Of a stretch of 64,000 nt of DNA, positions 1 through 64,000 are shown piece by piece. The notes beneath the pieces are model-generated. The model made no database searches and was not told where the DNA came from. It saw only the letters and a list, made by a program, of their open reading frames with translations. The stretch is taken from NCBI RefSeq assembly GCF_015206995.1, contig NZ_JADEXR010000014.1:1-64000 (forward strand), read 5' to 3'. Source of the stretch: an aff. Roholtiella sp. LEGE 12411 (GTDB taxonomy: Bacteria; Cyanobacteriota; Cyanobacteriia; Cyanobacteriales; Nostocaceae). Within the stretch, counting starts at the first letter, position 1, and the number at the start of each line of letters is the position of its first letter. The position numbers were made by a program, and so were the translations under genes.

Positions 1-981
1 GGGATATTGAGTTGGGGCGTAGCTAACTGGGGGTGGGTTGAGGGCTTCCAATACTTGACGGGCTGATTGGTAGCGATCGCTTGGTCTGGACGATAGCATT
101 TTATCCAATATCTGCCCCAAATTGGAACTCAAGTTAATTTCTCGTCGCCATTGCCAAGTCAGAGTATAAGTATCAATTAGTTCTTGCGGCTGTTTACCTG
201 TCAGTAAAACTAGCACCGTTACCGCCAAAGCATACAAGTCGCTGTGAGGGGACACCATCCCCGTTTGCATCTGTTCTGGGGGAGCGAATCCTACTTTACC
301 CAATAGGGTTGGTGATGGAGGCGCAACTTCCCCAGGTTGGTAATATTGGGAAGCAACGGTTGCGACTACTTGTTTGACACCACCAAAGTCAATTAGTACT
401 GGAAGTTGGTCAATGTTGCGAAGAATTAAGTTATCTGGGGAGATGTCCCGATGAATGACACCAAGTGAGTGGATGTAATCCAAAACTGGCAAAATTTGCT
501 GTAACAACTGGCGTCCTTCTGCTTCTGTAAACCGTAAACCCTGCTGTATTCGGTCATTTAATAAAGAATTATAAGTTTGACCTTCTACATAATCTTGCAC
601 CAAAAACAGGTATTCTTTACCCTGTAAGTTGATGCGTAAAAGTTCCCGGAAGCGTGGGATTTGAGGATGTTGCAGCTTGTAGAGAACACTTGCTTCTCGC
701 TCAAACAGTTCTCCAGCTTTTTGGACAACGTAAGCAGTTTGAACTTGAGGAGAGAATTCTTTTAAAACACAAAGTTCGCGGAAGCGGTTGACATCTTCAG
801 CTAAATATGTACGTCCAAATCCTCCTTGACCAATTTGACGCACAATTACATAGCGATCGCCTAAAGTTAATCCCGCCTTGATACCATAATTCATGGGTGT
901 ATCCAACTGCTCACCACACTGGAGACAAAAGCGACTACCTGGGGAATTGTCGTGTCCTTTGGAACAATGTAATTTTGTCAT
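1..981 (-). CDS. Serine/threonine protein kinase, C-terminus cut off by the window edge
   Basis: The frame opens with ATG at 981 and runs off the left edge, so about 327 residues are visible. A short zinc-ribbon-like N-terminus (CSKGH followed by FCLQCG, residues about 5-23) precedes a kinase domain with a glycine loop (GQGGFGRTY), the ATP-binding lysine in VLKEFSPQ, the catalytic loop HRDISPDN and a DFGG magnesium-binding motif. The 'HRDIS' loop replaces the usual HRDLK and is typical of a large cyanobacterial Hanks-type kinase family. The neighbour at 1049-2746 has the same order of domains and closely similar motifs, so the two are probably tandem paralogues. The missing C-terminus prevents any statement about a membrane anchor or sensor domain. 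Substrate unknown. Confidence 0.9.
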   Translation of the reverse strand, partial: MTKLHCSKGHDNSPGSRFCLQCGEQLDTPMNYGIKAGLTLGDRYVIVRQIGQGGFGRTYLAEDVNRFRELCVLKEFSPQVQTAYVVQKAGELFEREASVLYKLQHPQIPRFRELLRINLQGKEYLFLVQDYVEGQTYNSLLNDRIQQGLRFTEAEGRQLLQQILPVLDYIHSLGVIHRDISPDNLILRNIDQLPVLIDFGGVKQVVATVASQYYQPGEVAPPSPTLLGKVGFAPPEQMQTGMVSPHSDLYALAVTVLVLLTGKQPQELIDTYTLTWQWRREINLSSNLGQILDKMLSSRPSDRYQSARQVLEALNPPPVSYAPTQYP

Positions 982-1048
982 TTGTCAAAAGTCAAAAGTC
1001 AAGGGTTAAAAGTCATTAATTATTCTCTGTTCCCAGTCCCCAGTCACT

Positions 1049-2746
1049 TTAGTTACCAGATTGAACTTTACTGACTTGATCAGCTGCGATCGCATACCAA
1101 ATTTGAATGAAAGCCTGCTGACTGAGTTTCCCACGTCGCTCACCGGGAAACAACTGCTGAAATTTTTCATTTGTATCTTTGTTCAGTTGACTGATTGTAT
1201 ATTCTCCCAACTGTCCTGCACGTGCTTGGCGTCTCCAATTATCGTAATCTTTTGTACTATAGCTTCCGAGTTTTCGACGTGCTGAGGTACTGAGATTAGC
1301 TTGTTCTAGTTTATTCAGCAAGTTGTCAGCAATACCGTACCATTCATCGCGTAAAGCTGCATCTTCGGATTTAGGGGTGAGGCTACGCCCCTTTAATTCT
1401 GGCTTACTAGTATAAAATGAATTATCAACTAAGCGTGTAAAAAATACTTCTGGAATTTCTAACTGTTGACGACGGCTGAAAATTTCTTGGGGATTGCGAC
1501 TTGTTCCTTTGTCGCTCACTGGTTTACCAAGAGGATTGGGTAATTGTGGGATTTGTGGTAACGAGATTGATGGTACAGTGATGGAAGTTACGCTGCGAAT
1601 GACCGCATTTACCGCTGCCCAAATACCTGCACCAGTTAAAACAACCAAAGCAGTCCCCCCAAGGCTGACAGCAAAAGGCCGAATCCAAACGGGTAAAGGT
1701 ATCGCCTTAGTAATGGCTTGAGTCTTATTGTGGAATTTACTGGCGATCGCACTAGCGCGTTGTCGTCCAGGAGACACTACCATCGTCTTAAGTTTGGTAG
1801 TATAAGTAGTCGGGGGTTTGGTAGCATTGGGTGATGGTAAATCTTTCAGGACTTGATCGGCTCGTTGATAGCGATCGCTTGGTTTATAAGACAACATTTT
1901 TTTTAATACAGTTTCCAATTTGGGACTGACGTTGATTTCCTTTCCCCAGTACCAAATTCCCTGAAAGCTGTCGTATAATTTTTGCGGTTCCTTACCTGTA
2001 AGTAGCACTAGGGATGTCACCGCTAAAGAGTATAAATCGCTATTAATAAATACTTTCCCTTGGCGTAGCTGTTCCTCTGGCGCGTAGCCTTTTTTACCCA
2101 ACAAAGTGTGATTTCCCACCAACTTAGTGCGCCAAAACCCTTGGGAAGCTGGTAATTGTTTGACACCGCCGAAATCAATCAGCACTGGTAGATTATCAGA
2201 ACGCCGCCAAATCAAATTATCAGGAGAGATATCGCGGTGAACTACATCTAGTGAGTGGATGTAAGACAATACGGGTAAAATTTGTTGCAGAAGGGTGATT
2301 ACTTCTTCTTCACTAAAGGTCTTTCCTTGGCTGTGACGCTGCTCTAATAATTGGTCAAAATTATCACCATCTACATAATCTTGCACCAAAAAGAAAAAAT
2401 CTTTACTACCAATTTTCACTTGTAGTGAGGCGTGAAAACGCGGAATCTGGGGATGCTGGAGTTTTTTGAGGACATTGGCTTCTCGCTCAAATAACTCTTT
2501 AGCTTTTTGTAAATCGTGCTGTTCTTGTACTTGGGGTGCAAATTCCTTCAGCACGCACGTTTGGTTGGATTTATTTCTATCTTCCGCCAAATAAGTGCGC
2601 CCAAAGCCGCCCTGCCCTAGTTGACGTATAATTTGATAGCGATTATCCACAACCTGGCCAACAGCAAGAGGTAATGGCTCACCGCAATGGGTACAAAAGC
2701 GGTTACTACCATTATTTGTGTGTTGTTTACTGCAATAAACCTGCAT
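1049..2746 (-). CDS. Serine/threonine protein kinase with zinc ribbon and membrane anchor
   Basis: The 565-residue product starts at ATG 2746. Residues 5-21 form a Cys/His cluster (CSKQH, FCTHCG) resembling a zinc ribbon. The kinase domain spans about 36-305, with glycine loop GQGGFGR (44-50), ATP lysine K67, catalytic loop HRDISPDN (170-177) and DFGG (191-194). A basic stretch (about 319-350) precedes one hydrophobic segment (about 360-384), which suggests a cytoplasmic kinase tethered to the membrane with a C-terminal domain on the far side. That C-terminal domain (about 425-565) is not one I recognise. Upstream of the partial kinase gene on the same strand, 67 bp apart, so the two may be co-transcribed. 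Ligand and targets are unknown. Confidence 0.92.
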   Translation of the reverse strand: MQVYCSKQHTNNGSNRFCTHCGEPLPLAVGQVVDNRYQIIRQLGQGGFGRTYLAEDRNKSNQTCVLKEFAPQVQEQHDLQKAKELFEREANVLKKLQHPQIPRFHASLQVKIGSKDFFFLVQDYVDGDNFDQLLEQRHSQGKTFSEEEVITLLQQILPVLSYIHSLDVVHRDISPDNLIWRRSDNLPVLIDFGGVKQLPASQGFWRTKLVGNHTLLGKKGYAPEEQLRQGKVFINSDLYSLAVTSLVLLTGKEPQKLYDSFQGIWYWGKEINVSPKLETVLKKMLSYKPSDRYQRADQVLKDLPSPNATKPPTTYTTKLKTMVVSPGRQRASAIASKFHNKTQAITKAIPLPVWIRPFAVSLGGTALVVLTGAGIWAAVNAVIRSVTSITVPSISLPQIPQLPNPLGKPVSDKGTSRNPQEIFSRRQQLEIPEVFFTRLVDNSFYTSKPELKGRSLTPKSEDAALRDEWYGIADNLLNKLEQANLSTSARRKLGSYSTKDYDNWRRQARAGQLGEYTISQLNKDTNEKFQQLFPGERRGKLSQQAFIQIWYAIAADQVSKVQSGN

Positions 2747-2968
2747 GGTGCTGAAGGATGAATTAGGTTTTTATAAGTTACTACAACGGATGCAGTTCGA
2801 GTTACGGAAAAGGGTTAAGGGTCAAAAAATCTTTTTGTTTATGGCTTTTGACTATTGTCAGATTCTTGGTTCTTTCTGAACAACTGCACTTGGGGAGGGT
2901 TTGTTTACATTATTCAGGAAAGGAGGTTTGAAGTTATTCGGTAATCGCTAAAATACTGAAAGCAAATA

Positions 2969-4567
2969 ATGGTGGTGTTAGTTCTACTTCAAGATGAGCA
3001 ACACAGTGTCATGAACTATAAATCACAAAAACAGCGAGCAATTAAAGCATTTGAAGATTTTTTGTCTATCCCCTTAGAAACGTTACTACAACAGCATTTA
3101 GATACTTCTAGTGAAGCAGCAGCTTTGAGTTTATTTCATGATGTAGCTGCTAATGTACCCGCTTACAAGGCTTTTTTAGCAGAAAGAGAAATTAATCCGG
3201 CTGCTATTCAAACCTTGGAGGAGTTTCAAAAACTACCTGCGATCGCCAAAGAAAATTATATCCTGCGTTATCCTCTGGCTGACTTGTGCCGTCACGGACA
3301 GTTGCAAGGGTGTGATATGATAGCCGCTTCTTCTGGTTCCACAGGTAAACCAACATTTTGGCCCCGTTTTTTTACAGATGAACTGCAAATCGCCACACGC
3401 TTTGAGCAGATTTTTCACGACAGTTTTTATGCGGATACTAGACGTACCCTAGCCGTAATTTGTTTTACTTTAGGCACTTGGGTAGGTGGAATGTTTACTA
3501 CCAATTGCTGTCGCTATCTTGCCAGCAAAGGTTATCCTATCACTGTAATTACTCCTGGTAACAACAAAGAAGAAATTTTGCGGGTTGTACAAGAACTTGG
3601 CTCAGCCTTTGAGCAAGTTGTGCTGTTGGGATACCCACCATTTTTGAAAGATGTGATTGATACTGGTATTGCTCGTGGTGTAGAGTGGCAGCAAAATCAG
3701 ATTAAGTTAGTTATGGCGGGAGAAGTATTCAGCGAAGAATGGCGTAGTTTAGTTGGCGGCAGGATTGGTTCCCAAAATCCCTGTTACGATTTTGCATCAC
3801 TATACGGTACTGCGGATGCGGGTGTATTGGGGAATGAAACACCTTTAAGTATCTGCATTCGCCGTTTTTTGGCAGAAAATCCAGATGCAGCTAGAGCTTT
3901 ATTTGGGGAATCTCGTTTACCCACACTGCTACAATATGACCCTATAAGTCGTTATTTTGAAGTTGAGGATAAGGCATTGCTGTTTTCTGGCGATAATGGC
4001 ATACCCTTGATCCGTTATGACATCTTAGATACTGGTGGGTTAATTAGCTACGATGCTATGATCCATTTTTTAGCAGAATGGGGCTTTTATCCTGTTGGAG
4101 CGTTACAAGATGAAGGGCTAAAACAGTCATCCACAGATCTTACTAAATCTCATACTCAGCAATCACCAAGAGGTATTCATCCTTTACCTTTCGTCTATGT
4201 CTTCGGACGCTCTAACTTTACGGTTTCCTACTTTGGAGCGAATATATACCCAGAAAATATTACAGTAGGGTTAGAACAACCAGTAATTCAAGAATGGGTA
4301 ACGGGTAAGTTCGTGTTGCAGGTAAAGGAAGATGCTGACAAAAACAGATTTTTATCTGTGGTTGTGGAGTTAGCGCCGGGGGTGGAGGGTAACGAAGATA
4401 AGCAGCAAACCATAGCATCGTCTATGCTTTCGCAACTGATGCGCCTCAACAGCGAATTTGCTAACTACGTTCCCACAGAATATCAAATGCCACAAGTTGC
4501 ATTAGCTCCAACAGGCGATCTAGAATATTTTCCTATTGGGGTGAAGCATCGTTACACACGTAAATAG
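2969..4567 (+). CDS. Phenylacetate-CoA ligase-like (PaaK family) adenylate-forming enzyme
   Basis: The 532-residue protein carries the adenylation P-loop ASSGSTGKPTF (about residues 119-129) and later motifs (SLYGTADAG, LIRYDILDTG) characteristic of the PaaK/CapK branch of adenylate-forming enzymes. These activate a carboxylic acid with ATP, normally to a CoA thioester. No phenylacetate-degradation gene is nearby, so the substrate cannot be named. ATG 2969 gives 14 extra N-terminal residues; ATG 3011 (MNYKSQK) is an equally plausible start and neither has a strong Shine-Dalgarno sequence. It faces away from the kinase genes, leaving a roughly 220-bp divergent region, and is followed by a 560-bp gap before the secretion-like cluster. 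Confidence 0.8.
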   Translation: MVVLVLLQDEQHSVMNYKSQKQRAIKAFEDFLSIPLETLLQQHLDTSSEAAALSLFHDVAANVPAYKAFLAEREINPAAIQTLEEFQKLPAIAKENYILRYPLADLCRHGQLQGCDMIAASSGSTGKPTFWPRFFTDELQIATRFEQIFHDSFYADTRRTLAVICFTLGTWVGGMFTTNCCRYLASKGYPITVITPGNNKEEILRVVQELGSAFEQVVLLGYPPFLKDVIDTGIARGVEWQQNQIKLVMAGEVFSEEWRSLVGGRIGSQNPCYDFASLYGTADAGVLGNETPLSICIRRFLAENPDAARALFGESRLPTLLQYDPISRYFEVEDKALLFSGDNGIPLIRYDILDTGGLISYDAMIHFLAEWGFYPVGALQDEGLKQSSTDLTKSHTQQSPRGIHPLPFVYVFGRSNFTVSYFGANIYPENITVGLEQPVIQEWVTGKFVLQVKEDADKNRFLSVVVELAPGVEGNEDKQQTIASSMLSQLMRLNSEFANYVPTEYQMPQVALAPTGDLEYFPIGVKHRYTRK

Positions 4568-4621
4568 GCGCAATACAGTGCAATGAGAAACCAACATATA
4601 AACTTAATTTTCAATCATTTA

Positions 4622-4745
4622 CAGGACTTACGCAAGTGTCACAAAAATCTCAATTTTTTGTTTGTAGTAAGGACTTTAGTCTTCAAAATAAGGACTAAAG
4701 TCCTTACTACGAAATTAAAATAATATGCCAGTTGCGTAAGTCCTG
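4622..4745. repeat. MITE-like element with nested inverted repeats
   Basis: A perfect 14-bp terminal inverted repeat (4622-4635 with 4732-4745, core ACTTACGCAA) encloses a second perfect 18-bp inverted repeat (4664-4681 with 4693-4710). The element has no coding capacity and lies between the ligase gene and the VirB2-like gene. The rest of the gap (4746-5128) is AT-rich with no gene seen and presumably holds the promoter of the downstream cluster. A weak possible relative of one end (CAGGATTTACGCAAA) lies near 43009. Confidence 0.75.
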
Positions 4746-5128
4746 ATTTATATAAAATGACTTAACTATTTTATATCTCAATTAGTCTTTGTTCTTAATA
4801 GAGTACGAATTACCTTTTGAATCAGCACGCCGTACAACAAAGATTTTTTGCTTTTACACTAAAGTCTCTAACTTGTATTGAAGCAATTAATCGCTGATAT
4901 CGTGATAATTCTAAATTGATGGTTGAAACCTAATTTATAAAAATTTACGTAATTAAATAAAAATTAATATGTTCTTAACTTAACTCGAGCAAAATTAACA
5001 GGTGTGTATAAAATATTTTACTGTGACTTCATAATTTTTTTAAAAATGATGTTAAATAGTGTTAGGTTGTATTAGTTGTAACAATAAAATCAACATAAAA
5101 TTATACTACATTGTAGGAAAATTAGCAA

Positions 5129-5746
5129 ATGTCTAGACAAAGTTCTCATGAGAGAAACTTTTTCCAAGGTTTAAGTGGTATTGCGGCGAAAAAATCCCCT
5201 AATTTGAGGCTAACACTGAAATTCTGTTTGGTGACTTTGGTTGAATCTGTACCTTTTTTGATTGCTTGTGCTGTATTTGTAAGCGTTATCAGTCTAAAAA
5301 GTCCTATCCTGCTTTTTTGTTTACTAGTTGGTAGTTTAATTGCAGTAATTGTGCAGCAAATTGGTCAGCAGGTGAATTTACCCAAGCGATCGCTGATCCC
5401 ATTACAAATCTTAGCAGTAGCGATCATTCTCAGTTTGTTTTGGTTAGACTATTTTGCAGTCCCTGCACAAGCGCAGTTCTTTGGGAAAGCTGAAGAATTT
5501 TTTAAAACCACCTTGACACAGGGTTCAACAACAAATAGCGGAACTCAAGCAGCGGTGAGTTTGATATTTAATGTATTGCGAGCAATTTACTTACTTTATA
5601 TTGCAATTTCCCTAGTTGGTGTAATTAACGCAGTGCGTAAAGATGAAGACTGGCAAAGTATAGCCAGAACCCCCCTTTTAGTCGTTGTTGCTGTTACCAT
5701 TGCTGATGTACTCACACGCTTTGTAATTGGCGATAACAGTAGATAA
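5129..5746 (+). CDS. VirB2-like pilin candidate
   Basis: The 205-residue product has two hydrophobic segments near the N-terminus, then a third that ends in a signal-peptidase-like site PAQAQ|FF at about residue 114, followed by two more hydrophobic helices (about 142-165 and 183-198) separated by a short charged loop (RKDEDW). A long leader ending in AxA, then a small two-helix mature protein of roughly 90 residues, matches the VirB2/TrbC conjugative pilin plan. It is the first gene of a nine-gene run whose next members look like VirB3 and VirB4, the canonical order. The assignment rests on topology and position, since sequence similarity within VirB2 families is low. Confidence 0.6.
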   Translation: MSRQSSHERNFFQGLSGIAAKKSPNLRLTLKFCLVTLVESVPFLIACAVFVSVISLKSPILLFCLLVGSLIAVIVQQIGQQVNLPKRSLIPLQILAVAIILSLFWLDYFAVPAQAQFFGKAEEFFKTTLTQGSTTNSGTQAAVSLIFNVLRAIYLLYIAISLVGVINAVRKDEDWQSIARTPLLVVVAVTIADVLTRFVIGDNSR

Positions 5747-5793
5747 GTCACTCTATACTCTATATAGAATGCAGGAAAATTAAGATATTTGCA

Positions 5794-6165
5794 ATGTCTC
5801 AAGAGCGTGAAGAAGAATTTCGTCCAGTCAATCAAATTCTGGGAAGTCAACCTTCATTAGGGCCAATCCCCGCCGATCAAATTCTTCCTTGGACACTAAT
5901 TTGCCTAGCCTCCTACTTTATCATCAACGGAATTTTTGGGGGGATTTTCCAAGAGGAGTTTCAAAAATGGTTGTGGACGGTACTAATTGCTGGTTGGGGA
6001 ATGGGGACTTGGTGGATATTAACTGGTGGTAGGAGTTGGAGTTTTTTAAGCAAATTTGTTGGTGTTCCCACTTGGACAAGAGGCTTTGCTCGTTATCAAA
6101 GCTTGCTAGAAGTTAACTATGAAGCAAAAAATCGGAAAAAAAAGCGTCAGCATCGCCGGAAATGA
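5794..6165 (+). CDS. VirB3-like small membrane protein
   Basis: A 123-residue protein with a polar N-terminus, two hydrophobic segments (about 31-48 and 57-75) and a very basic C-terminus ending KKKRQHRRK. VirB3 proteins are short inner-membrane proteins with one or two N-terminal helices and are encoded just before VirB4, as here. The last 47 bp overlap the VirB4-like gene in another frame, indicating translational coupling. The name is inferred from size, topology and gene order; no diagnostic motif is present. Confidence 0.55.
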   Translation: MSQEREEEFRPVNQILGSQPSLGPIPADQILPWTLICLASYFIINGIFGGIFQEEFQKWLWTVLIAGWGMGTWWILTGGRSWSFLSKFVGVPTWTRGFARYQSLLEVNYEAKNRKKKRQHRRK

Positions 6166-8866
6166 AACTAGATTAACACCATTTGAAGACGCTTTACATT
6201 TGGCGACAATGCTGCGCGTCTCACTAAATGGACGTGATATTGGCGCTTATATTTTAACCAAAGGAACCCAAAAAGATCGGTTTTGCTTTGTTTTTGGTTT
6301 TGAGTGTCGAGGTATCCACACCACTTTAAGGCCAGAACAAATCGACACAATTGTCAATAATATTGAAGCGGGTTTAAAAGATATCCCTACCGATGAAAGA
6401 ATGACGCTACATTTGGGATCTTTTAGTTCAGATAAAAGTCGCCAACAAGAATTAGCGTCACTGATCAAAAATGCGCCGTCACGAGATATAAAATATTTAT
6501 TGATGGCAGAACGAGCCAGAGTTAAAGAGCTAACTATCTCTGGTATTAGGAAGCCCAAATTTTTACGTATCTATGTTACTTATACTGTTGAGTCTAGCAA
6601 TACCAATGCAGATGATTGGATAGAAAGACTTTTAGCAAAAGCTGAATCATGGTGGTTGAAATTCAAAGGCGAACTATCAGAAGTAGAATACCAGCGCCTC
6701 GAAACTATCATTACTAATGCTTATAAACAAGGTTTTCTCCGCTGGGAGCAACTTTTAGCTAACAAAATGGGATTGGATATCAAGCCTTTGACTGCTGATG
6801 AACTCTGGGAAGAAACCTGGAGAAGATTTAATGATACGCAGCCCATAGATATTCCCCAATTAATTACTTTAGATGAAAATGGAATACACGAGCAAGTTAA
6901 TTCAGACTTACCAAGTACTAAATTACTGATAGATAATATCCATAGTACAACTTTGCTGATGGAATCTAGTGTCCCTTGTGCTGATCGTCGTTGGGTTAAT
7001 GTTAAAAATCGTTATATTGGCGTAATGACATTTTTAGAAAAACCCGGAGGTTGGCGAAACAAATCTACTCAGCTGCGTTATATATGGGAACTGCTAGCAA
7101 GAGAAACAGTAGTAGATACAGAAGTATTTTGTGAGTTGACGACTGCAAATCCAGCCTTTGTGAAAACTACCTTGCAACGAGTGCTGAAGCAGTCAAATAT
7201 GACGACAATTCTGGCTCAAGAAAAAAGTAAAACCATTGATGTCAACGCTCAATTAAAGTTAAAAAAATCCGTAGCAGCACAAGAACAATTATATGAAGGT
7301 GCAGTCCCGATTTACACGGGGATAGCAATTTTGGTACATCGTCCCAGTATAGAGAAATTAGAGGAAGCGACAAGATATATTGAAAACTGTTTTCAACGTC
7401 CAGCACGAGTAATTAGGGAAACAGAATATGCTTGGAAAATTTGGCTGCAAACTTTACCAATAGTTTGGGAGGGTTTGTTAGCAAAACCCTTCAATCGTCG
7501 CCAATTATATTTAACAAGTGAAGTTCCAGGATTAATGCCTTTAGTACTAACTAAACAAGGCGATCGCCAAGGCTTTGAATTGATTGCTGAAGAAGGCGGA
7601 ACACCCATACATATCGATTTGTTTAACCAACATAAAAACTTAGCGCTGTTTGCAACAACTCGTGCTGGTAAATCGGTATTAGTATCAGGGATTTTAACTC
7701 AGGCTTTGGCGCATGGTATTCCTGTAGTGGCGTTAGACTTCCCCAAACCTGATGGAACATCTACTTTTACTGATTACACAGAGTTTATGGAGGGGAATGG
7801 GGCGTATTTTGATATCTCTAAACAATCGAATAACTTATTTGAGCAGCCAGATTTACGATCGCTCGATCCAGAACAACAACGCGATCGCACACTCGACTAT
7901 ATCTCTTTTCTAGAATCAGCTTTAATGACAATGGTTTTAGGATCATCCACAGAGAGTCAGATTTTGTCACAAACCGTGCGATCGCTTCTCAACTTGGCTT
8001 TAGAAGCCTTCTTCGCTGACGAGGGTATCAAAGAACGATATCGTCAAGCGATCGCAGGGGGATTTGGTTCTCCAGCTTGGCCGAAAACCCCTACCTTAAA
8101 AGACTTTCTCTATTTTTGCTCACCAGAACATTTACAGTTAAATTCTGTAAGTGGAAGAGTTGACGACGCCTTGAGCCAAATTCAGCTACGCTTGCGGTTT
8201 TGGCTCTCTAGCCGCGTCGGACAAGCGATTTCTGCACCATCTAGCTTTCCCACCGATGCACAACTTTTGGTTTTTGCTCTCAGAAACCTATCAGATAGTG
8301 AAGATGCAGCAGTACTATCATTGAGCGCCTATTCAGCAGCATTGCGACGTGCATTAAGCAGTCCAGCATCCATATTCTTCATCGACGAAGCACCAATTTT
8401 ATTTGAATTCGAGCAAATTTCTGACTTAGTTGGCAGAGTTTGTGCTAACGGCGCTAAAGCTGGTATCAGAGTTATTTTATCAGCACAAGATCCTGATACC
8501 ATTGCTAAATCCAAAGCTGCATCTAAAATTTTACAAAACTTGACAACACGATTGATTGGACGCATTCAGCCAGTTGCAGTCGATAGTTTTGCAGATATCT
8601 TAAAATATCCCCGCAACATTATTTCTCGTAATGCTTCAGAAAGCTTTTTCCCGCGCAAAGAAGGTATTTATAGTCAGTGGCTCCTAGATGATAACGGTAT
8701 TTATACATTTTGTCGTTATTATCCAGGTTACGAACAATTAGCAGCAGTTGCGAATAACCCCTATGAACAAGCTGCACGCAGTAAAATAATGCAACTTCAC
8801 ACGGATAAATATGAAGCAATTTCTACATTTGCACGTCAGTTAGTGGCTACGCTACGTAGTAGTTGA
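6119..8866 (+). CDS. VirB4-like secretion/conjugation ATPase
   Basis: The 915-residue protein has a long N-terminal region followed by a RecA-like motor domain. The P-loop ATTRAGKS (about 512-519) has Lys518 and Ser519 but lacks the first glycine of the usual GxxxxGKS. The Walker B motif is IFFIDEA (752-758) and is followed by the VILSAQDPDTI segment typical of VirB4/TraG motors. VirB4 ATPases sit at the inner-membrane base of type IV secretion systems and energise pilus assembly and substrate transfer. The ATG at 6119 lies inside the previous gene. This is the best-supported member of the cluster and anchors the identity of its neighbours. No VirB11 or VirD4 homologue is in the window. Confidence 0.85.
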   Translation: MKQKIGKKSVSIAGNETRLTPFEDALHLATMLRVSLNGRDIGAYILTKGTQKDRFCFVFGFECRGIHTTLRPEQIDTIVNNIEAGLKDIPTDERMTLHLGSFSSDKSRQQELASLIKNAPSRDIKYLLMAERARVKELTISGIRKPKFLRIYVTYTVESSNTNADDWIERLLAKAESWWLKFKGELSEVEYQRLETIITNAYKQGFLRWEQLLANKMGLDIKPLTADELWEETWRRFNDTQPIDIPQLITLDENGIHEQVNSDLPSTKLLIDNIHSTTLLMESSVPCADRRWVNVKNRYIGVMTFLEKPGGWRNKSTQLRYIWELLARETVVDTEVFCELTTANPAFVKTTLQRVLKQSNMTTILAQEKSKTIDVNAQLKLKKSVAAQEQLYEGAVPIYTGIAILVHRPSIEKLEEATRYIENCFQRPARVIRETEYAWKIWLQTLPIVWEGLLAKPFNRRQLYLTSEVPGLMPLVLTKQGDRQGFELIAEEGGTPIHIDLFNQHKNLALFATTRAGKSVLVSGILTQALAHGIPVVALDFPKPDGTSTFTDYTEFMEGNGAYFDISKQSNNLFEQPDLRSLDPEQQRDRTLDYISFLESALMTMVLGSSTESQILSQTVRSLLNLALEAFFADEGIKERYRQAIAGGFGSPAWPKTPTLKDFLYFCSPEHLQLNSVSGRVDDALSQIQLRLRFWLSSRVGQAISAPSSFPTDAQLLVFALRNLSDSEDAAVLSLSAYSAALRRALSSPASIFFIDEAPILFEFEQISDLVGRVCANGAKAGIRVILSAQDPDTIAKSKAASKILQNLTTRLIGRIQPVAVDSFADILKYPRNIISRNASESFFPRKEGIYSQWLLDDNGIYTFCRYYPGYEQLAAVANNPYEQAARSKIMQLHTDKYEAISTFARQLVATLRSS

Positions 8867-9028
8867 TGAGTGGTGATCACTGAAGTTTTCAATTGGCATT
8901 GCTGAATCTAGATATGAAAAGCTCACGCAAAGGCGCAAAGGTAAAAAACAGTTTATCAGCTAATTCAGTAAAACTTTTAATTTCTAGCTAACCACACAAT
9001 TTTATCTACTTTTTTCAAGCAAAGATAT

Positions 9029-9841
9029 ATGCAAAAAACTACGGTTTTGACTCTTACTTTATTATCCCTAGCAATTCTACCAGTAATGGCACAATTAGGC
9101 GAGACTGGACAAGTAGGTGAGGTTTGGACTGATTTTCAATCATATTCTGTAGATTTGCAAAACTACCTGCAAAATAATTTGAGCGAAAACTTAAAACCTG
9201 TAGAACCGCAGACTCGAAGTGCTCTCACTAGTGCTACGGGAGAATTGAAAATACCTAACCCAATCACTGCTGGAAAGAGAGTTCGTGATGATATTTTTAT
9301 CAATTCGATATCAGATCGCTTTGAGAATAATTCAGTAGTCCGCTCAAATTTAGTTAGCAACGAAATCAATCGTCTAATTACCCGTGGAGCTGTTTCTGGG
9401 CTTTTAGGTGAAGCTGGGCAGATACGGACAAAAACGAAGTTAATAAATACTGAAAGAAGTTTGAGAGATATTGCAGAATTTAGTGAGGCAGCCGAGGAAA
9501 CAAGCCAAGGCTTGCTCGATCAACTTCCCTCCATTAATTTCGCTGGTATTGAGGCCAGTAAGATTGATCCAGCTACTGCACTTTTATCACAATTGTTAAA
9601 TGCCAATTTATCCCAAAGCATTAAAATCCAACAAGAACAATCAAAAATTGTAGGTGAAACATTTGCTCAAACACTACAAACCAATCAATCTCTGCAATAC
9701 TCCAACTTAAATTTAGCCAATATTTCTCAGCAAATGGAAGAAGGTAATCGTGCTCGCAGAGTAGATACATCTACAGAAGCAGCGCGACTTTTACGAGCCA
9801 CTTCTCAAATAGATTTATTTGGGACAAAAATTGATAATTAG
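9029..9841 (+). CDS. Secreted helical protein, VirB5-like by position
   Basis: A 270-residue protein with a clear signal peptide (MQKTT, hydrophobic core, cleavage near VMA|QLG at about residue 21). The mature part is polar, rich in Gln, Asn, Leu and Ser, and appears almost wholly helical, with no motif I recognise. In VirB-type operons the slot between VirB4 and the polytopic VirB6 is taken by the secreted, helical minor pilin VirB5/TrbJ, which suits this protein. The preceding gap of 162 bp is the largest in the run, so an internal promoter is possible. Function is inferred from context only. Confidence 0.5.
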   Translation: MQKTTVLTLTLLSLAILPVMAQLGETGQVGEVWTDFQSYSVDLQNYLQNNLSENLKPVEPQTRSALTSATGELKIPNPITAGKRVRDDIFINSISDRFENNSVVRSNLVSNEINRLITRGAVSGLLGEAGQIRTKTKLINTERSLRDIAEFSEAAEETSQGLLDQLPSINFAGIEASKIDPATALLSQLLNANLSQSIKIQQEQSKIVGETFAQTLQTNQSLQYSNLNLANISQQMEEGNRARRVDTSTEAARLLRATSQIDLFGTKIDN

Positions 9842-9867
9842 GAAAGAAAATAGTTAGTAAACTCAAA

Positions 9868-10917
9868 ATGCAGCTTGTTAATTTACCAATTATTGCCCAA
9901 GTAGGCATAGATGAAATCCTCGGTAATGGTGCTACAACTGCCCAAAGTATTGCCGAGGGTTGGGACAATCAATGGCTAGATTTATTACAAAATAATACCA
10001 GTAATAACTTGTATGGAGCGCTCACAAATCTAGGTGTGTTCTTTGCAGTAGGAACCTTGCTGTTTTTTATGTTACAATTCCTCAAAGATTTGATATACAG
10101 CGAATATGCCCGCCCTATATCAGCTTTGATTTGGCCATTCCTAGTGGTAATACTGTTAAGTAATTCAGGCAATGGAAGCATACTTTCTAATTTAACATTG
10201 GGAGTACGGAATTTGATAAATTCTGTAAATCAGCAAGTAGTGGTAACAACAAATACTGACCAAATTTATCAGCAAGCACTGAATATGAGTATTGCTGAAG
10301 AGGTGGCTGGTTCTTTACTGCGTCCTTGTCAGTCACTTACTGGTGAACAACAAAATAAATGCTTTATCAAAGCCACGGAAAAAGCTAACGAACTCTGGCA
10401 AGAATACAGAAATTTATACGGCAATAAAACTTGGATAGATAGATTAGAAAACAAGGTAAATCAAATTACATATAGCACAGGTACTGTATCTGAAAACGCC
10501 TTTAATGCTTTGCTAGGTTCCACAATCCAAACGAGCATCAAGAATTTCCTAGTCTCTTTACAATATGCCTTCCAAAATTTAATAGAAGCGACTATGTTAC
10601 TCATAGCAACATTAGGGCCCCTGGCTGTGGGTGGATCTTTGCTACCTGTAGCTGGTAAACCAATTTTTGCATGGCTTACGGGGTTTTTATCTATTGGTAT
10701 CGCCAAGATTTCATTTAATATTATTGCTGTGTTAACTGCCGCAGTTATTGTTAATGGCCCCGGTCAAAATGCTAATGTTGATCCAGACTTAATGTGGTTC
10801 ATAATTTTTCTGGGAATTTTAGCACCGATTTTATCTTTACTAGTGGCTGCGGCTGGGGGGTTTGCCGTCTTCAGTGCGATCAGCAATACGGCTTCTCTGG
10901 TGAAAGATAGGATATAA
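9868..10917 (+). CDS. VirB6/TrbL-like polytopic membrane protein
   Basis: The 349-residue product has an N-terminal amphipathic stretch, hydrophobic helices at about 53-70 and 77-95, a polar central loop of about 130 residues with two cysteines, and three or four closely packed helices in the C-terminal third (about 232-345), including a Gly/Ala-rich pair near the end. This long-loop-plus-helix-bundle plan is that of VirB6/TrbL, the inner-membrane channel component of type IV secretion systems. It starts 26 bp after the VirB5-like gene. No catalytic motif is expected for the family. Confidence 0.62.
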   Translation: MQLVNLPIIAQVGIDEILGNGATTAQSIAEGWDNQWLDLLQNNTSNNLYGALTNLGVFFAVGTLLFFMLQFLKDLIYSEYARPISALIWPFLVVILLSNSGNGSILSNLTLGVRNLINSVNQQVVVTTNTDQIYQQALNMSIAEEVAGSLLRPCQSLTGEQQNKCFIKATEKANELWQEYRNLYGNKTWIDRLENKVNQITYSTGTVSENAFNALLGSTIQTSIKNFLVSLQYAFQNLIEATMLLIATLGPLAVGGSLLPVAGKPIFAWLTGFLSIGIAKISFNIIAVLTAAVIVNGPGQNANVDPDLMWFIIFLGILAPILSLLVAAAGGFAVFSAISNTASLVKDRI

Positions 10918-10996
10918 GTTTTTAGCTAGGGGAGATTGGTAAGTAGTTAAAGATCAAGATAAATAAGCGATAACTGTTGGGTTGGGAGATGAGTAA

Positions 10997-11821
10997 ATGG
11001 TACGGTTATTAGAAAAAAGACAACGAACAGGAAGTATTTTAACAGCTTTTGCGATCGCCACCTTAAGTTTGCATGTATTAGTATTACTTCTGTTCCTATT
11101 TCAAGGGATTAAAATTCGCCAACTCAGCCTGAGAAAGCCTCCCAACTTTGTGCAAATGCTCGATGGTAAACCAGTAGCTGTTACTGATGATTTGGAACGA
11201 GAACCAGAAGCAATTCGCCAATTCATTAGTAAAACGATGATATCAATGTTTAACTGGTCTGGAAACCTACCACCACAAAGTATTGAAGAAGTTGCAAACC
11301 CCAAATCAGATTTAGGAATACTGATTAGAACAACACAAGGGGGTGGTCAAAAAATTAGCACCAGTAGTTGGATAGCTAGTTTTGCTTTATCAGAAGATTT
11401 TCGCAAAGGTTTCTTAAGCACAATTGCAGAAATAACGCCACCAGAAGTTTTCTCTGAAAACCCCAGCCAAGCTATGACATCACAGTTAATTATTAAGCGG
11501 GTTTATCCGCCGAAAAAAATTGCCCCAGGTAAGTGGCGCGTGGGGATGGTAGCTGACTTAATTCAAAAAAAACAAGTTGATAACAAAAGAATTATCACGC
11601 CTTTTAACAAAGATTTACTGGTGCGTGCAGTAGATTACTTCGCTAATCCACAAACCGACAATGCTACTACCCTGCAAAAAGCAATTTACAGTATTCGTAA
11701 TGACCAACTAGAAATCTACGAAATTCGGAATTTATGTTTGCTAGACGAATATAACAACCTGAATGAAGAACAATTAAAGCAATGCGGAAATAAAACAAAG
11801 TCTGGCAGTTTTATAAAATAA
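10997..11821 (+). CDS. VirB8-like bitopic protein, first of two paralogues
   Basis: A 274-residue protein with a short basic cytoplasmic tail, one membrane helix (about 15-38) and a periplasmic-type domain. The stretch after the helix (QMLDGKPVAV, then EREPEAIRQFISKTM) matches closely the start of the next gene product (QLIDGRAITV, then ERQPETIRRFVGESM), so the pair arose by duplication. A single N-terminal anchor with a globular periplasmic domain of about 200 residues is the VirB8/TraE plan, an assembly factor of the inner-membrane complex. Position between VirB6- and VirB10-like genes agrees. Confidence 0.62.
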   Translation: MVRLLEKRQRTGSILTAFAIATLSLHVLVLLLFLFQGIKIRQLSLRKPPNFVQMLDGKPVAVTDDLEREPEAIRQFISKTMISMFNWSGNLPPQSIEEVANPKSDLGILIRTTQGGGQKISTSSWIASFALSEDFRKGFLSTIAEITPPEVFSENPSQAMTSQLIIKRVYPPKKIAPGKWRVGMVADLIQKKQVDNKRIITPFNKDLLVRAVDYFANPQTDNATTLQKAIYSIRNDQLEIYEIRNLCLLDEYNNLNEEQLKQCGNKTKSGSFIK

Positions 11822-11860
11822 AATGTTTCCATTTAATCCAATTTATATAAATAATTATTA

Positions 11861-12553
11861 ATGCAATTACTTAAACCAGAAAATAAGAAAAATAGCTTTT
11901 TACCGCTGTTGGCAGTAGGAACATTTGGTTTGCATTTGTTCACTTTACTGTTACTAGTATTTCATGGGTCTATGTTGCAACAATTGGATCAGCAACTTAC
12001 ACCTCAAAGTTTAGTGCAACTTATTGATGGTCGTGCCATCACAGTAGATCCGCAACAGAATTTAGAGCGACAACCGGAGACGATTCGGCGCTTTGTCGGT
12101 GAAAGTATGACCTTAATGCTTACTTGGTCACAGCAACAACCGCCAAAAACAGTCTGGGAAATCAGTTCTCAATTGGTAGCTGATGATTTTCAGCAAAAAT
12201 TTCAGTCAGAACTTACTAATTTAAATCCAGAGAGTCAATTTGACTCTGTGAATAGAGGCACTGAAAATGTATTAGTAATCCAAAGAGTTTCTCAACCAAC
12301 AAAGATAGGTGATGGTCAGTGGAAAGTAGAGATTCTCGCTCATCAATTAGTTTTTAGCAGTTCTGACAAGCTAGGAAAGTCAATTTCGTTCAATAAACAA
12401 ATTTTAGTCAGAGCTATAGATCAACCAGCGACTTCACTACCAAATGCAGCAATTCCGTTACACTTAGCAGCTTACCGCCTCGGCGAAGCTAGACTAGAAA
12501 TTTATAATGTCTGTGAAATTCAAGATAAAAATTGTTCTGGAAATTCAAACTAA
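11861..12553 (+). CDS. VirB8-like bitopic protein, second of two paralogues
   Basis: A 230-residue protein with a basic N-terminus, one membrane helix (about 15-37) and a periplasmic-type domain. It shares with the preceding gene product the post-helix pattern (IDGRAITV, ERQPETIRRF) and a near-C-terminal segment (RAIDQ and LEIYNVCEI against RAVDY and LEIYEIRNL). It is shorter by about 44 residues. Two different VirB8-like subunits in one system could form a hetero-oligomeric inner-membrane ring. It ends 9 bp before the VirB10-like gene. Confidence 0.62.
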   Translation: MQLLKPENKKNSFLPLLAVGTFGLHLFTLLLLVFHGSMLQQLDQQLTPQSLVQLIDGRAITVDPQQNLERQPETIRRFVGESMTLMLTWSQQQPPKTVWEISSQLVADDFQQKFQSELTNLNPESQFDSVNRGTENVLVIQRVSQPTKIGDGQWKVEILAHQLVFSSSDKLGKSISFNKQILVRAIDQPATSLPNAAIPLHLAAYRLGEARLEIYNVCEIQDKNCSGNSN

Positions 12554-12562
12554 GTTGTAACC

Positions 12563-14146
12563 ATGACTAGATACTCAATTCCATCAGAAACTTCTGCACA
12601 AAATCTCTTCAATCTAACTACCGACGATCGCCAATTAGAAGTAGAGTCTTTAGATTGGGAATCGCGGATGGCAAGATTGGTTGGCTTTGAAGAGGAAGCT
12701 GCTCCTACCAAAGTCGCAGAATTAGAAGAATCTGCCATCCTACAGCCGTCACCTGAGCAGCCAGATGAGGTTCAGACTAAGCAACCCCTCTCATCTAATC
12801 CCTTTGCTAAGTTAGGTTTGGTGGGGATGGCTACCCTATCTATAGTTTTATTGGCTGGCGGATTTCTGTCCCAGTTGATGAACAGCGGTAATCAAAAGCC
12901 AAAAATTGAGACTTCTCCCCAAGTGCGATCGCAACCTATAAATCAGTCTCCTTCTCAAAATCTAGAAACAGAAGTAGAAACCCTAAAAACAAAATTAGCT
13001 CTAACTGAACAAGTTGAGTTAGTCAAAGCAGCACAAGAAAAGCTCAGAACTGCAAAATCAACGCCTGCGATAGCTTTACAGCCAAAGCCAGCAGTTTCTT
13101 CCAGAAATAGACCGCAGGTAGTAGCACAAGCAACACCAGCACCCGTGCGAACAGTTTATGTGCCTCGCGTAGTGACAGTACCATCTCCTCCACAAAGTCC
13201 TATTATCTCTCAACCTTCACCACCACCAGTTGTGCCAGTCGTCAATGTAACTCCACCACCTCCACCAAACCCCCTCGACGAGTGGACAAGGCTAGCAAAA
13301 TTGGGTAGCTATGGTCAGGTAAATGTCAGTGATAAACCTAATGTCATGGCAGCTACCTCTGAGCCTCCACAAAATACCCAGGTGGCGCAACAGCCACCAA
13401 ATCCCAATCCGAACCAAACGCCACCACAGGAACCCTCCTCTGTAGTCAATCAAGGACAACAACAGAGCCAGAGATCCGTAGCAGTAGGGACTAGCGTCAA
13501 AGCAGTATTAGCAACAGCTGTATTTGGGGAAACTAGTAAGGCCAGGAACAACGACGATAAAGACGAAAACGAGGATGTATTTGTTGTGCGTTTGAAAGAA
13601 CCACTCAAAGCTGTGGATGGTGCGATCGCTTTACCTGCCAACACAGAGTTATTAGCTGAAATTCGTTCTATTTCCGAACAGGGTTTGGTACAGCTAAATG
13701 TAGTCAAAGTTATTGTACAAAATAAGGGCAACATCACAGAAAGAAGCTTACCGCAAAATGCGATCATGATTCGTGCTTCTCAAGGTAAACCTCTCATAGC
13801 ACAACAATTTCCCAATCAATCATCATCCATTGCAGGGATGGATGTAGGAATATTTGTTTTGGGTGGTCTTGGCAAAGCCGCAGAATTATTTAATCGTGCT
13901 GATTCCGAAATTGTCTACCCTAGAGACAGCAACGGCAACGCAATTGGCACGCCATACACGATTAACAACAACACCAGACGCAACATTGCAGCTGGGCTAT
14001 TTGAAGGTGGTATTAATACGGTAGTTCCCCAAATTGCCCAACGCAATCAACAGGCTATCTCGCAAATGATGCAACGTACAAATGTTTGGTTTGTGCCTGC
14101 TGGTAAAAATGTTGAAATATATATCAATCAAGTAATGCAGTTTTAA
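12563..14146 (+). CDS. VirB10/TrbI-like protein
   Basis: The 527-residue protein has an acidic cytoplasmic N-terminus (about 1-80), one membrane helix (about 84-106), a long extended region rich in Pro, Gln and Ser (about 110-300, with several PPPP runs), and a C-terminal beta-rich domain (about 305-527) beginning near VGTSVKAVLATAVFGE. That order is the VirB10/TrbI plan, in which a proline-rich spacer crosses the periplasm between inner and outer membranes and transmits the energy state of the ATPases. Together with the VirB4-like motor it is the strongest evidence for the type IV secretion reading of the cluster. Confidence 0.8.
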   Translation: MTRYSIPSETSAQNLFNLTTDDRQLEVESLDWESRMARLVGFEEEAAPTKVAELEESAILQPSPEQPDEVQTKQPLSSNPFAKLGLVGMATLSIVLLAGGFLSQLMNSGNQKPKIETSPQVRSQPINQSPSQNLETEVETLKTKLALTEQVELVKAAQEKLRTAKSTPAIALQPKPAVSSRNRPQVVAQATPAPVRTVYVPRVVTVPSPPQSPIISQPSPPPVVPVVNVTPPPPPNPLDEWTRLAKLGSYGQVNVSDKPNVMAATSEPPQNTQVAQQPPNPNPNQTPPQEPSSVVNQGQQQSQRSVAVGTSVKAVLATAVFGETSKARNNDDKDENEDVFVVRLKEPLKAVDGAIALPANTELLAEIRSISEQGLVQLNVVKVIVQNKGNITERSLPQNAIMIRASQGKPLIAQQFPNQSSSIAGMDVGIFVLGGLGKAAELFNRADSEIVYPRDSNGNAIGTPYTINNNTRRNIAAGLFEGGINTVVPQIAQRNQQAISQMMQRTNVWFVPAGKNVEIYINQVMQF

Positions 14147-14261
14147 CTTGGGGAGTCAGGATTCAAGACGCCATTAATCGCGTCTGTACAAGAGACAGTA
14201 GTCAAAAGTTAGATTATTCCCATCTCTTCCTCATCTCCCTCATCTTCATCTGTTTGCAGCC

Positions 14262-14837
14262 ATGAAAAATAATCTCAACTTGCCAGGAAAGACCTCAAAA
14301 AAAGTTCATTTCCTACATTTAGCTTCCTTGATTTTCTCGGCTGCTATGTTCTTAGTGGCAGGTCGTGCCATAGCGAATAACGCCGTTCTTCGTTCGATGT
14401 TTTCCTGTCAAGCCCAAGGTTTAGGAGGAGCAATACCTACCATAAATGTTTCATATCAACAAGGAACAAACTTAAGCTTTATTCAGGCTGGAGAAGTAAT
14501 TAAAAAAGTTTGGTTAAACGATCCATCACAAGTAACTATAGACTTTGATGGCCCGGTATGTATGCAGTTCGGTCAAGACCGTAATACTAATGTAGGAGAT
14601 TGTCAAAAATCAGCAGCGAATGTAATGCAACTTAGACGAATTAACAAACTGAAAATTCCTGGACTTCCTAACACTAGCAACACACTTTTAACAGTTGTTA
14701 CTGAAGGACAAGGTAAAACTAAGTTGTATACTTTCCGAGTGATATATGAAGAAAATAGCCCAGAATATCACACTCTAGCAATTTTCCCTGATCCTCCTTC
14801 TGCTAACGAAGCACCTTGTGTGAGAGTTTCACAATAA
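14262..14837 (+). CDS. Secreted protein resembling the N-terminal half of VirB9/TraK
   Basis: The 191-residue protein carries a signal peptide (about residues 1-38, ending near AIA|NN). The mature part reads as beta-strands with the pattern GTNLSFIQAGEVIKKVWLND, then a PGLPNTSNTLLTVVTEG segment and LYTFRVIY, which resembles the first domain of VirB9/TraK/CagX outer-membrane core proteins. Known VirB9 proteins are nearly 300 residues with a second domain that binds VirB7; that part is absent. Four cysteines in the mature chain could form disulfides. It closes the nine-gene run after a 115-bp gap. Confidence 0.55.
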   Translation: MKNNLNLPGKTSKKVHFLHLASLIFSAAMFLVAGRAIANNAVLRSMFSCQAQGLGGAIPTINVSYQQGTNLSFIQAGEVIKKVWLNDPSQVTIDFDGPVCMQFGQDRNTNVGDCQKSAANVMQLRRINKLKIPGLPNTSNTLLTVVTEGQGKTKLYTFRVIYEENSPEYHTLAIFPDPPSANEAPCVRVSQ

Positions 14838-14882
14838 AGTTGCTGATTTCTACTGCCTAGAGCATCGATTCAGTAATTGCAA

Positions 14883-14990
14883 AAAAACCGATTTCTCTTC
14901 GGTAAAACGACCAATTTTCGTTAACTGTAGAGACGTTGCAATGCTGTAGAGACGTTGCATTGCAACGTCTCTACCAAAGAATCGGTTTTT
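14883..14990. repeat. Nested palindrome downstream of the secretion-like cluster
   Basis: An 11-bp inverted repeat (14883-14893 with 14980-14990, AAAACCGATT core) encloses a perfect 14-bp-arm palindrome (14946-14974, unit GTAGAGACGTTGCA) and an extra direct copy of the same 14-mer at 14927-14940. The right arm ends in a T-run, so the element could act as a transcription terminator for the upstream genes. The same palindrome recurs at 38830-38854. Confidence 0.6.
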
Positions 14991-15159
14991 CTCGCCCCTA
15001 TCTTGAATACTGAATCGGTGTTCTAGCTATCGTTTTTGAGCGTGATGGCGCTGTGATTTGTTGGGAGTAATGCGATCGCTGTTATCATTGCGCTCACTAA
15101 ATGACCCCAGTGTATGATCGAACAAGGTCATTCGGTTCTGGTGGGGGTCAGCCACCAGA

Positions 15160-15276
15160 GGTAACTCAGTACACCTTTATTACTTCTTCCCCATTCCCTA
15201 TTCCCCATTCCCTATTCCCCATTCCCTATTCCCTGTCTCTACGAGTGATTCAGCAATCAAACCAGATTACTATATC
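15160..15276 (-). repeat. Dispersed repeat family, partial copy
   Basis: Contains tandem CCCCATTCCCTATT units and then CTCTACGAGTGATTCAGCAATCAAACCAGATTACTATA. This is the reverse complement of the module at 44274 and 18464, read as TATAGTAATCCGATTTG and onward. The far end is not clearly preserved, so the left limit is approximate. It lies just upstream of the DUF1636 gene and may contribute to or separate its promoter. Confidence 0.6.
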
Positions 15277-15302
15277 AGTTCTACATATCTGCGAGGTAAC
15301 AG

Positions 15303-15746
15303 ATGACTGCTGCTACAAATATTTCCAGAACCACTGACTTTGTTGATGATTACCATAGCTTATTTGTTTGCAAAACCTGTGCCAGTATGTGGCAAGATGG
15401 AAAACGCTTAGGTGAAAGTGGTGGTCAAAAACTACTACAGCAGCTTCAGCATCTTGCACAAGATTGGGACTTACGAAATAAATTCTTAATTGAAGAAGTT
15501 GAATGCATGAGTGCTTGTAATCGTTCATGCGTCGTCGCATTTGCTGCTAAAGGCAAATTAACATATTTATTTGGCGATTTAGCAGCTGAAGACAGTGCAT
15601 CTGCGGTACTGGAATGTGCTAGAAAATACTATGCCCATCAGGATGGCTTACTACCTTGGTCAGAACGACCAGAACTTCTGAAAAAGGGAATTTTGGCAAA
15701 GATTCCTTCTATATCTGTAGAAAAAGTTAGCACAACAGTAATTTAG
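15303..15746 (+). CDS. DUF1636 ferredoxin-like metal-binding protein
   Basis: A 147-residue protein with five spaced cysteines: C23 and C26 in VCKTCASMW, and C68, C72 and C76 in ECMSACNRSC. This arrangement is that of the DUF1636 family, thought to bind a [2Fe-2S] cluster and often encoded with cobalamin or CobW-type metal genes. It directly precedes cobK and the corrin gene set here, so an accessory role in corrin-ring or metal metabolism is reasonable but inferred. The ATG at 15303 sits about 27 bp after a dispersed repeat. No transmembrane segment or signal peptide is seen. Confidence 0.75.
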   Translation: MTAATNISRTTDFVDDYHSLFVCKTCASMWQDGKRLGESGGQKLLQQLQHLAQDWDLRNKFLIEEVECMSACNRSCVVAFAAKGKLTYLFGDLAAEDSASAVLECARKYYAHQDGLLPWSERPELLKKGILAKIPSISVEKVSTTVI

Positions 15747-15875
15747 TAAACCAGACCAGGGTTTGGGGAACTCGGGCCCCTCTATAGGGACAAGAGGCAA
15801 TAGAAACTGAGGATTGAACAAAGAAGTGATCGCACCGGCTTGGGTATTGCGTCAGTAAAACGCAGAGAAAACATT

Positions 15876-16622
15876 ATGATACGTGTTTTGATTCTCGGCG
15901 GGACAGGAGATGCAGCAGAAATAGCTGCAAGAGTCGCGACTATCCAAGGGGTAGAAGCAATCACATCTCTAGCAGGTCGCACCAGCGAACCCTCAATTCC
16001 GTTAGGTGATCTGCGGATTGGGGGTTTTGGTGGTGCATCTGGAATGGCTAGCTATCTTCGTCAGATGGGAATCAACCTGCTGATTGATGCCACTCATCCT
16101 TTCGCTACTCAGATTTCTTTCAATGCGGCTGCGGCTGCAAACGAGATTGGAGTACCCCGTCTGATGTTAATTCGCCCCCCTTGGGAGCAAGTGAGTGGCG
16201 ATCGCTGGATCGAAGTTGACAATATTGAAGCTGCCGCCACAGCCCTGCAACACCTGGCAAAACGGGTGTTTTTGACAGTTGGTAGACAAGAATTAGCTGC
16301 CTTCGCTCACCTGAAGGAAATTTGGTTTCTGATGCGAATGATTGAACCTCCTGCCCCCGATGCTTTAGTGCCGCCAGGGATGGTATTGTGCGATCGCGGG
16401 CCTTTTGACCTCAAAAACGAGAGAGAAATCCTTATTCACAAAAACATTGATACCATTGTCAGTAAAAATAGTGGTGGCAATGCAACTTATGCCAAGATTA
16501 CTGCGGCGCGGGAATTGGGACTGAAAGTTATTATGGTGAATCGTCCAGCAACGCCACCAGGTGAGCAGGTTAGCAATGTTGATGATGTTTTGGCGTGGCT
16601 GCTTAACAAATTGCACGGCTAG
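15876..16622 (+). CDS. cobK: Precorrin-6A reductase
   Basis: The 248-residue product begins MIRVLILGGTGDA, a Rossmann-type nucleotide-binding start characteristic of CobK/CbiJ. Later segments (LLIDATHPFA, FLTVGRQEL, SKNSGGNATYAKI) are well-known family signatures. The enzyme reduces precorrin-6A (or cobalt-precorrin-6A) with NAD(P)H during corrin-ring formation. ATG 15876 was chosen over an upstream TTG at 15840 because it puts the Rossmann strand at the very N-terminus. It converges with cobL across a 74-bp gap holding a palindrome. Confidence 0.9.
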   Translation: MIRVLILGGTGDAAEIAARVATIQGVEAITSLAGRTSEPSIPLGDLRIGGFGGASGMASYLRQMGINLLIDATHPFATQISFNAAAAANEIGVPRLMLIRPPWEQVSGDRWIEVDNIEAAATALQHLAKRVFLTVGRQELAAFAHLKEIWFLMRMIEPPAPDALVPPGMVLCDRGPFDLKNEREILIHKNIDTIVSKNSGGNATYAKITAARELGLKVIMVNRPATPPGEQVSNVDDVLAWLLNKLHG

Positions 16623-16654
16623 TAACTTAACTCGACACTTCGATCTGAGGTTGC

Positions 16655-16681
16655 AGGGTGGGCATTGCAATGCTCTCCCTA
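16655..16681. terminator. Palindrome between convergent cobK and cobL, candidate bidirectional terminator
   Basis: AGGGTGG and CTCTCCCT flank the perfect 12-bp palindrome GCATTGCAATGC, giving a stable hairpin in either direction. A short T-rich stretch (CTACTTTTA) follows on the plus strand. A close relative lies at 50422-50451. Confidence 0.5.
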
Positions 16682-16696
16682 CTTTTACTAAACAAG

Positions 16697-17908
16697 TCAC
16701 TGCTTTACAGCTATCCACTGGGTTACGGGTGTCATTGCTCGCCAGCCCAAAAATTTACCAATAGGTTCAGCTCTTTGAATGGCAATGCGGGTTAAGTTAC
16801 CTCCGACTTGTTCATGCCATTTAAATAACATTTGCTCACCCTCTACTGTCACCACATTGGCAACTAAACGTCCACCCGATCGCAGTGCTTCCCAGCAAAC
16901 ATTGAAAAGACCCGTTGCTGTTACCCCACCACCAATGAAGATGGCATCGGGTGTAGGCAAGTCTTTGAGAGCATTAGAGGCTGTACCTTCAATAATTTGC
17001 AGATTTGGAGTACCTAAAGCTGCGGCGTTATCAGCAATGTAGCGCAGTCTGGACGAGTTTTGTTCGATCGCGATCGCCCGACACCGGGGATGACTCCGCA
17101 TCCATTCGATAGAAATGGAGCCGCAACCCGCGCCGACATCCCACAACAGTTCTCCAGGTGTGGGGGCTAGGGTTGCTAAAGTGATTGCCCTAACCTCCTG
17201 CTTGGTTAGCTGTCCATCGTGTTGGTAGGCGCTATCTGGTAGTCCTGGTAGCCTCGGCAAACAGACAACCCCGGCATCAGCAGTACAATTAATTGCGATC
17301 GCATTTAAGGCAGCGATTTCTGTTTCACTCCAAGACACAGCCGTACCTTCGACTATCCGTTCGTGACTACCGCCCATGCGTTCCAATACAGTAATTTGAC
17401 TACTGCCATAGCCGCGATTTGTCAAGAGTTGGGCAACAATAGCGGGTGTATCCTTCCCTTCACTCAAAATCAATAGCCGTGCTCCGGGATAAATATACGA
17501 CTGGAGCAAAGAGAGTGGACGACCATTCAAACTTAAGGTTTCCACCTCAGTTAAAGACCATCCCAGTCTGGCGCAGGCGAGGCTGAAGGTTGAAGGTGCA
17601 GGAATAATTGTCATTTCAGACACAGGAATTCGCCGGGTTAGGGTGACACCGATGCCATAGCACATGGGATCGCCGCTTGCTAGTACGCAGATTGACTGAC
17701 CCCGACGCTGGATGATTTCATCTACTGAGGCGCTAATTGGCGAAGTCCAGACGATTTTTTGACGTTGGTCATCTGTAGGTAACATTGCTAAATGGCGATC
17801 GCCTCCCACGATGATTTCAGCTTGAGCAATTAGAGAATGAGCGATCGCGCTCAACCCCTGTAACCCGTCTTCGCCAATCCCTACAATAGAGAGCCATTTT
17901 CGTGTCAT
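16697..17908 (-). CDS. cobL: Bifunctional precorrin-6Y C5,15-methyltransferase/decarboxylase (CbiE-CbiT fusion)
   Basis: The 403-residue protein fuses two methyltransferases. The N-terminal half (about 1-200) begins WLSIVGIGEDG and contains VLASGDPMCYGIG, as in CbiE-type tetrapyrrole methylases. The C-terminal half (about 210-403) has the SAM-binding motif LLWDVGAGCGSISIEWM of CbiT. Together they methylate C5 and C15 of precorrin-6B and remove a carboxyl from the ring. ATG 17908 is preferred; GTG 17917 would add three residues. It is on the opposite strand from the other corrin genes and shares the upstream gap with the riboswitch-led operon, but no riboswitch is visible on its own side. Confidence 0.92.
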   Translation of the reverse strand: MTRKWLSIVGIGEDGLQGLSAIAHSLIAQAEIIVGGDRHLAMLPTDDQRQKIVWTSPISASVDEIIQRRGQSICVLASGDPMCYGIGVTLTRRIPVSEMTIIPAPSTFSLACARLGWSLTEVETLSLNGRPLSLLQSYIYPGARLLILSEGKDTPAIVAQLLTNRGYGSSQITVLERMGGSHERIVEGTAVSWSETEIAALNAIAINCTADAGVVCLPRLPGLPDSAYQHDGQLTKQEVRAITLATLAPTPGELLWDVGAGCGSISIEWMRSHPRCRAIAIEQNSSRLRYIADNAAALGTPNLQIIEGTASNALKDLPTPDAIFIGGGVTATGLFNVCWEALRSGGRLVANVVTVEGEQMLFKWHEQVGGNLTRIAIQRAEPIGKFLGWRAMTPVTQWIAVKQ

Positions 17909-17940
17909 GATTGGCACACTTTTCTCAAATGTGATAAAAA

Positions 17941-18460
17941 TTTAACTTAACTAGACTTCTTGCATAAATCCTCACACTCATAAATAGAACCGGTAAGTGG
18001 GAAACGAGCGTGTCTTTAGACCTGAGAGGTAAGCGACACGGGTGGTTTTAACCACCGGAAAACTTTGTATTCATTACCGCCTTGGGATTGGTGAGCTCGG
18101 TGTACTTTTGTAATGTACTTGCAATGGGACAATTACCATCTCAAACCTCACAATTCTGTACGCATAATGTTTGCTGTAAAAGAGCCTCCCTTGCGGGGTA
18201 ATGTTCGCTTCTCCCAAGGGGAGACGCTGCGCGAACACCAATGTTATTAGGGCTTGTTAGGCTTGCAACACTGTTCCAGTGACTTTAGAACTGTTTAATT
18301 GCAAACGACAGAGCGGAAAACTAGCGTCGCATTTGCCGGTGTCGTGACCCAAATAACGTAGTCAGTTAAGACTTAGGCTGGTCAGAATAGCTTGCAATTT
18401 CTTACAAGCTCAGGGCTTCAGTCCTGAGTTCCTGACACCATTTCACAAAATACCTGATAC
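17941..18460. other. Structured-looking non-coding region upstream of cobL
   Basis: No gene is recognisable in this 520-bp stretch. It contains several hairpin-forming pieces: GGTGG/CCACC near 18040, GTAC/GTAC near 18100-18115, a nested TGTTCGC/GCGAACA stem with an inner TCTCC/GGAGA stem near 18202-18237, and CTCAGG/CCTGAG near 18409-18428. The last resembles the end hairpins of IS200/IS605-type elements, so a decayed mobile element or an associated non-coding RNA is possible. No transposase remnant is readable. Confidence 0.35.
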
Positions 18461-18463
18461 AGA

Positions 18464-18590
18464 TATAGTAATCCGATTTGATTCGTGAACTGACTTGTAG
18501 AGATAGGGAATGGGGGATAGGGGATAGGGAATGGGAAAAAAGGGAGTTAGAGGTGTACGCAGTTCTTTCAAAAATCAAATAGGAGTCCTA
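18464..18590 (+). repeat. Dispersed repeat family, full-length copy
   Basis: Begins TATAGTAATCCGATTTG, continues with a G/A-rich GGGGGATAGGGGATAGGG core and ends CAAATAGGAGTCCTA. It matches the copy at 44274-44403 almost base for base outside the low-complexity core. The ends form an imperfect inverted repeat. Confidence 0.75.
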
Positions 18591-18602
18591 AGTAAATAAG
18601 GG

Positions 18603-18833
18603 ATTAATCAGCCTTTGCACTCCATTAATCAGCCTTTGCACTCCATTAATCAGCCTTTGCACTCCATTAATCAGCCTTTGCACTCCATTAATCAGCCTTT
18701 GCACTCCATTAATCAGCCTTTGAACTCCATTAATCAGCCTTTGAACTCCATTAATCAGCCTTTGAACTCCATTAATCAGCCTTTGAACTCCATTAATCAG
18801 CCTTTGCACTCCATTAATCAGCCTTTGAACCTC
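18603..18833. repeat. Eleven-copy 21-bp tandem repeat
   Basis: The unit ATTAATCAGCCTTTGCACTCC is repeated without spacers about 11 times. The only clear variation is C versus A at one position (GCACTCC or GAACTCC); early copies carry C, then a block of A, then one C, which suggests expansion by slippage. Because 21 is a multiple of three, both strands can be read as repeated heptapeptides, but no start signal or non-repetitive coding sequence is attached, so I do not call a gene. It ends about 135 bp before the cobalamin riboswitch core. Confidence 0.95.
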
Positions 18834-18968
18834 GTAATATCAACTCCCGTTGATTAATTGTAATTCCCGCATCCGTACAAAAACCTGCCCCTTTGCACCA
18901 TGCGGTCTTTAAGTAAAAAAAAATTGCTCATCATAAGTCTGAGTAGCTTATCATGCTAAATTACTAAA

Positions 18969-19108
18969 GCCTGGTGTTGGGAAACTCCGGTGAAATTCCG
19001 GGACTGTGCCGCAGCTGTAATGGGATTACCCAAGTCAGAATGCCAACTCTAGGAATGTCTTGAAGACACAACCATCGTCTACTCCCTGCGTCGCACGGGG
19101 AAGGAGTT
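18969..19108 (+). promoter_or_regulatory. Cobalamin riboswitch with ribosome-site-sequestering hairpin
   Basis: The stretch contains the core elements of a cobalamin riboswitch: GGTGAAATTCCGGGACTG, the B12-box region GCCGCAGCTGTAATGG and AAGTCAGAATGCC. Downstream, ACTCC at 19081-19085 is exactly complementary to GGAGT at 19103-19107, which includes the ribosome-binding site of cobG (AAGGAG, 8 bp before its TTG start). This points to translational repression of cobG-cobH-cobI when the coenzyme binds. Boundaries are approximate. Confidence 0.9.
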
Positions 19109-19114
19109 ACAATT

Positions 19115-20656
19115 TTGTCGTCTGGATTTGCCACTTGTCCTGGCTTGTTTTACTCTACATCTGCCGAAGACGGTATATTATCTCGAATTAGAATACCAGG
19201 TGGGATTCTGGATAGTATACAGTGCCGGGCGATCGCAGATATAGCAGACCATCACGGCGGCGGTTATGTGGATGTGACTAATCGCGCTAACTTACAAGTC
19301 CGCGAAATCCACACAAAGATCAACTCTCAAGTTCTTAAACACCTACAGGATATAGGACTAGGTTCTAGTAATACTGCTGTAGACCACATCCGCAATATAA
19401 TGACTAGTCCTACTGCTGGTATCGATCCACAGGAATTGATCGACACCCGCCCTTTTGTTCAAGGTTGGGATGATTTTATCGCCGCATATCCTGCCTTGTC
19501 GGAACTATCTGCAAAATTTAGCGTTTGCTTCGATGGTGGTGGCACAGTCTCAGTAAGCGATCGCCTGAATGATATCACGTTTGCTGCTGTCTTAATTGAC
19601 GGTAGTGTTTACTTGCGCCTCTATCTCAGTGTCGGCGCAAAGGGAGCACCACCCAGCGATGTGGAAATTTTGTTGTCACCAGAGCAATGCTTGCAAATTT
19701 TGGCAGCTTTGGCTGATGTCTACCTGGCTCATCTTGATACTACGAGTAAACGCAAGCCACGTCTGCGAGAGTTGTTGAATACTTTGGGTTATGAAAATTA
19801 TCTCCAGGAAGTTGAGCAACGTCTACCTTTTCCTCTGGTTAGAATGAGGTGCGAAGAGTGTCAAATCCCAACTGCCAAATATCAGCATATCGGCATCTAT
19901 CCCCAGCGTCAGCAAGATTTATTTTATATCGGTATCGTACTACCACTTGGTCGGCTAGATAGTACGCAGATGCAGGGTTTGGCTGATTTGGCAGAAAAAT
20001 ACGGTAGCGGTACTCTCAGGCTAACTCCCTGGCAAAATTTGCTCTTAACTGATATTCCCCAGCAATGGGTTATTGATGTCCAGAATCAACTTGCTTTGTT
20101 AGGATTAGATTCCTCGATCACCAACATCAAGAGTGCATTAGTTGCCTGTTCTGGCAACAAAGGTTGTGCCGCTTCTGCCACTGACACCAAAAGACACGCG
20201 TTGTCGTTAGCAGAGTATCTCGAAACACGCCTCACCCTGGATCGCCCAATTAATATCCACTTCAGCGGCTGTATTAAATCTTGCGCTCAGCATACCAAGA
20301 GTGATATCGCCTTACTTGGTGTCAGCATTGAAGTGGATAATAGAACTGTGGAGGGATATCACGTTTATGTTGGTGGGGGTGATTACAACCAGAAATTTGG
20401 TCGTGAACTTTACCAATACGTGACTTTTGACAAACTACCTCCACTGTTAGAGCAGATGTTAAAAACGTATAAAATCCAACGCACCAATCCCGGCGAGTCC
20501 TTTGGAGAATTTACCAATCGATATGCAATCGCCCAATTAAAACAGTTATTCGCTAGCCCAGATTCCAATTCTCAAACAGAATGCCCGACTATATCCGAGA
20601 TGCCAATGAAATCTACCGTAATTCCTTTGCAATTATCCGGTCAGAAGCGAACCTAG
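19115..20656 (+). CDS. cobG: Precorrin-3B synthase (CobG-like, nitrite/sulfite reductase family)
   Basis: The 513-residue protein has two ferredoxin-like repeats of the nitrite/sulfite reductase family and cysteine pairs ACSGNKGC and FSGCIKSC for a [4Fe-4S] cluster. CobG performs the oxygen-dependent hydroxylation and lactone formation preceding ring contraction in aerobic cobalamin synthesis. The start is TTG 19115, set by an AAGGAG site 8 bp upstream inside the riboswitch hairpin. The 3' end overlaps cobH by 76 bp in another frame. A related reductase of unknown substrate is possible, but the cobH-cobI context supports CobG. Confidence 0.87.
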   Translation: MSSGFATCPGLFYSTSAEDGILSRIRIPGGILDSIQCRAIADIADHHGGGYVDVTNRANLQVREIHTKINSQVLKHLQDIGLGSSNTAVDHIRNIMTSPTAGIDPQELIDTRPFVQGWDDFIAAYPALSELSAKFSVCFDGGGTVSVSDRLNDITFAAVLIDGSVYLRLYLSVGAKGAPPSDVEILLSPEQCLQILAALADVYLAHLDTTSKRKPRLRELLNTLGYENYLQEVEQRLPFPLVRMRCEECQIPTAKYQHIGIYPQRQQDLFYIGIVLPLGRLDSTQMQGLADLAEKYGSGTLRLTPWQNLLLTDIPQQWVIDVQNQLALLGLDSSITNIKSALVACSGNKGCAASATDTKRHALSLAEYLETRLTLDRPINIHFSGCIKSCAQHTKSDIALLGVSIEVDNRTVEGYHVYVGGGDYNQKFGRELYQYVTFDKLPPLLEQMLKTYKIQRTNPGESFGEFTNRYAIAQLKQLFASPDSNSQTECPTISEMPMKSTVIPLQLSGQKRT

Positions 20657-21207
20657 ATGTGCTGCCGCTAGATGTAGCAAAAGTTGCTGTGCGCCTGATT
20701 CATGCCTGTGGAATGACGGATATTGTTACCGACTTGGGATATTCACCAACGGCGGTACAGTCTGGGCGGGCAGCACTAGCAGCGGGAGCGCCAATTTTGT
20801 GCGATTGCCGGATGGTTGCCGAAGGCGTCACAAGGCGGCGGCTGCCTGCGAACAATCAAGTTATCTGTACCCTTAATTATCCTGAAGTACCAGAACTTGC
20901 TCAGCATCTGGGTACTACGAGGTCAGCAGCTGCCTTGGAATTATGGCGATCGCACCTAGAAGGAGCAGTGATCGCCATTGGGAATGCGCCTACAGCACTG
21001 TTCCGCCTGTTAGAAATGCTGGATACGGTAGCTACTAAACCTGCCGTGATCTTGGGCTTTCCAGTTGGGTTTGTTGGTGCAGCAGAATCAAAAGCAGCAT
21101 TGGCAGCAGACAGCAGGAATGTACCATTTTTAACATTACACGGTCGGCGCGGCGGTAGTGCGATCGCAGCAGCAGCAGTTAACGCCCTAGCAACAGAGGA
21201 AGAATGA
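20581..21207 (+). CDS. cobH: Precorrin-8X methylmutase
   Basis: The 208-residue product starts MPDYIRDANEIYRNSF, the usual CobH/CbiC opening, and contains VRLIHACGMTDIV, which includes the catalytic histidine that moves the C11 methyl to C12 to give hydrogenobyrinate. PVGFVGAAESKAAL and LHGRRGGSAIAAAAVNAL are further family signatures. ATG 20581 lies 76 bp inside cobG, and the stop overlaps the ATG of cobI (ATGA), so cobG-cobH-cobI are translationally coupled under one riboswitch. Confidence 0.95.
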   Translation: MPDYIRDANEIYRNSFAIIRSEANLDVLPLDVAKVAVRLIHACGMTDIVTDLGYSPTAVQSGRAALAAGAPILCDCRMVAEGVTRRRLPANNQVICTLNYPEVPELAQHLGTTRSAAALELWRSHLEGAVIAIGNAPTALFRLLEMLDTVATKPAVILGFPVGFVGAAESKAALAADSRNVPFLTLHGRRGGSAIAAAAVNALATEEE

Positions 21208-21914
21208 ACATGGAAACCAAAGGTCGTCTGTATGGAATTGGCGTAGGGCCAGGTGATCCAGAATTGTTGACCCTGAAAGCGCTGCGGCTATTACAGGCGG
21301 CTCCTGTAGTCGCCTATCAATCAGCAACAGACAAACAAAGTATTGCGCGGGCGATCGTCTCGCAGTATCTTACTGGCAATCAAATCGAGGTAGCATTCCA
21401 CCTACCCCGCGCTTTAGAGCCAGAAAAGGCACAGGCCATTTACGATCAAGAAGTTGAACCAATTGCTGAACATCTTGCAGCAGGACGGAATGTGGTGGTG
21501 CTGTGCGAAGGTGATCCGTTTTTCTACGGCTCCTTTATGTATGTATTCACGCGGTTATCTGAGCAGTACGAAACAGAAGTTGTGCCCGGAATTTCCTCAT
21601 TGATGGCTTGTCCAGTGGCCTTGGGTGTACCCTTCACCTACTACACCGATATTCTGACAGTTTTACCCGCCCCACTACCACCAGAAGAGTTAATCACACA
21701 TCTACTAGCAACTGACGCCGCAGCGATTATGAAGTTAGGTCGCCATTTTACAAAAGTGCGCGATATCCTACATCAATTAGGATTAGCATCGCGGGCAAGA
21801 TACATTGAGCGGGCGACAATGGCACAGCAAAGAATTGTACCTTTGGATGAAGTCGATCCAGCAGCAGTACCTTACTTCTCGATGATTGTAGTCCCAAGTA
21901 AGAATCGACTATAG
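21204..21914 (+). CDS. cobI: Precorrin-2 C20-methyltransferase
   Basis: The 236-residue SAM-dependent methylase opens with GRLYGIGVGPGDPELLTLKA and contains VVLCEGDPFFYGSFMYV and VVPGISSLMACPVALGVPFTY, all hallmarks of the CobI/CbiL family that methylates C20 of precorrin-2. ATG 21204 overlaps the cobH stop; ATG 21210 is an alternative two codons in. Its substrate precorrin-2 would come from the CobA product encoded at 59.3 kb. It is the last gene of the riboswitch operon; tilS follows after a 45-bp gap. Confidence 0.93.
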   Translation: MNMETKGRLYGIGVGPGDPELLTLKALRLLQAAPVVAYQSATDKQSIARAIVSQYLTGNQIEVAFHLPRALEPEKAQAIYDQEVEPIAEHLAAGRNVVVLCEGDPFFYGSFMYVFTRLSEQYETEVVPGISSLMACPVALGVPFTYYTDILTVLPAPLPPEELITHLLATDAAAIMKLGRHFTKVRDILHQLGLASRARYIERATMAQQRIVPLDEVDPAAVPYFSMIVVPSKNRL

Positions 21915-21959
21915 AGCTTTGGAAAAAGTCAGGTCTGTAACCATTTTCATAAAGCCAAA

Positions 21960-23012
21960 ATGACATGGACTCCTCTACATGCAAAAATACATCGTACCAT
22001 GCGATCGCGTCACTTATTTGAGCGCAAACAACGGCTATTAGTAGCTGTTTCCGGTGGGCAAGATTCTCTATGCTTAATAAAGCTATTGTTAGATTTACAA
22101 CCGAAATGGGGATGGCATATAGGTATCGCACACTGCGATCATCGCTGGCGTTTTGACTCCCAAGCTAATGCTAATCATGTAGAAAACTTAGCTAAGACTT
22201 GGAGTATGTCCTTTTATTTAGAAACAGCCAATCAGCCATTGAATAGTGAAGCTGCTGCACGCAATTGGCGGTATCAAGCTTTAAGTGCGATCGCCCAAGC
22301 AAATAATTATCAATATATTGTTACAGGACACACTGCAAGCGATCGCGCCGAAACTCTCCTTTACAATTTAATTCGCGGTACTGGTGCTGATGGTTTGCAA
22401 GCTTTGACTTGGCTACGTCCACTAACTGCGGGCGTTTTGCTAGTGCGTCCACTTTTAGAAATAACTCGCTCACAAACAGAGCAATTTTGTCAAGATTTTC
22501 AATTACCAGTTTGGGAAGATTCCACAAATCTTGATTTGAAATACGCCCGCAACCGTATCCGCCAAGAGCTAATTCCATATTTGCAAGAGAATTTCAATCC
22601 CCAAGTAGAATCAGCTTTAGCCCAAACAGCAGAACTTCTCCAAGCAGAAGTGGAATATTTAGAGCAAGCAGCCCAAAAGTTTCGGGAAGAGGCGATGAAA
22701 ACAGGAGTGGGAGAGTGGGGGAGTGGAGGATTAGAAGTTGGTGAGCAATTATACTATCCCCCTCTTTTCCCCTCGTCTTCTTACCCTTCTGTCCCCTTAA
22801 GGTTAAATCGTCGGGTATTGCAGACAGCACCACTGGCTTTGCAACGTCGAGTGATGCGTCAGGTATTGCAGCAGATACTTCCTGATGCGCCCAGTTTTGA
22901 ACACATTGAAAAATTAACGCTGTTAATTACAGCGCCAAATCGTTCGCAAACTGATCCATTTCCCGGTGGTGCGATCGCTCAAGTAGAAGGCGACTGGATC
23001 TGTTTGAAATAG
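21960..23012 (+). CDS. tilS: tRNA(Ile)-lysidine synthetase
   Basis: The 350-residue enzyme has the PP-loop SGGQDSLCL (31-39) and conserved segments IAHCDHRWR, VTGHTASDRAETLL and NRIRQELIP. TilS attaches lysine to C34 of the CAU-anticodon tRNA so that it reads AUA as isoleucine, an essential function. Residues about 246-280 are a Gly/Glu-rich then Pro/Ser-rich stretch encoded by G-rich and C/T-rich low-complexity DNA, unlike the rest of the gene and like the intergenic repeats of this genome. It keeps the frame and lies in the linker between the catalytic and C-terminal parts. Confidence 0.93.
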   Translation: MTWTPLHAKIHRTMRSRHLFERKQRLLVAVSGGQDSLCLIKLLLDLQPKWGWHIGIAHCDHRWRFDSQANANHVENLAKTWSMSFYLETANQPLNSEAAARNWRYQALSAIAQANNYQYIVTGHTASDRAETLLYNLIRGTGADGLQALTWLRPLTAGVLLVRPLLEITRSQTEQFCQDFQLPVWEDSTNLDLKYARNRIRQELIPYLQENFNPQVESALAQTAELLQAEVEYLEQAAQKFREEAMKTGVGEWGSGGLEVGEQLYYPPLFPSSSYPSVPLRLNRRVLQTAPLALQRRVMRQVLQQILPDAPSFEHIEKLTLLITAPNRSQTDPFPGGAIAQVEGDWICLK

Positions 23013-23089
23013 CTAAAGGTTAGTAGTTAATACTTATACTAAGTGTTGGTCTGGTTACTATATTTGAAGTCTTTTTGTTATCAGGGACG

Positions 23090-23389
23090 ATGCACATTAT
23101 TAGTTTTAGAATCTTAAGAGAATATGCAGAAACCCATGCAGATTGTCAGGAAGTATTAAGTAATTGGTATAAGGTTGCTACTAAAGCAAAATGGTCAAAT
23201 TTAATTGAAGTACAGCAGGTTTTTCCTAAAGCTGAAGCTGTTGGTAATTTTACAGTTTTCAATATGAAAGGAAATAAATATCGCTTGATTGTTAGTATAG
23301 ATTATGAAGGGCAGTTAATTTATATTAAGTACATCCTCACCCATGCGGAATACGATAAGGAAAACTGGAAAGATGACCCTTACTTTTAA
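23090..23389 (+). CDS. higB: HigB-family toxin (RelE-like mRNA interferase)
   Basis: A 99-residue protein beginning MHIISFRILREYAETHADC and containing KGNKYRLIVSIDYEGQLIYIKYILTHAEYDK, the pattern of HigB toxins that cleave mRNA at the ribosome. ATG 23090, preceded by an AGGGACG site, is preferred over a TTG at 23075. The downstream antitoxin start lies 17 bp inside its 3' end. Toxin-before-antitoxin order is the hallmark of the HigBA arrangement. Confidence 0.88.
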   Translation: MHIISFRILREYAETHADCQEVLSNWYKVATKAKWSNLIEVQQVFPKAEAVGNFTVFNMKGNKYRLIVSIDYEGQLIYIKYILTHAEYDKENWKDDPYF

Positions 23390-23774
23390 TCCAGATAAAT
23401 ACAAGGAATTGTTAACAGCTTATCTTCCCAAGCTGATAAAAAGTGAAGCTGAAAATGAGCAAGCTTTAAGGATAGTGGAAGATTTAATGCACCTGGAACG
23501 TACCCTAGAAGAAGACGAACTTTATCAGTTATTAATTACTTTAATTGAAAAGTTTGAACAAGAATATTATCAGCCAAGCCAGCAGAATAATCCTGTATCT
23601 ATGTTGTTATTTATTTTAGAGGAATCTGAGAGAAGTAGATCTGATTTAGTAGGGGTTTTAGGGACAGAAGATTTGGTTGATAAAATCTTAAATGGACAAG
23701 AGAAGATAAATACAGAACAAGCGCGTAAGCTGGGAGAGTTTTTTCATGTAGAATCTAATTTATTTATAGAATAA
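23373..23774 (+). CDS. higA: HigA-family antitoxin with helix-turn-helix
   Basis: The 133-residue protein has an acidic helical N-terminus and a C-terminal Xre-like DNA-binding segment (about 86-130: RSDLVGVLGTEDLVDKILNG, then TEQARKLGEFFHV). HigA antitoxins neutralise HigB and repress their own operon. ATG 23373 follows GGAAAG and overlaps the toxin gene; an upstream in-frame ATG at 23343 would lie deeper in the toxin gene. The overlap supports coupled translation. Confidence 0.88.
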   Translation: MTLTFNPDKYKELLTAYLPKLIKSEAENEQALRIVEDLMHLERTLEEDELYQLLITLIEKFEQEYYQPSQQNNPVSMLLFILEESERSRSDLVGVLGTEDLVDKILNGQEKINTEQARKLGEFFHVESNLFIE

Positions 23775-23962
23775 AAACTCAGTTCGTAGTTGGGCTAAAG
23801 CCCAAAAAAATAAGTTAGATTTGATTACTCTTCAACACTAGATCATGACATGCCTATCAAGGATTTCGGCTAATTTCTGGAGATGTCTACTCATTACCTG
23901 TGAAGTCGCTCCCGAACCAGTTGCTCCAGGGTAAGCGCGTTTCATCAAAGCCTCAAAACTTG

Positions 23963-25723
23963 TTAAGACGCTAGCAATTCTGGTTGAAATACTAGACTTT
24001 GGAGAGTATGGCGCATCTGGGCGATCGTCTGGAGTTGATAATCACCAGTTTCTTGGACTTGAGCCAAAGATTCCCCAATTCCTTGCAGCTTATGGCGTAA
24101 TCCGTCTAAAGAATCCTGAATTGGTTGTAGTGCTTCTTGATAGAGATTTACCCGACTCCAGCATTGGGCGGTTGCTGTTCGCAGGGATAGCAAGTTTTCT
24201 TCCATCGCTTTTAGTTCTTGGCGCTTGTTTTCCAAATCATAGGTTTGATTGTCAATCATTCCCTGCGCTAGCTCAATACCACTACGTATCTGCTCAATCT
24301 CACGTTCCAGCTTTTGTATTTCCTGTGAATATTGTTGTCGCTGGGTTTCAATTTGTAATAAAATCGGCTCTAAATTAATTTTGTTACCCTCTTCTTCATT
24401 GGCAACAGTATGTCCTTGCCGTCGTAGCATAACAGTTTGGTGCTGCTTGAGAAACTTCTGCCGCTGTAACATATTGCGGCGTTGTCCTACTAAAGTTTCG
24501 TTTAGCATTTGATAGAGGTCTTTTTCATCCGCCAGTTCCATTTCTAAATTGATATGGTCATGGTCAGATGCGTGATTTAATTTATTTTGTAGTTCTTCTA
24601 TAGTTTCTTGCTTATATGTCAGTTCTTGTTCTTGATCGTGAACAAAGCTAGCATCTATTTCCAGCTTATACTGTAAATCTTGCACTATCTTTTGTAGTTC
24701 TTCTAAAGGCATTTTCTGCAAAGCTTCTATATCAGCTTGCTGGCCGAGAACTATATCAGCCGATGTTGTAGCCAAGGAGTGAATCTGTTGGTATAAATCT
24801 TCCTGACTTCGTAATTGCTCCTTGAGTATGCGAGCATACTCTTGCTTGTTGGTGATATCTGCTGTACTTACCTGCAACTGGGCTGTTTGCTGCGCTAGAG
24901 AATTTTGTGCCTGTTGCCATGCGTTTTGGCGATCGCTAAATGTTTGCAACAAGCGCTCTACTTCCTCTTGCTGCTGAGCAGCCACAATTTTTTGCTGCTC
25001 CAGTTGTTGCCAATGTGGATTAAGCGTACCTTGCTGCCTTTCAACCAATTCAAAAGCTAGATGAAGGTGTTCCCTTACTGTTTCCGTGGGAGCAACGCGA
25101 CTAGACAAGCGATCTAGTAACTCACTCATCACCCGACTTTGCTGCTCATCCAAAACCGTCCCCTGTTGAAAATCCGCTTGACGCTCCTCCAGACGACGCT
25201 GTTCACCTCGTAAATGCTCCCAAGCTCCTTCCAGTTCCTGGCGGTTACGCTCAATTTCTGCTTGCAATCGTTCAATCTCCTCGCGGGATGTATCAACTGC
25301 CTGTTTTTGCTGCTCCAGGTGTTGTAACTCATCCTCCAATTCTTGCAGTTGTTCAGAGCGTACTTCCATGTCCATCTCACGGCGATTCAACTCTTGCGCC
25401 TGAAATGTTAACGACTGTTTCCACTGGTCAATTTCATCTTCCTTGAGCTTAAATTTTTCCAGCTGGCGAGAAAAATTCTGCAAAATGTTTACTAGCGGAC
25501 GTCCCGCTTCTTGAATCCGTTGTACTTGACGATTCGGATTTATTTCAACTAGCACCAGTGCGCCATCATTTAATTTACCTGCGTCTTCAGCTGCAATTAC
25601 TTCTTCCGACACAGTATTCCAATTTTGATCAGTCCGCTGACAAGCTAGCAGTTTCAGTTCAGTTTTAGAACCACCGCCTAGTAAGCCGCCTTTCTGCTTT
25701 TGTACTTCTGCTAAATACAGCAC
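23963..25723 (-). CDS. hmpF: HmpF, coiled-coil motility protein
   Basis: The 586-residue protein begins at a GTG (25723) with MLYLAEVQKQKGGLLGGGSKTELKLLACQ, a conserved N-terminal domain (about 1-70), followed by roughly 450 residues of Glu/Gln/Leu-rich coiled coil. In Nostoc punctiforme HmpF is encoded next to the hmp chemotaxis-like operon, forms polar filaments at cell junctions and is needed for type IV pilus activity and directional gliding of hormogonia. The same divergent arrangement is present here, with the PatA-like hmpA starting 406 bp away. I identify it by this architecture and context. Confidence 0.88.
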   Translation of the reverse strand: MLYLAEVQKQKGGLLGGGSKTELKLLACQRTDQNWNTVSEEVIAAEDAGKLNDGALVLVEINPNRQVQRIQEAGRPLVNILQNFSRQLEKFKLKEDEIDQWKQSLTFQAQELNRREMDMEVRSEQLQELEDELQHLEQQKQAVDTSREEIERLQAEIERNRQELEGAWEHLRGEQRRLEERQADFQQGTVLDEQQSRVMSELLDRLSSRVAPTETVREHLHLAFELVERQQGTLNPHWQQLEQQKIVAAQQQEEVERLLQTFSDRQNAWQQAQNSLAQQTAQLQVSTADITNKQEYARILKEQLRSQEDLYQQIHSLATTSADIVLGQQADIEALQKMPLEELQKIVQDLQYKLEIDASFVHDQEQELTYKQETIEELQNKLNHASDHDHINLEMELADEKDLYQMLNETLVGQRRNMLQRQKFLKQHQTVMLRRQGHTVANEEEGNKINLEPILLQIETQRQQYSQEIQKLEREIEQIRSGIELAQGMIDNQTYDLENKRQELKAMEENLLSLRTATAQCWSRVNLYQEALQPIQDSLDGLRHKLQGIGESLAQVQETGDYQLQTIAQMRHTLQSLVFQPELLAS

Positions 25724-26129
25724 ACCGTTAGTCCTTGTTGATGCACTTAAACTCGTGTTTTGGAATATACGTTAGATAATTCTGTTAACTTGTCTTACTG
25801 AACCTAAGTTTAAGGAAGACAGACGAAACTATTTATAGACGTGAGATATTACGTCTTGATATTTATAGAAGCGATTTAGATCGCGCTTTTATATTTTGTA
25901 CTGACGATAGTTACGATGACTTCCGTGTTAACACTAGCTTTGTCAAAGGTTATTACAAAAGTTTAAAGTTTATAGCTTAATATATCTCCCGCTCAGAGCA
26001 AGGGATTGGAGAAAAATCTTTCTAATAGCCCATAATCAATACCTAATACGCCTACTTAAAACATGGAAAAATTCCAGCGCAGAATTAATAAAAATGTCAA
26101 CAGGATTACAGGGAGCATCTTTTAATTAA
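25724..26129. promoter_or_regulatory. Divergent control region between hmpF and hmpA
   Basis: This 406-bp gene-free stretch separates the divergent hmpF and hmpA genes and must contain both promoters. It is AT-rich and includes inverted repeats GACGT/ACGTC near 25839-25856 and AGCGAT/ATCGCGCT near 25868-25886. I could not fix promoter elements by eye. Confidence 0.5.
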
Positions 26130-27389
26130 ATGCAGGGAAATTTAAATGAAATTGATATTTGCAGTATTCTGCAATTGATTGAGTTAGGACAGCGAACTGG
26201 ACAACTATTGGTAGAAGCCCCTAGCTCTCACCATAGCAACAGGGATGGACAAGAAATTCTTGGATACCGCTCTAAACAACAGTCTTGGCTCGTCTTTTTC
26301 CTCAACGGTCAAATTATCTATTGCCAAGAAGGCGAGAGTAGTTTATCTCGGATTGGCGATTATTTACGTCATTACCGAGTTGAGATGCGACTCGAAGAAA
26401 TACAATCTGCCTCCCTATGCTCAATAAACGCACCAGAATATGCTTATCTTTGGGCACTCTTGGAGCGAAATATAATTAAACCGAAGATAGCTGTTAGCAT
26501 AATCCACGGTTTGGTACATGAAACCCTCTTTGACCTGCTGAGCTTACATCAAGGTAACTTCATTTTCCATCAGGGTGTAGCACTTGCCCCACAATTAAAC
26601 ACTTTGGAGATTGCTCCGCTGGTTACTAAAGTTACGAAGCAAGTGCAAGAGTGGAAGCAGCTATATCCACACATTCAATCTCCTGAACAATTACCAGTAC
26701 TGGCTGATCCAGTTCGGCTATGCTCTTCACTACCGACAGCAACATTAAATAAATTACAGCATTGGGCAGATGGGAAAACATCCCTGCGTCAATTGGCTCG
26801 CCATCTGAACCGAGACATTTTGACAGTCGCCAAAGCAATATATCCATACGTCCAACAGAATTGGCTACAACTAGTATATTCAGTGACATTACAGCTAGAA
26901 ACATACACAGAAAATAGAGAGTTAAAAGAAAATCACAGGAAGCGGATAGTATGTATTGACGATGCGATCGCCATCTGTGAAACTGTAGAGTCTATCTTGC
27001 AACCACATGGGTATGAGACAATCTCACTCACAAATCCTTTAGAGGCTCTCAGTCTCGTTTTTAAACTCAAGCCGGATTTAATTTTGTGTGATATAACTAT
27101 GCCGCAATTGGAAGGGTACGAAATTTGTACCATGCTGCGACATTCAACAGCATTTCGGCTTGTACCAATTATCATGCTGACTGGTAAAGATGGATTTATT
27201 GATCGAGTCAGGGCTAGGATGTTCGGGGCAACAGATTATTTGACAAAACCATTTACAGACACTGAGTTACTAATGCTCATAGCCAAATATATCAACAAAG
27301 AGTCTTGTGTATCCCATAAACGAGATCTAAGACTTGTTGATCTAACAAAAGATGAGGTAAAAAATGCTATCACAGAATCAGCAAACTAG
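26130..27389 (+). CDS. hmpA: HmpA, PatA-like PATAN plus receiver response regulator
   Basis: The 419-residue protein has an N-terminal PATAN-type (DUF4388-related) domain (about 1-250) and a C-terminal receiver (about 267-390) with acidic pocket CIDDA, phospho-acceptor Asp in LILCDITMPQLEGYE and the switch lysine in LTKPF. PatA-like proteins in cyanobacteria act as response regulators of pilus motility and heterocyst patterning. It is the first gene of the rightward hmp run; hmpB follows after 126 bp with its own strong ribosome-binding site, so hmpB-E may also have a separate promoter. Confidence 0.85.
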   Translation: MQGNLNEIDICSILQLIELGQRTGQLLVEAPSSHHSNRDGQEILGYRSKQQSWLVFFLNGQIIYCQEGESSLSRIGDYLRHYRVEMRLEEIQSASLCSINAPEYAYLWALLERNIIKPKIAVSIIHGLVHETLFDLLSLHQGNFIFHQGVALAPQLNTLEIAPLVTKVTKQVQEWKQLYPHIQSPEQLPVLADPVRLCSSLPTATLNKLQHWADGKTSLRQLARHLNRDILTVAKAIYPYVQQNWLQLVYSVTLQLETYTENRELKENHRKRIVCIDDAIAICETVESILQPHGYETISLTNPLEALSLVFKLKPDLILCDITMPQLEGYEICTMLRHSTAFRLVPIIMLTGKDGFIDRVRARMFGATDYLTKPFTDTELLMLIAKYINKESCVSHKRDLRLVDLTKDEVKNAITESAN

Positions 27390-27515
27390 TGAAACGTCAA
27401 TATCTAGTAAATTAGTTAGTGAAAAAATAGAATTAATTTATACACTAAATACTTGCGGAGGAATCAGGGAATGTTCCAAATAGGAACGTCTACATCAGGA
27501 GGTAGATAAACACTT

Positions 27516-27881
27516 ATGAGTACAGTTCTGATTGTGGAAGACAGTATCGCGCAAAGAGAGATGATTACAGACCTCCTGAAAGCAACTGGCCTAACAGTCA
27601 CCCATGCCAGTGATGGACTAGAAGCGTTGGAGGCAATTCAAAGCGCACCTCCCGATTTAGTGGTATTGGATATTGTCATGCCCCGGATGAACGGCTACGA
27701 AGTTTGTCGTCGGTTAAAGTCAGATCCGAAAACCCAAAATGTCCCTGTAGTAATGTGTTCTTCTAAAGGCGAAGAATTTGATCGCTACTGGGGTATGAAG
27801 CAAGGTGCAGACGCCTACATAGCCAAACCATTTCAACCAACTGAGTTGGTGGGAACAGTCAAACAACTGCTGCGAGGATAA
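27516..27881 (+). CDS. hmpB: HmpB, CheY-like response regulator
   Basis: A 121-residue single-domain receiver with acidic residues in LIVEDS (5-10), phospho-acceptor D52 in VVLDIVMP and the conserved lysine in AKPF near residue 104. It would accept phosphate from the CheA-like HmpE. An AGGAGG site lies just upstream of the ATG. The next gene starts 13 bp after its stop. PilH/PilG-like action on the pilus is the family expectation. Confidence 0.88.
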   Translation: MSTVLIVEDSIAQREMITDLLKATGLTVTHASDGLEALEAIQSAPPDLVVLDIVMPRMNGYEVCRRLKSDPKTQNVPVVMCSSKGEEFDRYWGMKQGADAYIAKPFQPTELVGTVKQLLRG

Positions 27882-27894
27882 GGATGAAAACAAT

Positions 27895-28425
27895 ATGGTA
27901 AGCAAACCGGACTTTTTAAGCGGAAGTGGTCAAGACCACTTCCGTCCTGAATTACAAGTAGAAAGTCCTGAAGGTGAGTTACATTTGAGATTTTACATTC
28001 CCTCGCATCAGGAGTTTGCACTACAAGCAACTGGCATCCGGGAGGTAATTGAACTAAGTCCTGATAGAATCACTCCGATTCCTAATGCTTCTCCTTTACT
28101 TTTGGGTACTCTAAATTTACGAGGTCGAGTTATTTGGGTGGCTGATTTGGGTCAATTTCTTGGAGAAGCAAGTGCATTAAACACAGATAGAGCTGAAATT
28201 CCGGTGATTGCCATTGAAGAGCAAGACACAATAGTGGGTTTAGCAGTAGAGGAAATTGGTGGTATGGACTGGCTGGATATACAGCATCTCATGCCACCAA
28301 CTGGTGTTCCAGATACTATGGCTCCCTTTTTGCGCGGAGAGTGGTTATTAGATACTAAAAAAAATCAATGTCTACGACTGCTCGATCAAATGGCAATTTT
28401 GCGGAGTGCACGGTGGGCAGGATGA
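27895..28425 (+). CDS. hmpC: HmpC, CheW-like adaptor
   Basis: The 176-residue protein is a CheW-domain adaptor, with the conserved pattern [39 protein letters not shown] and VAVEEIGGM. CheW proteins join chemoreceptors to the CheA kinase in membrane arrays. Its stop codon overlaps the first candidate ATG of hmpD (ATGA at 28422), indicating translational coupling. An N-terminal extension of about 40 residues is rather polar. Confidence 0.88.
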
Positions 28426-28439
28426 AATTGGAGGAGGAA

Positions 28440-31385
28440 ATGGCAGCAAGTATTGATGATTACGAGCCAAGATATCAGCTGGCGATGACAGCCTATGTAC
28501 AAAGGAACTATGAAGTTGCCGCTACTTTAGTTGACCAAGTGGTGCAAAGTTTCCCAAATGACCCTAACTCTCGTTTGTTACGGGGTCACATCTACTACGT
28601 TTTGCAGCAGTACGATGTAGCGCAAGAAGAATATCTACAGGTGTTGCATTTAACTGACGATCAAGAAATCATTGGTTTTGCCAATAATGGACTTGAAAAT
28701 ATTAATCAACACCTTCAAATACTAGGTAGTCAAGGTGATGCATCAGTAGATCAAGAGCAAATCAATCCCATAGAGATATCTGATTCTCTGGTACATAATG
28801 AACAAGAATTTGCAGATTTGGGTACTAGTAAGGAGTTTGATATCAGTAGCCTTGATTTAAAATCCTTTGGGGAGCATCAACAAGCTGTGAATGCACTGGA
28901 AGAGCTATCCTTAAACAGTTCATTTGACATACCCACAGACAGCATTGAATTTGAGAGAATATCAGATTCATCGATAACTTTTGGTGAAGATCCTTTTGCT
29001 TTTAATCAACAATTACAGGAGCAAGAGGTGGATGGCATCAATTGGCAGGAGCAAGCAGAATTAGAGTTACCCGCTTTCTGGCAACAAGATATCTCAGAAG
29101 AGAGTTTTGAAGAACCACTAGTGAATGGTAATTTTCTAGATTTGGGCGCAAATCTAACTAACGAAAGTTCGGCAATTGACAAAAATAACAATAACTATTC
29201 ACCTTTTGCCTCGGCTAATTCACAAACCATAAATAGCCAGAATAACTCTTCTGATTTCTTGATTGATTCCGAAGCTCAAAAAGCTAGTATTGAGAATTTG
29301 GAATTTCAAAAAACTAATCTGGTGGATGAAAACTTATTGATCGTCGAAATAGAACTTAAGAATGATTCAATAGCATCAAATAGCCTTGATTATACCAATC
29401 AAGATAATTTGTTGCGTCAGAAACAAATTGGGATTACAGAAGATTTGCAGCCGAAAAATACAGAGGTATCATCATCTTTTAATAATGGCAATTTTGCCCT
29501 GAAAGAAAAGCAGTTAAAATCAGATAAACTCATAGAAAAGAACAATTCTTATGATGATGAAAATTTTGATCTTGAAGCGTTTGAGTCTGCTTTTGGTTCA
29601 GAGGAATTAACATCTAGTGGAGATACTGAAGATACAAGTAGTATACAAACTGGAGAAAATTCTAAAAGCAATATAGAATTTTTAGACGATTTTGAAGAAT
29701 TTGACGATCTAGGGAATATTCCGGGGTTTGACCTGATAGGAGAAGATTCTAACTTCGGTGATATGGCAATGCATTCTGGTGCATTAGAAACCAATGGCGA
29801 TCTAGGCAGTAAAGACGTGGAGCCTATTGCAACTAATGTAGCTAGCGATCGCGAAGAAGAACTGTTCACAATTACTAGCTCACATGAAGCAGTCCCAGTT
29901 TTTACCCAAACAGATGTCTCGAAGATAGAACCTAATGTTACGGTCGAGCAGGGTTTGTTAGCGCCGTTAGAAAACGCTCCTATCCAAAGCAAACAGTGGT
30001 TAGTTGCTGGGAGCGTGGGTATTATATCGGCACTGGTTGTAGCTACAGTCAGCTTTGTAGCCACTACATTTTCTCCAGCGCAACAACGGGAATCAGTCAG
30101 GAACACAGGTTGGGCAATGTCACTAGCCGCTGGGATAGCAGGTTTTGCTACCGCAGGCTTCATGGGGACTCTCACACTCAAGCAAATTCGGCGTACAACT
30201 GACGATTTGCAAACTCAGTTTGATGCTGTACGCCAAGGAAATCTCAATGCTCAAGCCACAGTATATTCTGAAGATGAATTTGGGCAGCTAGCCGCTGGTT
30301 TTAATGAAATGGCGCGTGTAATTTTCACCACTACCAATGAAGCCCAGCGTAAAGCCGATGAACAAGAGGAGGCCAAAGAAAACCTGCAACGCCAAGTGAT
30401 TCGTCTGTTGGACGATGTGGAAGGAGCAGCTAGAGGAGATTTAACGGTACAAGCGGAAGTGACAGCCGACGTACTCGGAGCTGTAGCCGATGCCTTTAAC
30501 CTGACAATTCAGAACCTGCGAGATATTGTGCAACAGGTAAAAGTGGCAGCCAAGGAAGTAACCAAAGGTGCAACTAACTCCGAAACTTTTGCGAGAGCCT
30601 TATCTAGTGATGCTTTGCGACAAGCGGAAGAGTTGGCAGTCACGCTTAATTCCGTACAGGTGATGACCGATTCGATTCAGCGGGTAGCAGAGGCGGCGCG
30701 GGAAGCAGAAACTGTTGCCCGCGATGCTAGCACTATTGCTCTTAAAGGCGGGGAAGCAGTAGAAAATACCGTAGCGGGTATTTTGGAAATTCGGGAAACT
30801 GTTGCCGAAACTACCCGAAAAGTCAAACGACTGGCGGAATCCTCGCAAGAAATTTCTAAAATTGTGGCGTTGATTTCCCAGATTGCTTCTAGAACCAACT
30901 TGCTGGCACTCAATGCTAGTATTGAGGCGGCAAGGGCAGGAGAAGCCGGACGTGGGTTTGCGATCGTAGCGGATGAAGTGCGTCAATTAGCGGACAAATC
31001 TGCCAAATCTTTGAAGGAAATTGAACAAATTGTGATGCAAATCCAAAGCGAAACAGGCTCTGTAATGACCGCGATGGAAGAAGGCACACAACAGGTAATT
31101 AAAGGCACAAAATTGGCAGAAGAAGCCAAGCGATCGCTAGAAAACATCATTCAAGTGGCAAATCGTATTGACATTCTTGTGCGCTCAATTACTACTGATA
31201 CTGTGGAACAGACGGAAACCTCCCGCGCCGTTGCTCATGTAATGCAGTCAGTGGAACTCACAGCACAAGAAACTTCCCAGGAAGCGCAGCGAGTTTCTGG
31301 TGCTCTACAAAACCTAGTAGGTGTATCCCGCGACTTGATTGCCTCCGTTGAACGTTTCCGAGTGGAAACTATGGAAACCAGGTAA
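28440..31385 (+). CDS. hmpD: HmpD, methyl-accepting chemotaxis-like receptor with TPR input domain
   Basis: The 981-residue protein starts [20 protein letters not shown]. Residues about 1-95 look like tetratricopeptide repeats, about 100-510 form a long acidic, Asn/Ser-rich low-complexity linker, then come two membrane helices (about 519-545 and 555-577), HAMP-like segments and the receptor signalling domain with the hairpin tip [20 protein letters not shown] (about 820-840). Only about ten residues separate the helices, so there is no periplasmic sensor; input probably comes through the cytoplasmic TPR region. ATG 28440 has GGAGGAGG just upstream; ATG 28422 and an earlier in-frame ATG at 28368 inside hmpC are alternatives. 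Confidence 0.87.
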
Positions 31386-31416
31386 TTTGTCATTTGTCCT
31401 TTGTTATTTGTTTATG

Positions 31417-31447
31417 ACTCTTGACCCTTGACCCTTGACCCTTGACT
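31417..31447. repeat. Short tandem repeat between hmpD and hmpE
   Basis: ACTCTTGACCCTTGACCCTTG and onward: a 9-bp unit TTGACCC(TTG) repeated about four times in the 70-bp spacer. Similar (A/C)CCTTGAC and GTCAAAAGTC runs occur in several spacers of this window and are typical short repeats of Nostocales. Confidence 0.7.
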
Positions 31448-31455
31448 AAAAAACT

Positions 31456-34400
31456 ATGCTGCCGGAACAACAACAGCGGATTTTGGGCTACTTTATTGAA
31501 GAAGCCAGAGACCACCTGAATACAATTGAGCAGGGGTTGCTGAATCTTGAGGGTACCCTGAACGACCCGGAAATGATTAACGAAGTCTTCCGGGCGGCTC
31601 ACTCCATCAAAGGAGGAGCGGCGATGCTTGGTCTGACTAGTATCCAGCACACATCCCACCGTTTGGAAGATTGTTTCAAAGTTCTCAAAGAGCATCCAGT
31701 TCAGGTTGACGAAAAGTTAGAGTCTTTATTTCTTGGTGTGTCTGATACTCTAAAGGTGCTCTTAGAGCATTTGAGCGGACAGTTCGGTTTATCGGAAGAT
31801 GCAGCTAATACTCTGATGTCAGAAACTGAGCCGGTCTTTCAATGGCTGAATCAGCATCTCGAACAGCTTGTCGAAAAAGGTAGTAGTCAAGTAATAAATA
31901 GTACTTCTACACAGGAAATACATTCAAACTCTAAAGATAACCTTTCCACCCTCACAGAATTTTTCCTGCGGCGGGATATTCCCAGTTTGCCAGAAGACAC
32001 CCGAAAGGAATCTACAGAAATATTTTTCTCAGTAACACCCCAAGAGGTAAGTTCATCGTTCGCCATCGGGTCTTCAAGGGAGAAGACGTTGGCACAGCTA
32101 GACGCTAACGGACACAGCGAATCGGCGCTATCGCCAGTCACAGTCAAGGTAACTGATAGTTGGAGCGAGTTTCAAGCCCATGTGTTACAAACACTACGGA
32201 AAATGTTGCAACTGTTTAAGCAAACAACAACACCCGAAACGCGGCAAAATCTTCAGCAATGCTGTCAACAGTTAGTGAAACTTGGTGCAGCCCAGAATTT
32301 ATCTAAGTGGTGTGATTTGTGTCAAGCAGCAGCTAGCGCGATCGGTAATTCCGAAAACACTTATCTGACTTTAGCTAAAATCGTCATTACCGAAATCAAA
32401 CAAGCTCAGGAATTAGTTCTACAAGGTAGGGAAGCCGAAATTGTAATTAGTCAGCAACTAGAAGTCCTTTTAAGCTTTGTAGAAATTGAGTTGCTAGAAA
32501 CTACCCCCGACTTAGTTGATGAACAGCCTGCGGTTTTGACAGAATTATCAACTACGCCAGAGCCAATTCTATTCGCCAATACTCTCGATATCACTGATAA
32601 CGCCGCGCAGTTAGTGCCACCTATAGCGCCACCGCAAGATAGCATAACTAGCCTATCTGAGCTAACTGAGCAACTTAACCTCGACGACGAGCCAGGCGAT
32701 CGCTACACTAACGTCTTGGAAGAACACGCCTCTGTTGAATTACAACCAACATTAAAAGGCGCTGTTACTCAAAATACTCTTGCTATTAATCTTTTGCCAG
32801 AGCATGAAGACGAGATACATCCGATTAATAGTAGTATTGACCCCAATGGGCCAGAAGTAGGAATAGCTGAGTTAAATACACTTGCCGATTTATTTGAAGG
32901 TGAAACTCCCGATCTAGATGAAACCTGGCAACAAGAGAAAATCTTAGACACTGTTGCTACCGATGCATCAGGAATTGATTTCAGCAATTGTGACACTGAG
33001 GATGCTGAAACCGACTTATCTGATTTACTCTCGTTTGATGAAGAGATAAGCGACGATCAGCACCCACCAACCACAGCTGAGATAGAAGACTTATCCTTAT
33101 TATTTGGTGACAACTTTTTAGACAAGGAAAATCAAGAATCACAAAATCAACCAACATTTGCTACGACCGTAGAGTTTAGCAATATTGCGATTTCTAATCT
33201 AAATTTAGAATTTTCTCCCTTAAATATTTTACAAGAATTTACGGAAAGTTCTGGCGACTCTGAGCAATCTTTGCAGGAAATTACTCAGAAGAGGGACAAC
33301 GAAAACGATGTAGTTGAAGATTTACTGGTACAGGCACTAGATGATGATCAACCACTGCTCACAGGCGGAGGAACTCAACCAGAGACTGAAACTATCGCCA
33401 GTATGGAACTATCCACCAACCAACAAAACAATTTTGATAAATTATTCTTAGAAACTGGGTATGCAGAGTGGGTAGAGGAAATTACTCCTGACGACTATGC
33501 AGAATCACGTAGGAAGTCCCAGTCAGGCTTATCTTTGGAAAGTCTATTTGCTGAAACAGAAGAACATGCATTACCGTTTACAGGTGAGTTAGAACTAGGT
33601 GAATTATTTGATACTAATCCGCTAACCGCATCTGAGCTTTCTCACTTAGAGGATGACCTGAGCACCTTCTGGAACCAGGAAATCATCGCAGAACAACAGC
33701 ATGAATTCGATTCTGTCGTTGAGCAGGACGTGGCAAAGGCGTTAGAAGAAAGTTTGTTTACCGCGACTACTGATGACATATTTGCCGACAGTCAGCAGTC
33801 TATACCACCCAGTCTCGATCTAGAAGATTTTGATATAACTTTGCAGCAGCCAGAGCAGCAGCTAGATCTGCTATTCTCCTCAGATGCCAGAGATGATTTC
33901 TTTGAGGATTTAGCACCAATTAACTCAGCAATTTCCTCGACAATAGACAATAGCGCAACGTTAGCAAGTCTTGAAGCACCAGCAACTCCTATAGAGATTC
34001 ACAGCTTGTCGCCAGAACCAGAACCTTTGGATTTTATACCAGAGTTTACCAACCAGCCTACAGAGATATCATCTATAGATTCTCCCAAAACATTTGCTGA
34101 TCTGGAAATTGGTTTGTCTGACGCTTTCAATGACAACACAGATGAAAATTCACAACTGCTGTCTGAGGATATAGCTAACATTACTTATATTCAAATTGAG
34201 ACTACAGATAATATAAAAAATGATTTATCTTTTACAGAAACTGCGAACCAGGAAGAATTAGTAGAAAATGTAGAAAACACGGCAAACCTTGACTTGCAAA
34301 CCGTCAATGACTTTACACAAACAGTTATTCCGGAACCGATGGTAACAGGCTTAGACTTCAGCTTAGATGAGTCCAATCTGGAAACTGATGAAAATCTAGA

Positions 34401-36807
34401 AGCAGATTTGTCTGAGCATGTGTGCGATTTAGAAGAGACAGATAAACCTGCATTAGTAAATCAAGCAGAGAATAATATTGTTACCTCAACTGAAGAATTG
34501 GAAGTGGCATCAGTTGAAGCAGTTGCTGTAGAAAATGACAGCCCTATCCTAGATGAATTTGCCGAATTGGAAGCATTATTAGGACAGGAAGGAGCACCCA
34601 GCCCCAATACTACCTCCATACAAGAAATAGATTTTGCTGCTTTGGAAGCATTATTAGGTGCAGACAACGATGAGACAGCAGCCATATCTAACTATCAGCA
34701 GCCCTTCAAAACTCAACCCGTCTTGATACCGCTCAATACCGTTTCATCACCGCGCATAGATGATGAATTTGGTGACTTAGAAAAGTTGCTGGCAGAAGCG
34801 GATCAAACAATATCTCACTCATCACTTATAAAATCGAATACAGGAAAAACTCTACGCCCCTCCACTCGTCGTACTGCGAGATTTGAAGAAACAATGAAAG
34901 TTCCAGTCAAGCAACTGGACGATATGAGCAATTTAGTTGGAGAGTTGGTGGTAAATCGCAACACCCTAGAGCAGGATCATGAACGGTTGCGACAGGCACT
35001 AGATAACTTGCTGATTCAGGTGCAACAGCTATCAGATGTAGGGGCGAGGATGCAGGAGTTGTATGAGCGATCGCTACTAGAAGCCTCTCTTTTGGCTGGT
35101 CGCAAAACTAAAGACTCTGGCATTCCATCTGCTGACTCCAATTCCGACAGGGGTTTTAGCGAGCTAGAAATGGATCGCTTTACTCCTTTCCATACATTAT
35201 CCCAGCAAATGATTGAGCGCATTGTACGAGTGCGTGAGTCGGCTAGTGATATTGACTTTGTTACCGAAGAAACTGAGCGAGTGGCCCGGCAATTCCGCCA
35301 GGTAACTACACAGCTACAAGAAGGACTCACAAGAGCGCGAATGGTGCCTTTTGCCCAAACAATTGATCGCTGGCGGCGAGGAGTGCGCGACAATGCCATT
35401 AAATGTGGCAAACAAGTGGAGTTGGTCATCGAAGGTGGAGATACCTTAATTGACAAGATGATTTTGGATCATCTGACCGATCCGCTGACTCACATGCTGA
35501 ATAATGCGATCGCTCACGGTATTGAAACGGCAGACGAACGACAAGCCGTCGGAAAACCATCAGTGGGAATTATTACTATCCGTGCCTTTCACCAAGGCAA
35601 CCAAACCATCATTTCCGTAGGCGATGACGGCGCGGGTATTGATTCAGAACGAGTTAAGGCCAAGGCAGTGAAGATTGGCATGATTACAGAAGCTCAGGCA
35701 AAAACCATCTCTCACCTAGAAGTCTACGACCTGCTGTTCCAGTCTGGTTTTACAATCAAAGATCAGGCAGATGAAATCTCTGGTCGCGGTGTGGGTATGG
35801 ACGTAGTTCGCTCCGAGATTAGCGAAATTCGTGGGACAGTTAATACCAATTCCACTATTGGCAAGGGAACCACCTTCACCATCCGTCTGCCATTGACCCT
35901 GAGTATTTGTAAAGCCCTTTGCTGCGTTTCCGATAAAGCTCGCATTGCCTTCCCTATGGATGGTGTAGAAGATACGCTAGATATACCAGTCAAAAATATC
36001 CAGCACAATGCTAATGGGCAATCATTTATTTCCTGGCGTGATACACAGCTGCCATTCCGATCTCTGAAGGAACTTTTAACCTTCAATCGCCAGATCAGTC
36101 GTGGTAATGTCTATGGCGGTAATCGAGATGATGACATGGTTTCTGTTGTTGTGGTGCGATCGGGCAGTACTCTAATTGCTCTACAAATTGACCTGGTGCT
36201 GAGCGAACAAGAAATTGTGATTAAGCAATTTGAAGGGCCAGCGCCCAAACCCATTGGTGTAGCTGGTGCTACAGTCCTAGGTGATGGTCGTATTATGCCC
36301 ATTGCTGACGTGCTGGAAATAATTGATATCTTCCAAGGACGGATTTCTACACAAACTAGTGGCAGTTCTTGGCAACAAAAAGGTACTCCTACAGACCCGC
36401 CTGTTGTGAAGATTGACCCAACTGTGCTAATTGTCGATGACTCAATTACAGTCCGAGAGTTGCTCTCCCTGACGTTTAACAAGGCAGGTTATCGCGTAGA
36501 ACAGGCGCGTGATGGACAGGAAGCTTGGGATAAACTGCGCTCCGGTCTGCCTTGCGATATCGTATTTTGCGATATTGAAATGCCCCGTTGCGATGGTCTA
36601 GAGTTACTCTCTCGCATTCAGAAAGACTCGAACCTCAACCACCTGCCGATCGCTATGCTCACCTCGCGTGGTGCAGATAAGCACCGACAAATGGCAGTTC
36701 AACTCGGTGCTAGCGGCTACTTTACTAAGCCTTACCTAGAGGAAGCTCTACTGGAAGCTGCGGCGCGGATGCTCAAAGGGGAGAAACTCGTTAATAGTAA
36801 TGCTTAG
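31456..36807 (+). CDS. hmpE: HmpE, CheA-like hybrid histidine kinase
   Basis: This 1,783-residue protein has an N-terminal phosphotransfer domain with the phospho-acceptor H49 in AHSIKGGAAMLG, a second helical region near 235-345, a very long acidic Glu/Asp/Thr/Ser-rich linker (about 350-1130), the CheA dimerisation and ATPase core (about 1140-1480, with HMLNNAIAHGIET and GRGVGMDVVR), a CheW-like regulatory domain (about 1490-1630) and a C-terminal receiver (about 1655-1780, Asp in VFCDIEMP). Such PilL/ChpA-like kinases drive twitching and gliding motility. The linker is unusually long for a CheA. It starts 70 bp after hmpD across an ACCCTTG-repeat spacer. Confidence 0.88.
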   Translation: MLPEQQQRILGYFIEEARDHLNTIEQGLLNLEGTLNDPEMINEVFRAAHSIKGGAAMLGLTSIQHTSHRLEDCFKVLKEHPVQVDEKLESLFLGVSDTLKVLLEHLSGQFGLSEDAANTLMSETEPVFQWLNQHLEQLVEKGSSQVINSTSTQEIHSNSKDNLSTLTEFFLRRDIPSLPEDTRKESTEIFFSVTPQEVSSSFAIGSSREKTLAQLDANGHSESALSPVTVKVTDSWSEFQAHVLQTLRKMLQLFKQTTTPETRQNLQQCCQQLVKLGAAQNLSKWCDLCQAAASAIGNSENTYLTLAKIVITEIKQAQELVLQGREAEIVISQQLEVLLSFVEIELLETTPDLVDEQPAVLTELSTTPEPILFANTLDITDNAAQLVPPIAPPQDSITSLSELTEQLNLDDEPGDRYTNVLEEHASVELQPTLKGAVTQNTLAINLLPEHEDEIHPINSSIDPNGPEVGIAELNTLADLFEGETPDLDETWQQEKILDTVATDASGIDFSNCDTEDAETDLSDLLSFDEEISDDQHPPTTAEIEDLSLLFGDNFLDKENQESQNQPTFATTVEFSNIAISNLNLEFSPLNILQEFTESSGDSEQSLQEITQKRDNENDVVEDLLVQALDDDQPLLTGGGTQPETETIASMELSTNQQNNFDKLFLETGYAEWVEEITPDDYAESRRKSQSGLSLESLFAETEEHALPFTGELELGELFDTNPLTASELSHLEDDLSTFWNQEIIAEQQHEFDSVVEQDVAKALEESLFTATTDDIFADSQQSIPPSLDLEDFDITLQQPEQQLDLLFSSDARDDFFEDLAPINSAISSTIDNSATLASLEAPATPIEIHSLSPEPEPLDFIPEFTNQPTEISSIDSPKTFADLEIGLSDAFNDNTDENSQLLSEDIANITYIQIETTDNIKNDLSFTETANQEELVENVENTANLDLQTVNDFTQTVIPEPMVTGLDFSLDESNLETDENLEADLSEHVCDLEETDKPALVNQAENNIVTSTEELEVASVEAVAVENDSPILDEFAELEALLGQEGAPSPNTTSIQEIDFAALEALLGADNDETAAISNYQQPFKTQPVLIPLNTVSSPRIDDEFGDLEKLLAEADQTISHSSLIKSNTGKTLRPSTRRTARFEETMKVPVKQLDDMSNLVGELVVNRNTLEQDHERLRQALDNLLIQVQQLSDVGARMQELYERSLLEASLLAGRKTKDSGIPSADSNSDRGFSELEMDRFTPFHTLSQQMIERIVRVRESASDIDFVTEETERVARQFRQVTTQLQEGLTRARMVPFAQTIDRWRRGVRDNAIKCGKQVELVIEGGDTLIDKMILDHLTDPLTHMLNNAIAHGIETADERQAVGKPSVGIITIRAFHQGNQTIISVGDDGAGIDSERVKAKAVKIGMITEAQAKTISHLEVYDLLFQSGFTIKDQADEISGRGVGMDVVRSEISEIRGTVNTNSTIGKGTTFTIRLPLTLSICKALCCVSDKARIAFPMDGVEDTLDIPVKNIQHNANGQSFISWRDTQLPFRSLKELLTFNRQISRGNVYGGNRDDDMVSVVVVRSGSTLIALQIDLVLSEQEIVIKQFEGPAPKPIGVAGATVLGDGRIMPIADVLEIIDIFQGRISTQTSGSSWQQKGTPTDPPVVKIDPTVLIVDDSITVRELLSLTFNKAGYRVEQARDGQEAWDKLRSGLPCDIVFCDIEMPRCDGLELLSRIQKDSNLNHLPIAMLTSRGADKHRQMAVQLGASGYFTKPYLEEALLEAAARMLKGEKLVNSNA

Positions 36808-37000
36808 TTGGGGTTTACGTTATCTGTTGCCTTCTGATATCATGTCCCGCCAAAAGTGAGACAATCAAAAAAACTCAAAAATATTTGAGAGGTAAAAAAA
36901 TTGTCTCTAACTTCAATTGCGAAAATTAAAAATCTTGAAGTGCGGAATGAGGGTTTTATCCTTGTGAATATAACGTGAGTTCAATTACTGCGATCGCATA

Positions 37001-37191
37001 TATAGGACTAGTATTTGATTACTGAAAAAAATTCAGTACATCTTTCTTTATTACTTCTTCTCCATGCCCCATTCCCCATTGCCTCTTCGCCCCTAATCCC
37101 CAAAGGGGGCCCCGAGTTCCCCAGAGGGGGCCCCACCTTCTCCATTCGGTGTCTCTACGAGTCAGTTCACGAATCAAATCGGATTACTATA
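37001..37191 (-). repeat. Dispersed repeat family, longer copy
   Basis: Reverse-oriented relative of the copies at 18464 and 44274, with ends TATAGGACTAGTATTTGATT and ATCGGATTACTATA. It carries additional C-rich and GGGGGCCCC-containing sequence in its core. It fills much of the 450-bp gap after hmpE; the rest (36808-37000) shows no gene. Confidence 0.7.
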
Positions 37192-37258
37192 TCACTAACT
37201 GAAATTACTGATTTGGCTTTGTCTGGGGAGCGATCGCATCCCAAGATTGAGCAGTTTG

Positions 37259-37948
37259 TCAATCAATTAAACCTGCTTCTCTGGCTCTGATTTGAGTTAT
37301 TATTCGCAGATTTTTCCCTTGATTTTTCAACTCTTCACCATCAATTCCTAAAGCGTTTTGCAGCTTATCCCAGTAGTGACGCACCATGCGTTCAGATACA
37401 CTAATACGTTGAGCGATCGCTTTATCTTGTAATCCTTCTTGAAACGCTAAAGTCAGTAGTAACCGCCATTCTGGTTTTACTTGCAATTCCGAGTAAATTT
37501 CTTGAATATCTTTTGTATGAGTTAATCCCTGTAAAGCCCACTTAACTCTAGCGAGCATTTCTTTAGTAGAAAGACTTTTATCAGCAACTGTAAAGCCTCC
37601 TTTGTAAGCCTCAATCTCAGGCTTCATCCGCACCAATGTCCGAATATGGATGCTTTGGACAATGATATTCAGGTTAGGATAATTCTCCATCAAATTTCTG
37701 AGGAGTTGCATACCTGTATTAGTCGATGCCATTACTCCAGGCTTTTCTGGAATATAAATATCGATTACAACAAGGTCTGGCTGCAAAATTGACACTTGAT
37801 TTAGAGCATTTTCGGCGGTTTGAGCAGTGAAAATTTTAGCACTTGGATACTGAGAGCGTAGCACCTCAATTGTTCCATTTAGACACATCTGGTGACAATC
37901 AATTAACAAAAGTTTAAATGATGCCTTTTCTGGTAAATTTTGGCTCAT
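37259..37948 (-). CDS. LuxR/NarL-type response regulator
   Basis: The 229-residue protein has a receiver domain (about 10-130; phospho-acceptor D63 in LVVIDIYIP) and a C-terminal LuxR-type helix-turn-helix (about 155-225; LTLAFQEGLQDKAIAQRISVSERMVRHY). The first acidic pocket reads LLIDCH, where a second acid is usual, so phosphorylation may be weak or atypical. ATG 37948 is chosen over a TTG at 37969. No histidine kinase is adjacent. It is transcribed toward the hmp operon; the target genes cannot be told from sequence. Confidence 0.82.
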   Translation of the reverse strand: MSQNLPEKASFKLLLIDCHQMCLNGTIEVLRSQYPSAKIFTAQTAENALNQVSILQPDLVVIDIYIPEKPGVMASTNTGMQLLRNLMENYPNLNIIVQSIHIRTLVRMKPEIEAYKGGFTVADKSLSTKEMLARVKWALQGLTHTKDIQEIYSELQVKPEWRLLLTLAFQEGLQDKAIAQRISVSERMVRHYWDKLQNALGIDGEELKNQGKNLRIITQIRAREAGLID

Positions 37949-38171
37949 GCTTGCTAACTCGCCTTTCAACGCTTCTCCGATGAATAACTACTTCTTATTT
38001 AAGGGGTTTTCCTGACGCCGCGAGTATTTAATAGCAGGTAATACCTCCAATTGTCGGAAATAATCCTTCTCTTGTGAGATGTCGGTTTGCTCATATCCCC
38101 CGCTGTAAATAGCGATCGCATTGGCAAGTGATGGCTGTGAAGGTGTATGATATTATCGATTATTTATAAAA

Positions 38172-38804
38172 ATGCCAGAAATCTTAACTGATAAAAACTT
38201 TACTTATGGTTTGAAGGTTATTGCTTCCCGCGATTCAGACCTAGCAGATATTCTTAAAGCTCTGGGTTCCCCACCTCTTTGGGTACGCGAACCAGGCTTT
38301 GCAACGCTCATTCAAATCATCTTAGAACAACAAGTGTCTCTAGCATCAGCTAAAGCAGTTTTTGAGCGGTTGCAACAAATTATATTACCAATTACTCCAG
38401 ATAACTTTCTCACTTTAAATGATGACCAAATCAAAAAAGTTGGTTTCAGCAGGCAAAAAGCTCTTTATGGACGCTTGTTAGCAGAGTCTATCATTACTGG
38501 AAAGCTTGATTTGCTTACCCTGAATGCAATGGATGATGAGGATGTACGCTCTGTTCTCAAAAAAAGTAAAGGTATTGGAGACTGGACAGTTGATATATAT
38601 CTATTGATGGCACTCCAGCGACCAGATAGTTTACCCAAAGGAGACTTAGGATTAGCTTTGGCAATACAGAAGGTGAAACGCTTAGAACAGCGACCCACAC
38701 CTAAAGAGATAGAAACTATAGCCGAAAACTGGCGGCCGTGGAGAGCATTAGCCACTCGTTTATTATGGCACTATTATTTGAGTGAGCGATCGCCAAAGCA
38801 ATGA
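38172..38804 (+). CDS. DNA-3-methyladenine glycosylase II-like (HhH-GPD)
   Basis: The 210-residue protein belongs to the helix-hairpin-helix-GPD glycosylases: the hairpin is LKKSKGIGDWTVDIYLL and the catalytic aspartate lies in LPKGDLGL. IIEQQVS-like segment IILEQQVSLASA is also typical of AlkA. It would excise alkylated purines in base excision repair. It is shorter than E. coli AlkA (282 residues) because the N-terminal domain is missing, as in many bacterial and eukaryotic MAG-type forms. Ends upstream of a palindromic terminator. Confidence 0.88.
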   Translation: MPEILTDKNFTYGLKVIASRDSDLADILKALGSPPLWVREPGFATLIQIILEQQVSLASAKAVFERLQQIILPITPDNFLTLNDDQIKKVGFSRQKALYGRLLAESIITGKLDLLTLNAMDDEDVRSVLKKSKGIGDWTVDIYLLMALQRPDSLPKGDLGLALAIQKVKRLEQRPTPKEIETIAENWRPWRALATRLLWHYYLSERSPKQ

Positions 38805-38829
38805 CATTACCTACCATTGGCACCATTGT

Positions 38830-38860
38830 AGAGACGTTGCAATGCAACGTCTCTTTATTT
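38830..38860. terminator. Palindrome between convergent genes, candidate terminator
   Basis: Perfect 12-bp arms AGAGACGTTGCA (38830-38841) and TGCAACGTCTCT (38843-38854) are followed by TTATTTT on the plus strand. It sits between the convergent glycosylase and methyltransferase genes. The same palindrome occurs at 14946-14974, so it is also a dispersed repeat. Confidence 0.6.
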
Positions 38861-38898
38861 TGATCTGCGATTAAAAGTCGCCAGAGCGAATTATTCAA

Positions 38899-39801
38899 TT
38901 AATCAAGTTGAGTACTATAGGCGCTAAAACCATAAGCCAAAGTTGCTTTCAGAGCAGCTGATGGCTTGAGACTTCTGTTAATAGCTTTCGCAAACGGTAC
39001 CGGAATTGCTTTAATGGTTTCCGGCAAAATTGCATATTCTTCTGTGGGTTCGACAGTGTATTGCGGACACTTGGTTTTTATTCCAGAATCAGCCAACATT
39101 TCCTCAATTTCAGTGGCTGAATACTGCTTAAGATAAACTGGATTTCTCGAAAATGGGTTTAGCTTTCTAATAAAGTTGTGGATAATATGAGAAGGACAGA
39201 ACTTGTTGTGAAAAGAATGATTGAAAACGAAAATTCCACCAGGCTTTAGTACACGAGATATTTCAGTCAACAGGTTCCTTAATTGTGCATCTGGTATATG
39301 CATAAAAACACAGTTAGAAATTACCAAATCTATAGAATTATCTTCTATAGGTAATATTTCCGCAGAAGTGCAAATTAAATTAAATTCAGAGCCAGGGAAA
39401 AAATCATATTCTTGTTTAACCTTGATTAAACGACGTAATAAAGGTTCAGAAATATCGATGCCATAATACTTCTGGCATTTAAGATTTTTATCTTTGGAAA
39501 GATGTAAAGGAGCACGACCGTAACCACAACCTAGTTCTAATATAGAGTCAACAGATTTATTCAGAGGAAATTTATTCCAAGTACCTCCGGGTCTGCCAGT
39601 TAGGAGAGTGTAATCTTGTTTAATAGGTGAAGTTTCTGCAACTTGCTCAATTTTTTGGGAACCATAGTATGTCTTACCAATTTTGTCCCATTTTTGTTTG
39701 TGTTTAGTCTTATTTAATTGTTCGTAGTCAGTGGGAAAATAAATGCCATCTTGTAATTCAAAGTCATTTAGACTGAATTTAGCATTTGCTAATTGAGTCA
39801 T
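38899..39801 (-). CDS. Class I SAM-dependent methyltransferase
   Basis: The 300-residue protein has motif I ILELGCGYGRAPLHL (about 88-102), the acidic end of strand 2 in YYGIDIS, and later motifs IDLVISNCVFMHI and VLKPGGIFVFNHSFHN, the pattern of UbiE/COQ5-type methyltransferases. The substrate is unknown; no pathway neighbour gives a clue. ATG 39801 is used. The 213-bp region to the divergent flavoprotein gene contains both promoters. Confidence 0.82.
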   Translation of the reverse strand: MTQLANAKFSLNDFELQDGIYFPTDYEQLNKTKHKQKWDKIGKTYYGSQKIEQVAETSPIKQDYTLLTGRPGGTWNKFPLNKSVDSILELGCGYGRAPLHLSKDKNLKCQKYYGIDISEPLLRRLIKVKQEYDFFPGSEFNLICTSAEILPIEDNSIDLVISNCVFMHIPDAQLRNLLTEISRVLKPGGIFVFNHSFHNKFCPSHIIHNFIRKLNPFSRNPVYLKQYSATEIEEMLADSGIKTKCPQYTVEPTEEYAILPETIKAIPVPFAKAINRSLKPSAALKATLAYGFSAYSTQLD

Positions 39802-40014
39802 TAGGATTATGCCTCATCAAGAGTTAAGTCTGTTCTCTGTTATACTCTCAACCCAGCATTATCAGCAAGTGTTATTTACTCAGTCGCCTGGAATGAGGCG
39901 ATAAAAAAAAGAATTATTCGATTTTTTTTCTCTAAAGTCTAATGACCTCTTGAAGCTTATCTGAACACAAGTTCGGATACATTAGTTGATGGGCTGCAAC
40001 AATTGGAGGCTAGG

Positions 40015-41526
40015 ATGACAGAAGAGTCACAACAAAAACGGGTGGTAGTTGTGGGTGCAGGTTGGGCTGGTTTGGGAGCAACCTACCATTTGGCAAAACA
40101 AGGTTACAATGTGACACTTCTAGAAGCGGGCCCCTATCCTGGTGGACTGGTAGCAGGTTGGAAAACAGGAGCAGGAAAATCTGTAGAAGCGGGGATTCAT
40201 GGCTTCTGGTATCCTTACAGAAATATTTTTTCTCTAATCAATGAATTAGGAATTAACCCTTTTACTACTTGGACTCGTTCCTCACAATATTCGCCTGCTG
40301 GTTTGGAAGTCGAATCACCGATTTTTCAGAACTTACCTAGACTCCCCTCTCCAGTGGGAACTTTTCTCTACACTCAGTTTAAACGGCTGCCATTAATTGA
40401 CCGTCTCAGCGCTCTGCCTTTACTTTACGCTGTTGTGGATTTTGATAATACTGATGCAGCTTGGCGACGTTATGACTTTGTAACCGCCCGTGAATTGTTC
40501 AAAGATTTTGGTGTTTCTGCGCGGCTTTACCGAGAAGCCTTTGAACCAATGTTGTTGGTGGGGTTGTTTGCTCCTGGCGAGCAATGTTCAGCCGCAGCAA
40601 CTTTAGGGATGCTTTATTTTTTTATACTGGCGCATCAACCAGATTTTGATGTGGTTTGGTGTAGAGGAACTGTAGGGGAAAAAATATTTCGTCCTTGGGT
40701 AGAACGTATTGAAAAAGCTGGTGTGCGAGTTCTTCCCCAGCGCCGGGTTACAGACTTAATTATTGATAGTAATCAGCGAGCAACAAGTGTAGTTTGCGGT
40801 GATGAAGTATTTGATACCGATGCTGTGGTTTTTGCAGTTGGTATTACTGGCATGAAGAAAATTGTATCAACTAGCCCTAACTTACAAAGCCGCGAAGAAT
40901 TCCGCAATTTGAGCAATTTAGGGGCAATTGATGTTTTAGCAACTCGGTTGTGGTTTGACCGCAAAATTGATATACCTCGTCCTTCTAATGCTTGCTTTGG
41001 CTTCGACACAACTACAGGATGGACGTTTTTTGACTTGAATACCCTACATGATGAATATAAAAATGAGCCAGGAACAGTTATGGAAGCTGATTTCTATCAC
41101 GCAAATCAGTTTCTGAGTTTAAGTGATGAGGAAATTGTAACGATAGTTCAGCGTTATTTAGCAACTTGTGTGCCAGCATTTCGGGAAGCAAAGGTAATTG
41201 ATAGTAGTGTGATTCGGCTACCAAATGCCGTGACTCACTTTGCACCTGGTAGCTATCGCTATATGTTGCCAGCTAAGACCAGCTTTGAGAATGTATTTAT
41301 GAGTGGGGATTGGATTGCGAACCGTCACGGTTCCTGGTCACAGGAAAAAGCTTATGTTACTGGTTTAGAGGCAGCAAATTTAGTAGTGTCTTATTTAGGA
41401 GAAGGTCAGCTATCCGAAATTTTGCCTGTTGAAGAAGATGAAGTGCATATACAAGTGGCAAGAAAATTAAACCAAACAGTGCGTGACTTGAGTAAATCTA
41501 TACTGCCTGATTTTTGGTTGCCGTAA
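40015..41526 (+). CDS. FAD-dependent oxidoreductase related to carotenoid desaturases
   Basis: The 503-residue protein begins with a dinucleotide-binding motif VVVGAGWAGLGATYHLAKQG (about 11-30), followed by LLEAGPYPGG, and ends with the flavin-binding FMSGDWIANRHGSWSQEKAYVTGLEAA motif, as in phytoene/zeta-carotene desaturases and amine oxidases. It is not close enough by eye to name as CrtP or CrtQ and may act on another isoprenoid. ATG 40015, with GGAGG 5 bp upstream, is preferred over a TTG at 40003. No signal peptide is seen. Confidence 0.8.
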   Translation: MTEESQQKRVVVVGAGWAGLGATYHLAKQGYNVTLLEAGPYPGGLVAGWKTGAGKSVEAGIHGFWYPYRNIFSLINELGINPFTTWTRSSQYSPAGLEVESPIFQNLPRLPSPVGTFLYTQFKRLPLIDRLSALPLLYAVVDFDNTDAAWRRYDFVTARELFKDFGVSARLYREAFEPMLLVGLFAPGEQCSAAATLGMLYFFILAHQPDFDVVWCRGTVGEKIFRPWVERIEKAGVRVLPQRRVTDLIIDSNQRATSVVCGDEVFDTDAVVFAVGITGMKKIVSTSPNLQSREEFRNLSNLGAIDVLATRLWFDRKIDIPRPSNACFGFDTTTGWTFFDLNTLHDEYKNEPGTVMEADFYHANQFLSLSDEEIVTIVQRYLATCVPAFREAKVIDSSVIRLPNAVTHFAPGSYRYMLPAKTSFENVFMSGDWIANRHGSWSQEKAYVTGLEAANLVVSYLGEGQLSEILPVEEDEVHIQVARKLNQTVRDLSKSILPDFWLP

Positions 41527-41570
41527 TCAGTTATCAGCCTGTTTAGTGTTCCCTGATAACTGATTACTGT

Positions 41571-42632
41571 TTAACGCTTATTGTGATTCCGCATCGCTTT
41601 ATGAATTTTTTTCCATCGTTCTTTCTCAACTAGCTGCGCCCGCTGGTCTTGTTTGCGGGTAAGATAGTTGAGTTCTTTTTGCAGTTTTTGGTAGCTGAGA
41701 AACCTAGAGTAGTCGAGTTTCCCCTCTGCTAAAGCCTGCTGAACTACACAATCAGGTTCGTTATCATGCTGACAATTGCGAAAGTGGCAATCCTGCGCTA
41801 AGGTTTCGATGTCTGCAAAGGTTTCTTGCAAGCCCTCGTTACCTGCCCAAATTTGGATTTCCCGCATTCCTGGGGTATCTATAATTAAGCCGCCAGTTGG
41901 CAGCAAAATCAACTCTCGATGAGTTGTCGTGTGTCTGCCTCGGTAATCACTTTGTCGTACTGGTTGCACAGCTTGCAGAGATGCTCCGTGAAGTTGGTTA
42001 GTAATGGTAGATTTACCAACGCCAGAAGACCCCAACAAAGCAACTGTCTGTCCTGTTTTTAGGTAAGGTTTCAAGGCATCTAATCCTTGATAATTAGTGG
42101 CACTTAAGAAAACGATGGGTACACCCAAGGCGACTGCTTCCACTTCAGCCAAGCACTCTTCTAGCGAGTTACACAAGTCTGCCTTGTTTAAGACAATGAC
42201 CGGATTTGCACCACTTTCCCAAGCCAGAATTAGATAGCGCTCAATTCTTCTAGGGTTAAAGTCGCCATCTAGCCCTGAGACTAAGAAGACAGTATCTATG
42301 TTAGTTGCAACAATTTGTTCTTCTGTTTTACTACCCACTGTCTTGCGGGAAAATTTGCTTTTTCTGGGCAAAATTTCGTGGATAGTTGCTCGTTTTTCAG
42401 ACTCTCTCACACTAATGACAACCCAATCCCCCACTGCTGGAAAGTCTTGAGTTTGAGAAGCCTGATGCCGCAGTTTCCCTGTAACTTCTGCGGAAAGTTC
42501 TCCTTGTTCAGTATAGAGGATGTAGGTATTTCTGTATTTAATGGCGACCCTACCAACGCGAAATCCTTGTTGGTGATAGGGTTCAAAGCTGTGAGCAAAA
42601 ACGTCACTCCAGCCGAAGTAATCCAAATTCAT
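41571..42632 (-). CDS. rsgA: Ribosome small-subunit-dependent GTPase A
   Basis: The 353-residue protein has an N-terminal OB-fold and the circularly permuted GTPase order: NKADL (G4) precedes [14 protein letters not shown] (G1) and DTPGMREI (G3). The C-terminal zinc site is [14 protein letters not shown]. RsgA (YjeQ) helps late 30S ribosome maturation. ATG 42632 has GAGGA upstream and gives [12 protein letters not shown], the usual family start; the frame stays open 36 codons further (to 42740), probably by chance or from older coding sequence. Confidence 0.92.
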
Positions 42633-42850
42633 TGATTTTTCCTCGATGTGTGCTACTTGTTTTGCACAAGGTTCCACAGAGGAGAACACTTCCATACTCT
42701 TCCAGCGTTGAGGAACCAGCGCTACAGGAGGTTTTTCCAACTCAGGCGACTTGCTTCTTGTGTCCCTACAAATTTGTTAGACGTATGTAGGACGCTAAGT
42801 GGCTTCTCGAAGTCTAGAACTGGTATGAAAGTGTCTGTAAATTCTGGTTT

Positions 42851-42949
42851 TCATTCCTGTAAGAAGGAGGACTGAACAAGAATCTCTGCGCCTTGTGTCC
42901 GTTGGGTTGGAATGGTCAAAGTAACCCGGACTGCTAGAAACTCAGTCAT
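42851..42949 (-). CDS. Possible 32-residue small protein with strong ribosome-binding site
   Basis: A short frame starts at ATG 42949 with AAAGGAGGAAGAACT directly before it, one of the best Shine-Dalgarno sequences in the window, and encodes MTEFLAVRVTLTIPTQ and on to SSFLQE. I do not recognise it. It lies in the 460-bp stretch upstream of rsgA and could be a leader peptide, a small gene or the 5' remnant of a decayed gene. The surrounding sequence has no other gene. Confidence 0.35.
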   Translation of the reverse strand: MTEFLAVRVTLTIPTQRTQGAEILVQSSFLQE

Positions 42950-43097
42950 AGTTCTTCCTCCTTTTATACTACAAGTAATAATCTATATTATTACATCAGC
43001 TGAGTTTACAGGATTTACGCAAAATTATGAAAAAAACGTAGAATTATAGCATGAAAATGTACAACTTAAATAAGTCCTTTACTCATCAGGATAAAAT

Positions 43098-44264
43098 TTA
43101 GCGTTGAGCTAAAGACAAACCTGGTGTCAGCCTCTGCAAAACTTGCTTTAACACCATTGCTGTCCAATCAACATCAGCTTCAGTGGTGTCACGCCCTAAT
43201 GTCAGGCGAATTCCGCCCAAAGCTGCTTTTTGTGAATAGCCCATTGCCAACAATATCGGGCTAGGGCTAAGTTTGCCACTGTGACAAGCAGCACCAGCAC
43301 TGATACCAATGCCAGCAAGATTGAGCTGTCGTACCAAGGTTTTACCACTGATTTCGCCATCGGCGTTTTCTATATAGAGGCTGACATGGTGGGGTAAGCG
43401 GTGAGCGCGATCGCCTGTAGGTATTAAACCAGGAATTTCGGCTAACAGGGCAAAGGCCCGATCGCGTAACTTAATTAAGCGTGGTGTTTCAATTGGTAGT
43501 TCTTGTGCTGCTAGTTGAGCTGCTACTCCAAAACCAGCGATCGCAGGTACTGCTTGAGTACCAGAACGTAGCCCCATTTCTTGCCCACCGCCACCCACCA
43601 GGGGTATCAATTCTATACCAGGACGCACATATAACGCCCCAGCACCTTGGGGGCCATATATTTTATGACTGGAAAGGCTAAGTAAGTCTACTGGGAGTTG
43701 TTGTACATCTATGGGTAAGCGTCCCGCAGCTTGTACTGCGTCTGTGTGGAACAAAACACCATGCGATCGGGCAATTTGTCCCAGTTCCTCAATTGGTTGT
43801 ACTGTTCCTACTTCACTTTGAGCGTAAATTACCGAAACTAAAACTGTGTTATGTCGCAACGCCGCCTTTAAATCTAAAGGGTTGACTCTACCTTTAGCAT
43901 CCACACATAAGCGCGTTATTTCCCAACCCCACATTTCTAACAACCGCACGGGTTCGGAAATTGCTGAATGTTCAACGCTGGAAATAATTATATGTTGAGG
44001 AACAGCGTATAACCGAGCAACACCTATAATCACCAGATTATTTGCTTCAGTCCCGCCAGAGGTAAAGATGATAGATTCAGAACTGGCGGCGTTAATTAAT
44101 CCAGCTACTTGGACTCTTGCTTGTTCCACAACTGTTGCAGCCCTTTGTCCCCACTCATGTAAGCTGGAAGGATTACCCCACTGTTGAGTGAGGATTACTT
44201 GCATAGCTGCGATCGCTTCTGGGCGAGTGGGAGTAGTGGCGCTGTAATCTAGATAAATTTGCAT
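43098..44264 (-). CDS. Cysteine desulfurase (NifS/IscS family)
   Basis: The 388-residue PLP enzyme starts MQIYLDYSATTPTRPEA, as in all NifS/IscS proteins. It contains FTSGGTEANNL, HTDAVQAAG, the PLP lysine in SLSSHKIYGPQGAGALYV and the catalytic cysteine in SAGAACHSGKLSP. It releases sulfur from cysteine for Fe-S clusters, thiolated tRNA or cofactors. The frame stays open upstream to 44417 only because a dispersed repeat (44274-44403) happens to lack stops; ATG 44264 is the real start. Which of the cyanobacterial desulfurases this is cannot be told from the sequence alone. Confidence 0.92.
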   Translation of the reverse strand: MQIYLDYSATTPTRPEAIAAMQVILTQQWGNPSSLHEWGQRAATVVEQARVQVAGLINAASSESIIFTSGGTEANNLVIIGVARLYAVPQHIIISSVEHSAISEPVRLLEMWGWEITRLCVDAKGRVNPLDLKAALRHNTVLVSVIYAQSEVGTVQPIEELGQIARSHGVLFHTDAVQAAGRLPIDVQQLPVDLLSLSSHKIYGPQGAGALYVRPGIELIPLVGGGGQEMGLRSGTQAVPAIAGFGVAAQLAAQELPIETPRLIKLRDRAFALLAEIPGLIPTGDRAHRLPHHVSLYIENADGEISGKTLVRQLNLAGIGISAGAACHSGKLSPSPILLAMGYSQKAALGGIRLTLGRDTTEADVDWTAMVLKQVLQRLTPGLSLAQR

Positions 44265-44273
44265 ATCAACTAA

Positions 44274-44403
44274 TATAGTAATCCGATTTGATTCGTGAAC
44301 TGACTTGTAGAGACACCGAATGGGGGATAGGGGATAGGGAATGGGAAAGAAGGGAGTTAAAGGTGTACGCAGTTTTTTCAAAAATAAAATAGGAATCCTA
44401 TAG
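44274..44403 (+). repeat. Dispersed repeat family, full-length copy abutting the cysteine desulfurase gene
   Basis: Begins TATAGTAATCCGATTTG, has a GGGGGATAGGGGATAGGG core and ends AAATAGGAATCCTATA. The ends form an imperfect inverted repeat. It begins 9 bp upstream of the desulfurase ATG, so the gene's promoter is within, beyond or disrupted by it. Close match to 18464-18590. Confidence 0.78.
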
Positions 44404-44581
44404 TAGTGGGAACACACGCTGGCAATTGGATGCTGAGCTTGTCAACATGTACATTTAAATGGGCAAATCTGACAAAATTTAGATACTTCAGCGTGTATGA
44501 ACGATTATTTCTCTAATTCAGAACACAAAATTTTGGGAATGATAAATGTGTTCACCCCTAACCCACTTTTAGCAGATTACA

Positions 44582-46213
44582 GTGCAATTTTTCTCTAAAC
44601 AAAGGTATTTTTTTTATATCTTTTTACTGATATTTCCTCTTGCTGCTTGTCAACGAGTTCATTCCTACAATCAGCGTCCAGCACCTTTACCGCAAGATCC
44701 ATTAGTTCAAGTTTACTTTAATCATTCTGAGTCTTCAGAATACAAAGAACCTTATCGTCAGCAAACCCGCCTTGGAGATAATTTAGAAAAACAGATTGTC
44801 GATGCTATTTCTCAAGCTAAATCAACAGTAGATGTGGCGGTTCAAGAATTACGTTTACCCGGAGTTGCCAAAGCATTAGTTGATAGACAAAAATCTGGGG
44901 TAAAGGTCAGAATAATTTTAGAAAATATCTATAGCCGACCTGGGAGTAGTTTAACATCTAATGAAATAAGTAAATTAGATAAAAGGGAACGGGAGCGCTA
45001 TAAGGAATTTCGCCAATTTATAGACGTTAATCAAGATAATCAACTCACTCCAGATGAAATAAATCAACGAGATGCTTTAGTGATTTTACAAAACGCTAAA
45101 ATTCCTTGGCTTGATGATCAAGCTGATGGTTCAGCGGGAAGCAGTTTAATGCATCACAAATTTGTGATTGTGGATAATCGCATTGTAATTATCACTTCGG
45201 CAAATTTTACTTTAAGTGATACTTTTGGCGATTTTACCAATTTTAGCAGTTTAGGCAATGCCAATAATTTATTGCAGATTGATAGCCCAGAATTAGCATC
45301 TTTATTTACAGAAGAGTTTAACATTATGTGGGGGGACGGCCCAGGAGGCAAGCTAGATAGTCGATTTGGTTTGCAAAAGGTGATGCGTTTGCCTAAAATA
45401 ATCACTTTCGGAAAAACCCAAATTACTGTACAATTCTCGCCTACTTCTCCTACTCAACCTTGGAGTAACAGCAGCAATGGTTTAATTGGCAAAACTTTAG
45501 CTTCAGCAACTAAATCTATTGATATGGCGTTATTTGTATTTTCTGAACAGCGCCTTGCTAATATCCTAGAAAATCGTCATCAACAAAGTGTGCAAATTCG
45601 CGCCTTAATTGAGCCACAATTTGCCTATCGTCCTTACAGTGAAGCCTTAGATATGATGGGGGTTGCGCTCAGTAACAAATGTAAATATAAAATCGATAAC
45701 CATCCCTGGAAAAATCCAATTACTACTGTAGGTGTGCCTTTATTAGCCAAAGGTGATCTATTACATCATAAATTTGGTATTATTGATAGTCAAACAGTAA
45801 TTACAGGTTCTCATAATTGGTCAGACGCTGCAAATAGTGGCAATGACGAGACGCTTATAGTGGTTGAAAATCCCACAGTTGCTGCCCATTATGTGCGTGA
45901 GTTTGATCGTCTTTATGCCAAAGCAAAACCAGGAATACCAACAGTAATTCAAGAAAAAATTAAACTAGAACAAAAACATTGTCCCCAAATTCAAACTCCT
46001 TTATCAAGTGAAATTACAGCTAGTCAACAAGTAAATATTAACACTGCAAGTTTAGAAGATTTAACAACTCTACCTGGTGTGGGTAAAAAGTTAGCACAAC
46101 GAATACTTGCTACTCGTCAACAGCAAAAATTTACCTCTTTACAAGACTTGGAAAAGGTTCCAGGTATTAGTAATAGGATGCTGGATAAATGGCGCGATCG
46201 CATAACTTATTAA
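44582..46213 (+). CDS. Phospholipase D-like lipoprotein with EF-hand and helix-hairpin-helix
   Basis: The 543-residue protein (GTG start) has a lipoprotein signal ending LAAC (about residue 23), so it is probably membrane-anchored outside the cytoplasm. Two HKD motifs mark a phospholipase D/nuclease fold: HHKFVIVD (H191, K193, D198) and HHKFGIID (H395, K397, D402). Between the start and the first motif, residues 148-159 (DVNQDNQLTPDE) fit a canonical EF-hand calcium loop. The C-terminus (about 482-543) is a ComEA-like helix-hairpin-helix, VNINTASLEDLTTLPGVGKK, which binds DNA. An extracytoplasmic, calcium-responsive nuclease is more likely than a lipase; substrate unproven. Confidence 0.85.
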   Translation: MQFFSKQRYFFYIFLLIFPLAACQRVHSYNQRPAPLPQDPLVQVYFNHSESSEYKEPYRQQTRLGDNLEKQIVDAISQAKSTVDVAVQELRLPGVAKALVDRQKSGVKVRIILENIYSRPGSSLTSNEISKLDKRERERYKEFRQFIDVNQDNQLTPDEINQRDALVILQNAKIPWLDDQADGSAGSSLMHHKFVIVDNRIVIITSANFTLSDTFGDFTNFSSLGNANNLLQIDSPELASLFTEEFNIMWGDGPGGKLDSRFGLQKVMRLPKIITFGKTQITVQFSPTSPTQPWSNSSNGLIGKTLASATKSIDMALFVFSEQRLANILENRHQQSVQIRALIEPQFAYRPYSEALDMMGVALSNKCKYKIDNHPWKNPITTVGVPLLAKGDLLHHKFGIIDSQTVITGSHNWSDAANSGNDETLIVVENPTVAAHYVREFDRLYAKAKPGIPTVIQEKIKLEQKHCPQIQTPLSSEITASQQVNINTASLEDLTTLPGVGKKLAQRILATRQQQKFTSLQDLEKVPGISNRMLDKWRDRITY

Positions 46214-46324
46214 CAATTTTAACTTTTAATAAATTAGCATTTTTTCAACTATAGCCACTAACTTAAAAGCTATACTGCTAAGGGTGCTCTATAGTTTGAA
46301 TGATTTGTCAAGGTATCAATTAAA

Positions 46325-46987
46325 TTGAACTTATTTAGAAACTTTGACCACCGACCCCGATTGATCATTGCTACTGGTTTGGCTGTATTAGTATTAGCAT
46401 TACTTCCGTCTTGGCTACACTTACCAACTCGTATTCTCTGCGCTTGGAACTCCGGTGCTGACTTTTTCTTAGCCATAACTTGGTGGAAGATGATCGGGGC
46501 TACCCCAGAAAAAATCCGCCGTTATGCAGAAAATGAATACGAAGGCCGTTTGGCTATATTCATACTGGTGATTGCTGCGGCTTGTGCTAGTGTTTTAGCC
46601 ATTGGGTTTTTACTCACTGATAAAAAAGATCTGTCAACAATTTTGCTGACCCTACACGTCATACTTTCAATTATGACGATTTTAGGTTCTTGGCTACTAG
46701 TACATACTATGTTTGCGCTGCAATATGCACACGGTTATTATAAACATATTAGTCGTAGTAATCATGAAGAAATAGTTAGAGGTTTAGATTTTCCTAATAA
46801 TGATTGTCCAGATTATTGGGAATTTTTATATTATTCTTTTGTAATTGGTATGACTAGCCAAGTTTCTGATGTGCAGACAACATCACGTCAGATGAGACGT
46901 TTGACTCTGCTACATGGCATATTATCCTTTTTTTTTAATACGACCATTCTAGCTATTACCATCAATATCATTGCAGGGCTAATCTAA
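46325..46987 (+). CDS. DUF1345 family membrane protein
   Basis: A 220-residue protein with about five hydrophobic helices, including LIIATGLAVLVLALLPSWL near the N-terminus, and the segment FLYYSFVIGMTSQVSDVQTTSRQMRRLTLLHGILSFFFNT, which is the DUF1345 signature. Function of the family is unknown. The only in-frame start giving the full first helix is TTG 46325; no ATG is available before residue 50. Confidence 0.78.
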   Translation: MNLFRNFDHRPRLIIATGLAVLVLALLPSWLHLPTRILCAWNSGADFFLAITWWKMIGATPEKIRRYAENEYEGRLAIFILVIAAACASVLAIGFLLTDKKDLSTILLTLHVILSIMTILGSWLLVHTMFALQYAHGYYKHISRSNHEEIVRGLDFPNNDCPDYWEFLYYSFVIGMTSQVSDVQTTSRQMRRLTLLHGILSFFFNTTILAITINIIAGLI

Positions 46988-47133
46988 AAATTGTTTTACT
47001 CAGCCAATGTGAGAGGCTACTCATAATCTGTACTATTGTCCTCATAATACTAAAATAGGGAGACGACAATGCCTTGCCGTGCCCCTAACTGCAAGCCTAT
47101 AGAATTTATTTACTAAATTAGATTTTCCCTGTG

Positions 47134-47409
47134 TTAACCACCTGCAACAGCTGGGACAATACTTACTTCATCGCCATCTTTTAAAGGTGTATCTGTCCCT
47201 TCCAAAAAGCGAATATCTTCGCTATTCAGGTACAAATTCAGAAATCGGCGGGGCTTTCCGGCTTCATCGCACAACCGCGATTTAATACCAGGAAAGCTTT
47301 GTTCTAATGAGTCCAACAATTCAGAAATGTTACTACCACTACATTCGAGGGTAGCTTGATTATTAGTAAAGTTCTGAAGTGCAGTAGGAACTAAAACTGT
47401 TATGGCCAT
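47134..47409 (-). CDS. MoaD/ThiS-family small sulfur-carrier-like protein
   Basis: A 91-residue ubiquitin-fold protein ending [10 protein letters not shown]. The C-terminal diglycine is the site that becomes a thiocarboxylate in MoaD, ThiS and CysO. It contains [16 protein letters not shown] and [18 protein letters not shown], typical of this group. It lies 77 bp downstream of thrC on the same strand, not near molybdopterin or thiamin genes, so the pathway it serves is unclear; a role in sulfur transfer to amino acid synthesis, as CysO does, is a possibility. Confidence 0.85.
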
Positions 47410-47486
47410 AAAAGTGAAAATTTAAGAGTGAAGAGTAGAAACTTATCCTTTGTCCTTGGTTCTGACAAATGACAAGTGACAAATTA

Positions 47487-48791
47487 CTAAACAAGGACTT
47501 GTTGCCATTCCAAGCGATCTAGTGTGCGCGATCGCTCTAGGGCACGTTCAAAACTATCGAGTTTGGCGTCAATTGTCAAAGGTTCGCCAATATAGCCTTG
47601 GACTGCTTCTTGGGTTTTTAAACCATTGCCAGTGATGTAAACCACGGTAGTTTCATCTGGATCAATCTTGCCAGCTTCTACCAACTTTTTCAGCACAGCA
47701 ACAGTTGTACCACCAGCTGTTTCTGTAAAGATGCCTTCGGTTTCTGCCAGTAGCTTGATGCCTTCAATAATTTCTGAATCATTGACTGATTCAATATTAC
47801 CGCCAGTTTTCTTAGCTATATCCACAGCATAAATACCATCTGCTGGATTACCGATCGCGATCGACTTGGCAATTGTATTCGGTTTCACTGGCTTGATAAA
47901 GTCGCTATTCTCTTTGAATGCTTGGGCGATGGGGGAACAGCCTTCAGCCTGAGCACCGCTGAAACGGACATTCTTACCTTCTACCAAACCAACTTCCACG
48001 AATTCTTGGAAACCTTTGTAAATTTTGGTAAAGAGTGAACCAGAAGCCAGGGGAGCAACGATATGGTCAGGTAGCTGCCAACCTAGTTGTTCTGCAACTT
48101 CAAAGCCCAGAGTCTTGGAACCTTCGGAGTAGTAAGGACGCAGATTGATATTGACAAAACCCCAGCCGTATGTATTTGCAATTTCCGAACAGAGGCGATT
48201 TACCTGATCGTAGTTGCCCTTGACAGACATGAGGGTAGGACTATATATCAAGCTACCTAGAACTTTACCAGCTTCCAAATCTGCGGGGATGAATACACAG
48301 CAGTCTAAACCGGCGTAAGCGGCGATCGCAGCTGTGGAATTTGCCAAGTTACCTGTACTGGCACAGGAAACTGTGGAAAAGCCCAACTCTCGCGCCCGGG
48401 AGAGGGCGACTGACACCACCCGGTCTTTAAAGCTGAGGGTGGGCATATTAACGGCATCATTTTTTATATAAAGCTTGTTTAAACCTAGGCGACGGGCAAG
48501 ACGGTGGGAACGAACCAAGGGAGTCATACCAGTTCCCACGTCTATTACGTTGTCAGTGGCCACAGGCAAAAAGGGACGATAGCGCCAAATGGAATTTGGC
48601 CCGGCTTGGATTGTTTCACGGGTGACAGTAAGACGTAGAGCGCTGTAGTCATATTTGACTTCTAACGGCCCAAAGCATAACTCACAAACGTTTTTGGCTT
48701 TGAGTTCATATTCAGCACCACATTCCTTACACTTTAAGGCTTGAAAGGTAGCAGTGGTGGTTTGGTTTTGGGTCGTTACTGCTTGAGTCAT
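47487..48791 (-). CDS. thrC: Threonine synthase
   Basis: The 434-residue PLP enzyme has an N-terminal zinc-ribbon-like segment (CKECGAEY and CELCFGPL, residues about 20-42), the PLP lysine in TLSFKDRVV, the phosphate-binding SCASTGNLANSTAA and TGNGLKT near the C-terminus. It converts O-phosphohomoserine to threonine. ATG 48791 is used. It is followed by the MoaD-like gene. Two hairpins lie 67-115 bp upstream of its start. Confidence 0.93.
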   Translation of the reverse strand: MTQAVTTQNQTTTATFQALKCKECGAEYELKAKNVCELCFGPLEVKYDYSALRLTVTRETIQAGPNSIWRYRPFLPVATDNVIDVGTGMTPLVRSHRLARRLGLNKLYIKNDAVNMPTLSFKDRVVSVALSRARELGFSTVSCASTGNLANSTAAIAAYAGLDCCVFIPADLEAGKVLGSLIYSPTLMSVKGNYDQVNRLCSEIANTYGWGFVNINLRPYYSEGSKTLGFEVAEQLGWQLPDHIVAPLASGSLFTKIYKGFQEFVEVGLVEGKNVRFSGAQAEGCSPIAQAFKENSDFIKPVKPNTIAKSIAIGNPADGIYAVDIAKKTGGNIESVNDSEIIEGIKLLAETEGIFTETAGGTTVAVLKKLVEAGKIDPDETTVVYITGNGLKTQEAVQGYIGEPLTIDAKLDSFERALERSRTLDRLEWQQVLV

Positions 48792-48857
48792 AAACTAGCT
48801 TTCCCTGTTTGTCCTTCGACTGTCGCCTGATAGTAACACGAGCCAAAATACTAGTCA

Positions 48858-48906
48858 AACATACCCGACAAAAATGGTCGGGTATGTTGATCACCAAAAA
48901 AGGTGA
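48858..48906. promoter_or_regulatory. Two tandem inverted repeats in the divergent thrC-ispH region
   Basis: A perfect 12-bp inverted repeat, AACATACCCGAC (48858-48869) with GTCGGGTATGTT (48877-48888), is followed by TCACC (48891-48895) with GGTGA (48902-48906). They lie 67 bp from the thrC start and about 190 bp from ispH. They could be an operator or RNA hairpins in the thrC leader. Confidence 0.5.
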
Positions 48907-49098
48907 GTTAGAACTTTCATAAAAACGCCAGAATAAGCAAATTTTTGTTCCAATTTCCTGCGTTGTTGTCAAAAACCTACACTTGTCACTCCCCACTCTT
49001 GATTAAGAACAAATAAGATGTTTGAACAAAACTCTGTATAAATCGCGTCTTGGCACGAGAAAATAAACAATAGTGATTTAATTAAGTTGACAAATCTA

Positions 49099-50307
49099 AT
49101 GGATACAAAAGCTTTTAAGCGTACGCTGCAACATTCAGAAAATTACAATCGTAAGGGGTTCGGTCATCAAGCAGAAGTTACCACCCAGTTGCAATCCGAG
49201 TATCAAAGTAACTTGATTCAGGAAATTCGCGATCGCAACTACATCCTACAACGCGGTGATGTCACGATCCGCCTAGCGCAGGCTTTTGGCTTTTGCTGGG
49301 GTGTAGAACGCGCTGTGGCGATCGCCTATGAAACCCGTCAGCACTTCCCTACTGAACGCATTTGGATTACTAATGAGATTATTCACAATCCTTCTGTGAA
49401 TAAACGGATACAGGAGATGGAAGTAGAATTCATCCCCGTTGAAGCAAACCAAAAAGATTTTTCTGTTGTCGCCACTGGTGATGTAGTTATATTGCCTGCT
49501 TTCGGGGCTAGCGTCCAAGAAATGCAGATACTTCACAATCAAGGCTGCAAAATTGTCGATACAACTTGTCCTTGGGTATCTAAAGTTTGGAATACAGTAG
49601 AGAAGCACAAAAAAGTCGATTACACTTCAATAATTCACGGCAAATATAAGCATGAAGAAACTGTCGCTACTAGCTCCTTTGCTGGCAAATATTTAATTGT
49701 GCTAAATTTGCAGGAAGCAGAATATGTTGCTAAATATATTCTCAATGGTGGAAACCGTGATGAATTTCTAACTAAATTCGCTAAAGCTTGTTCAGCAGGA
49801 TTTGACCCTGATCAAGATTTACAACGGGTTGGTATTGCTAACCAAACCACAATGCTCAAAGGCGAAACTGAGCAGATTGGGAAGTTGTTTGAGCATACTA
49901 TGTTACAGAAGTATGGCCCCACCGAATTAAATCAGCATTTCCAAAGTTTCAACACTATCTGTGACGCCACCCAAGAACGACAAGATGCAATGTTGGAGTT
50001 GGTGCAACATAATCTCGATTTGATAGTAGTAATTGGTGGTTTGAATTCATCGAATACTACTCAATTACAGCAGATTGCTTTTGACCGGGGAATTCCTTCC
50101 TATCATATTGATACCGTTGAGCGAATTCAATCAGAATATTCCATTGAACATCGACACTTAAATGGGCAGTTAGTAATCACAAAAAATTGGTTGCCTGTTG
50201 GAGAAATTGTTGTAGGAATTACTTCTGGTGCATCTACACCTGATAAAGTGGTAGAAGATGTAATTAAGAAAATTTTTGATTTAAAGCCGACAACATCGGT
50301 GGTTTAA
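49099..50307 (+). CDS. ispH: 4-hydroxy-3-methylbut-2-enyl diphosphate reductase
   Basis: The 402-residue enzyme begins [22 protein letters not shown], the long N-terminus of cyanobacterial and plant IspH. The three cluster-binding cysteines are in [18 protein letters not shown] and [10 protein letters not shown]. It carries out the last step of the MEP pathway, giving IPP and DMAPP for carotenoids, chlorophyll and quinones. ATG 49099 is preferred over a TTG at 49087 from family comparison. Confidence 0.95.
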
Positions 50308-50421
50308 GCAAAAGCTCACCCCTGTTTAAACTTCTTGCCAAAGCGCTTAAATTGTCATGTTGAGCAATGCCTAGGTTGGGCTACGCCTACGCTAAAAGTA
50401 TTCCTGTACTCTTACGGATAA

Positions 50422-50451
50422 GTAGGGTGAGCATTGCAATACTCACCCTAC
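50422..50451. terminator. Palindrome downstream of ispH
   Basis: Perfect 10-bp arms GTAGGGTGAG (50422-50431) and CTCACCCTAC (50442-50451) with loop CATTGCAATA. No clear T-run follows, so termination is uncertain. The sequence is a relative of the palindrome at 16655-16681. The rest of the 50308-50566 gap shows no gene. Confidence 0.5.
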
Positions 50452-50566
50452 AAGCAAAGAACTATTTGCTGTAGTCTGCTTCATAAGTTGCACTCATAAC
50501 GAAAGATAAAAATCTACCTTGCTATAGCCATAGCCTCATACCCGATTTTTAAAACAACTGTTTATA

Positions 50567-50697
50567 AGCTGTTACGCAAATAAAATTGTATATTTCGCGC
50601 TGAGGTTGTCAAGAGTCAAAAGTCCACAGTCAAAGGCTAGCTTGGACTTTTGACAGCCTAAACGCTCATAATATGCAAGTTTATTTGCGTAACAGCT
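50567..50697. repeat. MITE-like element with 18-bp terminal inverted repeats
   Basis: AGCTGTTACGCAAATAAA (50567-50584) is repeated in inverted orientation, without mismatch, at 50680-50697. Inside is a perfect 12-bp inverted repeat, GTCAAAAGTCCA (50615-50626) with TGGACTTTTGAC (50643-50654). No coding capacity. Thirty-four bases at 50645-50678 recur at 60267-60300 with two differences. Confidence 0.85.
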
Positions 50698-50752
50698 GAT
50701 GTTTGTTGATTGTAGTTAGGTGAGAAGTTCAGAACAAGTTTTGAGATTACTA

Positions 50753-51436
50753 CTATTCTAGAATTAAGTCGCTTTTAATGAACCGTTTTTGTAAAGCAAC
50801 AACAACAGCGGCCTGGCGATCGCCCACTTTTAGCTTATGTAAAATAGCATGAACATGCACCCGGACTGTTCCAGGTGTAATGTAGAGTGCAAGAGCAATT
50901 TCTTGATTAGTTTTTCCTGCTGCTAGCAACGATAGGATTTCCTGTTCGCGGTGGGTTAGAGGATTTGCAGGTGTTAAAAGGTTTGTGATCTCAGACTGAG
51001 ACGGAGCAGATGCAAAGGTGGAGCGAATTTCTTTGGTTGCGGTTTCATCCCACCACGATGCACCAGCAGCGACAGAACGGAGTGCCAAAACTAATTTTTC
51101 CGCAGCAACTCCTTTGAGGCAATAGCCTTGAGCGCCTACCTCGATCAAACGTGTAATCATGGATTTTTGAGAATGAGAAGTTAAAACTAAGATTGGCAGA
51201 TGAGGATTTTGCTGCTTGATTTGTCTACACGCTTCAATTCCTCCGATTCCTGGCAATCCCACGTCTAACAGTACTACATCAAGAGGAATCTGATTGGCTA
51301 ATTCAATAGCTGTTTCACCATCTTCAGCCTCAGCCATAATCTCTAACCCAGTTTCTTGTTGCAACCGCACACGCAAACCTAGACGGAATAGTTCATCATC
51401 CTCAACTAGGAGAATTTTGATTGGGGTAAGAGGCAT
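50753..51436 (-). CDS. LuxR/NarL-type response regulator next to kdp
   Basis: The 227-residue protein has a receiver (about 6-122; acidic residues in LVEDDE, phospho-acceptor D58 in VVLLDVGLP) and a LuxR-type DNA-binding domain (about 155-220; LTHREQEILSLLAAGKTNQEIALALYI). It starts 1 bp after the stop of the histidine kinase gene at 51438-52541, so the two form one operon and almost surely one signalling pair. The operon is divergent from kdpABFC, suggesting control of potassium uptake; the usual KdpE has an OmpR-type DNA-binding domain instead. Confidence 0.88.
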   Translation of the reverse strand: MPLTPIKILLVEDDELFRLGLRVRLQQETGLEIMAEAEDGETAIELANQIPLDVVLLDVGLPGIGGIEACRQIKQQNPHLPILVLTSHSQKSMITRLIEVGAQGYCLKGVAAEKLVLALRSVAAGASWWDETATKEIRSTFASAPSQSEITNLLTPANPLTHREQEILSLLAAGKTNQEIALALYITPGTVRVHVHAILHKLKVGDRQAAVVVALQKRFIKSDLILE

Positions 51437-51437
51437 C

Positions 51438-52541
51438 TCACGAAGCTAGAGAGGATTGAAGTGGATAAACGGGAAGTTTAAAGGCAAAGATAGCACCAGT
51501 AGGTACTCTGTTCTTTGCCCAGATTATACCGCCATGCGCTTCAATAATTTGGCGAGCTAGGTAAAGCCCCAACCCAGAGCCTTTGCCTTGGCGGTCGCTA
51601 TTTCCCTGATAAAATCGCTCAAATAAGTGGGGGAACTCTTCAGGTTGGATACCCGCACCCGTATCTAAAATTTTGACAACTTGATAGGACGTTTGGGCTA
51701 CTAACACGATTTTAACACCGTCACCACGCCGGGAATGGTTGATGGCATTCACTAGGAGATTAGTAAAAACTCGTTGTAGTTGTAGGGCATCACCCTTAAC
51801 CCATAGTGATTGCCGCCAATCAGAGTCACCATAGCTAAACGAGAAATAAACGCGACGATTTGCAGCTAACTCAGTGAGGGTACTAGCTGTTTCCTCAGCT
51901 AGGATAACTAAATTCACAGGTGCTAAGTCAAGCTTTAAGCCTTCAGTATCATTACGATAGACATCCAGCAAGGTTTCTAGGAGTTGTAGGGAAGTCTTAT
52001 GGCTGCGTGCCATCGTTGCTAAAACTTTCTGCTGTGCTGGCAAGACTGCACCAAACTTTTCTTGTTGAAAGGCGTTGAGAGCTTCAATCGCTCCCAGCAG
52101 CGGCGTTTTCAAATCGTGGGTGAGCGTGGAAGCAAAGTCTTCTCGTAATCTGACTAATTCCTCTTGTGCTTCTAGCTTTGCCCTAGTCAGAGCGATCGCT
52201 TCTTCGGAACGACGTAGGCGATCGCTTAAAATACCTGTGACAATCAATGCCATTGCTGCGATCGCTCTACTTGCAAGTAGAGAAGCCTTGATCACTTCAC
52301 CTCCTGGCACTACAAGATTCAACATGATTAAGCACACAGAAATCAGAGTGGCTTGAAAGGTGGCAAGCCTCCCTAACCAAGAATTTGCCAACAAAATCGG
52401 CCCCGTGTAGAGATACCCGAATACATATTCGTTGGGAGTTGAAAACTCTAGAACTAAAACAATTATAAATAAACTGATAATGAGCAAAGATTTGCCCCAA
52501 AACAATTTTCTATCCACTAATTCAGCTTTTAAAGTTCCCAT
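51438..52541 (-). CDS. Membrane sensor histidine kinase next to kdp
   Basis: The 367-residue protein has about four closely packed membrane helices (about 16-107), no sizeable extracytoplasmic domain, a short coiled linker, a HisKA domain with phospho-acceptor H142 in STLTHDLKTP, and an ATPase domain with NLLVNAINHS, DTGAGI, LFERFYQG and GSGLGLYLA motifs. The four-helix sensor recalls the DUF4118 part of KdpD but lacks KdpD's N-terminal KdpD and Usp domains. Divergent from kdpA with a 399-bp shared gap. Role in potassium sensing is inferred from position. Confidence 0.88.
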   Translation of the reverse strand: MGTLKAELVDRKLFWGKSLLIISLFIIVLVLEFSTPNEYVFGYLYTGPILLANSWLGRLATFQATLISVCLIMLNLVVPGGEVIKASLLASRAIAAMALIVTGILSDRLRRSEEAIALTRAKLEAQEELVRLREDFASTLTHDLKTPLLGAIEALNAFQQEKFGAVLPAQQKVLATMARSHKTSLQLLETLLDVYRNDTEGLKLDLAPVNLVILAEETASTLTELAANRRVYFSFSYGDSDWRQSLWVKGDALQLQRVFTNLLVNAINHSRRGDGVKIVLVAQTSYQVVKILDTGAGIQPEEFPHLFERFYQGNSDRQGKGSGLGLYLARQIIEAHGGIIWAKNRVPTGAIFAFKLPVYPLQSSLAS

Positions 52542-52940
52542 ATTATAAATAATTATTGCTATCAGTTTTTACTGGAAATTTTAATTATATTTATTTGATT
52601 TTCTTTTATATACTACATTTTTTGCTTTAAAAAATACCGTTTATACAAAAATATATGCAGATATATAAGGTAAGTAAACGCCATAAACGTATTCTGTATG
52701 AAAATAAATTTTTTTGAGCAAATAACTAAACTGTTTTTATATCTACTATTACTTGTTTTCTACCCAGAAGTAACTCATAATTCAATTTAATACTAATAAA
52801 AAAAAACAGGATTATTTAGTTATGCTGAGTGCGAAAATGCGGCTAGTGAATCAACTTCACAAGTGCGAGAAGTCCGATATAAGAATCCGGTTTTAATATT
52901 GAATAAAAAACTAAGAAATAATTGGGAGCTTTTCTAATTC
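52542..52940. promoter_or_regulatory. Divergent control region between the sensor kinase operon and kdpA
   Basis: A strongly AT-rich 399-bp stretch without a gene. It should hold the promoters of the two-component operon and the kdp operon. No clear operator repeats were found by eye. Confidence 0.5.
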
Positions 52941-54650
52941 ATGTTACAAGGATGGATTCAAATTGCCATAACGTTACTTGTTGTCATAGCAACTACTCCC
53001 TTTTTCGGGAGATATATGGCTAACGTCTTTATGGAAGAGAGAACGTTACTCGACCCGATAATAAATCCGCTAGAACGAGCCATTTATGGCTTTAGTGCGG
53101 TGCGATCGCCTACGGCGGGGGGTAGCCCATCGCAAGATGAAATGACTGGGTGGCAATATGCCAAAGCTGTGCTGTATAGCAATCTCATTATGGGGATTTG
53201 GGTTTACCTTATCTTGATGACTCAAGGATGGTTAGCACTTAATCCTACAGGGTTAGGTGGGCCCAGTTGGGATACAGCGCTGCACACCACTTTTTCCTTC
53301 CTCACTAACACAGACCAGCAGCACTATTCTGGCGAGACGACCCTTAGCTATGCCAGCCAAACTTTTGCGCTTGGTTTTCTAATGTTCACATCGGCGGCAA
53401 CAGGTTTATCTGTAGGCATCGCCTTCATTCGCGGTTTAACTGGCAGACCTTTGGGCAACTTTTACACTGACCTCATCAGGTCAATCACTCGAATATTGCT
53501 CCCCATGTCTATTATTGGGGGATTGTTGTTAATCTTAGCGGGTGTGCCAGAAACCTTAGCAGGCCCAGCAACAGCAACCACCCTAGAAGGCACAACTCAG
53601 GTAATTGCCCGTGGCCCAATTGCCCACTTCGAGATTATTAAACAAATTGGAGAGAATGGTGGCGGTTTTTTTGGCGCTAACTCTGCCCATCCCTTGGAAA
53701 ATCCCAATGGTTTCTCTAACCTGTTAGAGACTTGGGCAATGATTTCCATCCCCTCGGCGCTGATTTATACCTACGGTGTGTTTGCTAACAACCGCAAACA
53801 GGCTTGGTTAGTATTTTGGATGGTGTTTGTCATCTTTGTCTTTTTAGTAAGCATCGCAGCAGTAGGTGAGTTTCAAGGAAATCCCCTGGTTAATTCCTTC
53901 TTAGGAGGACAACAACCCAACTTAGAAGGAAAAGAAGTTCGATTTGGTTGGGCGCAAACAGCACTATGGGCGGTAATGACTACAGCAACAATGTGCGGTG
54001 CTGTAAATGGAATGCACGATTCTTTAATGCCGCCAGGTGGGTTTGCCACTCTGTTTAATATGTTCTTGCAAATCATCTGGGGAGGTCAGGGAACTGGCAC
54101 GGCGTACCTGTTTATCTACTTGATTTTGGCGGTGTTCCTCACTGGTTTAATGGTGGGACGAACCCCGGAATTTTTAGGGCGCAAAATCGAGAAAAAAGAA
54201 ATCGTTCTTGCCAGCGTCATCTTGTTAGTTCATCCCTTTGCCATTCTCATCCCTTGGGCGATCGTCTTTGGCTTTCCCGATACTCTGTCAGGCATTAGCA
54301 ACCCAGGTTTCCACGGCGTTTCGCAGGTGGTCTACGAATATGCTTCCGCAGCAGCCAACAACGGTTCTGGCTTTGAAGGATTAGGAGATAACACCCTCTG
54401 GTGGAATCTCAGCACCAGTGTCAGCATTTTGGCAGGACGTTATATCCCCATCATCGCCCTGCTACTCCTAGCAGATAGTATGTCCCGCAAGCAAGCTGTT
54501 CCTATGACCTCTGGTACTTTGAGAACCGATACTAGACTCTTCACTGGAGTTACAGGGGGCGTGATTTTGATTCTTGGTGCCCTCACCTTCTTCCCCGTAT
54601 TAGTTTTAGGCCCTCTGGCAGAAGCGTTTCAAATTGCCAGAGGCGGCTAA
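52941..54650 (+). CDS. kdpA: Potassium-transporting ATPase subunit A
   Basis: The 569-residue polytopic protein begins [35 protein letters not shown] and has the family segments [36 protein letters not shown] and NNGSGFEGL, which line the potassium selectivity filter. KdpA is the channel-like, potassium-binding subunit of the high-affinity Kdp P-type ATPase. Length agrees with E. coli (557). First gene of a four-gene operon. Confidence 0.97.
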
Positions 54651-54677
54651 ACAATTCAAAATATTCGTTCATTCAAA

Positions 54678-56747
54678 ATGGAATTATCAACTAAACCTCG
54701 ACAAGAACGCAAACATACGCCCAAAGCTAAAAATACAGGACTCTACTCTAGGGCTTTTCAGCAAGCATTCGTCAAGCTGCACCCACGGACGATGCTCAAG
54801 AACCCGGTGATGTTTTTGGTATGGGTAGGCACAATTATTACAGCGCTGCTAACAATTACACCCAATTTGTTTGGCAACATTCCCGGAGACAACCCACGAC
54901 TGTTTAATGGACTGATTACCTTTATTCTGTTCTTTACTGTTGTGTTTGCTAACTTTGCGGAAGCGATCGCTGAAGGACGGGGCAAAGCTCAAGCTGATGC
55001 TTTAAGAGCAACAAAATCTGATGTGACAGCACGTAAACTTCTCCCCGATGGCTCTATCCAAGAAATTAGCTCTACAGCCTTACGTCGCGGCGACCAAATC
55101 AAAGTAATTGCAGGCGACATCATCCCCGCCGATGGGGAGGTAGTTGCGGGGGTGGCTTCCGTTGATGAATCTGCTATTACCGGAGAGTCTGCACCAGTAT
55201 TGAAAGAACCAGGGTCAGACATTGCCAGTTCTGTTACTGGGGGAACGCGCATCACCTCTGATGAATTGGTGATTCGCGTTACGGCTGACCCTGGCAAAGG
55301 CTTTATTGACCGGATGATATCCCTAGTAGAAGGGGCTTCCCGGAGTAAAACTCCTAATGAAATCGCTTTGACGGTCTTGCTCGCAGTCCTGACGCAAGTA
55401 TTTTTAGTGGTGATTGCAACTCTGCCTACGGTTTCAGTCTACGTTAAATCACCAGTAAGTATTGCCATGTTGATAGCCTTGTTGGTGGCGCTGATTCCCA
55501 CCACAATTGGGGGATTATTAAGTGCGATCGGGATTGCCGGGATGGATAGAGTCGCCCAGTTTAACGTGATTGCTACTTCTGGACGTGCAGTAGAAGTCTG
55601 TGGGGATATTAATACGTTGGTATTAGATAAAACAGGCACGATTACTTTAGGGAACCGTTTGGCAGAAGAATTTATTCCTGTCAACGGTCATTCGCTAAAT
55701 GAAGTAGCGGAAGTTGCATTAGCATCTAGTGTTTTTGATGAAACTCCAGAAGGAAAATCTATCGTTAAACTTGCAGATAAATTAGGAGCAAGATTAGATT
55801 TCGACCCAAAACAGGCAGAAGGTATCGAATTTTCTGCCAAAACTCGCATGAGTGGCACTGACTTACCTAATGGCATACAAATTCGCAAGGGTGCTGTGGA
55901 TGCGATTAAAGGATTTGTCCGCTCCCGAAATGGACAATTAACTCCCGAATTGGATGCAGCCTACGAGCGAATTTCCCGATTGGGCGGAACTCCGTTAGCT
56001 ATATGTCAAAACGACAAAATCTACGGTGTGATTTATCTTAAAGACATCATTAAATCGGGCATCCGAGAACGGTTTGATCAAATGCGGCGTATGGGGATCA
56101 AAACCGTTATGCTTACCGGAGATAACCGTATCACTGCATCTGTGATTGCTCAAGAAGCTGGAGTCGATGACTTTATTGCTGAAGCTACTCCAGAAGACAA
56201 AATTGAGGTGATTCGTTCTGAACAAGGACAAGGCAAGTTAGTTGCTATGACTGGAGATGGTACTAACGATGCTCCAGCTTTGGCTCAGGCAAATGTCGGG
56301 GTGGCAATGAATTCGGGCACGCAAGCAGCGAAAGAGGCTGCTAATATGGTAGACCTGGATTCTGACCCCACGAAATTGATTGATATCGTCACTATTGGTA
56401 AGCAATTGCTGATTACCCGTGGCGCACTCACTACCTTTTCCATTGCTAACGATGTTGCCAAGTATTTCGCCATCATTCCCGCTATCTTCGCGGGTATTGG
56501 TGTTGGCAGTCTCAATATTATGGGTTTGGCAAGCCCCGAATCTGCGGTATTATCAGCACTGATTTACAATGCCTTGATTATTCCGGCGCTTATTCCCTTA
56601 GCGCTAACTGGTATCAAGTTTCGACCGTTAACGGCAGACCAACTTTTACAACGAAATATTTTCATTTATGGACTCGGTGGCGTTATTGCTCCCTTCATTG
56701 CCGTCAAAGTGATTGATGTACTGATTACTGCGGTTGGTTTGGCGTAA
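54678..56747 (+). CDS. kdpB: Potassium-transporting ATPase subunit B (P-type ATPase)
   Basis: The 689-residue protein has all P-type ATPase signatures: the actuator loop ITGESAP, the phosphorylation site [11 protein letters not shown] (Asp near residue 317), nucleotide-binding LTGDNRITA and the hinge [15 protein letters not shown]. KdpB hydrolyses ATP to drive potassium through KdpA. Length agrees with the family. The basic N-terminal extension (about 1-35, Lys/Arg-rich) is somewhat longer than in E. coli. 27 bp downstream of kdpA. Confidence 0.97.
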
Positions 56748-56769
56748 TTAAAATTTGGAATTTGGAATT

Positions 56770-57009
56770 ATGGGATATTTACCACAAGATTTTTCTGAAG
56801 TGTTTGCCTTGGTAACTTCCAAACGAAATCGCATTCCGCTAAATCTATTTTTGCTTTTGTGCTTTAACGTGCTACTAGCACCAGCAGTACAGGCTGCAAC
56901 GCCAGGAGGCTCACGCTTTGCATCTTATGCCATTGCCCTCTTAGGACTTGTTACCCTCAGCCTGTGCGTTTATTTATTCGTTGTGATTTTTCAACCGGAG
57001 AAATTTTAA
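56770..57009 (+). CDS. Small Kdp membrane subunit (KdpF-like; called KdpG in Anabaena)
   Basis: A 79-residue protein with two hydrophobic helices (about 23-42 and 50-73); the second ends CVYLFVVIFQPEKF, which matches the end of KdpF, the small stabilising subunit of E. coli (29 residues). The extra N-terminal helix is a cyanobacterial extension; in Anabaena the ORF in this place has been named kdpG. ATG 56770 is chosen over TTG 56755. Its stop is immediately followed by the kdpC ATG (TAA-ATG), showing tight coupling. Confidence 0.82.
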   Translation: MGYLPQDFSEVFALVTSKRNRIPLNLFLLLCFNVLLAPAVQAATPGGSRFASYAIALLGLVTLSLCVYLFVVIFQPEKF

Positions 57010-57600
57010 ATGAGTCAGCTGCGCCAAATCAATAAAGCTATTCGTTCTACTTTTGCTCTGTGGGTACTAACGGCATTGCTGTATCCTCTGTTGATGCTGC
57101 TGTCTGGACAGATAGCGTTTTCCTTCCAGGCTAACGGCAGCTTACTCACCAATTCTCAAGGAAGAGTCGTTGGTTCAGCATTGATTGGTCAACCATTTAG
57201 AAGCGATCGCTACTTTTGGAGTCGTCCCAGCAGCATTGACTATAGTACCAAACCCGAAGTTGCCACCACAGGAACTTCAGGAGCCAGCAACCTGGCACCT
57301 AGCAATCCTGAACTCCTCAAACGCATTCAAAAAGAAGTAACCCAGCTCAAACAAGCTAATATTCAACCTACCGCCGATTTAGTTTATACCTCTGGCTCCG
57401 GTCTAGATCCACATATCAGCCCTGAAGCAGCCCAAGCACAAGTGCAGCACGTCTCAACTGCCCGCCGTATTGATCCAAACCAAATTCAAAAGCTCATAGA
57501 CAAAAACACTGATGGCAGATTCCTAAGTATTTTTGGCGAACCTGGAGTCAACGTCTTGAAACTGAATCTGGCATTAGACGCTTTGCAACCCAATCTTTAG
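57010..57600 (+). CDS. kdpC: Potassium-transporting ATPase subunit C
   Basis: The 196-residue protein has one N-terminal membrane helix (about 14-36) and the signature VGSALIGQPFRSDRYFWSRPSS, then LDPHISPEAAQAQV and DPNQIQKLIDKNTDGRFL. KdpC is the periplasmic-side subunit joining KdpA and KdpB. Length agrees with the family. It is the last gene of the operon; no KdpD sensor follows, in contrast to some cyanobacterial kdp operons. Confidence 0.96.
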   Translation: MSQLRQINKAIRSTFALWVLTALLYPLLMLLSGQIAFSFQANGSLLTNSQGRVVGSALIGQPFRSDRYFWSRPSSIDYSTKPEVATTGTSGASNLAPSNPELLKRIQKEVTQLKQANIQPTADLVYTSGSGLDPHISPEAAQAQVQHVSTARRIDPNQIQKLIDKNTDGRFLSIFGEPGVNVLKLNLALDALQPNL

Positions 57601-57754
57601 CTTTCCAAGGTTTATTCCTGATTCATGTTTCATCCCTCTAATCCCTCCCCTGACCAATAGTTTCACGGCAGGCAAGCCCCTAAATTCTCAGGGGTTTTCA
57701 GCATTTTCCTTATAACAAAAATCTTGCTAAACGAGTATGTGTAAGGTAACATAG

Positions 57755-57828
57755 GGCGAACGATGGGACTTGAACCCACGAATGGTGGTACCACAAACCA
57801 CTGCCTTAACCACTTGGCTACGCTCGCC
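57755..57828 (-). tRNA. tRNA-His (anticodon GTG)
   Basis: Read on the minus strand the sequence folds as a cloverleaf: acceptor stem with the extra G at position -1 paired to C73, anticodon stem GTGGT/ACCAC with loop TTGTGGT giving anticodon GTG, and T-loop GGGTTCAAGTCCC. The encoded G-1:C73 pair is the identity element for histidine tRNAs. The gene lies downstream of kdpC. Confidence 0.95.
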
Positions 57829-57943
57829 ATTCAACAAATTTAATTATAACAAGTTTTGGGGAAGCGAGCAAGAGTGTTTGTTCAAGGAACGGACTCAGTT
57901 GTTTTAGAGTCAAATGACTACAGCGAAATTTTATTTGTAAAAC

Positions 57944-58327
57944 ATGAAGGCCTTAATCACTTTTGCATATTTTGGAGCAGCAGCGGGACTTGCCGCTTTG
58001 GGGGTGACAATGGCAAAGACCAATCCCAGTCAGGCTGAATATGAAGAATATGCAGTACAGCGGCTGGCAAAATACTTAAAGACCGACGTATGTAAAAAAA
58101 CAACAAATATTTTAGAAAATTTAATAAATTTAAATTGTGATAAGTTAGTTGATTCGGTTAACCCACAAATGCAGGAAATTATTGCCAGGACTACAGAAAA
58201 GCAAAATTATATTATTTTTAGTATTTACCGTACAGATTTAAAATTAAATTCTTGGGTGCCTTCTTACCGATTTGAAACGGTGGGAGCATTTGATCAATTT
58301 TATACTTACACTGCCCAAGAGCAATAA
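57944..58327 (+). CDS. DUF4359 family protein
   Basis: A 127-residue protein with one N-terminal hydrophobic segment (MKALITFAYFGAAAGLAALGVTMAKTNPSQAEYEEYAV), which may be a signal anchor, then a small domain with two cysteines (DVCKKT and NLNCDKL) and the ending IIFSIYRTDLKLNSWVPSYRFETVGAFDQFYTY. This matches the DUF4359 family of cyanobacteria; function unknown. No co-transcribed neighbour is obvious. Confidence 0.78.
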   Translation: MKALITFAYFGAAAGLAALGVTMAKTNPSQAEYEEYAVQRLAKYLKTDVCKKTTNILENLINLNCDKLVDSVNPQMQEIIARTTEKQNYIIFSIYRTDLKLNSWVPSYRFETVGAFDQFYTYTAQEQ

Positions 58328-58469
58328 GGCGAGCAGCAAGGGAAAATATGGAAGTACTTGGATTGCTAGCCACGCCCTTGTTAATCAGCAAGCAATGTAG
58401 GCAAAGTGAAAAAGGGGACTGAGAAAAAATTCCAAAATATATTCGGGGTTAGAGCAAATTCCATAGTTT

Positions 58470-58530
58470 TTCATTTGAATACCAATGCCCAATGCCCCAT
58501 GCCCAATACCCAATGCCCAATCCCTTTTAC
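58470..58530. repeat. Low-complexity CCCAATGCCCAATG repeat
   Basis: Irregular tandem copies of CCCAATG/CCCCATG/CCCAATACC occupy the spacer upstream of the sirohydrochlorin chelatase gene, with no gene on either strand. Confidence 0.7.
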
Positions 58531-58578
58531 TCTTAAGTAAGATAAGAAAAATAGTAACTGAGAGTAAAATCCTTGCCA

Positions 58579-59337
58579 ATGTCATCTGCTTATCTACTAG
58601 TATCCCACGGAAGTCGTGATCCGCGTCCAGAAATTGCTATGCAACAACTGGCAGGGCTAGTACGTAATAAACTGCTTAATAGATATAACCAAGTAGCTTC
58701 TAATGGTGGCGTAGTTTCTCCACATTGTGAAAAGCTGGTAGGTATAGCTTATTTAGAAGTGAGTTCTGAGCCACTACACGAGCAGATTAGACAATTTGCC
58801 AAGAGCGCTTTTGCTTCTGAGTGCGATCGCTTGAACATAATACCGCTATTTTTGCTGCCGGGAGTGCATGTGATGACAGATATTCCAGCGGAAGTAGCAC
58901 TAGCACAACAGGCTATTGGTCAAGATCTGATGATTGATTTGCGACCATACTTAGGTAGTTACCCAAGTTTAGGCAAATTGCTGGCAAAGTCAATGGCTGC
59001 TATCAAAGCAGAAGTGTGGATTCTGTTAGCTCATGGTAGCAGTCGCCCCGGCTCTCAACAGCCGGTAGAAGCAATGGCGGCGAGCCTGGGAGCAGTGGCT
59101 GCTTATTGGGCTGTGCCTCCTAGTTTAGAATCACGGGTGAAAGAATTGGTAGTTGCTGGCTATCGGGAAATTGCAATTTTGCCATATTTTTTGTTCCCAG
59201 GTGGAATAACTGATGCGATCGCTCAGTCAATAGAGGAGCTAAAATTACAGTTCCCAATGGTAACTTTCCAGCTGGCTAAGCCTTTGGGAGCAAGTACAGA
59301 ATTAGCCGAGCTAATTTTGGATTTAGTAGACAGATGA
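58579..59337 (+). CDS. cbiX: Sirohydrochlorin chelatase
   Basis: The 252-residue protein is a two-domain CbiX/SirB-type chelatase. Each half has a metal-binding histidine: VSHGSRDPRPE near the N-terminus and ILLAHGSSRPGS in the second half. It inserts cobalt or iron into sirohydrochlorin, for cobalamin or siroheme. Its stop overlaps the ATG of the following cobA gene (ATGA at 59334-59337). ATG 58579 is preferred to a TTG at 58573. Whether it handles cobalt or iron cannot be told from sequence. Confidence 0.87.
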   Translation: MSSAYLLVSHGSRDPRPEIAMQQLAGLVRNKLLNRYNQVASNGGVVSPHCEKLVGIAYLEVSSEPLHEQIRQFAKSAFASECDRLNIIPLFLLPGVHVMTDIPAEVALAQQAIGQDLMIDLRPYLGSYPSLGKLLAKSMAAIKAEVWILLAHGSSRPGSQQPVEAMAASLGAVAAYWAVPPSLESRVKELVVAGYREIAILPYFLFPGGITDAIAQSIEELKLQFPMVTFQLAKPLGASTELAELILDLVDR

Positions 59338-60113
59338 ACCGCACACAAACAGAGGGGAGAAAGTATTTGGGAAAGGTTTATTTAGTAGGTGCGGGGCCTG
59401 GAGATCCGGGACTACTTACTCTTAAGGGAAAAAGCTTGTTGGAATGTGCAGATGTAGTCATCTATGACGCCTTGGTGAGTCCAACAATTCTGGCAATGAT
59501 TAATCCCCTAGCAGAGCAAATTAACGCGGGTAAGCGAATGGGGAGACATTCCTTGTTACAGGAACAAACAACTCAATTACTGATTGATAAAGCACAGGAT
59601 AATGCAATTGTGGTGCGGCTAAAGGGTGGAGATCCGTTTATCTTTGGTCGCGGTGGCGAGGAAATGGCAGAATTGGTAAAAGCTGGAATCAACGTGGAAG
59701 TTGTACCTGGTATTACATCGGGGATTGCAGCTGCGGCTTATGCAGGCATACCTTTAACTCATCGACTATATAGTTCGTCAGTAACTTTTGTCACAGGACA
59801 TGAAGCGGCAGGTGCGTATAAACCGAAAGTAAATTGGAATGCGATCGCCCACGGTTCCGAAACAATTGTGATTTACATGGGAATTCACAATCTGCCTTAC
59901 ATTGTGGAACAGTTAAGTGCAGCAGGGCTGGGTTTAGAAACGCCGATTGCTTTAGTGCGTTGGGGTACACGACCCGAACAGGAAGAATTGATTGGGACGC
60001 TGAAGACTATTGTAGAACAGGTAGAGCAAACTGGATTTGGTGCGCCGGCGATCGCAGTAATTGGCTCGGTGGTAAATATGCACAGTATTTTGTCTGGTTG
60101 TCGTCCAATTTGA
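59334..60113 (+). CDS. cobA: Uroporphyrinogen-III C-methyltransferase
   Basis: The 259-residue SAM-dependent enzyme has VYLVGAGPGDPGLLTLKG near the N-terminus, VVRLKGGDPFIFGRGGEEM and VVPGITSGIAAAAYAGIPLTHR, all diagnostic of CobA/SUMT. It adds methyl groups at C2 and C7 of uroporphyrinogen III to make precorrin-2, the branch to siroheme and cobalamin. It lacks the CysG N-terminal domain. The 4-bp overlap with cbiX indicates coupled translation; together they feed the corrin genes at 15.9-21.9 kb. Confidence 0.95.
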   Translation: MNRTQTEGRKYLGKVYLVGAGPGDPGLLTLKGKSLLECADVVIYDALVSPTILAMINPLAEQINAGKRMGRHSLLQEQTTQLLIDKAQDNAIVVRLKGGDPFIFGRGGEEMAELVKAGINVEVVPGITSGIAAAAYAGIPLTHRLYSSSVTFVTGHEAAGAYKPKVNWNAIAHGSETIVIYMGIHNLPYIVEQLSAAGLGLETPIALVRWGTRPEQEELIGTLKTIVEQVEQTGFGAPAIAVIGSVVNMHSILSGCRPI

Positions 60114-60179
60114 TGGTTTGTTTGCAGCTTGTCTAACTTAAAACTATTGACTCATGAAGGTTGTCCAGAGTCAAGAGGA

Positions 60180-60300
60180 GCCAGTCACGTGCGGGAGTTC
60201 TCCTCGTTGAGTGAACTGGCGTTCAAGGGTCAAAAGTCAATAGTAATTCTGGACTCTGGAATGCGTGACTTTTGACAGATTAAACGCTCATAATATGCAA
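60180..60300. repeat. Hairpin and partial copy of the 50.6-kb MITE-like element
   Basis: Positions 60180-60220 form a stem-loop (GCCAGT/ACTGGC outer arms). Positions 60267-60300 (GACTTTTGACAG to ATATGCAA) match 50645-50678 at 32 of 34 bases, but no terminal inverted repeats remain here. The 60114-60417 gap otherwise shows no gene. Confidence 0.6.
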
Positions 60301-60417
60301 TGCTCAAGACCAAGTTTTTGGAGAAGTTTATAATGTATGGAATAAATTTAGAAAGCAGATAAACTGGTCACAAGAAAATCAAATCGATCAGATCTGACAA
60401 ATCCGAGGAAAAGGATT

Positions 60418-60609
60418 ATGACTGCTGTTGTACAGAAACTCCTGAAGAGCTTCGATCAATTGACAGACTCAGAACAGCTAGAACTGGCATCAGAGATTTT
60501 AAAGCGAGTAACGCATTTAGACTTTCCGCCTTTATCGAATGAGGATTTAGTGTTGACTGCTGAAGGTCTTTTTCTAGAGTTAGATAAACAAGAATCTGCT
60601 CATGAGTAG
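60418..60609 (+). CDS. Small antitoxin-like protein of a MazF-type pair
   Basis: A 63-residue acidic protein (MTAVVQKLLKSFDQLTDSEQLELASEILKR, then a Leu/Asp/Glu-rich tail). Its size, acidity and 8-bp overlap with the following PemK/MazF-like gene mark it as the cognate antitoxin. It resembles other short cyanobacterial antitoxins rather than classical MazE. ATG 60418 has GAGGAAAAGG upstream. Confidence 0.75.
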   Translation: MTAVVQKLLKSFDQLTDSEQLELASEILKRVTHLDFPPLSNEDLVLTAEGLFLELDKQESAHE

Positions 60610-60946
60610 TCCTGATCGTGGAGAGGTTTGGCTCGTCGATCTGGGCTATGTAGCAAAAGTCAGACCATGTTTAGTAATCAGTGTTCCTACTTTAGAGCAA
60701 GACCGTGCATTATCGACTTTAATCCCACATACAACAAGCCCACGCAGTTCAAGATTTGAGGTGCAAGTTAAAGCTAAGTTCCTTCGAGAAGGAGTATTTG
60801 ACGTTCAAAACATCATTACAATACCTCATGCAAAACTTCTACGCAAGCTAGGAAGTCTGACACCAAAGCAAATGGTAGAAGTGGAGGAGGCGCTACTCTT
60901 ATGGCTAGGACTTAAAGATGAAAACACTGAGGAACATGAGAAGTAG
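60602..60946 (+). CDS. PemK/MazF-family toxin (endoribonuclease)
   Basis: The 114-residue protein starts MSSPDRGEVWLVDLGYVAKVRPCLVIS, the MazF/PemK beta-barrel opening with RGEVW and RPCLV motifs, and contains GVFDVQNIITIPHAKLLRKLGSL. These toxins cleave mRNA at specific sequences when the antitoxin is lost. It overlaps the upstream small gene by 8 bp. Antitoxin-first order is standard. Confidence 0.88.
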   Translation: MSSPDRGEVWLVDLGYVAKVRPCLVISVPTLEQDRALSTLIPHTTSPRSSRFEVQVKAKFLREGVFDVQNIITIPHAKLLRKLGSLTPKQMVEVEEALLLWLGLKDENTEEHEK

Positions 60947-61014
60947 TCTGGACGTTGGTTGCAGCGGCATATAAAATTAGATCGCATTATCCGCAATCAC
61001 AATAAAATAAATGT

Positions 61015-61392
61015 TTATACCTTAATCGATTGAATAACACTCAGTAGCTGCTCAAGCGTATATGGCTTAGTTATATAGGCGTCAGCACTTTGTTTCCTCG
61101 CCCACAAGTGATGAATTGCCTGATTTTTACTACTACAAATTACAATCGGCACTTTTTGATTAGTCAGATTTATGTTGAGGAAGCGACACAACTCAAATCC
61201 GCTCATTCCTGGCATTACTACATCGGTAACAATTGCATCCGGTTTTTCTTCTAAGACTATTTCCAGAGCTTCTTGAGCGCTAGTGGCTTTAATGATGTTA
61301 TAACCTTTATCTCTAAGAAAATGACTGATTAATTCCAATTCGCTCAAAGAATCTTTGACAACTAAAATTGTGCCAATCAAAGTAATACTCAA
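61015..61392 (-). CDS. CheY-like single-domain response regulator
   Basis: The 125-residue receiver has phospho-acceptor D57 in AIVTDVVMP and the switch lysine in TKPY, but the acidic pocket reads VVKDS (K13, D14) instead of the usual two acids. That should weaken magnesium binding and phosphorylation. The only start that includes the first strand is TTG 61392. It follows, 41 bp downstream, the PatA-like gene on the same strand; the pair copies the hmpA-hmpB order. Confidence 0.82.
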   Translation of the reverse strand: MSITLIGTILVVKDSLSELELISHFLRDKGYNIIKATSAQEALEIVLEEKPDAIVTDVVMPGMSGFELCRFLNINLTNQKVPIVICSSKNQAIHHLWARKQSADAYITKPYTLEQLLSVIQSIKV

Positions 61393-61432
61393 CCTTGAAT
61401 CTCCAAAGCGTAGTTATTTTTCTATTAAGAAA

Positions 61433-62512
61433 TTAAACAATGTGTTGGAAGATTATTTTCAGTAAGTCTCCTTGTGTAAAGGGCTTAGTTAAATAGCCGG
61501 ATGCCTTGACCATCTTGGCTTTAGCTCTATCGATAAAACCCGTTTTTCCTGTCACCATAATCACGGGTGTATTTTTAAAATATGAGTGTTTACGTAGCAA
61601 AGAGCATAGCTCATACCCATCTAAGTTAGGCATTGAAATGTCCAACAAAATCAGGTCTGGTTTAGCGCGGATGATGTGCATTAAAGCTTTCAAAGAATCG
61701 GTGACTCCCACAACCGAAAACATTTGCTCATCTAAATAACTTTTGATTGCATTCAAAACTGTAGGGCTATCATCAATACAAAAGATTGTGTAGAGTTTTT
61801 TGTCAGCAGGCGGTGGTACAATTTGCTTGCCACTATTATCGATAGTATTAATACTGTTAGTTGAAGGGCGGTTAGCGTATGCTACTGGTGGATTCCCGTT
61901 CTCTAGATTGAGCAACTTTTGAGCAGCCTGTGTTAAAGTTTGTGGCTGATTTGTCGGCAAAAATTGCGAGGGTTGCACTGGAGAAACAGGCGATCGCTTT
62001 TGACAATGTTCGACTAGTAGGCGAAGATTCAGATGACAAAACTTTGGCATGTCATCCAGAAAGCTTTCAGGAATAAATTCATAACTACCCTCTTCTAAGT
62101 TCAGAAATGACTCAAGAACTTCTAGCGCTAATTGCTCTATCAGTATCGCCGCTTGAGAGGGGCTAATATATTTTTGATTGACTAACCAGCAAATAGCTAA
62201 ATAATCTGGATTCGGTATCGCCTGATTTTCAATACCAGTTTCAAATATCGCTCGCAACTGCTCATGAATTCCACGAGGAAGGGTAGAAATTTGCTGACTC
62301 AAGCGTTGCAAGTTTCTGTACAGAGGTTCAAACATTTTCTCTGAGTAGCAGGTATAGATTAATTTACCTTCGTCTATATATATTGACCAAGAACCTGAGG
62401 TACTAAAGACCTGCAAACAACCAGTCACAGACTTACCAGTAATCTTTTTCAATAGAGATAATGGCTGGAGTTTTTGAAAAAATCTATATCTACTAATAGG
62501 AAGTGTCTTCAT
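61433..62512 (-). CDS. PatA-like PATAN plus receiver response regulator
   Basis: The 359-residue protein has an N-terminal PATAN-type domain (about 1-190; GCLQVFSTSGSWSIYIDEGKL) and a C-terminal receiver (about 238-358) with CIDDS, phospho-acceptor Asp in LILLDISMPNLDGYEL and the switch lysine in LTKPF. Same plan as HmpA at 26130. PatA-family proteins in cyanobacteria act in motility, phototaxis and heterocyst pattern. No CheW, receptor or CheA gene is adjacent downstream, so its kinase partner must be elsewhere. Confidence 0.85.
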   Translation of the reverse strand: MKTLPISRYRFFQKLQPLSLLKKITGKSVTGCLQVFSTSGSWSIYIDEGKLIYTCYSEKMFEPLYRNLQRLSQQISTLPRGIHEQLRAIFETGIENQAIPNPDYLAICWLVNQKYISPSQAAILIEQLALEVLESFLNLEEGSYEFIPESFLDDMPKFCHLNLRLLVEHCQKRSPVSPVQPSQFLPTNQPQTLTQAAQKLLNLENGNPPVAYANRPSTNSINTIDNSGKQIVPPPADKKLYTIFCIDDSPTVLNAIKSYLDEQMFSVVGVTDSLKALMHIIRAKPDLILLDISMPNLDGYELCSLLRKHSYFKNTPVIMVTGKTGFIDRAKAKMVKASGYLTKPFTQGDLLKIIFQHIV

Positions 62513-64000
62513 CGGGACGGCTCTGGATTAAATTGATATTCGCAGTTAAAATTGGTAAATTACCTTTTCGCAATTCACAGCGACATTGTTGTAGGCACTG
62601 TTAGATCAATATAGCGGTCACACTTAAGTTAGTACAGAGATTCCACACCCCCCAACACCTAACTTGCCAATCTCTGCTAAGCTAGAATGCACAAATCACA
62701 ATTTATTATGTCAAACCAAGCCGTACTGTTGTCAAATAGCAAGATGGCTCAATTGGTTTCATGGAAACAGTATTCCAAAAATCCAATTTACTTTCTGTAT
62801 ATTTGGCTAATCTGACTGGTCTAACCCTAACTCAACCACACGTGTAGACCAACGCCTCAGAGCCGCATAGAGAGCGAAAAGATTGCAGATGAGGGTATTT
62901 ATTGGTGTAAGGTTGTAGTCAGTCGGCAACATGGAAAAAGATACGCTTTGCAAGCTGATGTGCATTTAACTTGTAGGCTGGATGTAATATTCCCTGTGTC
63001 TGGTTAGGGAAGAAGGTGTTAATCTGTCTCCTCTGTAGTTCCATGCTCAGACTTTTATCTTCAGATGAAACGCGCAAAGTCAGAGATTAGCAGCTGAGAT
63101 GGCTTTATGAATAATAAGAGTATTACATGCAACTAAGTATTTATAATTATTCAAGGTATTACTTAAGTTCTAGATTGTAGAGCTTTTCTTTACAATACTT
63201 AAGCAAATTCATCCCTTGAGCAACAAAAATGGTAAACTCCTATTAGAGGTTGGTCAGTTGATAATTGATGCAGTGATGGTATGTAGTGAGATGCAATCAC
63301 GACCGACTCAGCAGAAGATAATCTGTTCATAAGGAATGAAAACACGCTCTCAAGTTGTGTTGCGATGAATAGTCACCCTGCACAATTAAAAGTGTCCAAT
63401 TCTCGAATTCGCAGCGAAACTCAAGAAGTATAGTGCATACCTTAAAAATAACAATTTTCAGTTAAATGGTAGATGGGAAGTAAATTACTTACTAAAACTA
63501 AGATTACTATACATTACATTTAAAGTGAAAATCAAAATAATATGTAAATTTTATAAGAAATAATTAGATAAAATATGAATAAAAATTAATATTAGATTCC
63601 TGGAAATTGTCTGAGACATTTATTCGTTGCATTATCCGGATACGCGGACAAGGTACAGTAAAACACACTTTTATTATGTTATTAACTTACATTTCTAAAG
63701 GAATGAATTATTTGGTACTAGCAATGTAGCATAAAAATTTAAATTATTAAAAGTAACAGATATTAAGATGTTAAAGAAAAGTTAGTAAATACACTAAATT
63801 ATGTCATAAACTGTCTGCGGGAATTAGCAGAAGATAAAAAATAAATTATCTAAGTATAAATGCAGAATCAGCCATATTAAAAAAGGTGACTATCGCTATT
63901 CGCGGTGTAGTAGAAATTGAGTAAGTACAGCGCGATCGCAATCTCAACAATACTGTAGCGATCGCAGGTATTGGCCTAGCAACTAGCCAAATAGCATCGT
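62513..64000. other. Gene-free 1.5-kb region at the window end
   Basis: No convincing gene is visible on either strand. The first half (to about 63200) is of ordinary composition with a stretch of about 50 open codons near 62840-63010 that lacks a start and any recognisable motif; it could be gene debris. The second half is AT-rich. Two GCGATCGC octamers occur near the right edge, where a gene may begin outside the window. Confidence 0.5.

Follow-up and report, generated by a model that had tools for sequence, protein, structure and literature searches.

At positions 5129-14837 of the window (the whole 64,000-nt stretch of DNA analyzed), the list of open reading frames contains nine collinear ORFs on one strand without interruption, which bears out the gene array described by the first-pass annotation. 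An upstream repeat of TTAA motifs lies 148-177 bp before the start codon of the first gene, B2. The features are as follows, with the assignments of B2, B3, B5, and B6 putative:

4952..4981, + strand: Pho-box-like direct repeat, tandem TTAA with an 11-bp period (ATTAAATAAAAATTAATATGTTCTTAACTT)
5129..5746, + strand: B2, 205 aa, VirB2/pilin-like; a long leader ending in AVPAQAQ, then two hydrophobic stretches
5794..6165, + strand: B3, 123 aa, small membrane protein at the VirB3 position
6119..8866, + strand: B4, 915 aa, VirB4/TraC family ATPase
9029..9841, + strand: B5, 270 aa, secreted protein at the VirB5 position, with a signal peptide; between B4 and B6
9868..10917, + strand: B6, 349 aa, polytopic membrane protein at the VirB6 position
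10997..11821, + strand: B8a, 274 aa, predicted VirB8 family; a single membrane helix at the N-terminus and an NTF2-like periplasmic domain
11861..12553, + strand: B8b, 230 aa, second VirB8 paralogue
12563..14146, + strand: B10, 527 aa, VirB10/TrbI-like channel protein; proline-rich linker and C-terminal TrbI domain
14262..14837, + strand: B9, 191 aa, predicted VirB9 N-terminal-domain-only protein

The 3′ end of B3 and the start of B4 overlap by 47 nt.

B4 matches TIGR02746 (TraC-F-type, 7e-14) and TIGR00929 (VirB4_CagE, 4.5e-12), both well under the curated cut-offs, and its P-loop (ATTRAGKS) and Walker B motif (FFIDEA) are invariant in an alignment of 14 homologues. Residues 306-526 of B10 match PF03743 (TrbI, 3.2e-9) above the gathering score. 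The two proteins that had been named as the firmest calls from the letters alone, the VirB4-like motor and the VirB10/TrbI-like protein, thus both match curated profiles. None of the seven other proteins gave a convincing profile match, and a PDB sequence search with profiles of B4, B5, B6, B8, and B9 returned nothing relevant.

Structure prediction and Foldseek searches were limited to one VirB8 protein, B8a, and to B9. The AlphaFold model of B8a (mean pLDDT 78) resembles VirB8, TraM/DotI, TrwG, and CagV structures (Foldseek probability 1.00, best E 3.7e-4), and B8b can be aligned to B8a at 32% identity. The B9 model (mean pLDDT 76.5) resembles the N-terminal domain of R388 TrwF/VirB9 (Foldseek E 4e-5) and one chain of a Dot/Icm structure (E 1.2e-5). 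From these predicted folds, B8a would belong to the VirB8 family and B9 would correspond to the VirB9 N-terminal domain. B9 stops after the equivalent of this domain, with the VirB9 C-terminal domain missing; the alignment shows a C-terminal tail in most plasmid-type and sister-locus homologues that B9 does not have. A plasmid homologue of B9 weakly matches CagX (PF03524). The identities of B2, B3, B5, and B6 are suggested only by position and topology, together with conservation; in B6, residues W36, P90, C154, C165, and P260 are invariant across the alignment.

A VirB4 orthologue with 81-98% identity is present in at least 150 of the 206 genomes of the window's family, the heterocystous cyanobacteria, and in good assemblies the locus lies on megabase-size chromosomes (contigs of 4-11 Mb). 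Synteny across genomes, which the first-pass annotation had proposed as a check, is maintained: all nine genes occur in identical order in 68 of the 71 named loci with enough flank, an arrangement far beyond chance. The exceptions are Nostoc sp. T09, where genes inside the cluster are gone, and two loci of Calothrix in which no B9 can be recognized. Every one of the 71 loci has a B2 orthologue (mean identity 75%), and B3 orthologues average 84% identity. Neighboring genes are clade-specific, with none seen in common to several genera.

In a tree restricted to cyanobacterial VirB4s, without other MPF classes, the heterocystous loci form a monophyletic clade (SH-aLRT 100). VirB4 distances are congruent with those of RpoC1 (Spearman 0.69; 0/2000 permutations), a single, slowly evolving marker, and the two have only 8 of 27 splits in common. 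The clade tracks the host phylogeny roughly. One orthologue from outside the family (genome G347) is nested within the clade and was therefore probably transferred. Calculation of dN/dS on orthologues, likewise proposed beforehand, indicated purifying selection on all nine genes, with values below 1 in every gene and every pair and strong constraint on VirB4 (0.04-0.07).

The nearest relatives in the VirB4 tree are a group of loci from another cyanobacterial family (L047-L053 and L062), together with that of genome G094. The loci of this other family have a VirB4 approximately 64% identical to B4, lie on chromosome-size contigs, and share the core gene order, but differ in having a single VirB8, an M23-peptidase-fused protein after virB9, a T4CP (the VirD4/TraG coupling protein), and upstream ParA-like genes. 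Plasmid-type clusters also share the order B2-B3-B4-B5-B6-B8-B10-B9, with VirB4 identities of approximately 35-62%, whereas they carry a gene after virB9, usually a T4CP, and one virB8, and are scattered in distribution. This comparison drew on clusters other than pCC7120alpha, a cyanobacterial MPF_C conjugative plasmid that encodes a relaxase (alr7199), virB4 (alr7206), and virD4 (alr7213) (PMC8600333). The heterocystous clade has two virB8 copies, whereas the plasmid-type clusters and sister chromosomal loci that were inspected have a single one.

Across 116 orthologous stretches, we found no T4CP, no MOBV relaxase, and no counterpart of the gene that comes after virB9 in the related clusters. 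The positive control for this search covered the T4CP and the post-virB9 gene, and the relaxase search was confined to MOBV. The first-pass annotation's statement that the window has neither VirD4 nor relaxase therefore stands for the T4CP and, among relaxases, for MOBV only, and to that extent applies to the orthologous stretches as well. No integrase was detected among the window proteins scanned, which represent only part of its ORFs. A search of the full host genome for VirD4 and relaxase, another check that had been suggested, located both at a distance from the locus (T4CPs on contigs C135 and C324, a MOBV relaxase on C324). Among the listed genomes with the system, 120/150 have a T4CP match; in 30 genomes from 19 genera, several of them assembled as one contig, the T4CP is absent from the whole genome. 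Judged as a conjugative element, the locus lacks both a relaxase in the cluster (MOBV only) and a VirD4/TraG coupling protein, and its mainly vertical, chromosomal distribution speaks against that status.

Three TTAA motifs at an 11-bp period occur in 42 of 77 orthologous upstream regions, compared to 0.08 expected from dinucleotide shuffles. Exact triple-TTAA sites number only 6 genome-wide, and none of the other five lies beside recognizable Pho genes. A backward-pattern control for this triple element was uninformative because the reversed pattern occurs at an equal rate. Relative to the SphR Pho-regulon pattern (tandem CTTAACCT boxes with an 11-bp period), the element meets the period and the TTAA core, but its Pho-box matrix score of 12.3 is lower than the 17-22 obtained at Nostocales phoA and pstS1 sites. 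As a group, the 77 upstream regions score above most controls, and 9 exceed the control 95th percentile. On sequence grounds alone, the element resembles a Pho box. The hormogonium J-Box was not enriched upstream of B2 (1/77 within one mismatch).

On balance, and with alternatives open, we favor the interpretation that the locus encodes a domesticated T4SS that operates without a coupling protein. We are highly confident in one part of this interpretation, namely that a mating apparatus was domesticated on the chromosome long ago; the pilus or contact mechanism is a tentative proposal to which we give somewhat less than even chances. What we observed directly is the set of genes, its conservation, the monophyly of the clade, the purifying selection, and the presence of the system in genomes without any T4CP. 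Domestication had been one of two options in the first-pass annotation, and conservation, purifying selection, and the clade-wide absence of the T4CP now support it, while the exact function has not been shown.

We hypothesize that, close to the root of the heterocystous cyanobacteria, the chromosome captured a T4SS belonging to the cyanobacterial conjugation lineage. The captured apparatus, without coupling protein, relaxase, or post-virB9 gene and with two virB8 genes, would have been maintained by selection and inherited mainly vertically. B4 is inferred to drive the building of a pilus or pseudopilus of the VirB2 type that bears a VirB5-type tip protein, and B3, B6, the two B8 proteins, B9, and B10 would make up the envelope channel. 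As many hosts have no cytoplasmic receptor, the machine would be independent of VirD4 pickup of cytoplasmic DNA or proteins. Much as in Bartonella Trw, its output would most likely be simply the pilus or contact structure; the closest rival to this view is export fed from the periplasm.

T4CP-less systems already known act as pili for adhesion, as exporters from the periplasm, or as importers of DNA (PMC12857230). Of these, Bartonella Trw, a VirB-only T4SS without a T4CP, is a proposed maker of surface pili (PMC12857230). Trw has multiple variable VirB2 and VirB5 copies and binds host cells, whereas the nine-gene locus has a single B2, a single B5, and two VirB8 genes in a free-living phototroph. 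Retention of both the pilin-position B2 and the tip-position B5 favors a pilus. B5 and B10 are the fastest-evolving subunits (dN/dS 0.15-0.70 and 0.18-0.47), as expected of exposed parts, but this divergence could also be relaxed constraint. Counting against the proposal, the locus has not been linked to any pilus, substrate, or phenotype, and B2 and B5 are identified by position and topology alone.

We regard a periplasm-fed exporter as possible but doubtful: proteins would reach the periplasm via Sec or Tat and then be expelled by the VirB4-driven machine, with phosphatases, nucleases, or polypeptides acting on neighboring cells as examples of cargo. Bordetella Ptl and Brucella VirB are likewise T4SSs without VirD4, and retained channel parts with a missing T4CP are the anatomy of such two-step exporters (PMC12857230). 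The Pho-box-like element would suit exoenzymes of phosphate stress. However, Ptl and Brucella VirB export proteins from pathogens, whereas no linked cargo was found at the locus: no cargo-like gene is consistently linked and the neighbors are clade-specific. The locus also keeps a VirB5-position protein, which is absent from Ptl (PMC12857230).

DNA uptake seems less likely still. A pseudopilus would bind external DNA, VirB4 would power its entry into the periplasm, and ComEC would pass it to the cytoplasm, where it would either transform the cell or supply phosphorus, the latter a use that the Pho-box-like element would fit. ComEC is detected in 200/206 genomes, but genomes without the T4SS have it just as often, which means that the two are not lost together, and it was not detected in one T4SS-bearing genome (G283). 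Transformation in cyanobacteria generally proceeds through type IV pili, which also weighs against this role. The closest known parts list is Helicobacter pylori ComB, a chromosomal machine of VirB2-4 and VirB6-10 without VirD4 (PMC12857230, PMC13395361). ComB differs in its MPF_T descent, its two operons, its requirement for an unlinked VirB11 (HP1421), and its lack of VirB5, for which the locus has a gene at the corresponding position; uptake is proven for ComB, whereas there are no uptake data for the nine-gene locus.

Many genomes, including that of the host, contain further T4SS clusters, which might provide the apparatus with coupling proteins in trans, and we see only a slim chance that the locus is such a helper, a chromosomal channel onto which the relaxase and T4CP of resident plasmids dock. 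The T4CP matches in most system-bearing genomes (120/150), and the T4CPs and MOBV relaxase elsewhere in the host, would permit this, but in the clusters read the T4CPs adjoin their own VirB4 genes, and in 30 genomes the system occurs although a T4CP is missing altogether. The other option in the first-pass annotation, a decayed conjugative element nearing loss, has in its favor the missing relaxase and T4CP, the loss of internal genes in Nostoc sp. T09 (L137), and the lack of a recognizable B9 at two Calothrix loci, but is now very unlikely, bordering on untenable, because the system persists in at least 150/206 genomes with 68/71 loci complete, all nine genes under purifying selection, the upstream element conserved, and the T4CP absent clade-wide.

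The locus fits the definition of a MOBless T4SS, a VirB4 cluster without a nearby relaxase, for which cyanobacteria are among the named hosts (Guglielmini et al. 2011; PMC3158045). The main text of that paper does not describe the locus, its T4CP absence, its heterocystous spread, its two VirB8 genes, or the TTAA element before B2. Relaxase-less cyanobacterial T4SSs were thus mentioned in 2011 without detail, and we found no published description of the nine-gene system; the locus is conserved like core machinery, yet we found no paper on it. The system seems to be retained for some job other than DNA-loaded mating and to be unstudied. Every T4CP-less T4SS covered in a review (Ptl, Brucella VirB, ComB, Trw) belongs to a host-associated bacterium (PMC12857230). 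A near-universal T4CP-less system in the main multicellular nitrogen-fixing cyanobacterial clade would show independent domestication in a free-living lineage, and genetically tractable relatives (Anabaena, Nostoc) offer a chance to ask what purpose such a machine serves when neither DNA nor effectors are loaded into it. A broader hypothesis, which we think worth stating though it is probably not correct as a whole, is that heterocystous cyanobacteria possess as a core trait an ancestral phosphate-responsive, coupling-protein-free pilus-channel for cell-cell or cell-surface contact or for import of nutrient DNA.

Set aside as evidence owing to confounding by a single genus (g5), co-occurrence of the system with gas vesicles, a sign of planktonic life, was suggestive.

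Contig C37, whose first 64,000 of 67,782 bases form the window, comes from a 6.58-Mb assembly in 338 contigs (99.5% complete). ORF calling placed nine co-oriented ORFs at exactly the coordinates proposed in the first-pass annotation.

4952–4981 (+): TTAA repeats with an 11-bp period, before B2 (5129)
5129–14837 (+): VirB-type T4SS cluster B2, B3, B4, B5, B6, B8a, B8b, B10, B9; the B3 and B4 ORFs overlap by 47 nt

Profile searches matched VirB4/TraC models to B4 and TrbI to B10, bearing out the VirB4-like motor and VirB10/TrbI-like protein claimed there. As the remaining seven proteins gave no convincing match in these searches, two structures were predicted. The B8a model (mean pLDDT 78), in which a single membrane helix accompanies an NTF2-like domain, had Foldseek matches to VirB8, IcmL, TraM/DotI, TrwG and CagV, and the B9 model (mean pLDDT 76.5) matched R388 VirB9 (N-terminal domain) and a Dot/Icm structure chain. 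B9 ends at the limit of this domain, whereas most plasmid-type homologues extend into a short C-terminal tail. B8b is a second VirB8 paralogue; B2, B3, B5 and B6 were assigned on weaker evidence (position, signal peptide or membrane pattern).

Among 390 genomes of the class, close VirB4 orthologues (≥75% identity, full length) were confined to the window's family, f1, and a single genome from a different family of the same order. Some VirB4 match was present in 183/206 f1 genomes, and a full-length one at 80–98% identity in at least 150/206. Hosts in a named-genome scan were heterocyst-forming cyanobacteria (Nostoc, Anabaena, Komarekiella, Calothrix, Tolypothrix, Westiellopsis, Rivularia, Richelia, Nodularia and others). 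In good assemblies, the orthologue lies on contigs of 4–11 Mb, which are chromosomes. Synteny and dN/dS comparisons had both been proposed in the first-pass annotation. All nine genes, with order and strand constant, were present in 68/71 named loci with enough flank; these loci overlap our numbered genomes, so the samples are not independent. The locus of Nostoc sp. T09, with B6 and B8a missing and B9 not found, is a rare copy in decay.

In the tree, the VirB4 orthologues form a fully supported monophyletic clade, and the closest relatives of this clade are G094 and chromosomal loci of another cyanobacterial family, f27. Distances for VirB4 correlate with those for RpoC1 (Spearman 0.69; 0/2000 permutations as high), and 8/27 splits are in common. 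G347, from another family, is nested within the clade, which suggests one transfer; its copy (L044/L207), a close orthologue with the B5–B10 block inverted relative to B2–B4, was therefore probably acquired horizontally. Pairwise dN/dS was 0.04–0.07 for VirB4, 0.05–0.26 for B6, B8a and B8b, 0.18–0.47 for B10 and 0.15–0.70 for B5. Of the two earlier readings, a decayed element or a domesticated apparatus, the tree and dN/dS leave the second standing: from sequence comparison, the system is a maintained machine and not a relic.

In clusters related to this one, whether on plasmid-type contigs or in f27, virB9 is followed by genes for a 400–570-aa protein and a VirD4/TraG coupling protein (T4CP). 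Tblastn of the window and 116 orthologous stretches detected neither of these, nor a MOBV relaxase, in agreement with the earlier claim of no relaxase or VirD4 in the window; T4CP and post-virB9 protein were recovered in 5/5 control loci. The T4CP domain TraG-D_C is absent genome-wide from 30 system-bearing genomes of 19 genera, those in a single contig including G392, G399, G446, G474, G475, G499 and G524. A full-genome search, also proposed earlier, found two T4CPs in the window's own genome, on C135 and C324, a MOBV relaxase on C324 and three further VirB4 loci (separate contigs involved: C43, C96, C135 and C324); C43 and C324 could belong to a single replicon that assembly broke up. Because of these genes, use of the system in trans with a T4CP or relaxase from elsewhere remains possible in this strain; the 30 T4CP-free genomes rule it out as a general explanation.

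Several related clusters differ in content. L047–L053 and L062, from f27 genomes, are a second chromosomal T4SS type, with a T4CP, a post-virB9 protein fused to an M23 peptidase and ParA-like genes upstream; this type could be a plasmid that has integrated or a further case of domestication (no relaxase was noticed, and none was searched for there). The G094 locus (L046, 4.2-Mb chromosome) is a remodelled cluster that retains B2–B6, with WG-repeat, WD40-like and M23/peptidoglycan-binding proteins in place of B8, B10 and B9, then a T4CP. The G013 and G047 chromosomes (L060, L061) carry VirB4 with B2- and B3-like genes, but no B5–B10 genes could be recognised downstream. At L066:15976–19914, a plasmid-type T4CP gene is in two pieces; the ORF that splits it, of the reverse-transcriptase/HNH type, resembles a group II intron.

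A triple TTAA at an 11-bp period occurs in 42/77 orthologous regions (0.08 expected from shuffles), about 150–190 bp 5′ of B2. Cyanobacterial SphR Pho boxes consist of 8-bp CTTAACCT repeats with 3-bp linkers (PMC1906773), and thus have the same period. With a matrix built from 25 of the published sites, the upstream regions as a group scored a median of 11.8 versus a control-upstream mean of 5.7, a comparison whose p-value is inflated because orthologous regions are related by descent. Only 9/77 exceed the control 95th percentile, and Nostocales phoA and pstS1 sites score higher (17–22). A PhoB/OmpR-family site is a reasonable guess for this element; action of SphR itself is a hypothesis.

Cyanobacterial relaxase-less T4SSs received one sentence in Guglielmini et al. 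2011 (PMC3158045), and later work treats cyanobacterial plasmids (PMC8600333). We found no description of the present system in the literature searched, which excluded most subscription papers. Our analysis shows a complete inner-membrane and channel set, under selection, without a substrate receptor. By inference, VirB4 would drive assembly of a pilus or pseudopilus. A review of VirD4-less systems (PMC12857230) gives three known or proposed outputs: adhesive pili for Trw, periplasmic export for Ptl and part of Brucella, and DNA uptake for ComB. We tentatively place a pilus or contact structure first, since pilin- and tip-position genes are retained and B5 diverges fast. Periplasmic export comes second, as a less likely alternative; the Pho-box-like element would favour it if nutrient-related. 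The same element would favour nutrient-related DNA uptake, but ComEC presence does not track the T4SS across genomes, and we rate uptake as the least likely of these three.

No flanking gene common to the whole set of orthologous loci was seen; shared flanks are limited to small clades, for example a PaaK-like gene and a kinase found in the three relatives closest to the window. The cluster has thus moved between chromosomal contexts without being broken up, and none of its neighbours stands out as a consistently linked cargo or partner. A chemotaxis-like set (response regulators, MCP and a long CheA-like kinase) lies 11 kb downstream of the T4SS at 26130–36807; in the loci read, this linkage is not conserved. 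Between cobalamin genes, a short ORF (18615–18857) consists almost wholly of a tandem HSINQPL/NSINQPL heptad repeat.

Follow-up and report, generated by a model that had tools for sequence, protein, structure and literature searches.

A ComA/'ComEA'-family protein with two phospholipase D-like domains, an EF-hand-like loop and a helix-hairpin-helix tail in a nostocacean cyanobacterium

To our knowledge, the enzyme that converts incoming double-stranded DNA to a single strand in Gram-negative transformation is not settled. The classical competence protein ComEA of Bacillus and Thermus ends in a helix-hairpin-helix (HhH) and, as far as we know, has no phospholipase D (PLD) part. NucT of Helicobacter pylori, a membrane-associated nuclease of the PLD family, has been implicated in both transformation and purine salvage. 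In the cyanobacterium Synechocystis PCC 6803, the gene slr0197, whose ORF spans 844 bp or more, was named comEA in PMC10667661, and its knock-out abolishes DNA uptake and transformation according to that study. The same gene is treated in a review (PMC7690421), and in Anabaena PCC 7120 the ComA ortholog is All3087 according to PMC3976300. A requirement for transformation is known, from papers, for slr0197 only.

Here, a stretch of 64,000 nucleotides from aff. Roholtiella sp. LEGE 12411 (the window) was analysed. The ORF at 44582..46213 on the forward strand, which starts with GTG and encodes 543 aa, is a member of this known family as judged by the ORF, its homologues and gene order. The original prediction had treated its layout as unusual; the layout is in fact standard for cyanobacteria and, together with the likely role, is already in print in outline. 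Less familiar are an EF-hand-like loop, an HhH that has been lost repeatedly and a distribution closely matching that of ComEC.

Domain layout and family identity

The N-terminus is basic, continues with a hydrophobic stretch and reaches the lipobox L-A-A-C23, giving a predicted lipoprotein signal peptide at 44582..44650. Pfam detected PLDc_2 (PF13091) twice, with a whole-protein E of 7.4e-44, as a first PLD-like domain at residues 72-250 (44795..45331) and a second at residues 304-444 (45491..45913), and placed the PLDc active-site motif at residues 190-210. The C-terminal ComEA-type HhH (HHH_3, PF12836; E 5.6e-18) occupies residues 481-542 (46022..46207), so both Pfam families named in the original prediction were found. 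HKD motif 1 (residues 191-208; 45152..45205) reads H191-x-K193...D198...S206-x-N208, and HKD motif 2 (residues 395-412; 45764..45817) reads H395-x-K397...D402...GS-x-N412. Both halves carry the HxK(x)4D...SxN signature of PLD-superfamily nucleases, and their catalytic letters are without variation across the 27-row alignment A1. Two ORFs shorter than 400 aa were left out. Cys367 and Cys467 are also kept in 27/27 aligned sequences, and would suit an exported protein with a disulphide. Two PLD domains, a C-terminal HhH and an N-terminal membrane anchor make up the ComA/'ComEA' layout; the lipobox, the two HKD half-sites, the EF loop ahead of HKD1 and the terminal HhH were all confirmed by the ORF, Pfam and conservation.

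Family identity was traced through gene order. In two genomes presumed to be Synechocystis-like (L181 and L182), the family member, of 555 and 553 aa, respectively, is encoded on the strand of rpiA as the third gene past it; an RNA-binding-protein gene precedes rpiA, and sigma-factor and CCG-domain genes lie downstream (neighbours named by eye). PMC4959675 gives the PCC 6803 names slr0194 for rpiA and sll0184 for sigC; with the presumed numbering of the genes between, the third gene after rpiA corresponds to slr0197. Orthology to slr0197 is thus given by gene order in L181 and L182. An ORF as long as that of slr0197 is too long for the HhH proteins of 182-185 aa in Synechocystis-like genomes, so slr0197 is not one of these. 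Pfam detected two PLD domains and HHH_3 in L181 and also in L132.

Sequence profile comparison ranked Zucchini/MitoPLD first (6.9e-19), followed by NucT (2.5e-11) and Nuc (1.1e-10), with the lipid PLD 7e0m last (7e-4), suggesting that in its PLD part the protein is closer to the nucleases than to the lipid branch, and that it is a putative nuclease. Curated NCBIfam models stayed under their cut-offs: the NucT model PRK13912 gave at best 79 bits against 297, the ComEA models TIGR01259 and TIGR00426 reached 54.6 and 47.8 bits where 152.35 and 53.1 are required, and the cardiolipin synthase models scored far lower than required.

Around the gene, a cysteine-desulfurase-like gene lies divergently upstream at 43098-44417 on the reverse strand of the window, and was matched in 61 of the 63 Nostocales loci that cover 13.3 kb or more around the family gene, and in 12/28 loci of other relatives. 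The remaining neighbours tested were conserved in few loci or none. A promoter and terminator scan gave 16 promoter-like sites against 7.7 expected and no terminator, and a phage search gave three weak records.

Conservation of the EF loop and loss of the HhH tail

A homologue was found in 59 of the 60 relatives searched whole-genome, 58 of them by strong matches, and the possibility of a chimera or one-genome oddity was rejected on this ground. The nearest relatives, in Komarekiella and Nostoc, are 88% identical to the window protein. Fifty-eight loci were read, the weak match in G053 lying outside them, and 56 were aligned; L140 and L142, with less than 350 aa in the frame taken, were omitted, and L140 was re-read later. 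The copy in G018 (L142) is decayed, with many internal stops in the match. The tree comprised 54 rows, after removal of the fragments L138 and L144.

The EF loop (residues 148-159; 45023-45058), DVNQDNQLTPDE, belongs to an EF-hand-like helix-loop-helix (residues 134-163; 44981..45070) that is inserted inside the first PLD domain and not ahead of it. The EF-hand expected by the original prediction stayed below the Pfam cut-off (EF-hand_5, E = 0.18, 11.8 bits against 25.9), but the loop follows the PROSITE PS00018 pattern, has helices on both sides and is conserved. Given a Pfam score of only 11.8 bits, conservation is the stronger evidence for the loop. A chance EF-like match was ruled out, as 0.0016 PS00018 matches are expected per shuffled version of the protein. 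In the AlphaFold2 model (mean pLDDT 78.7, pTM 0.76), the predicted block consists of a helix at 134-147, the loop and a helix at 157-163, with pLDDT of 79-93. The conservation set consisted of whole-genome search hits chosen without regard to the loop; the related-loci set was set aside for this purpose, since one of its probes, QFIDVNQD, was the loop itself. Among the 50 loop-bearing homologues in the 56 aligned rows, D1, N/D3 and E12 are present in 50/50 and D5 in 49/50, and 43/50 fit the whole PS00018 pattern.

The loop is absent from six of the 56 rows (L141, L143 and L145-L148), which form one fully supported clade. L140, from another family, is without the whole insert including its helices, and shares 54% identity with the window protein over residues 157-468. 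Both HKD motifs are intact in L140 and in the loop-less clade. Within the first PLD domain, the EF loop is a real and conserved insert that can nonetheless be dispensed with, and it is a feature of the cyanobacterial family and not peculiar to the window genome. In the literature searched, which fell short of most subscription papers, no mention of an EF loop in the competence protein ComEA was found, and a search for ComEA with phospholipase D in cyanobacteria gave nothing related judging by title.

The HhH is far less stable. It is in frame in 34 of the 56 rows and missing from 22, which include L020, truncated at the end of its contig, and the fragments L138 and L144. On the core tree, from which the EF columns were excluded, EF presence requires at least one change and HhH presence, counted after removal of L020, at least 10; because the tree was built by a quick method and many of its forks are weak, 10 is a rough figure. 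Decay of the HhH is visible in L006/L055, L063, L066, L067 and L107, where coding sequence is readable past the stop or frame change, and no HhH remnant was found behind L070, L074, L078, L079, L082, L087 and L100. L006 is in G002, of the same genus as the window, where the HhH end is broken. Replacement of the lost HhH by a stand-alone ComEA was rejected as a general rule, because no HHH_3 protein was found in five genomes of family f36 that bear an HhH-less member. Other HhH-less genomes retain short HhH proteins.

The window's own genome contains further HHH_3 proteins. L114:808-1854 (C27) encodes a 348-aa putative lipoprotein with HHH_3 near its N-terminus (4.6e-7), a putative second exported ComEA-like protein, and frames of similar length occur in G021 and G042. 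L113:1492-2043 (C270) encodes a protein of 183 aa that has HHH_3 in two stretches and lacks an evident signal peptide; outside f36, most of the other genomes searched have HHH_3 frames of similar length. L115:775-3027 (C149) encodes a membrane protein of 750 aa that has pentapeptide-like repeats and, midway along, a weak HHH_3.

Cys23 is kept in 47 of the 54 tree rows, and the lipobox Cys requires at least four changes on the core tree. The lipobox supports predicted export and lipid anchoring, not the choice of membrane. Because published descriptions place the Synechocystis protein in the plasma membrane, with domains reaching into the periplasm, a periplasmic location is at least as likely as the surface location originally proposed.

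Co-occurrence with ComEC and the probable role

Among 386 genomes of the phylum, 348 family matches and 350 ComEC (PF03772) matches were found at E up to 0.001. In the 180 genomes comprising the window's own and those of the same family, order or class, 151 harbor both, 23 neither, two the family alone (G005 and G317) and four ComEC alone (G017, G200, G303 and G364), the family being scored as present at E <1e-60, by which seven weak class-level matches count as absent. Fisher's test gave p 7.6e-23, a value that relatedness makes unreadable as a probability. The joint absences are not independent, falling into at least three groups: mostly small genomes of the reduced-genome family f36, plus f27/g72 and f8/g77. 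Those of f8/g77 are three genomes of 2.8-3.1 Mb, and a 4.8-Mb relative (G186) keeps both genes. Outside the class, ComEC is present in 195 of the 200 other listed genomes (the two groups together cover 380 of the 386), and family matches there are only weak (best 1.4e-34); ComEC therefore does not require the family protein everywhere. Together with the gene-order identity to slr0197 and the knock-out phenotype of that gene, this near-matching distribution supports the earlier suggestion of DNA processing in DNA uptake.

We consider it likely that the window protein is the Nostocales form of ComA/'ComEA', a lipid-tethered PLD-type nuclease feeding ComEC, in which the EF loop is structural. The protein would be exported and lipid-tethered at Cys23 in the envelope, its two HKD halves would fold into a single pseudo-dimeric PLD-type nuclease site, and its C-terminal HhH would grip incoming double-stranded DNA. 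The nuclease would then cut or degrade one strand, and the other would pass via ComEC. The predicted EF loop probably holds one calcium ion, stiffening the insert beside the first half-site. The domain anatomy, conservation, gene-order identity and ComEC co-occurrence used here come from this analysis and the slr0197 mutant phenotype from the literature; that the protein acts as a nuclease, which strand it would remove, that it binds calcium and in which membrane it sits we infer. Against this account, the 22 homologues noted above lack the HhH, which is the supposed DNA receptor. The literature searched gave no record of transformation in the genus of the window, and filamentous cyanobacteria are generally regarded as poorly competent.

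A lipid-anchored scavenging nuclease of the NucT kind, degrading external DNA for phosphate, nitrogen or nucleosides with no role in gene transfer, is unlikely. The best NCBIfam matches are NucT models, although under their cut-offs, NucT serves purine salvage besides transformation, many nucleases are released by heterocystous cyanobacteria according to the literature, and the loss of the HhH in many lineages would be compatible with a simple nuclease. Yet the presence of the family tracks that of ComEC closely, which makes the nutrient scavenging of the original prediction less likely. A NucA-like secreted nuclease (PF01223) is patchy by contrast (38/180), occurring with ComEC in 37 genomes and alone in one, with 118 having ComEC alone and 24 neither. 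The slr0197 mutant is not transformable, as described in PMC10667661.

HKD catalysis is not known to require a metal, which bears on the calcium-dependent surface enzyme proposed originally, active only with its EF loop filled by external calcium. The ligand positions of the loop are nearly invariant wherever it exists, and the loop adjoins HKD1. However, it is missing from L140, the six-member clade and a Vibrio homologue (L179), and in PMC5714352 NucT, its assay containing 1 mM EDTA, is described as cation-independent. Because two loop-less groups keep the HKD core and NucT works in EDTA, calcium dependence appears doubtful, and such a switch is quite unlikely. As HKD enzymes are not known to need a metal and NucT was assayed in EDTA, a predicted calcium at the loop is more likely structural than catalytic.

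The fold search of the model (VIA-align), spanning residues 34-470 with the HhH outside, listed the bacterial phospholipase D 7e0m (Z 30.9, 3.5 A, 330 residues), PLD3/PLD4 (Z 29-30, ~325 residues) and phosphatidylserine synthases; as 7e0m and PLD3 tie at Z ~30, it cannot tell a nuclease from a lipase. These neighbours would suit an envelope lipid-modifying phospholipase D or cardiolipin-type enzyme with an incidental HhH, a very improbable reading given the profile ranking with nucleases first, the low cardiolipin synthase scores and the DNA-binding nature of the HhH module.

Beyond the preferred account of a nuclease feeding ComEC, it is possible, if tentative, that the conserved core of the cyanobacterial 'ComEA' is no DNA receptor but, like pneumococcal EndA, the envelope nuclease that supplies ComEC with a single strand, with the HhH tail optional, dropped as a receptor by many lineages and by some without replacement, and with the EF loop tuning it by calcium. 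In cyanobacteria, one exported chain joins a core resembling nucleases to a tail that binds DNA, and its gene is already known to be needed for transformation. The nuclease half is conserved, and the tail and calcium loop have been removed several times in nature, making their separate roles directly testable.

Comparison with known systems

Classical ComEA resembles the window protein in its C-terminal HhH, which matched the comE model at 9.8e-15, under the NCBIfam cut-offs, and the PDB ComEA chains 8dfk, 8dss and 2duy by sequence. NucT is likewise a membrane-associated PLD-family nuclease; unlike the fused pseudo-dimer of the window protein, it has a single HKD and acts as a dimer, and neither EF loop nor HhH was noticed in it. 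Human PLD3 and PLD4 have two HKD halves per exported chain and are nucleases by their PDB titles, but share only 15-17% identity, and no EF loop or HhH was noted among those listed.

Eight Vibrio plasmid records top the match list. The Vibrio coralliilyticus plasmid protein WP_043011803.1 (L179:3929-5380) is 35-36% identical to the window protein (35% over residues 42-494) and has a weak HHH_3 (2.3e-5, under the cut-off); in contrast to the window protein, it is without the EF insert and lipobox and has an ordinary signal peptide by eye. As judged from this plasmid-borne homologue, the PLD plus HhH layout reaches past cyanobacteria.

Among the cyanobacterial proteins, All3087 comes from the same order as the window's host and is linked to the family by its published naming as the ComA ortholog. 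Synechocystis ComA/'ComEA' (Slr0197) is by gene order the same gene; the members in Synechocystis-like genomes differ in having a transmembrane-like anchor in place of the lipobox Cys.
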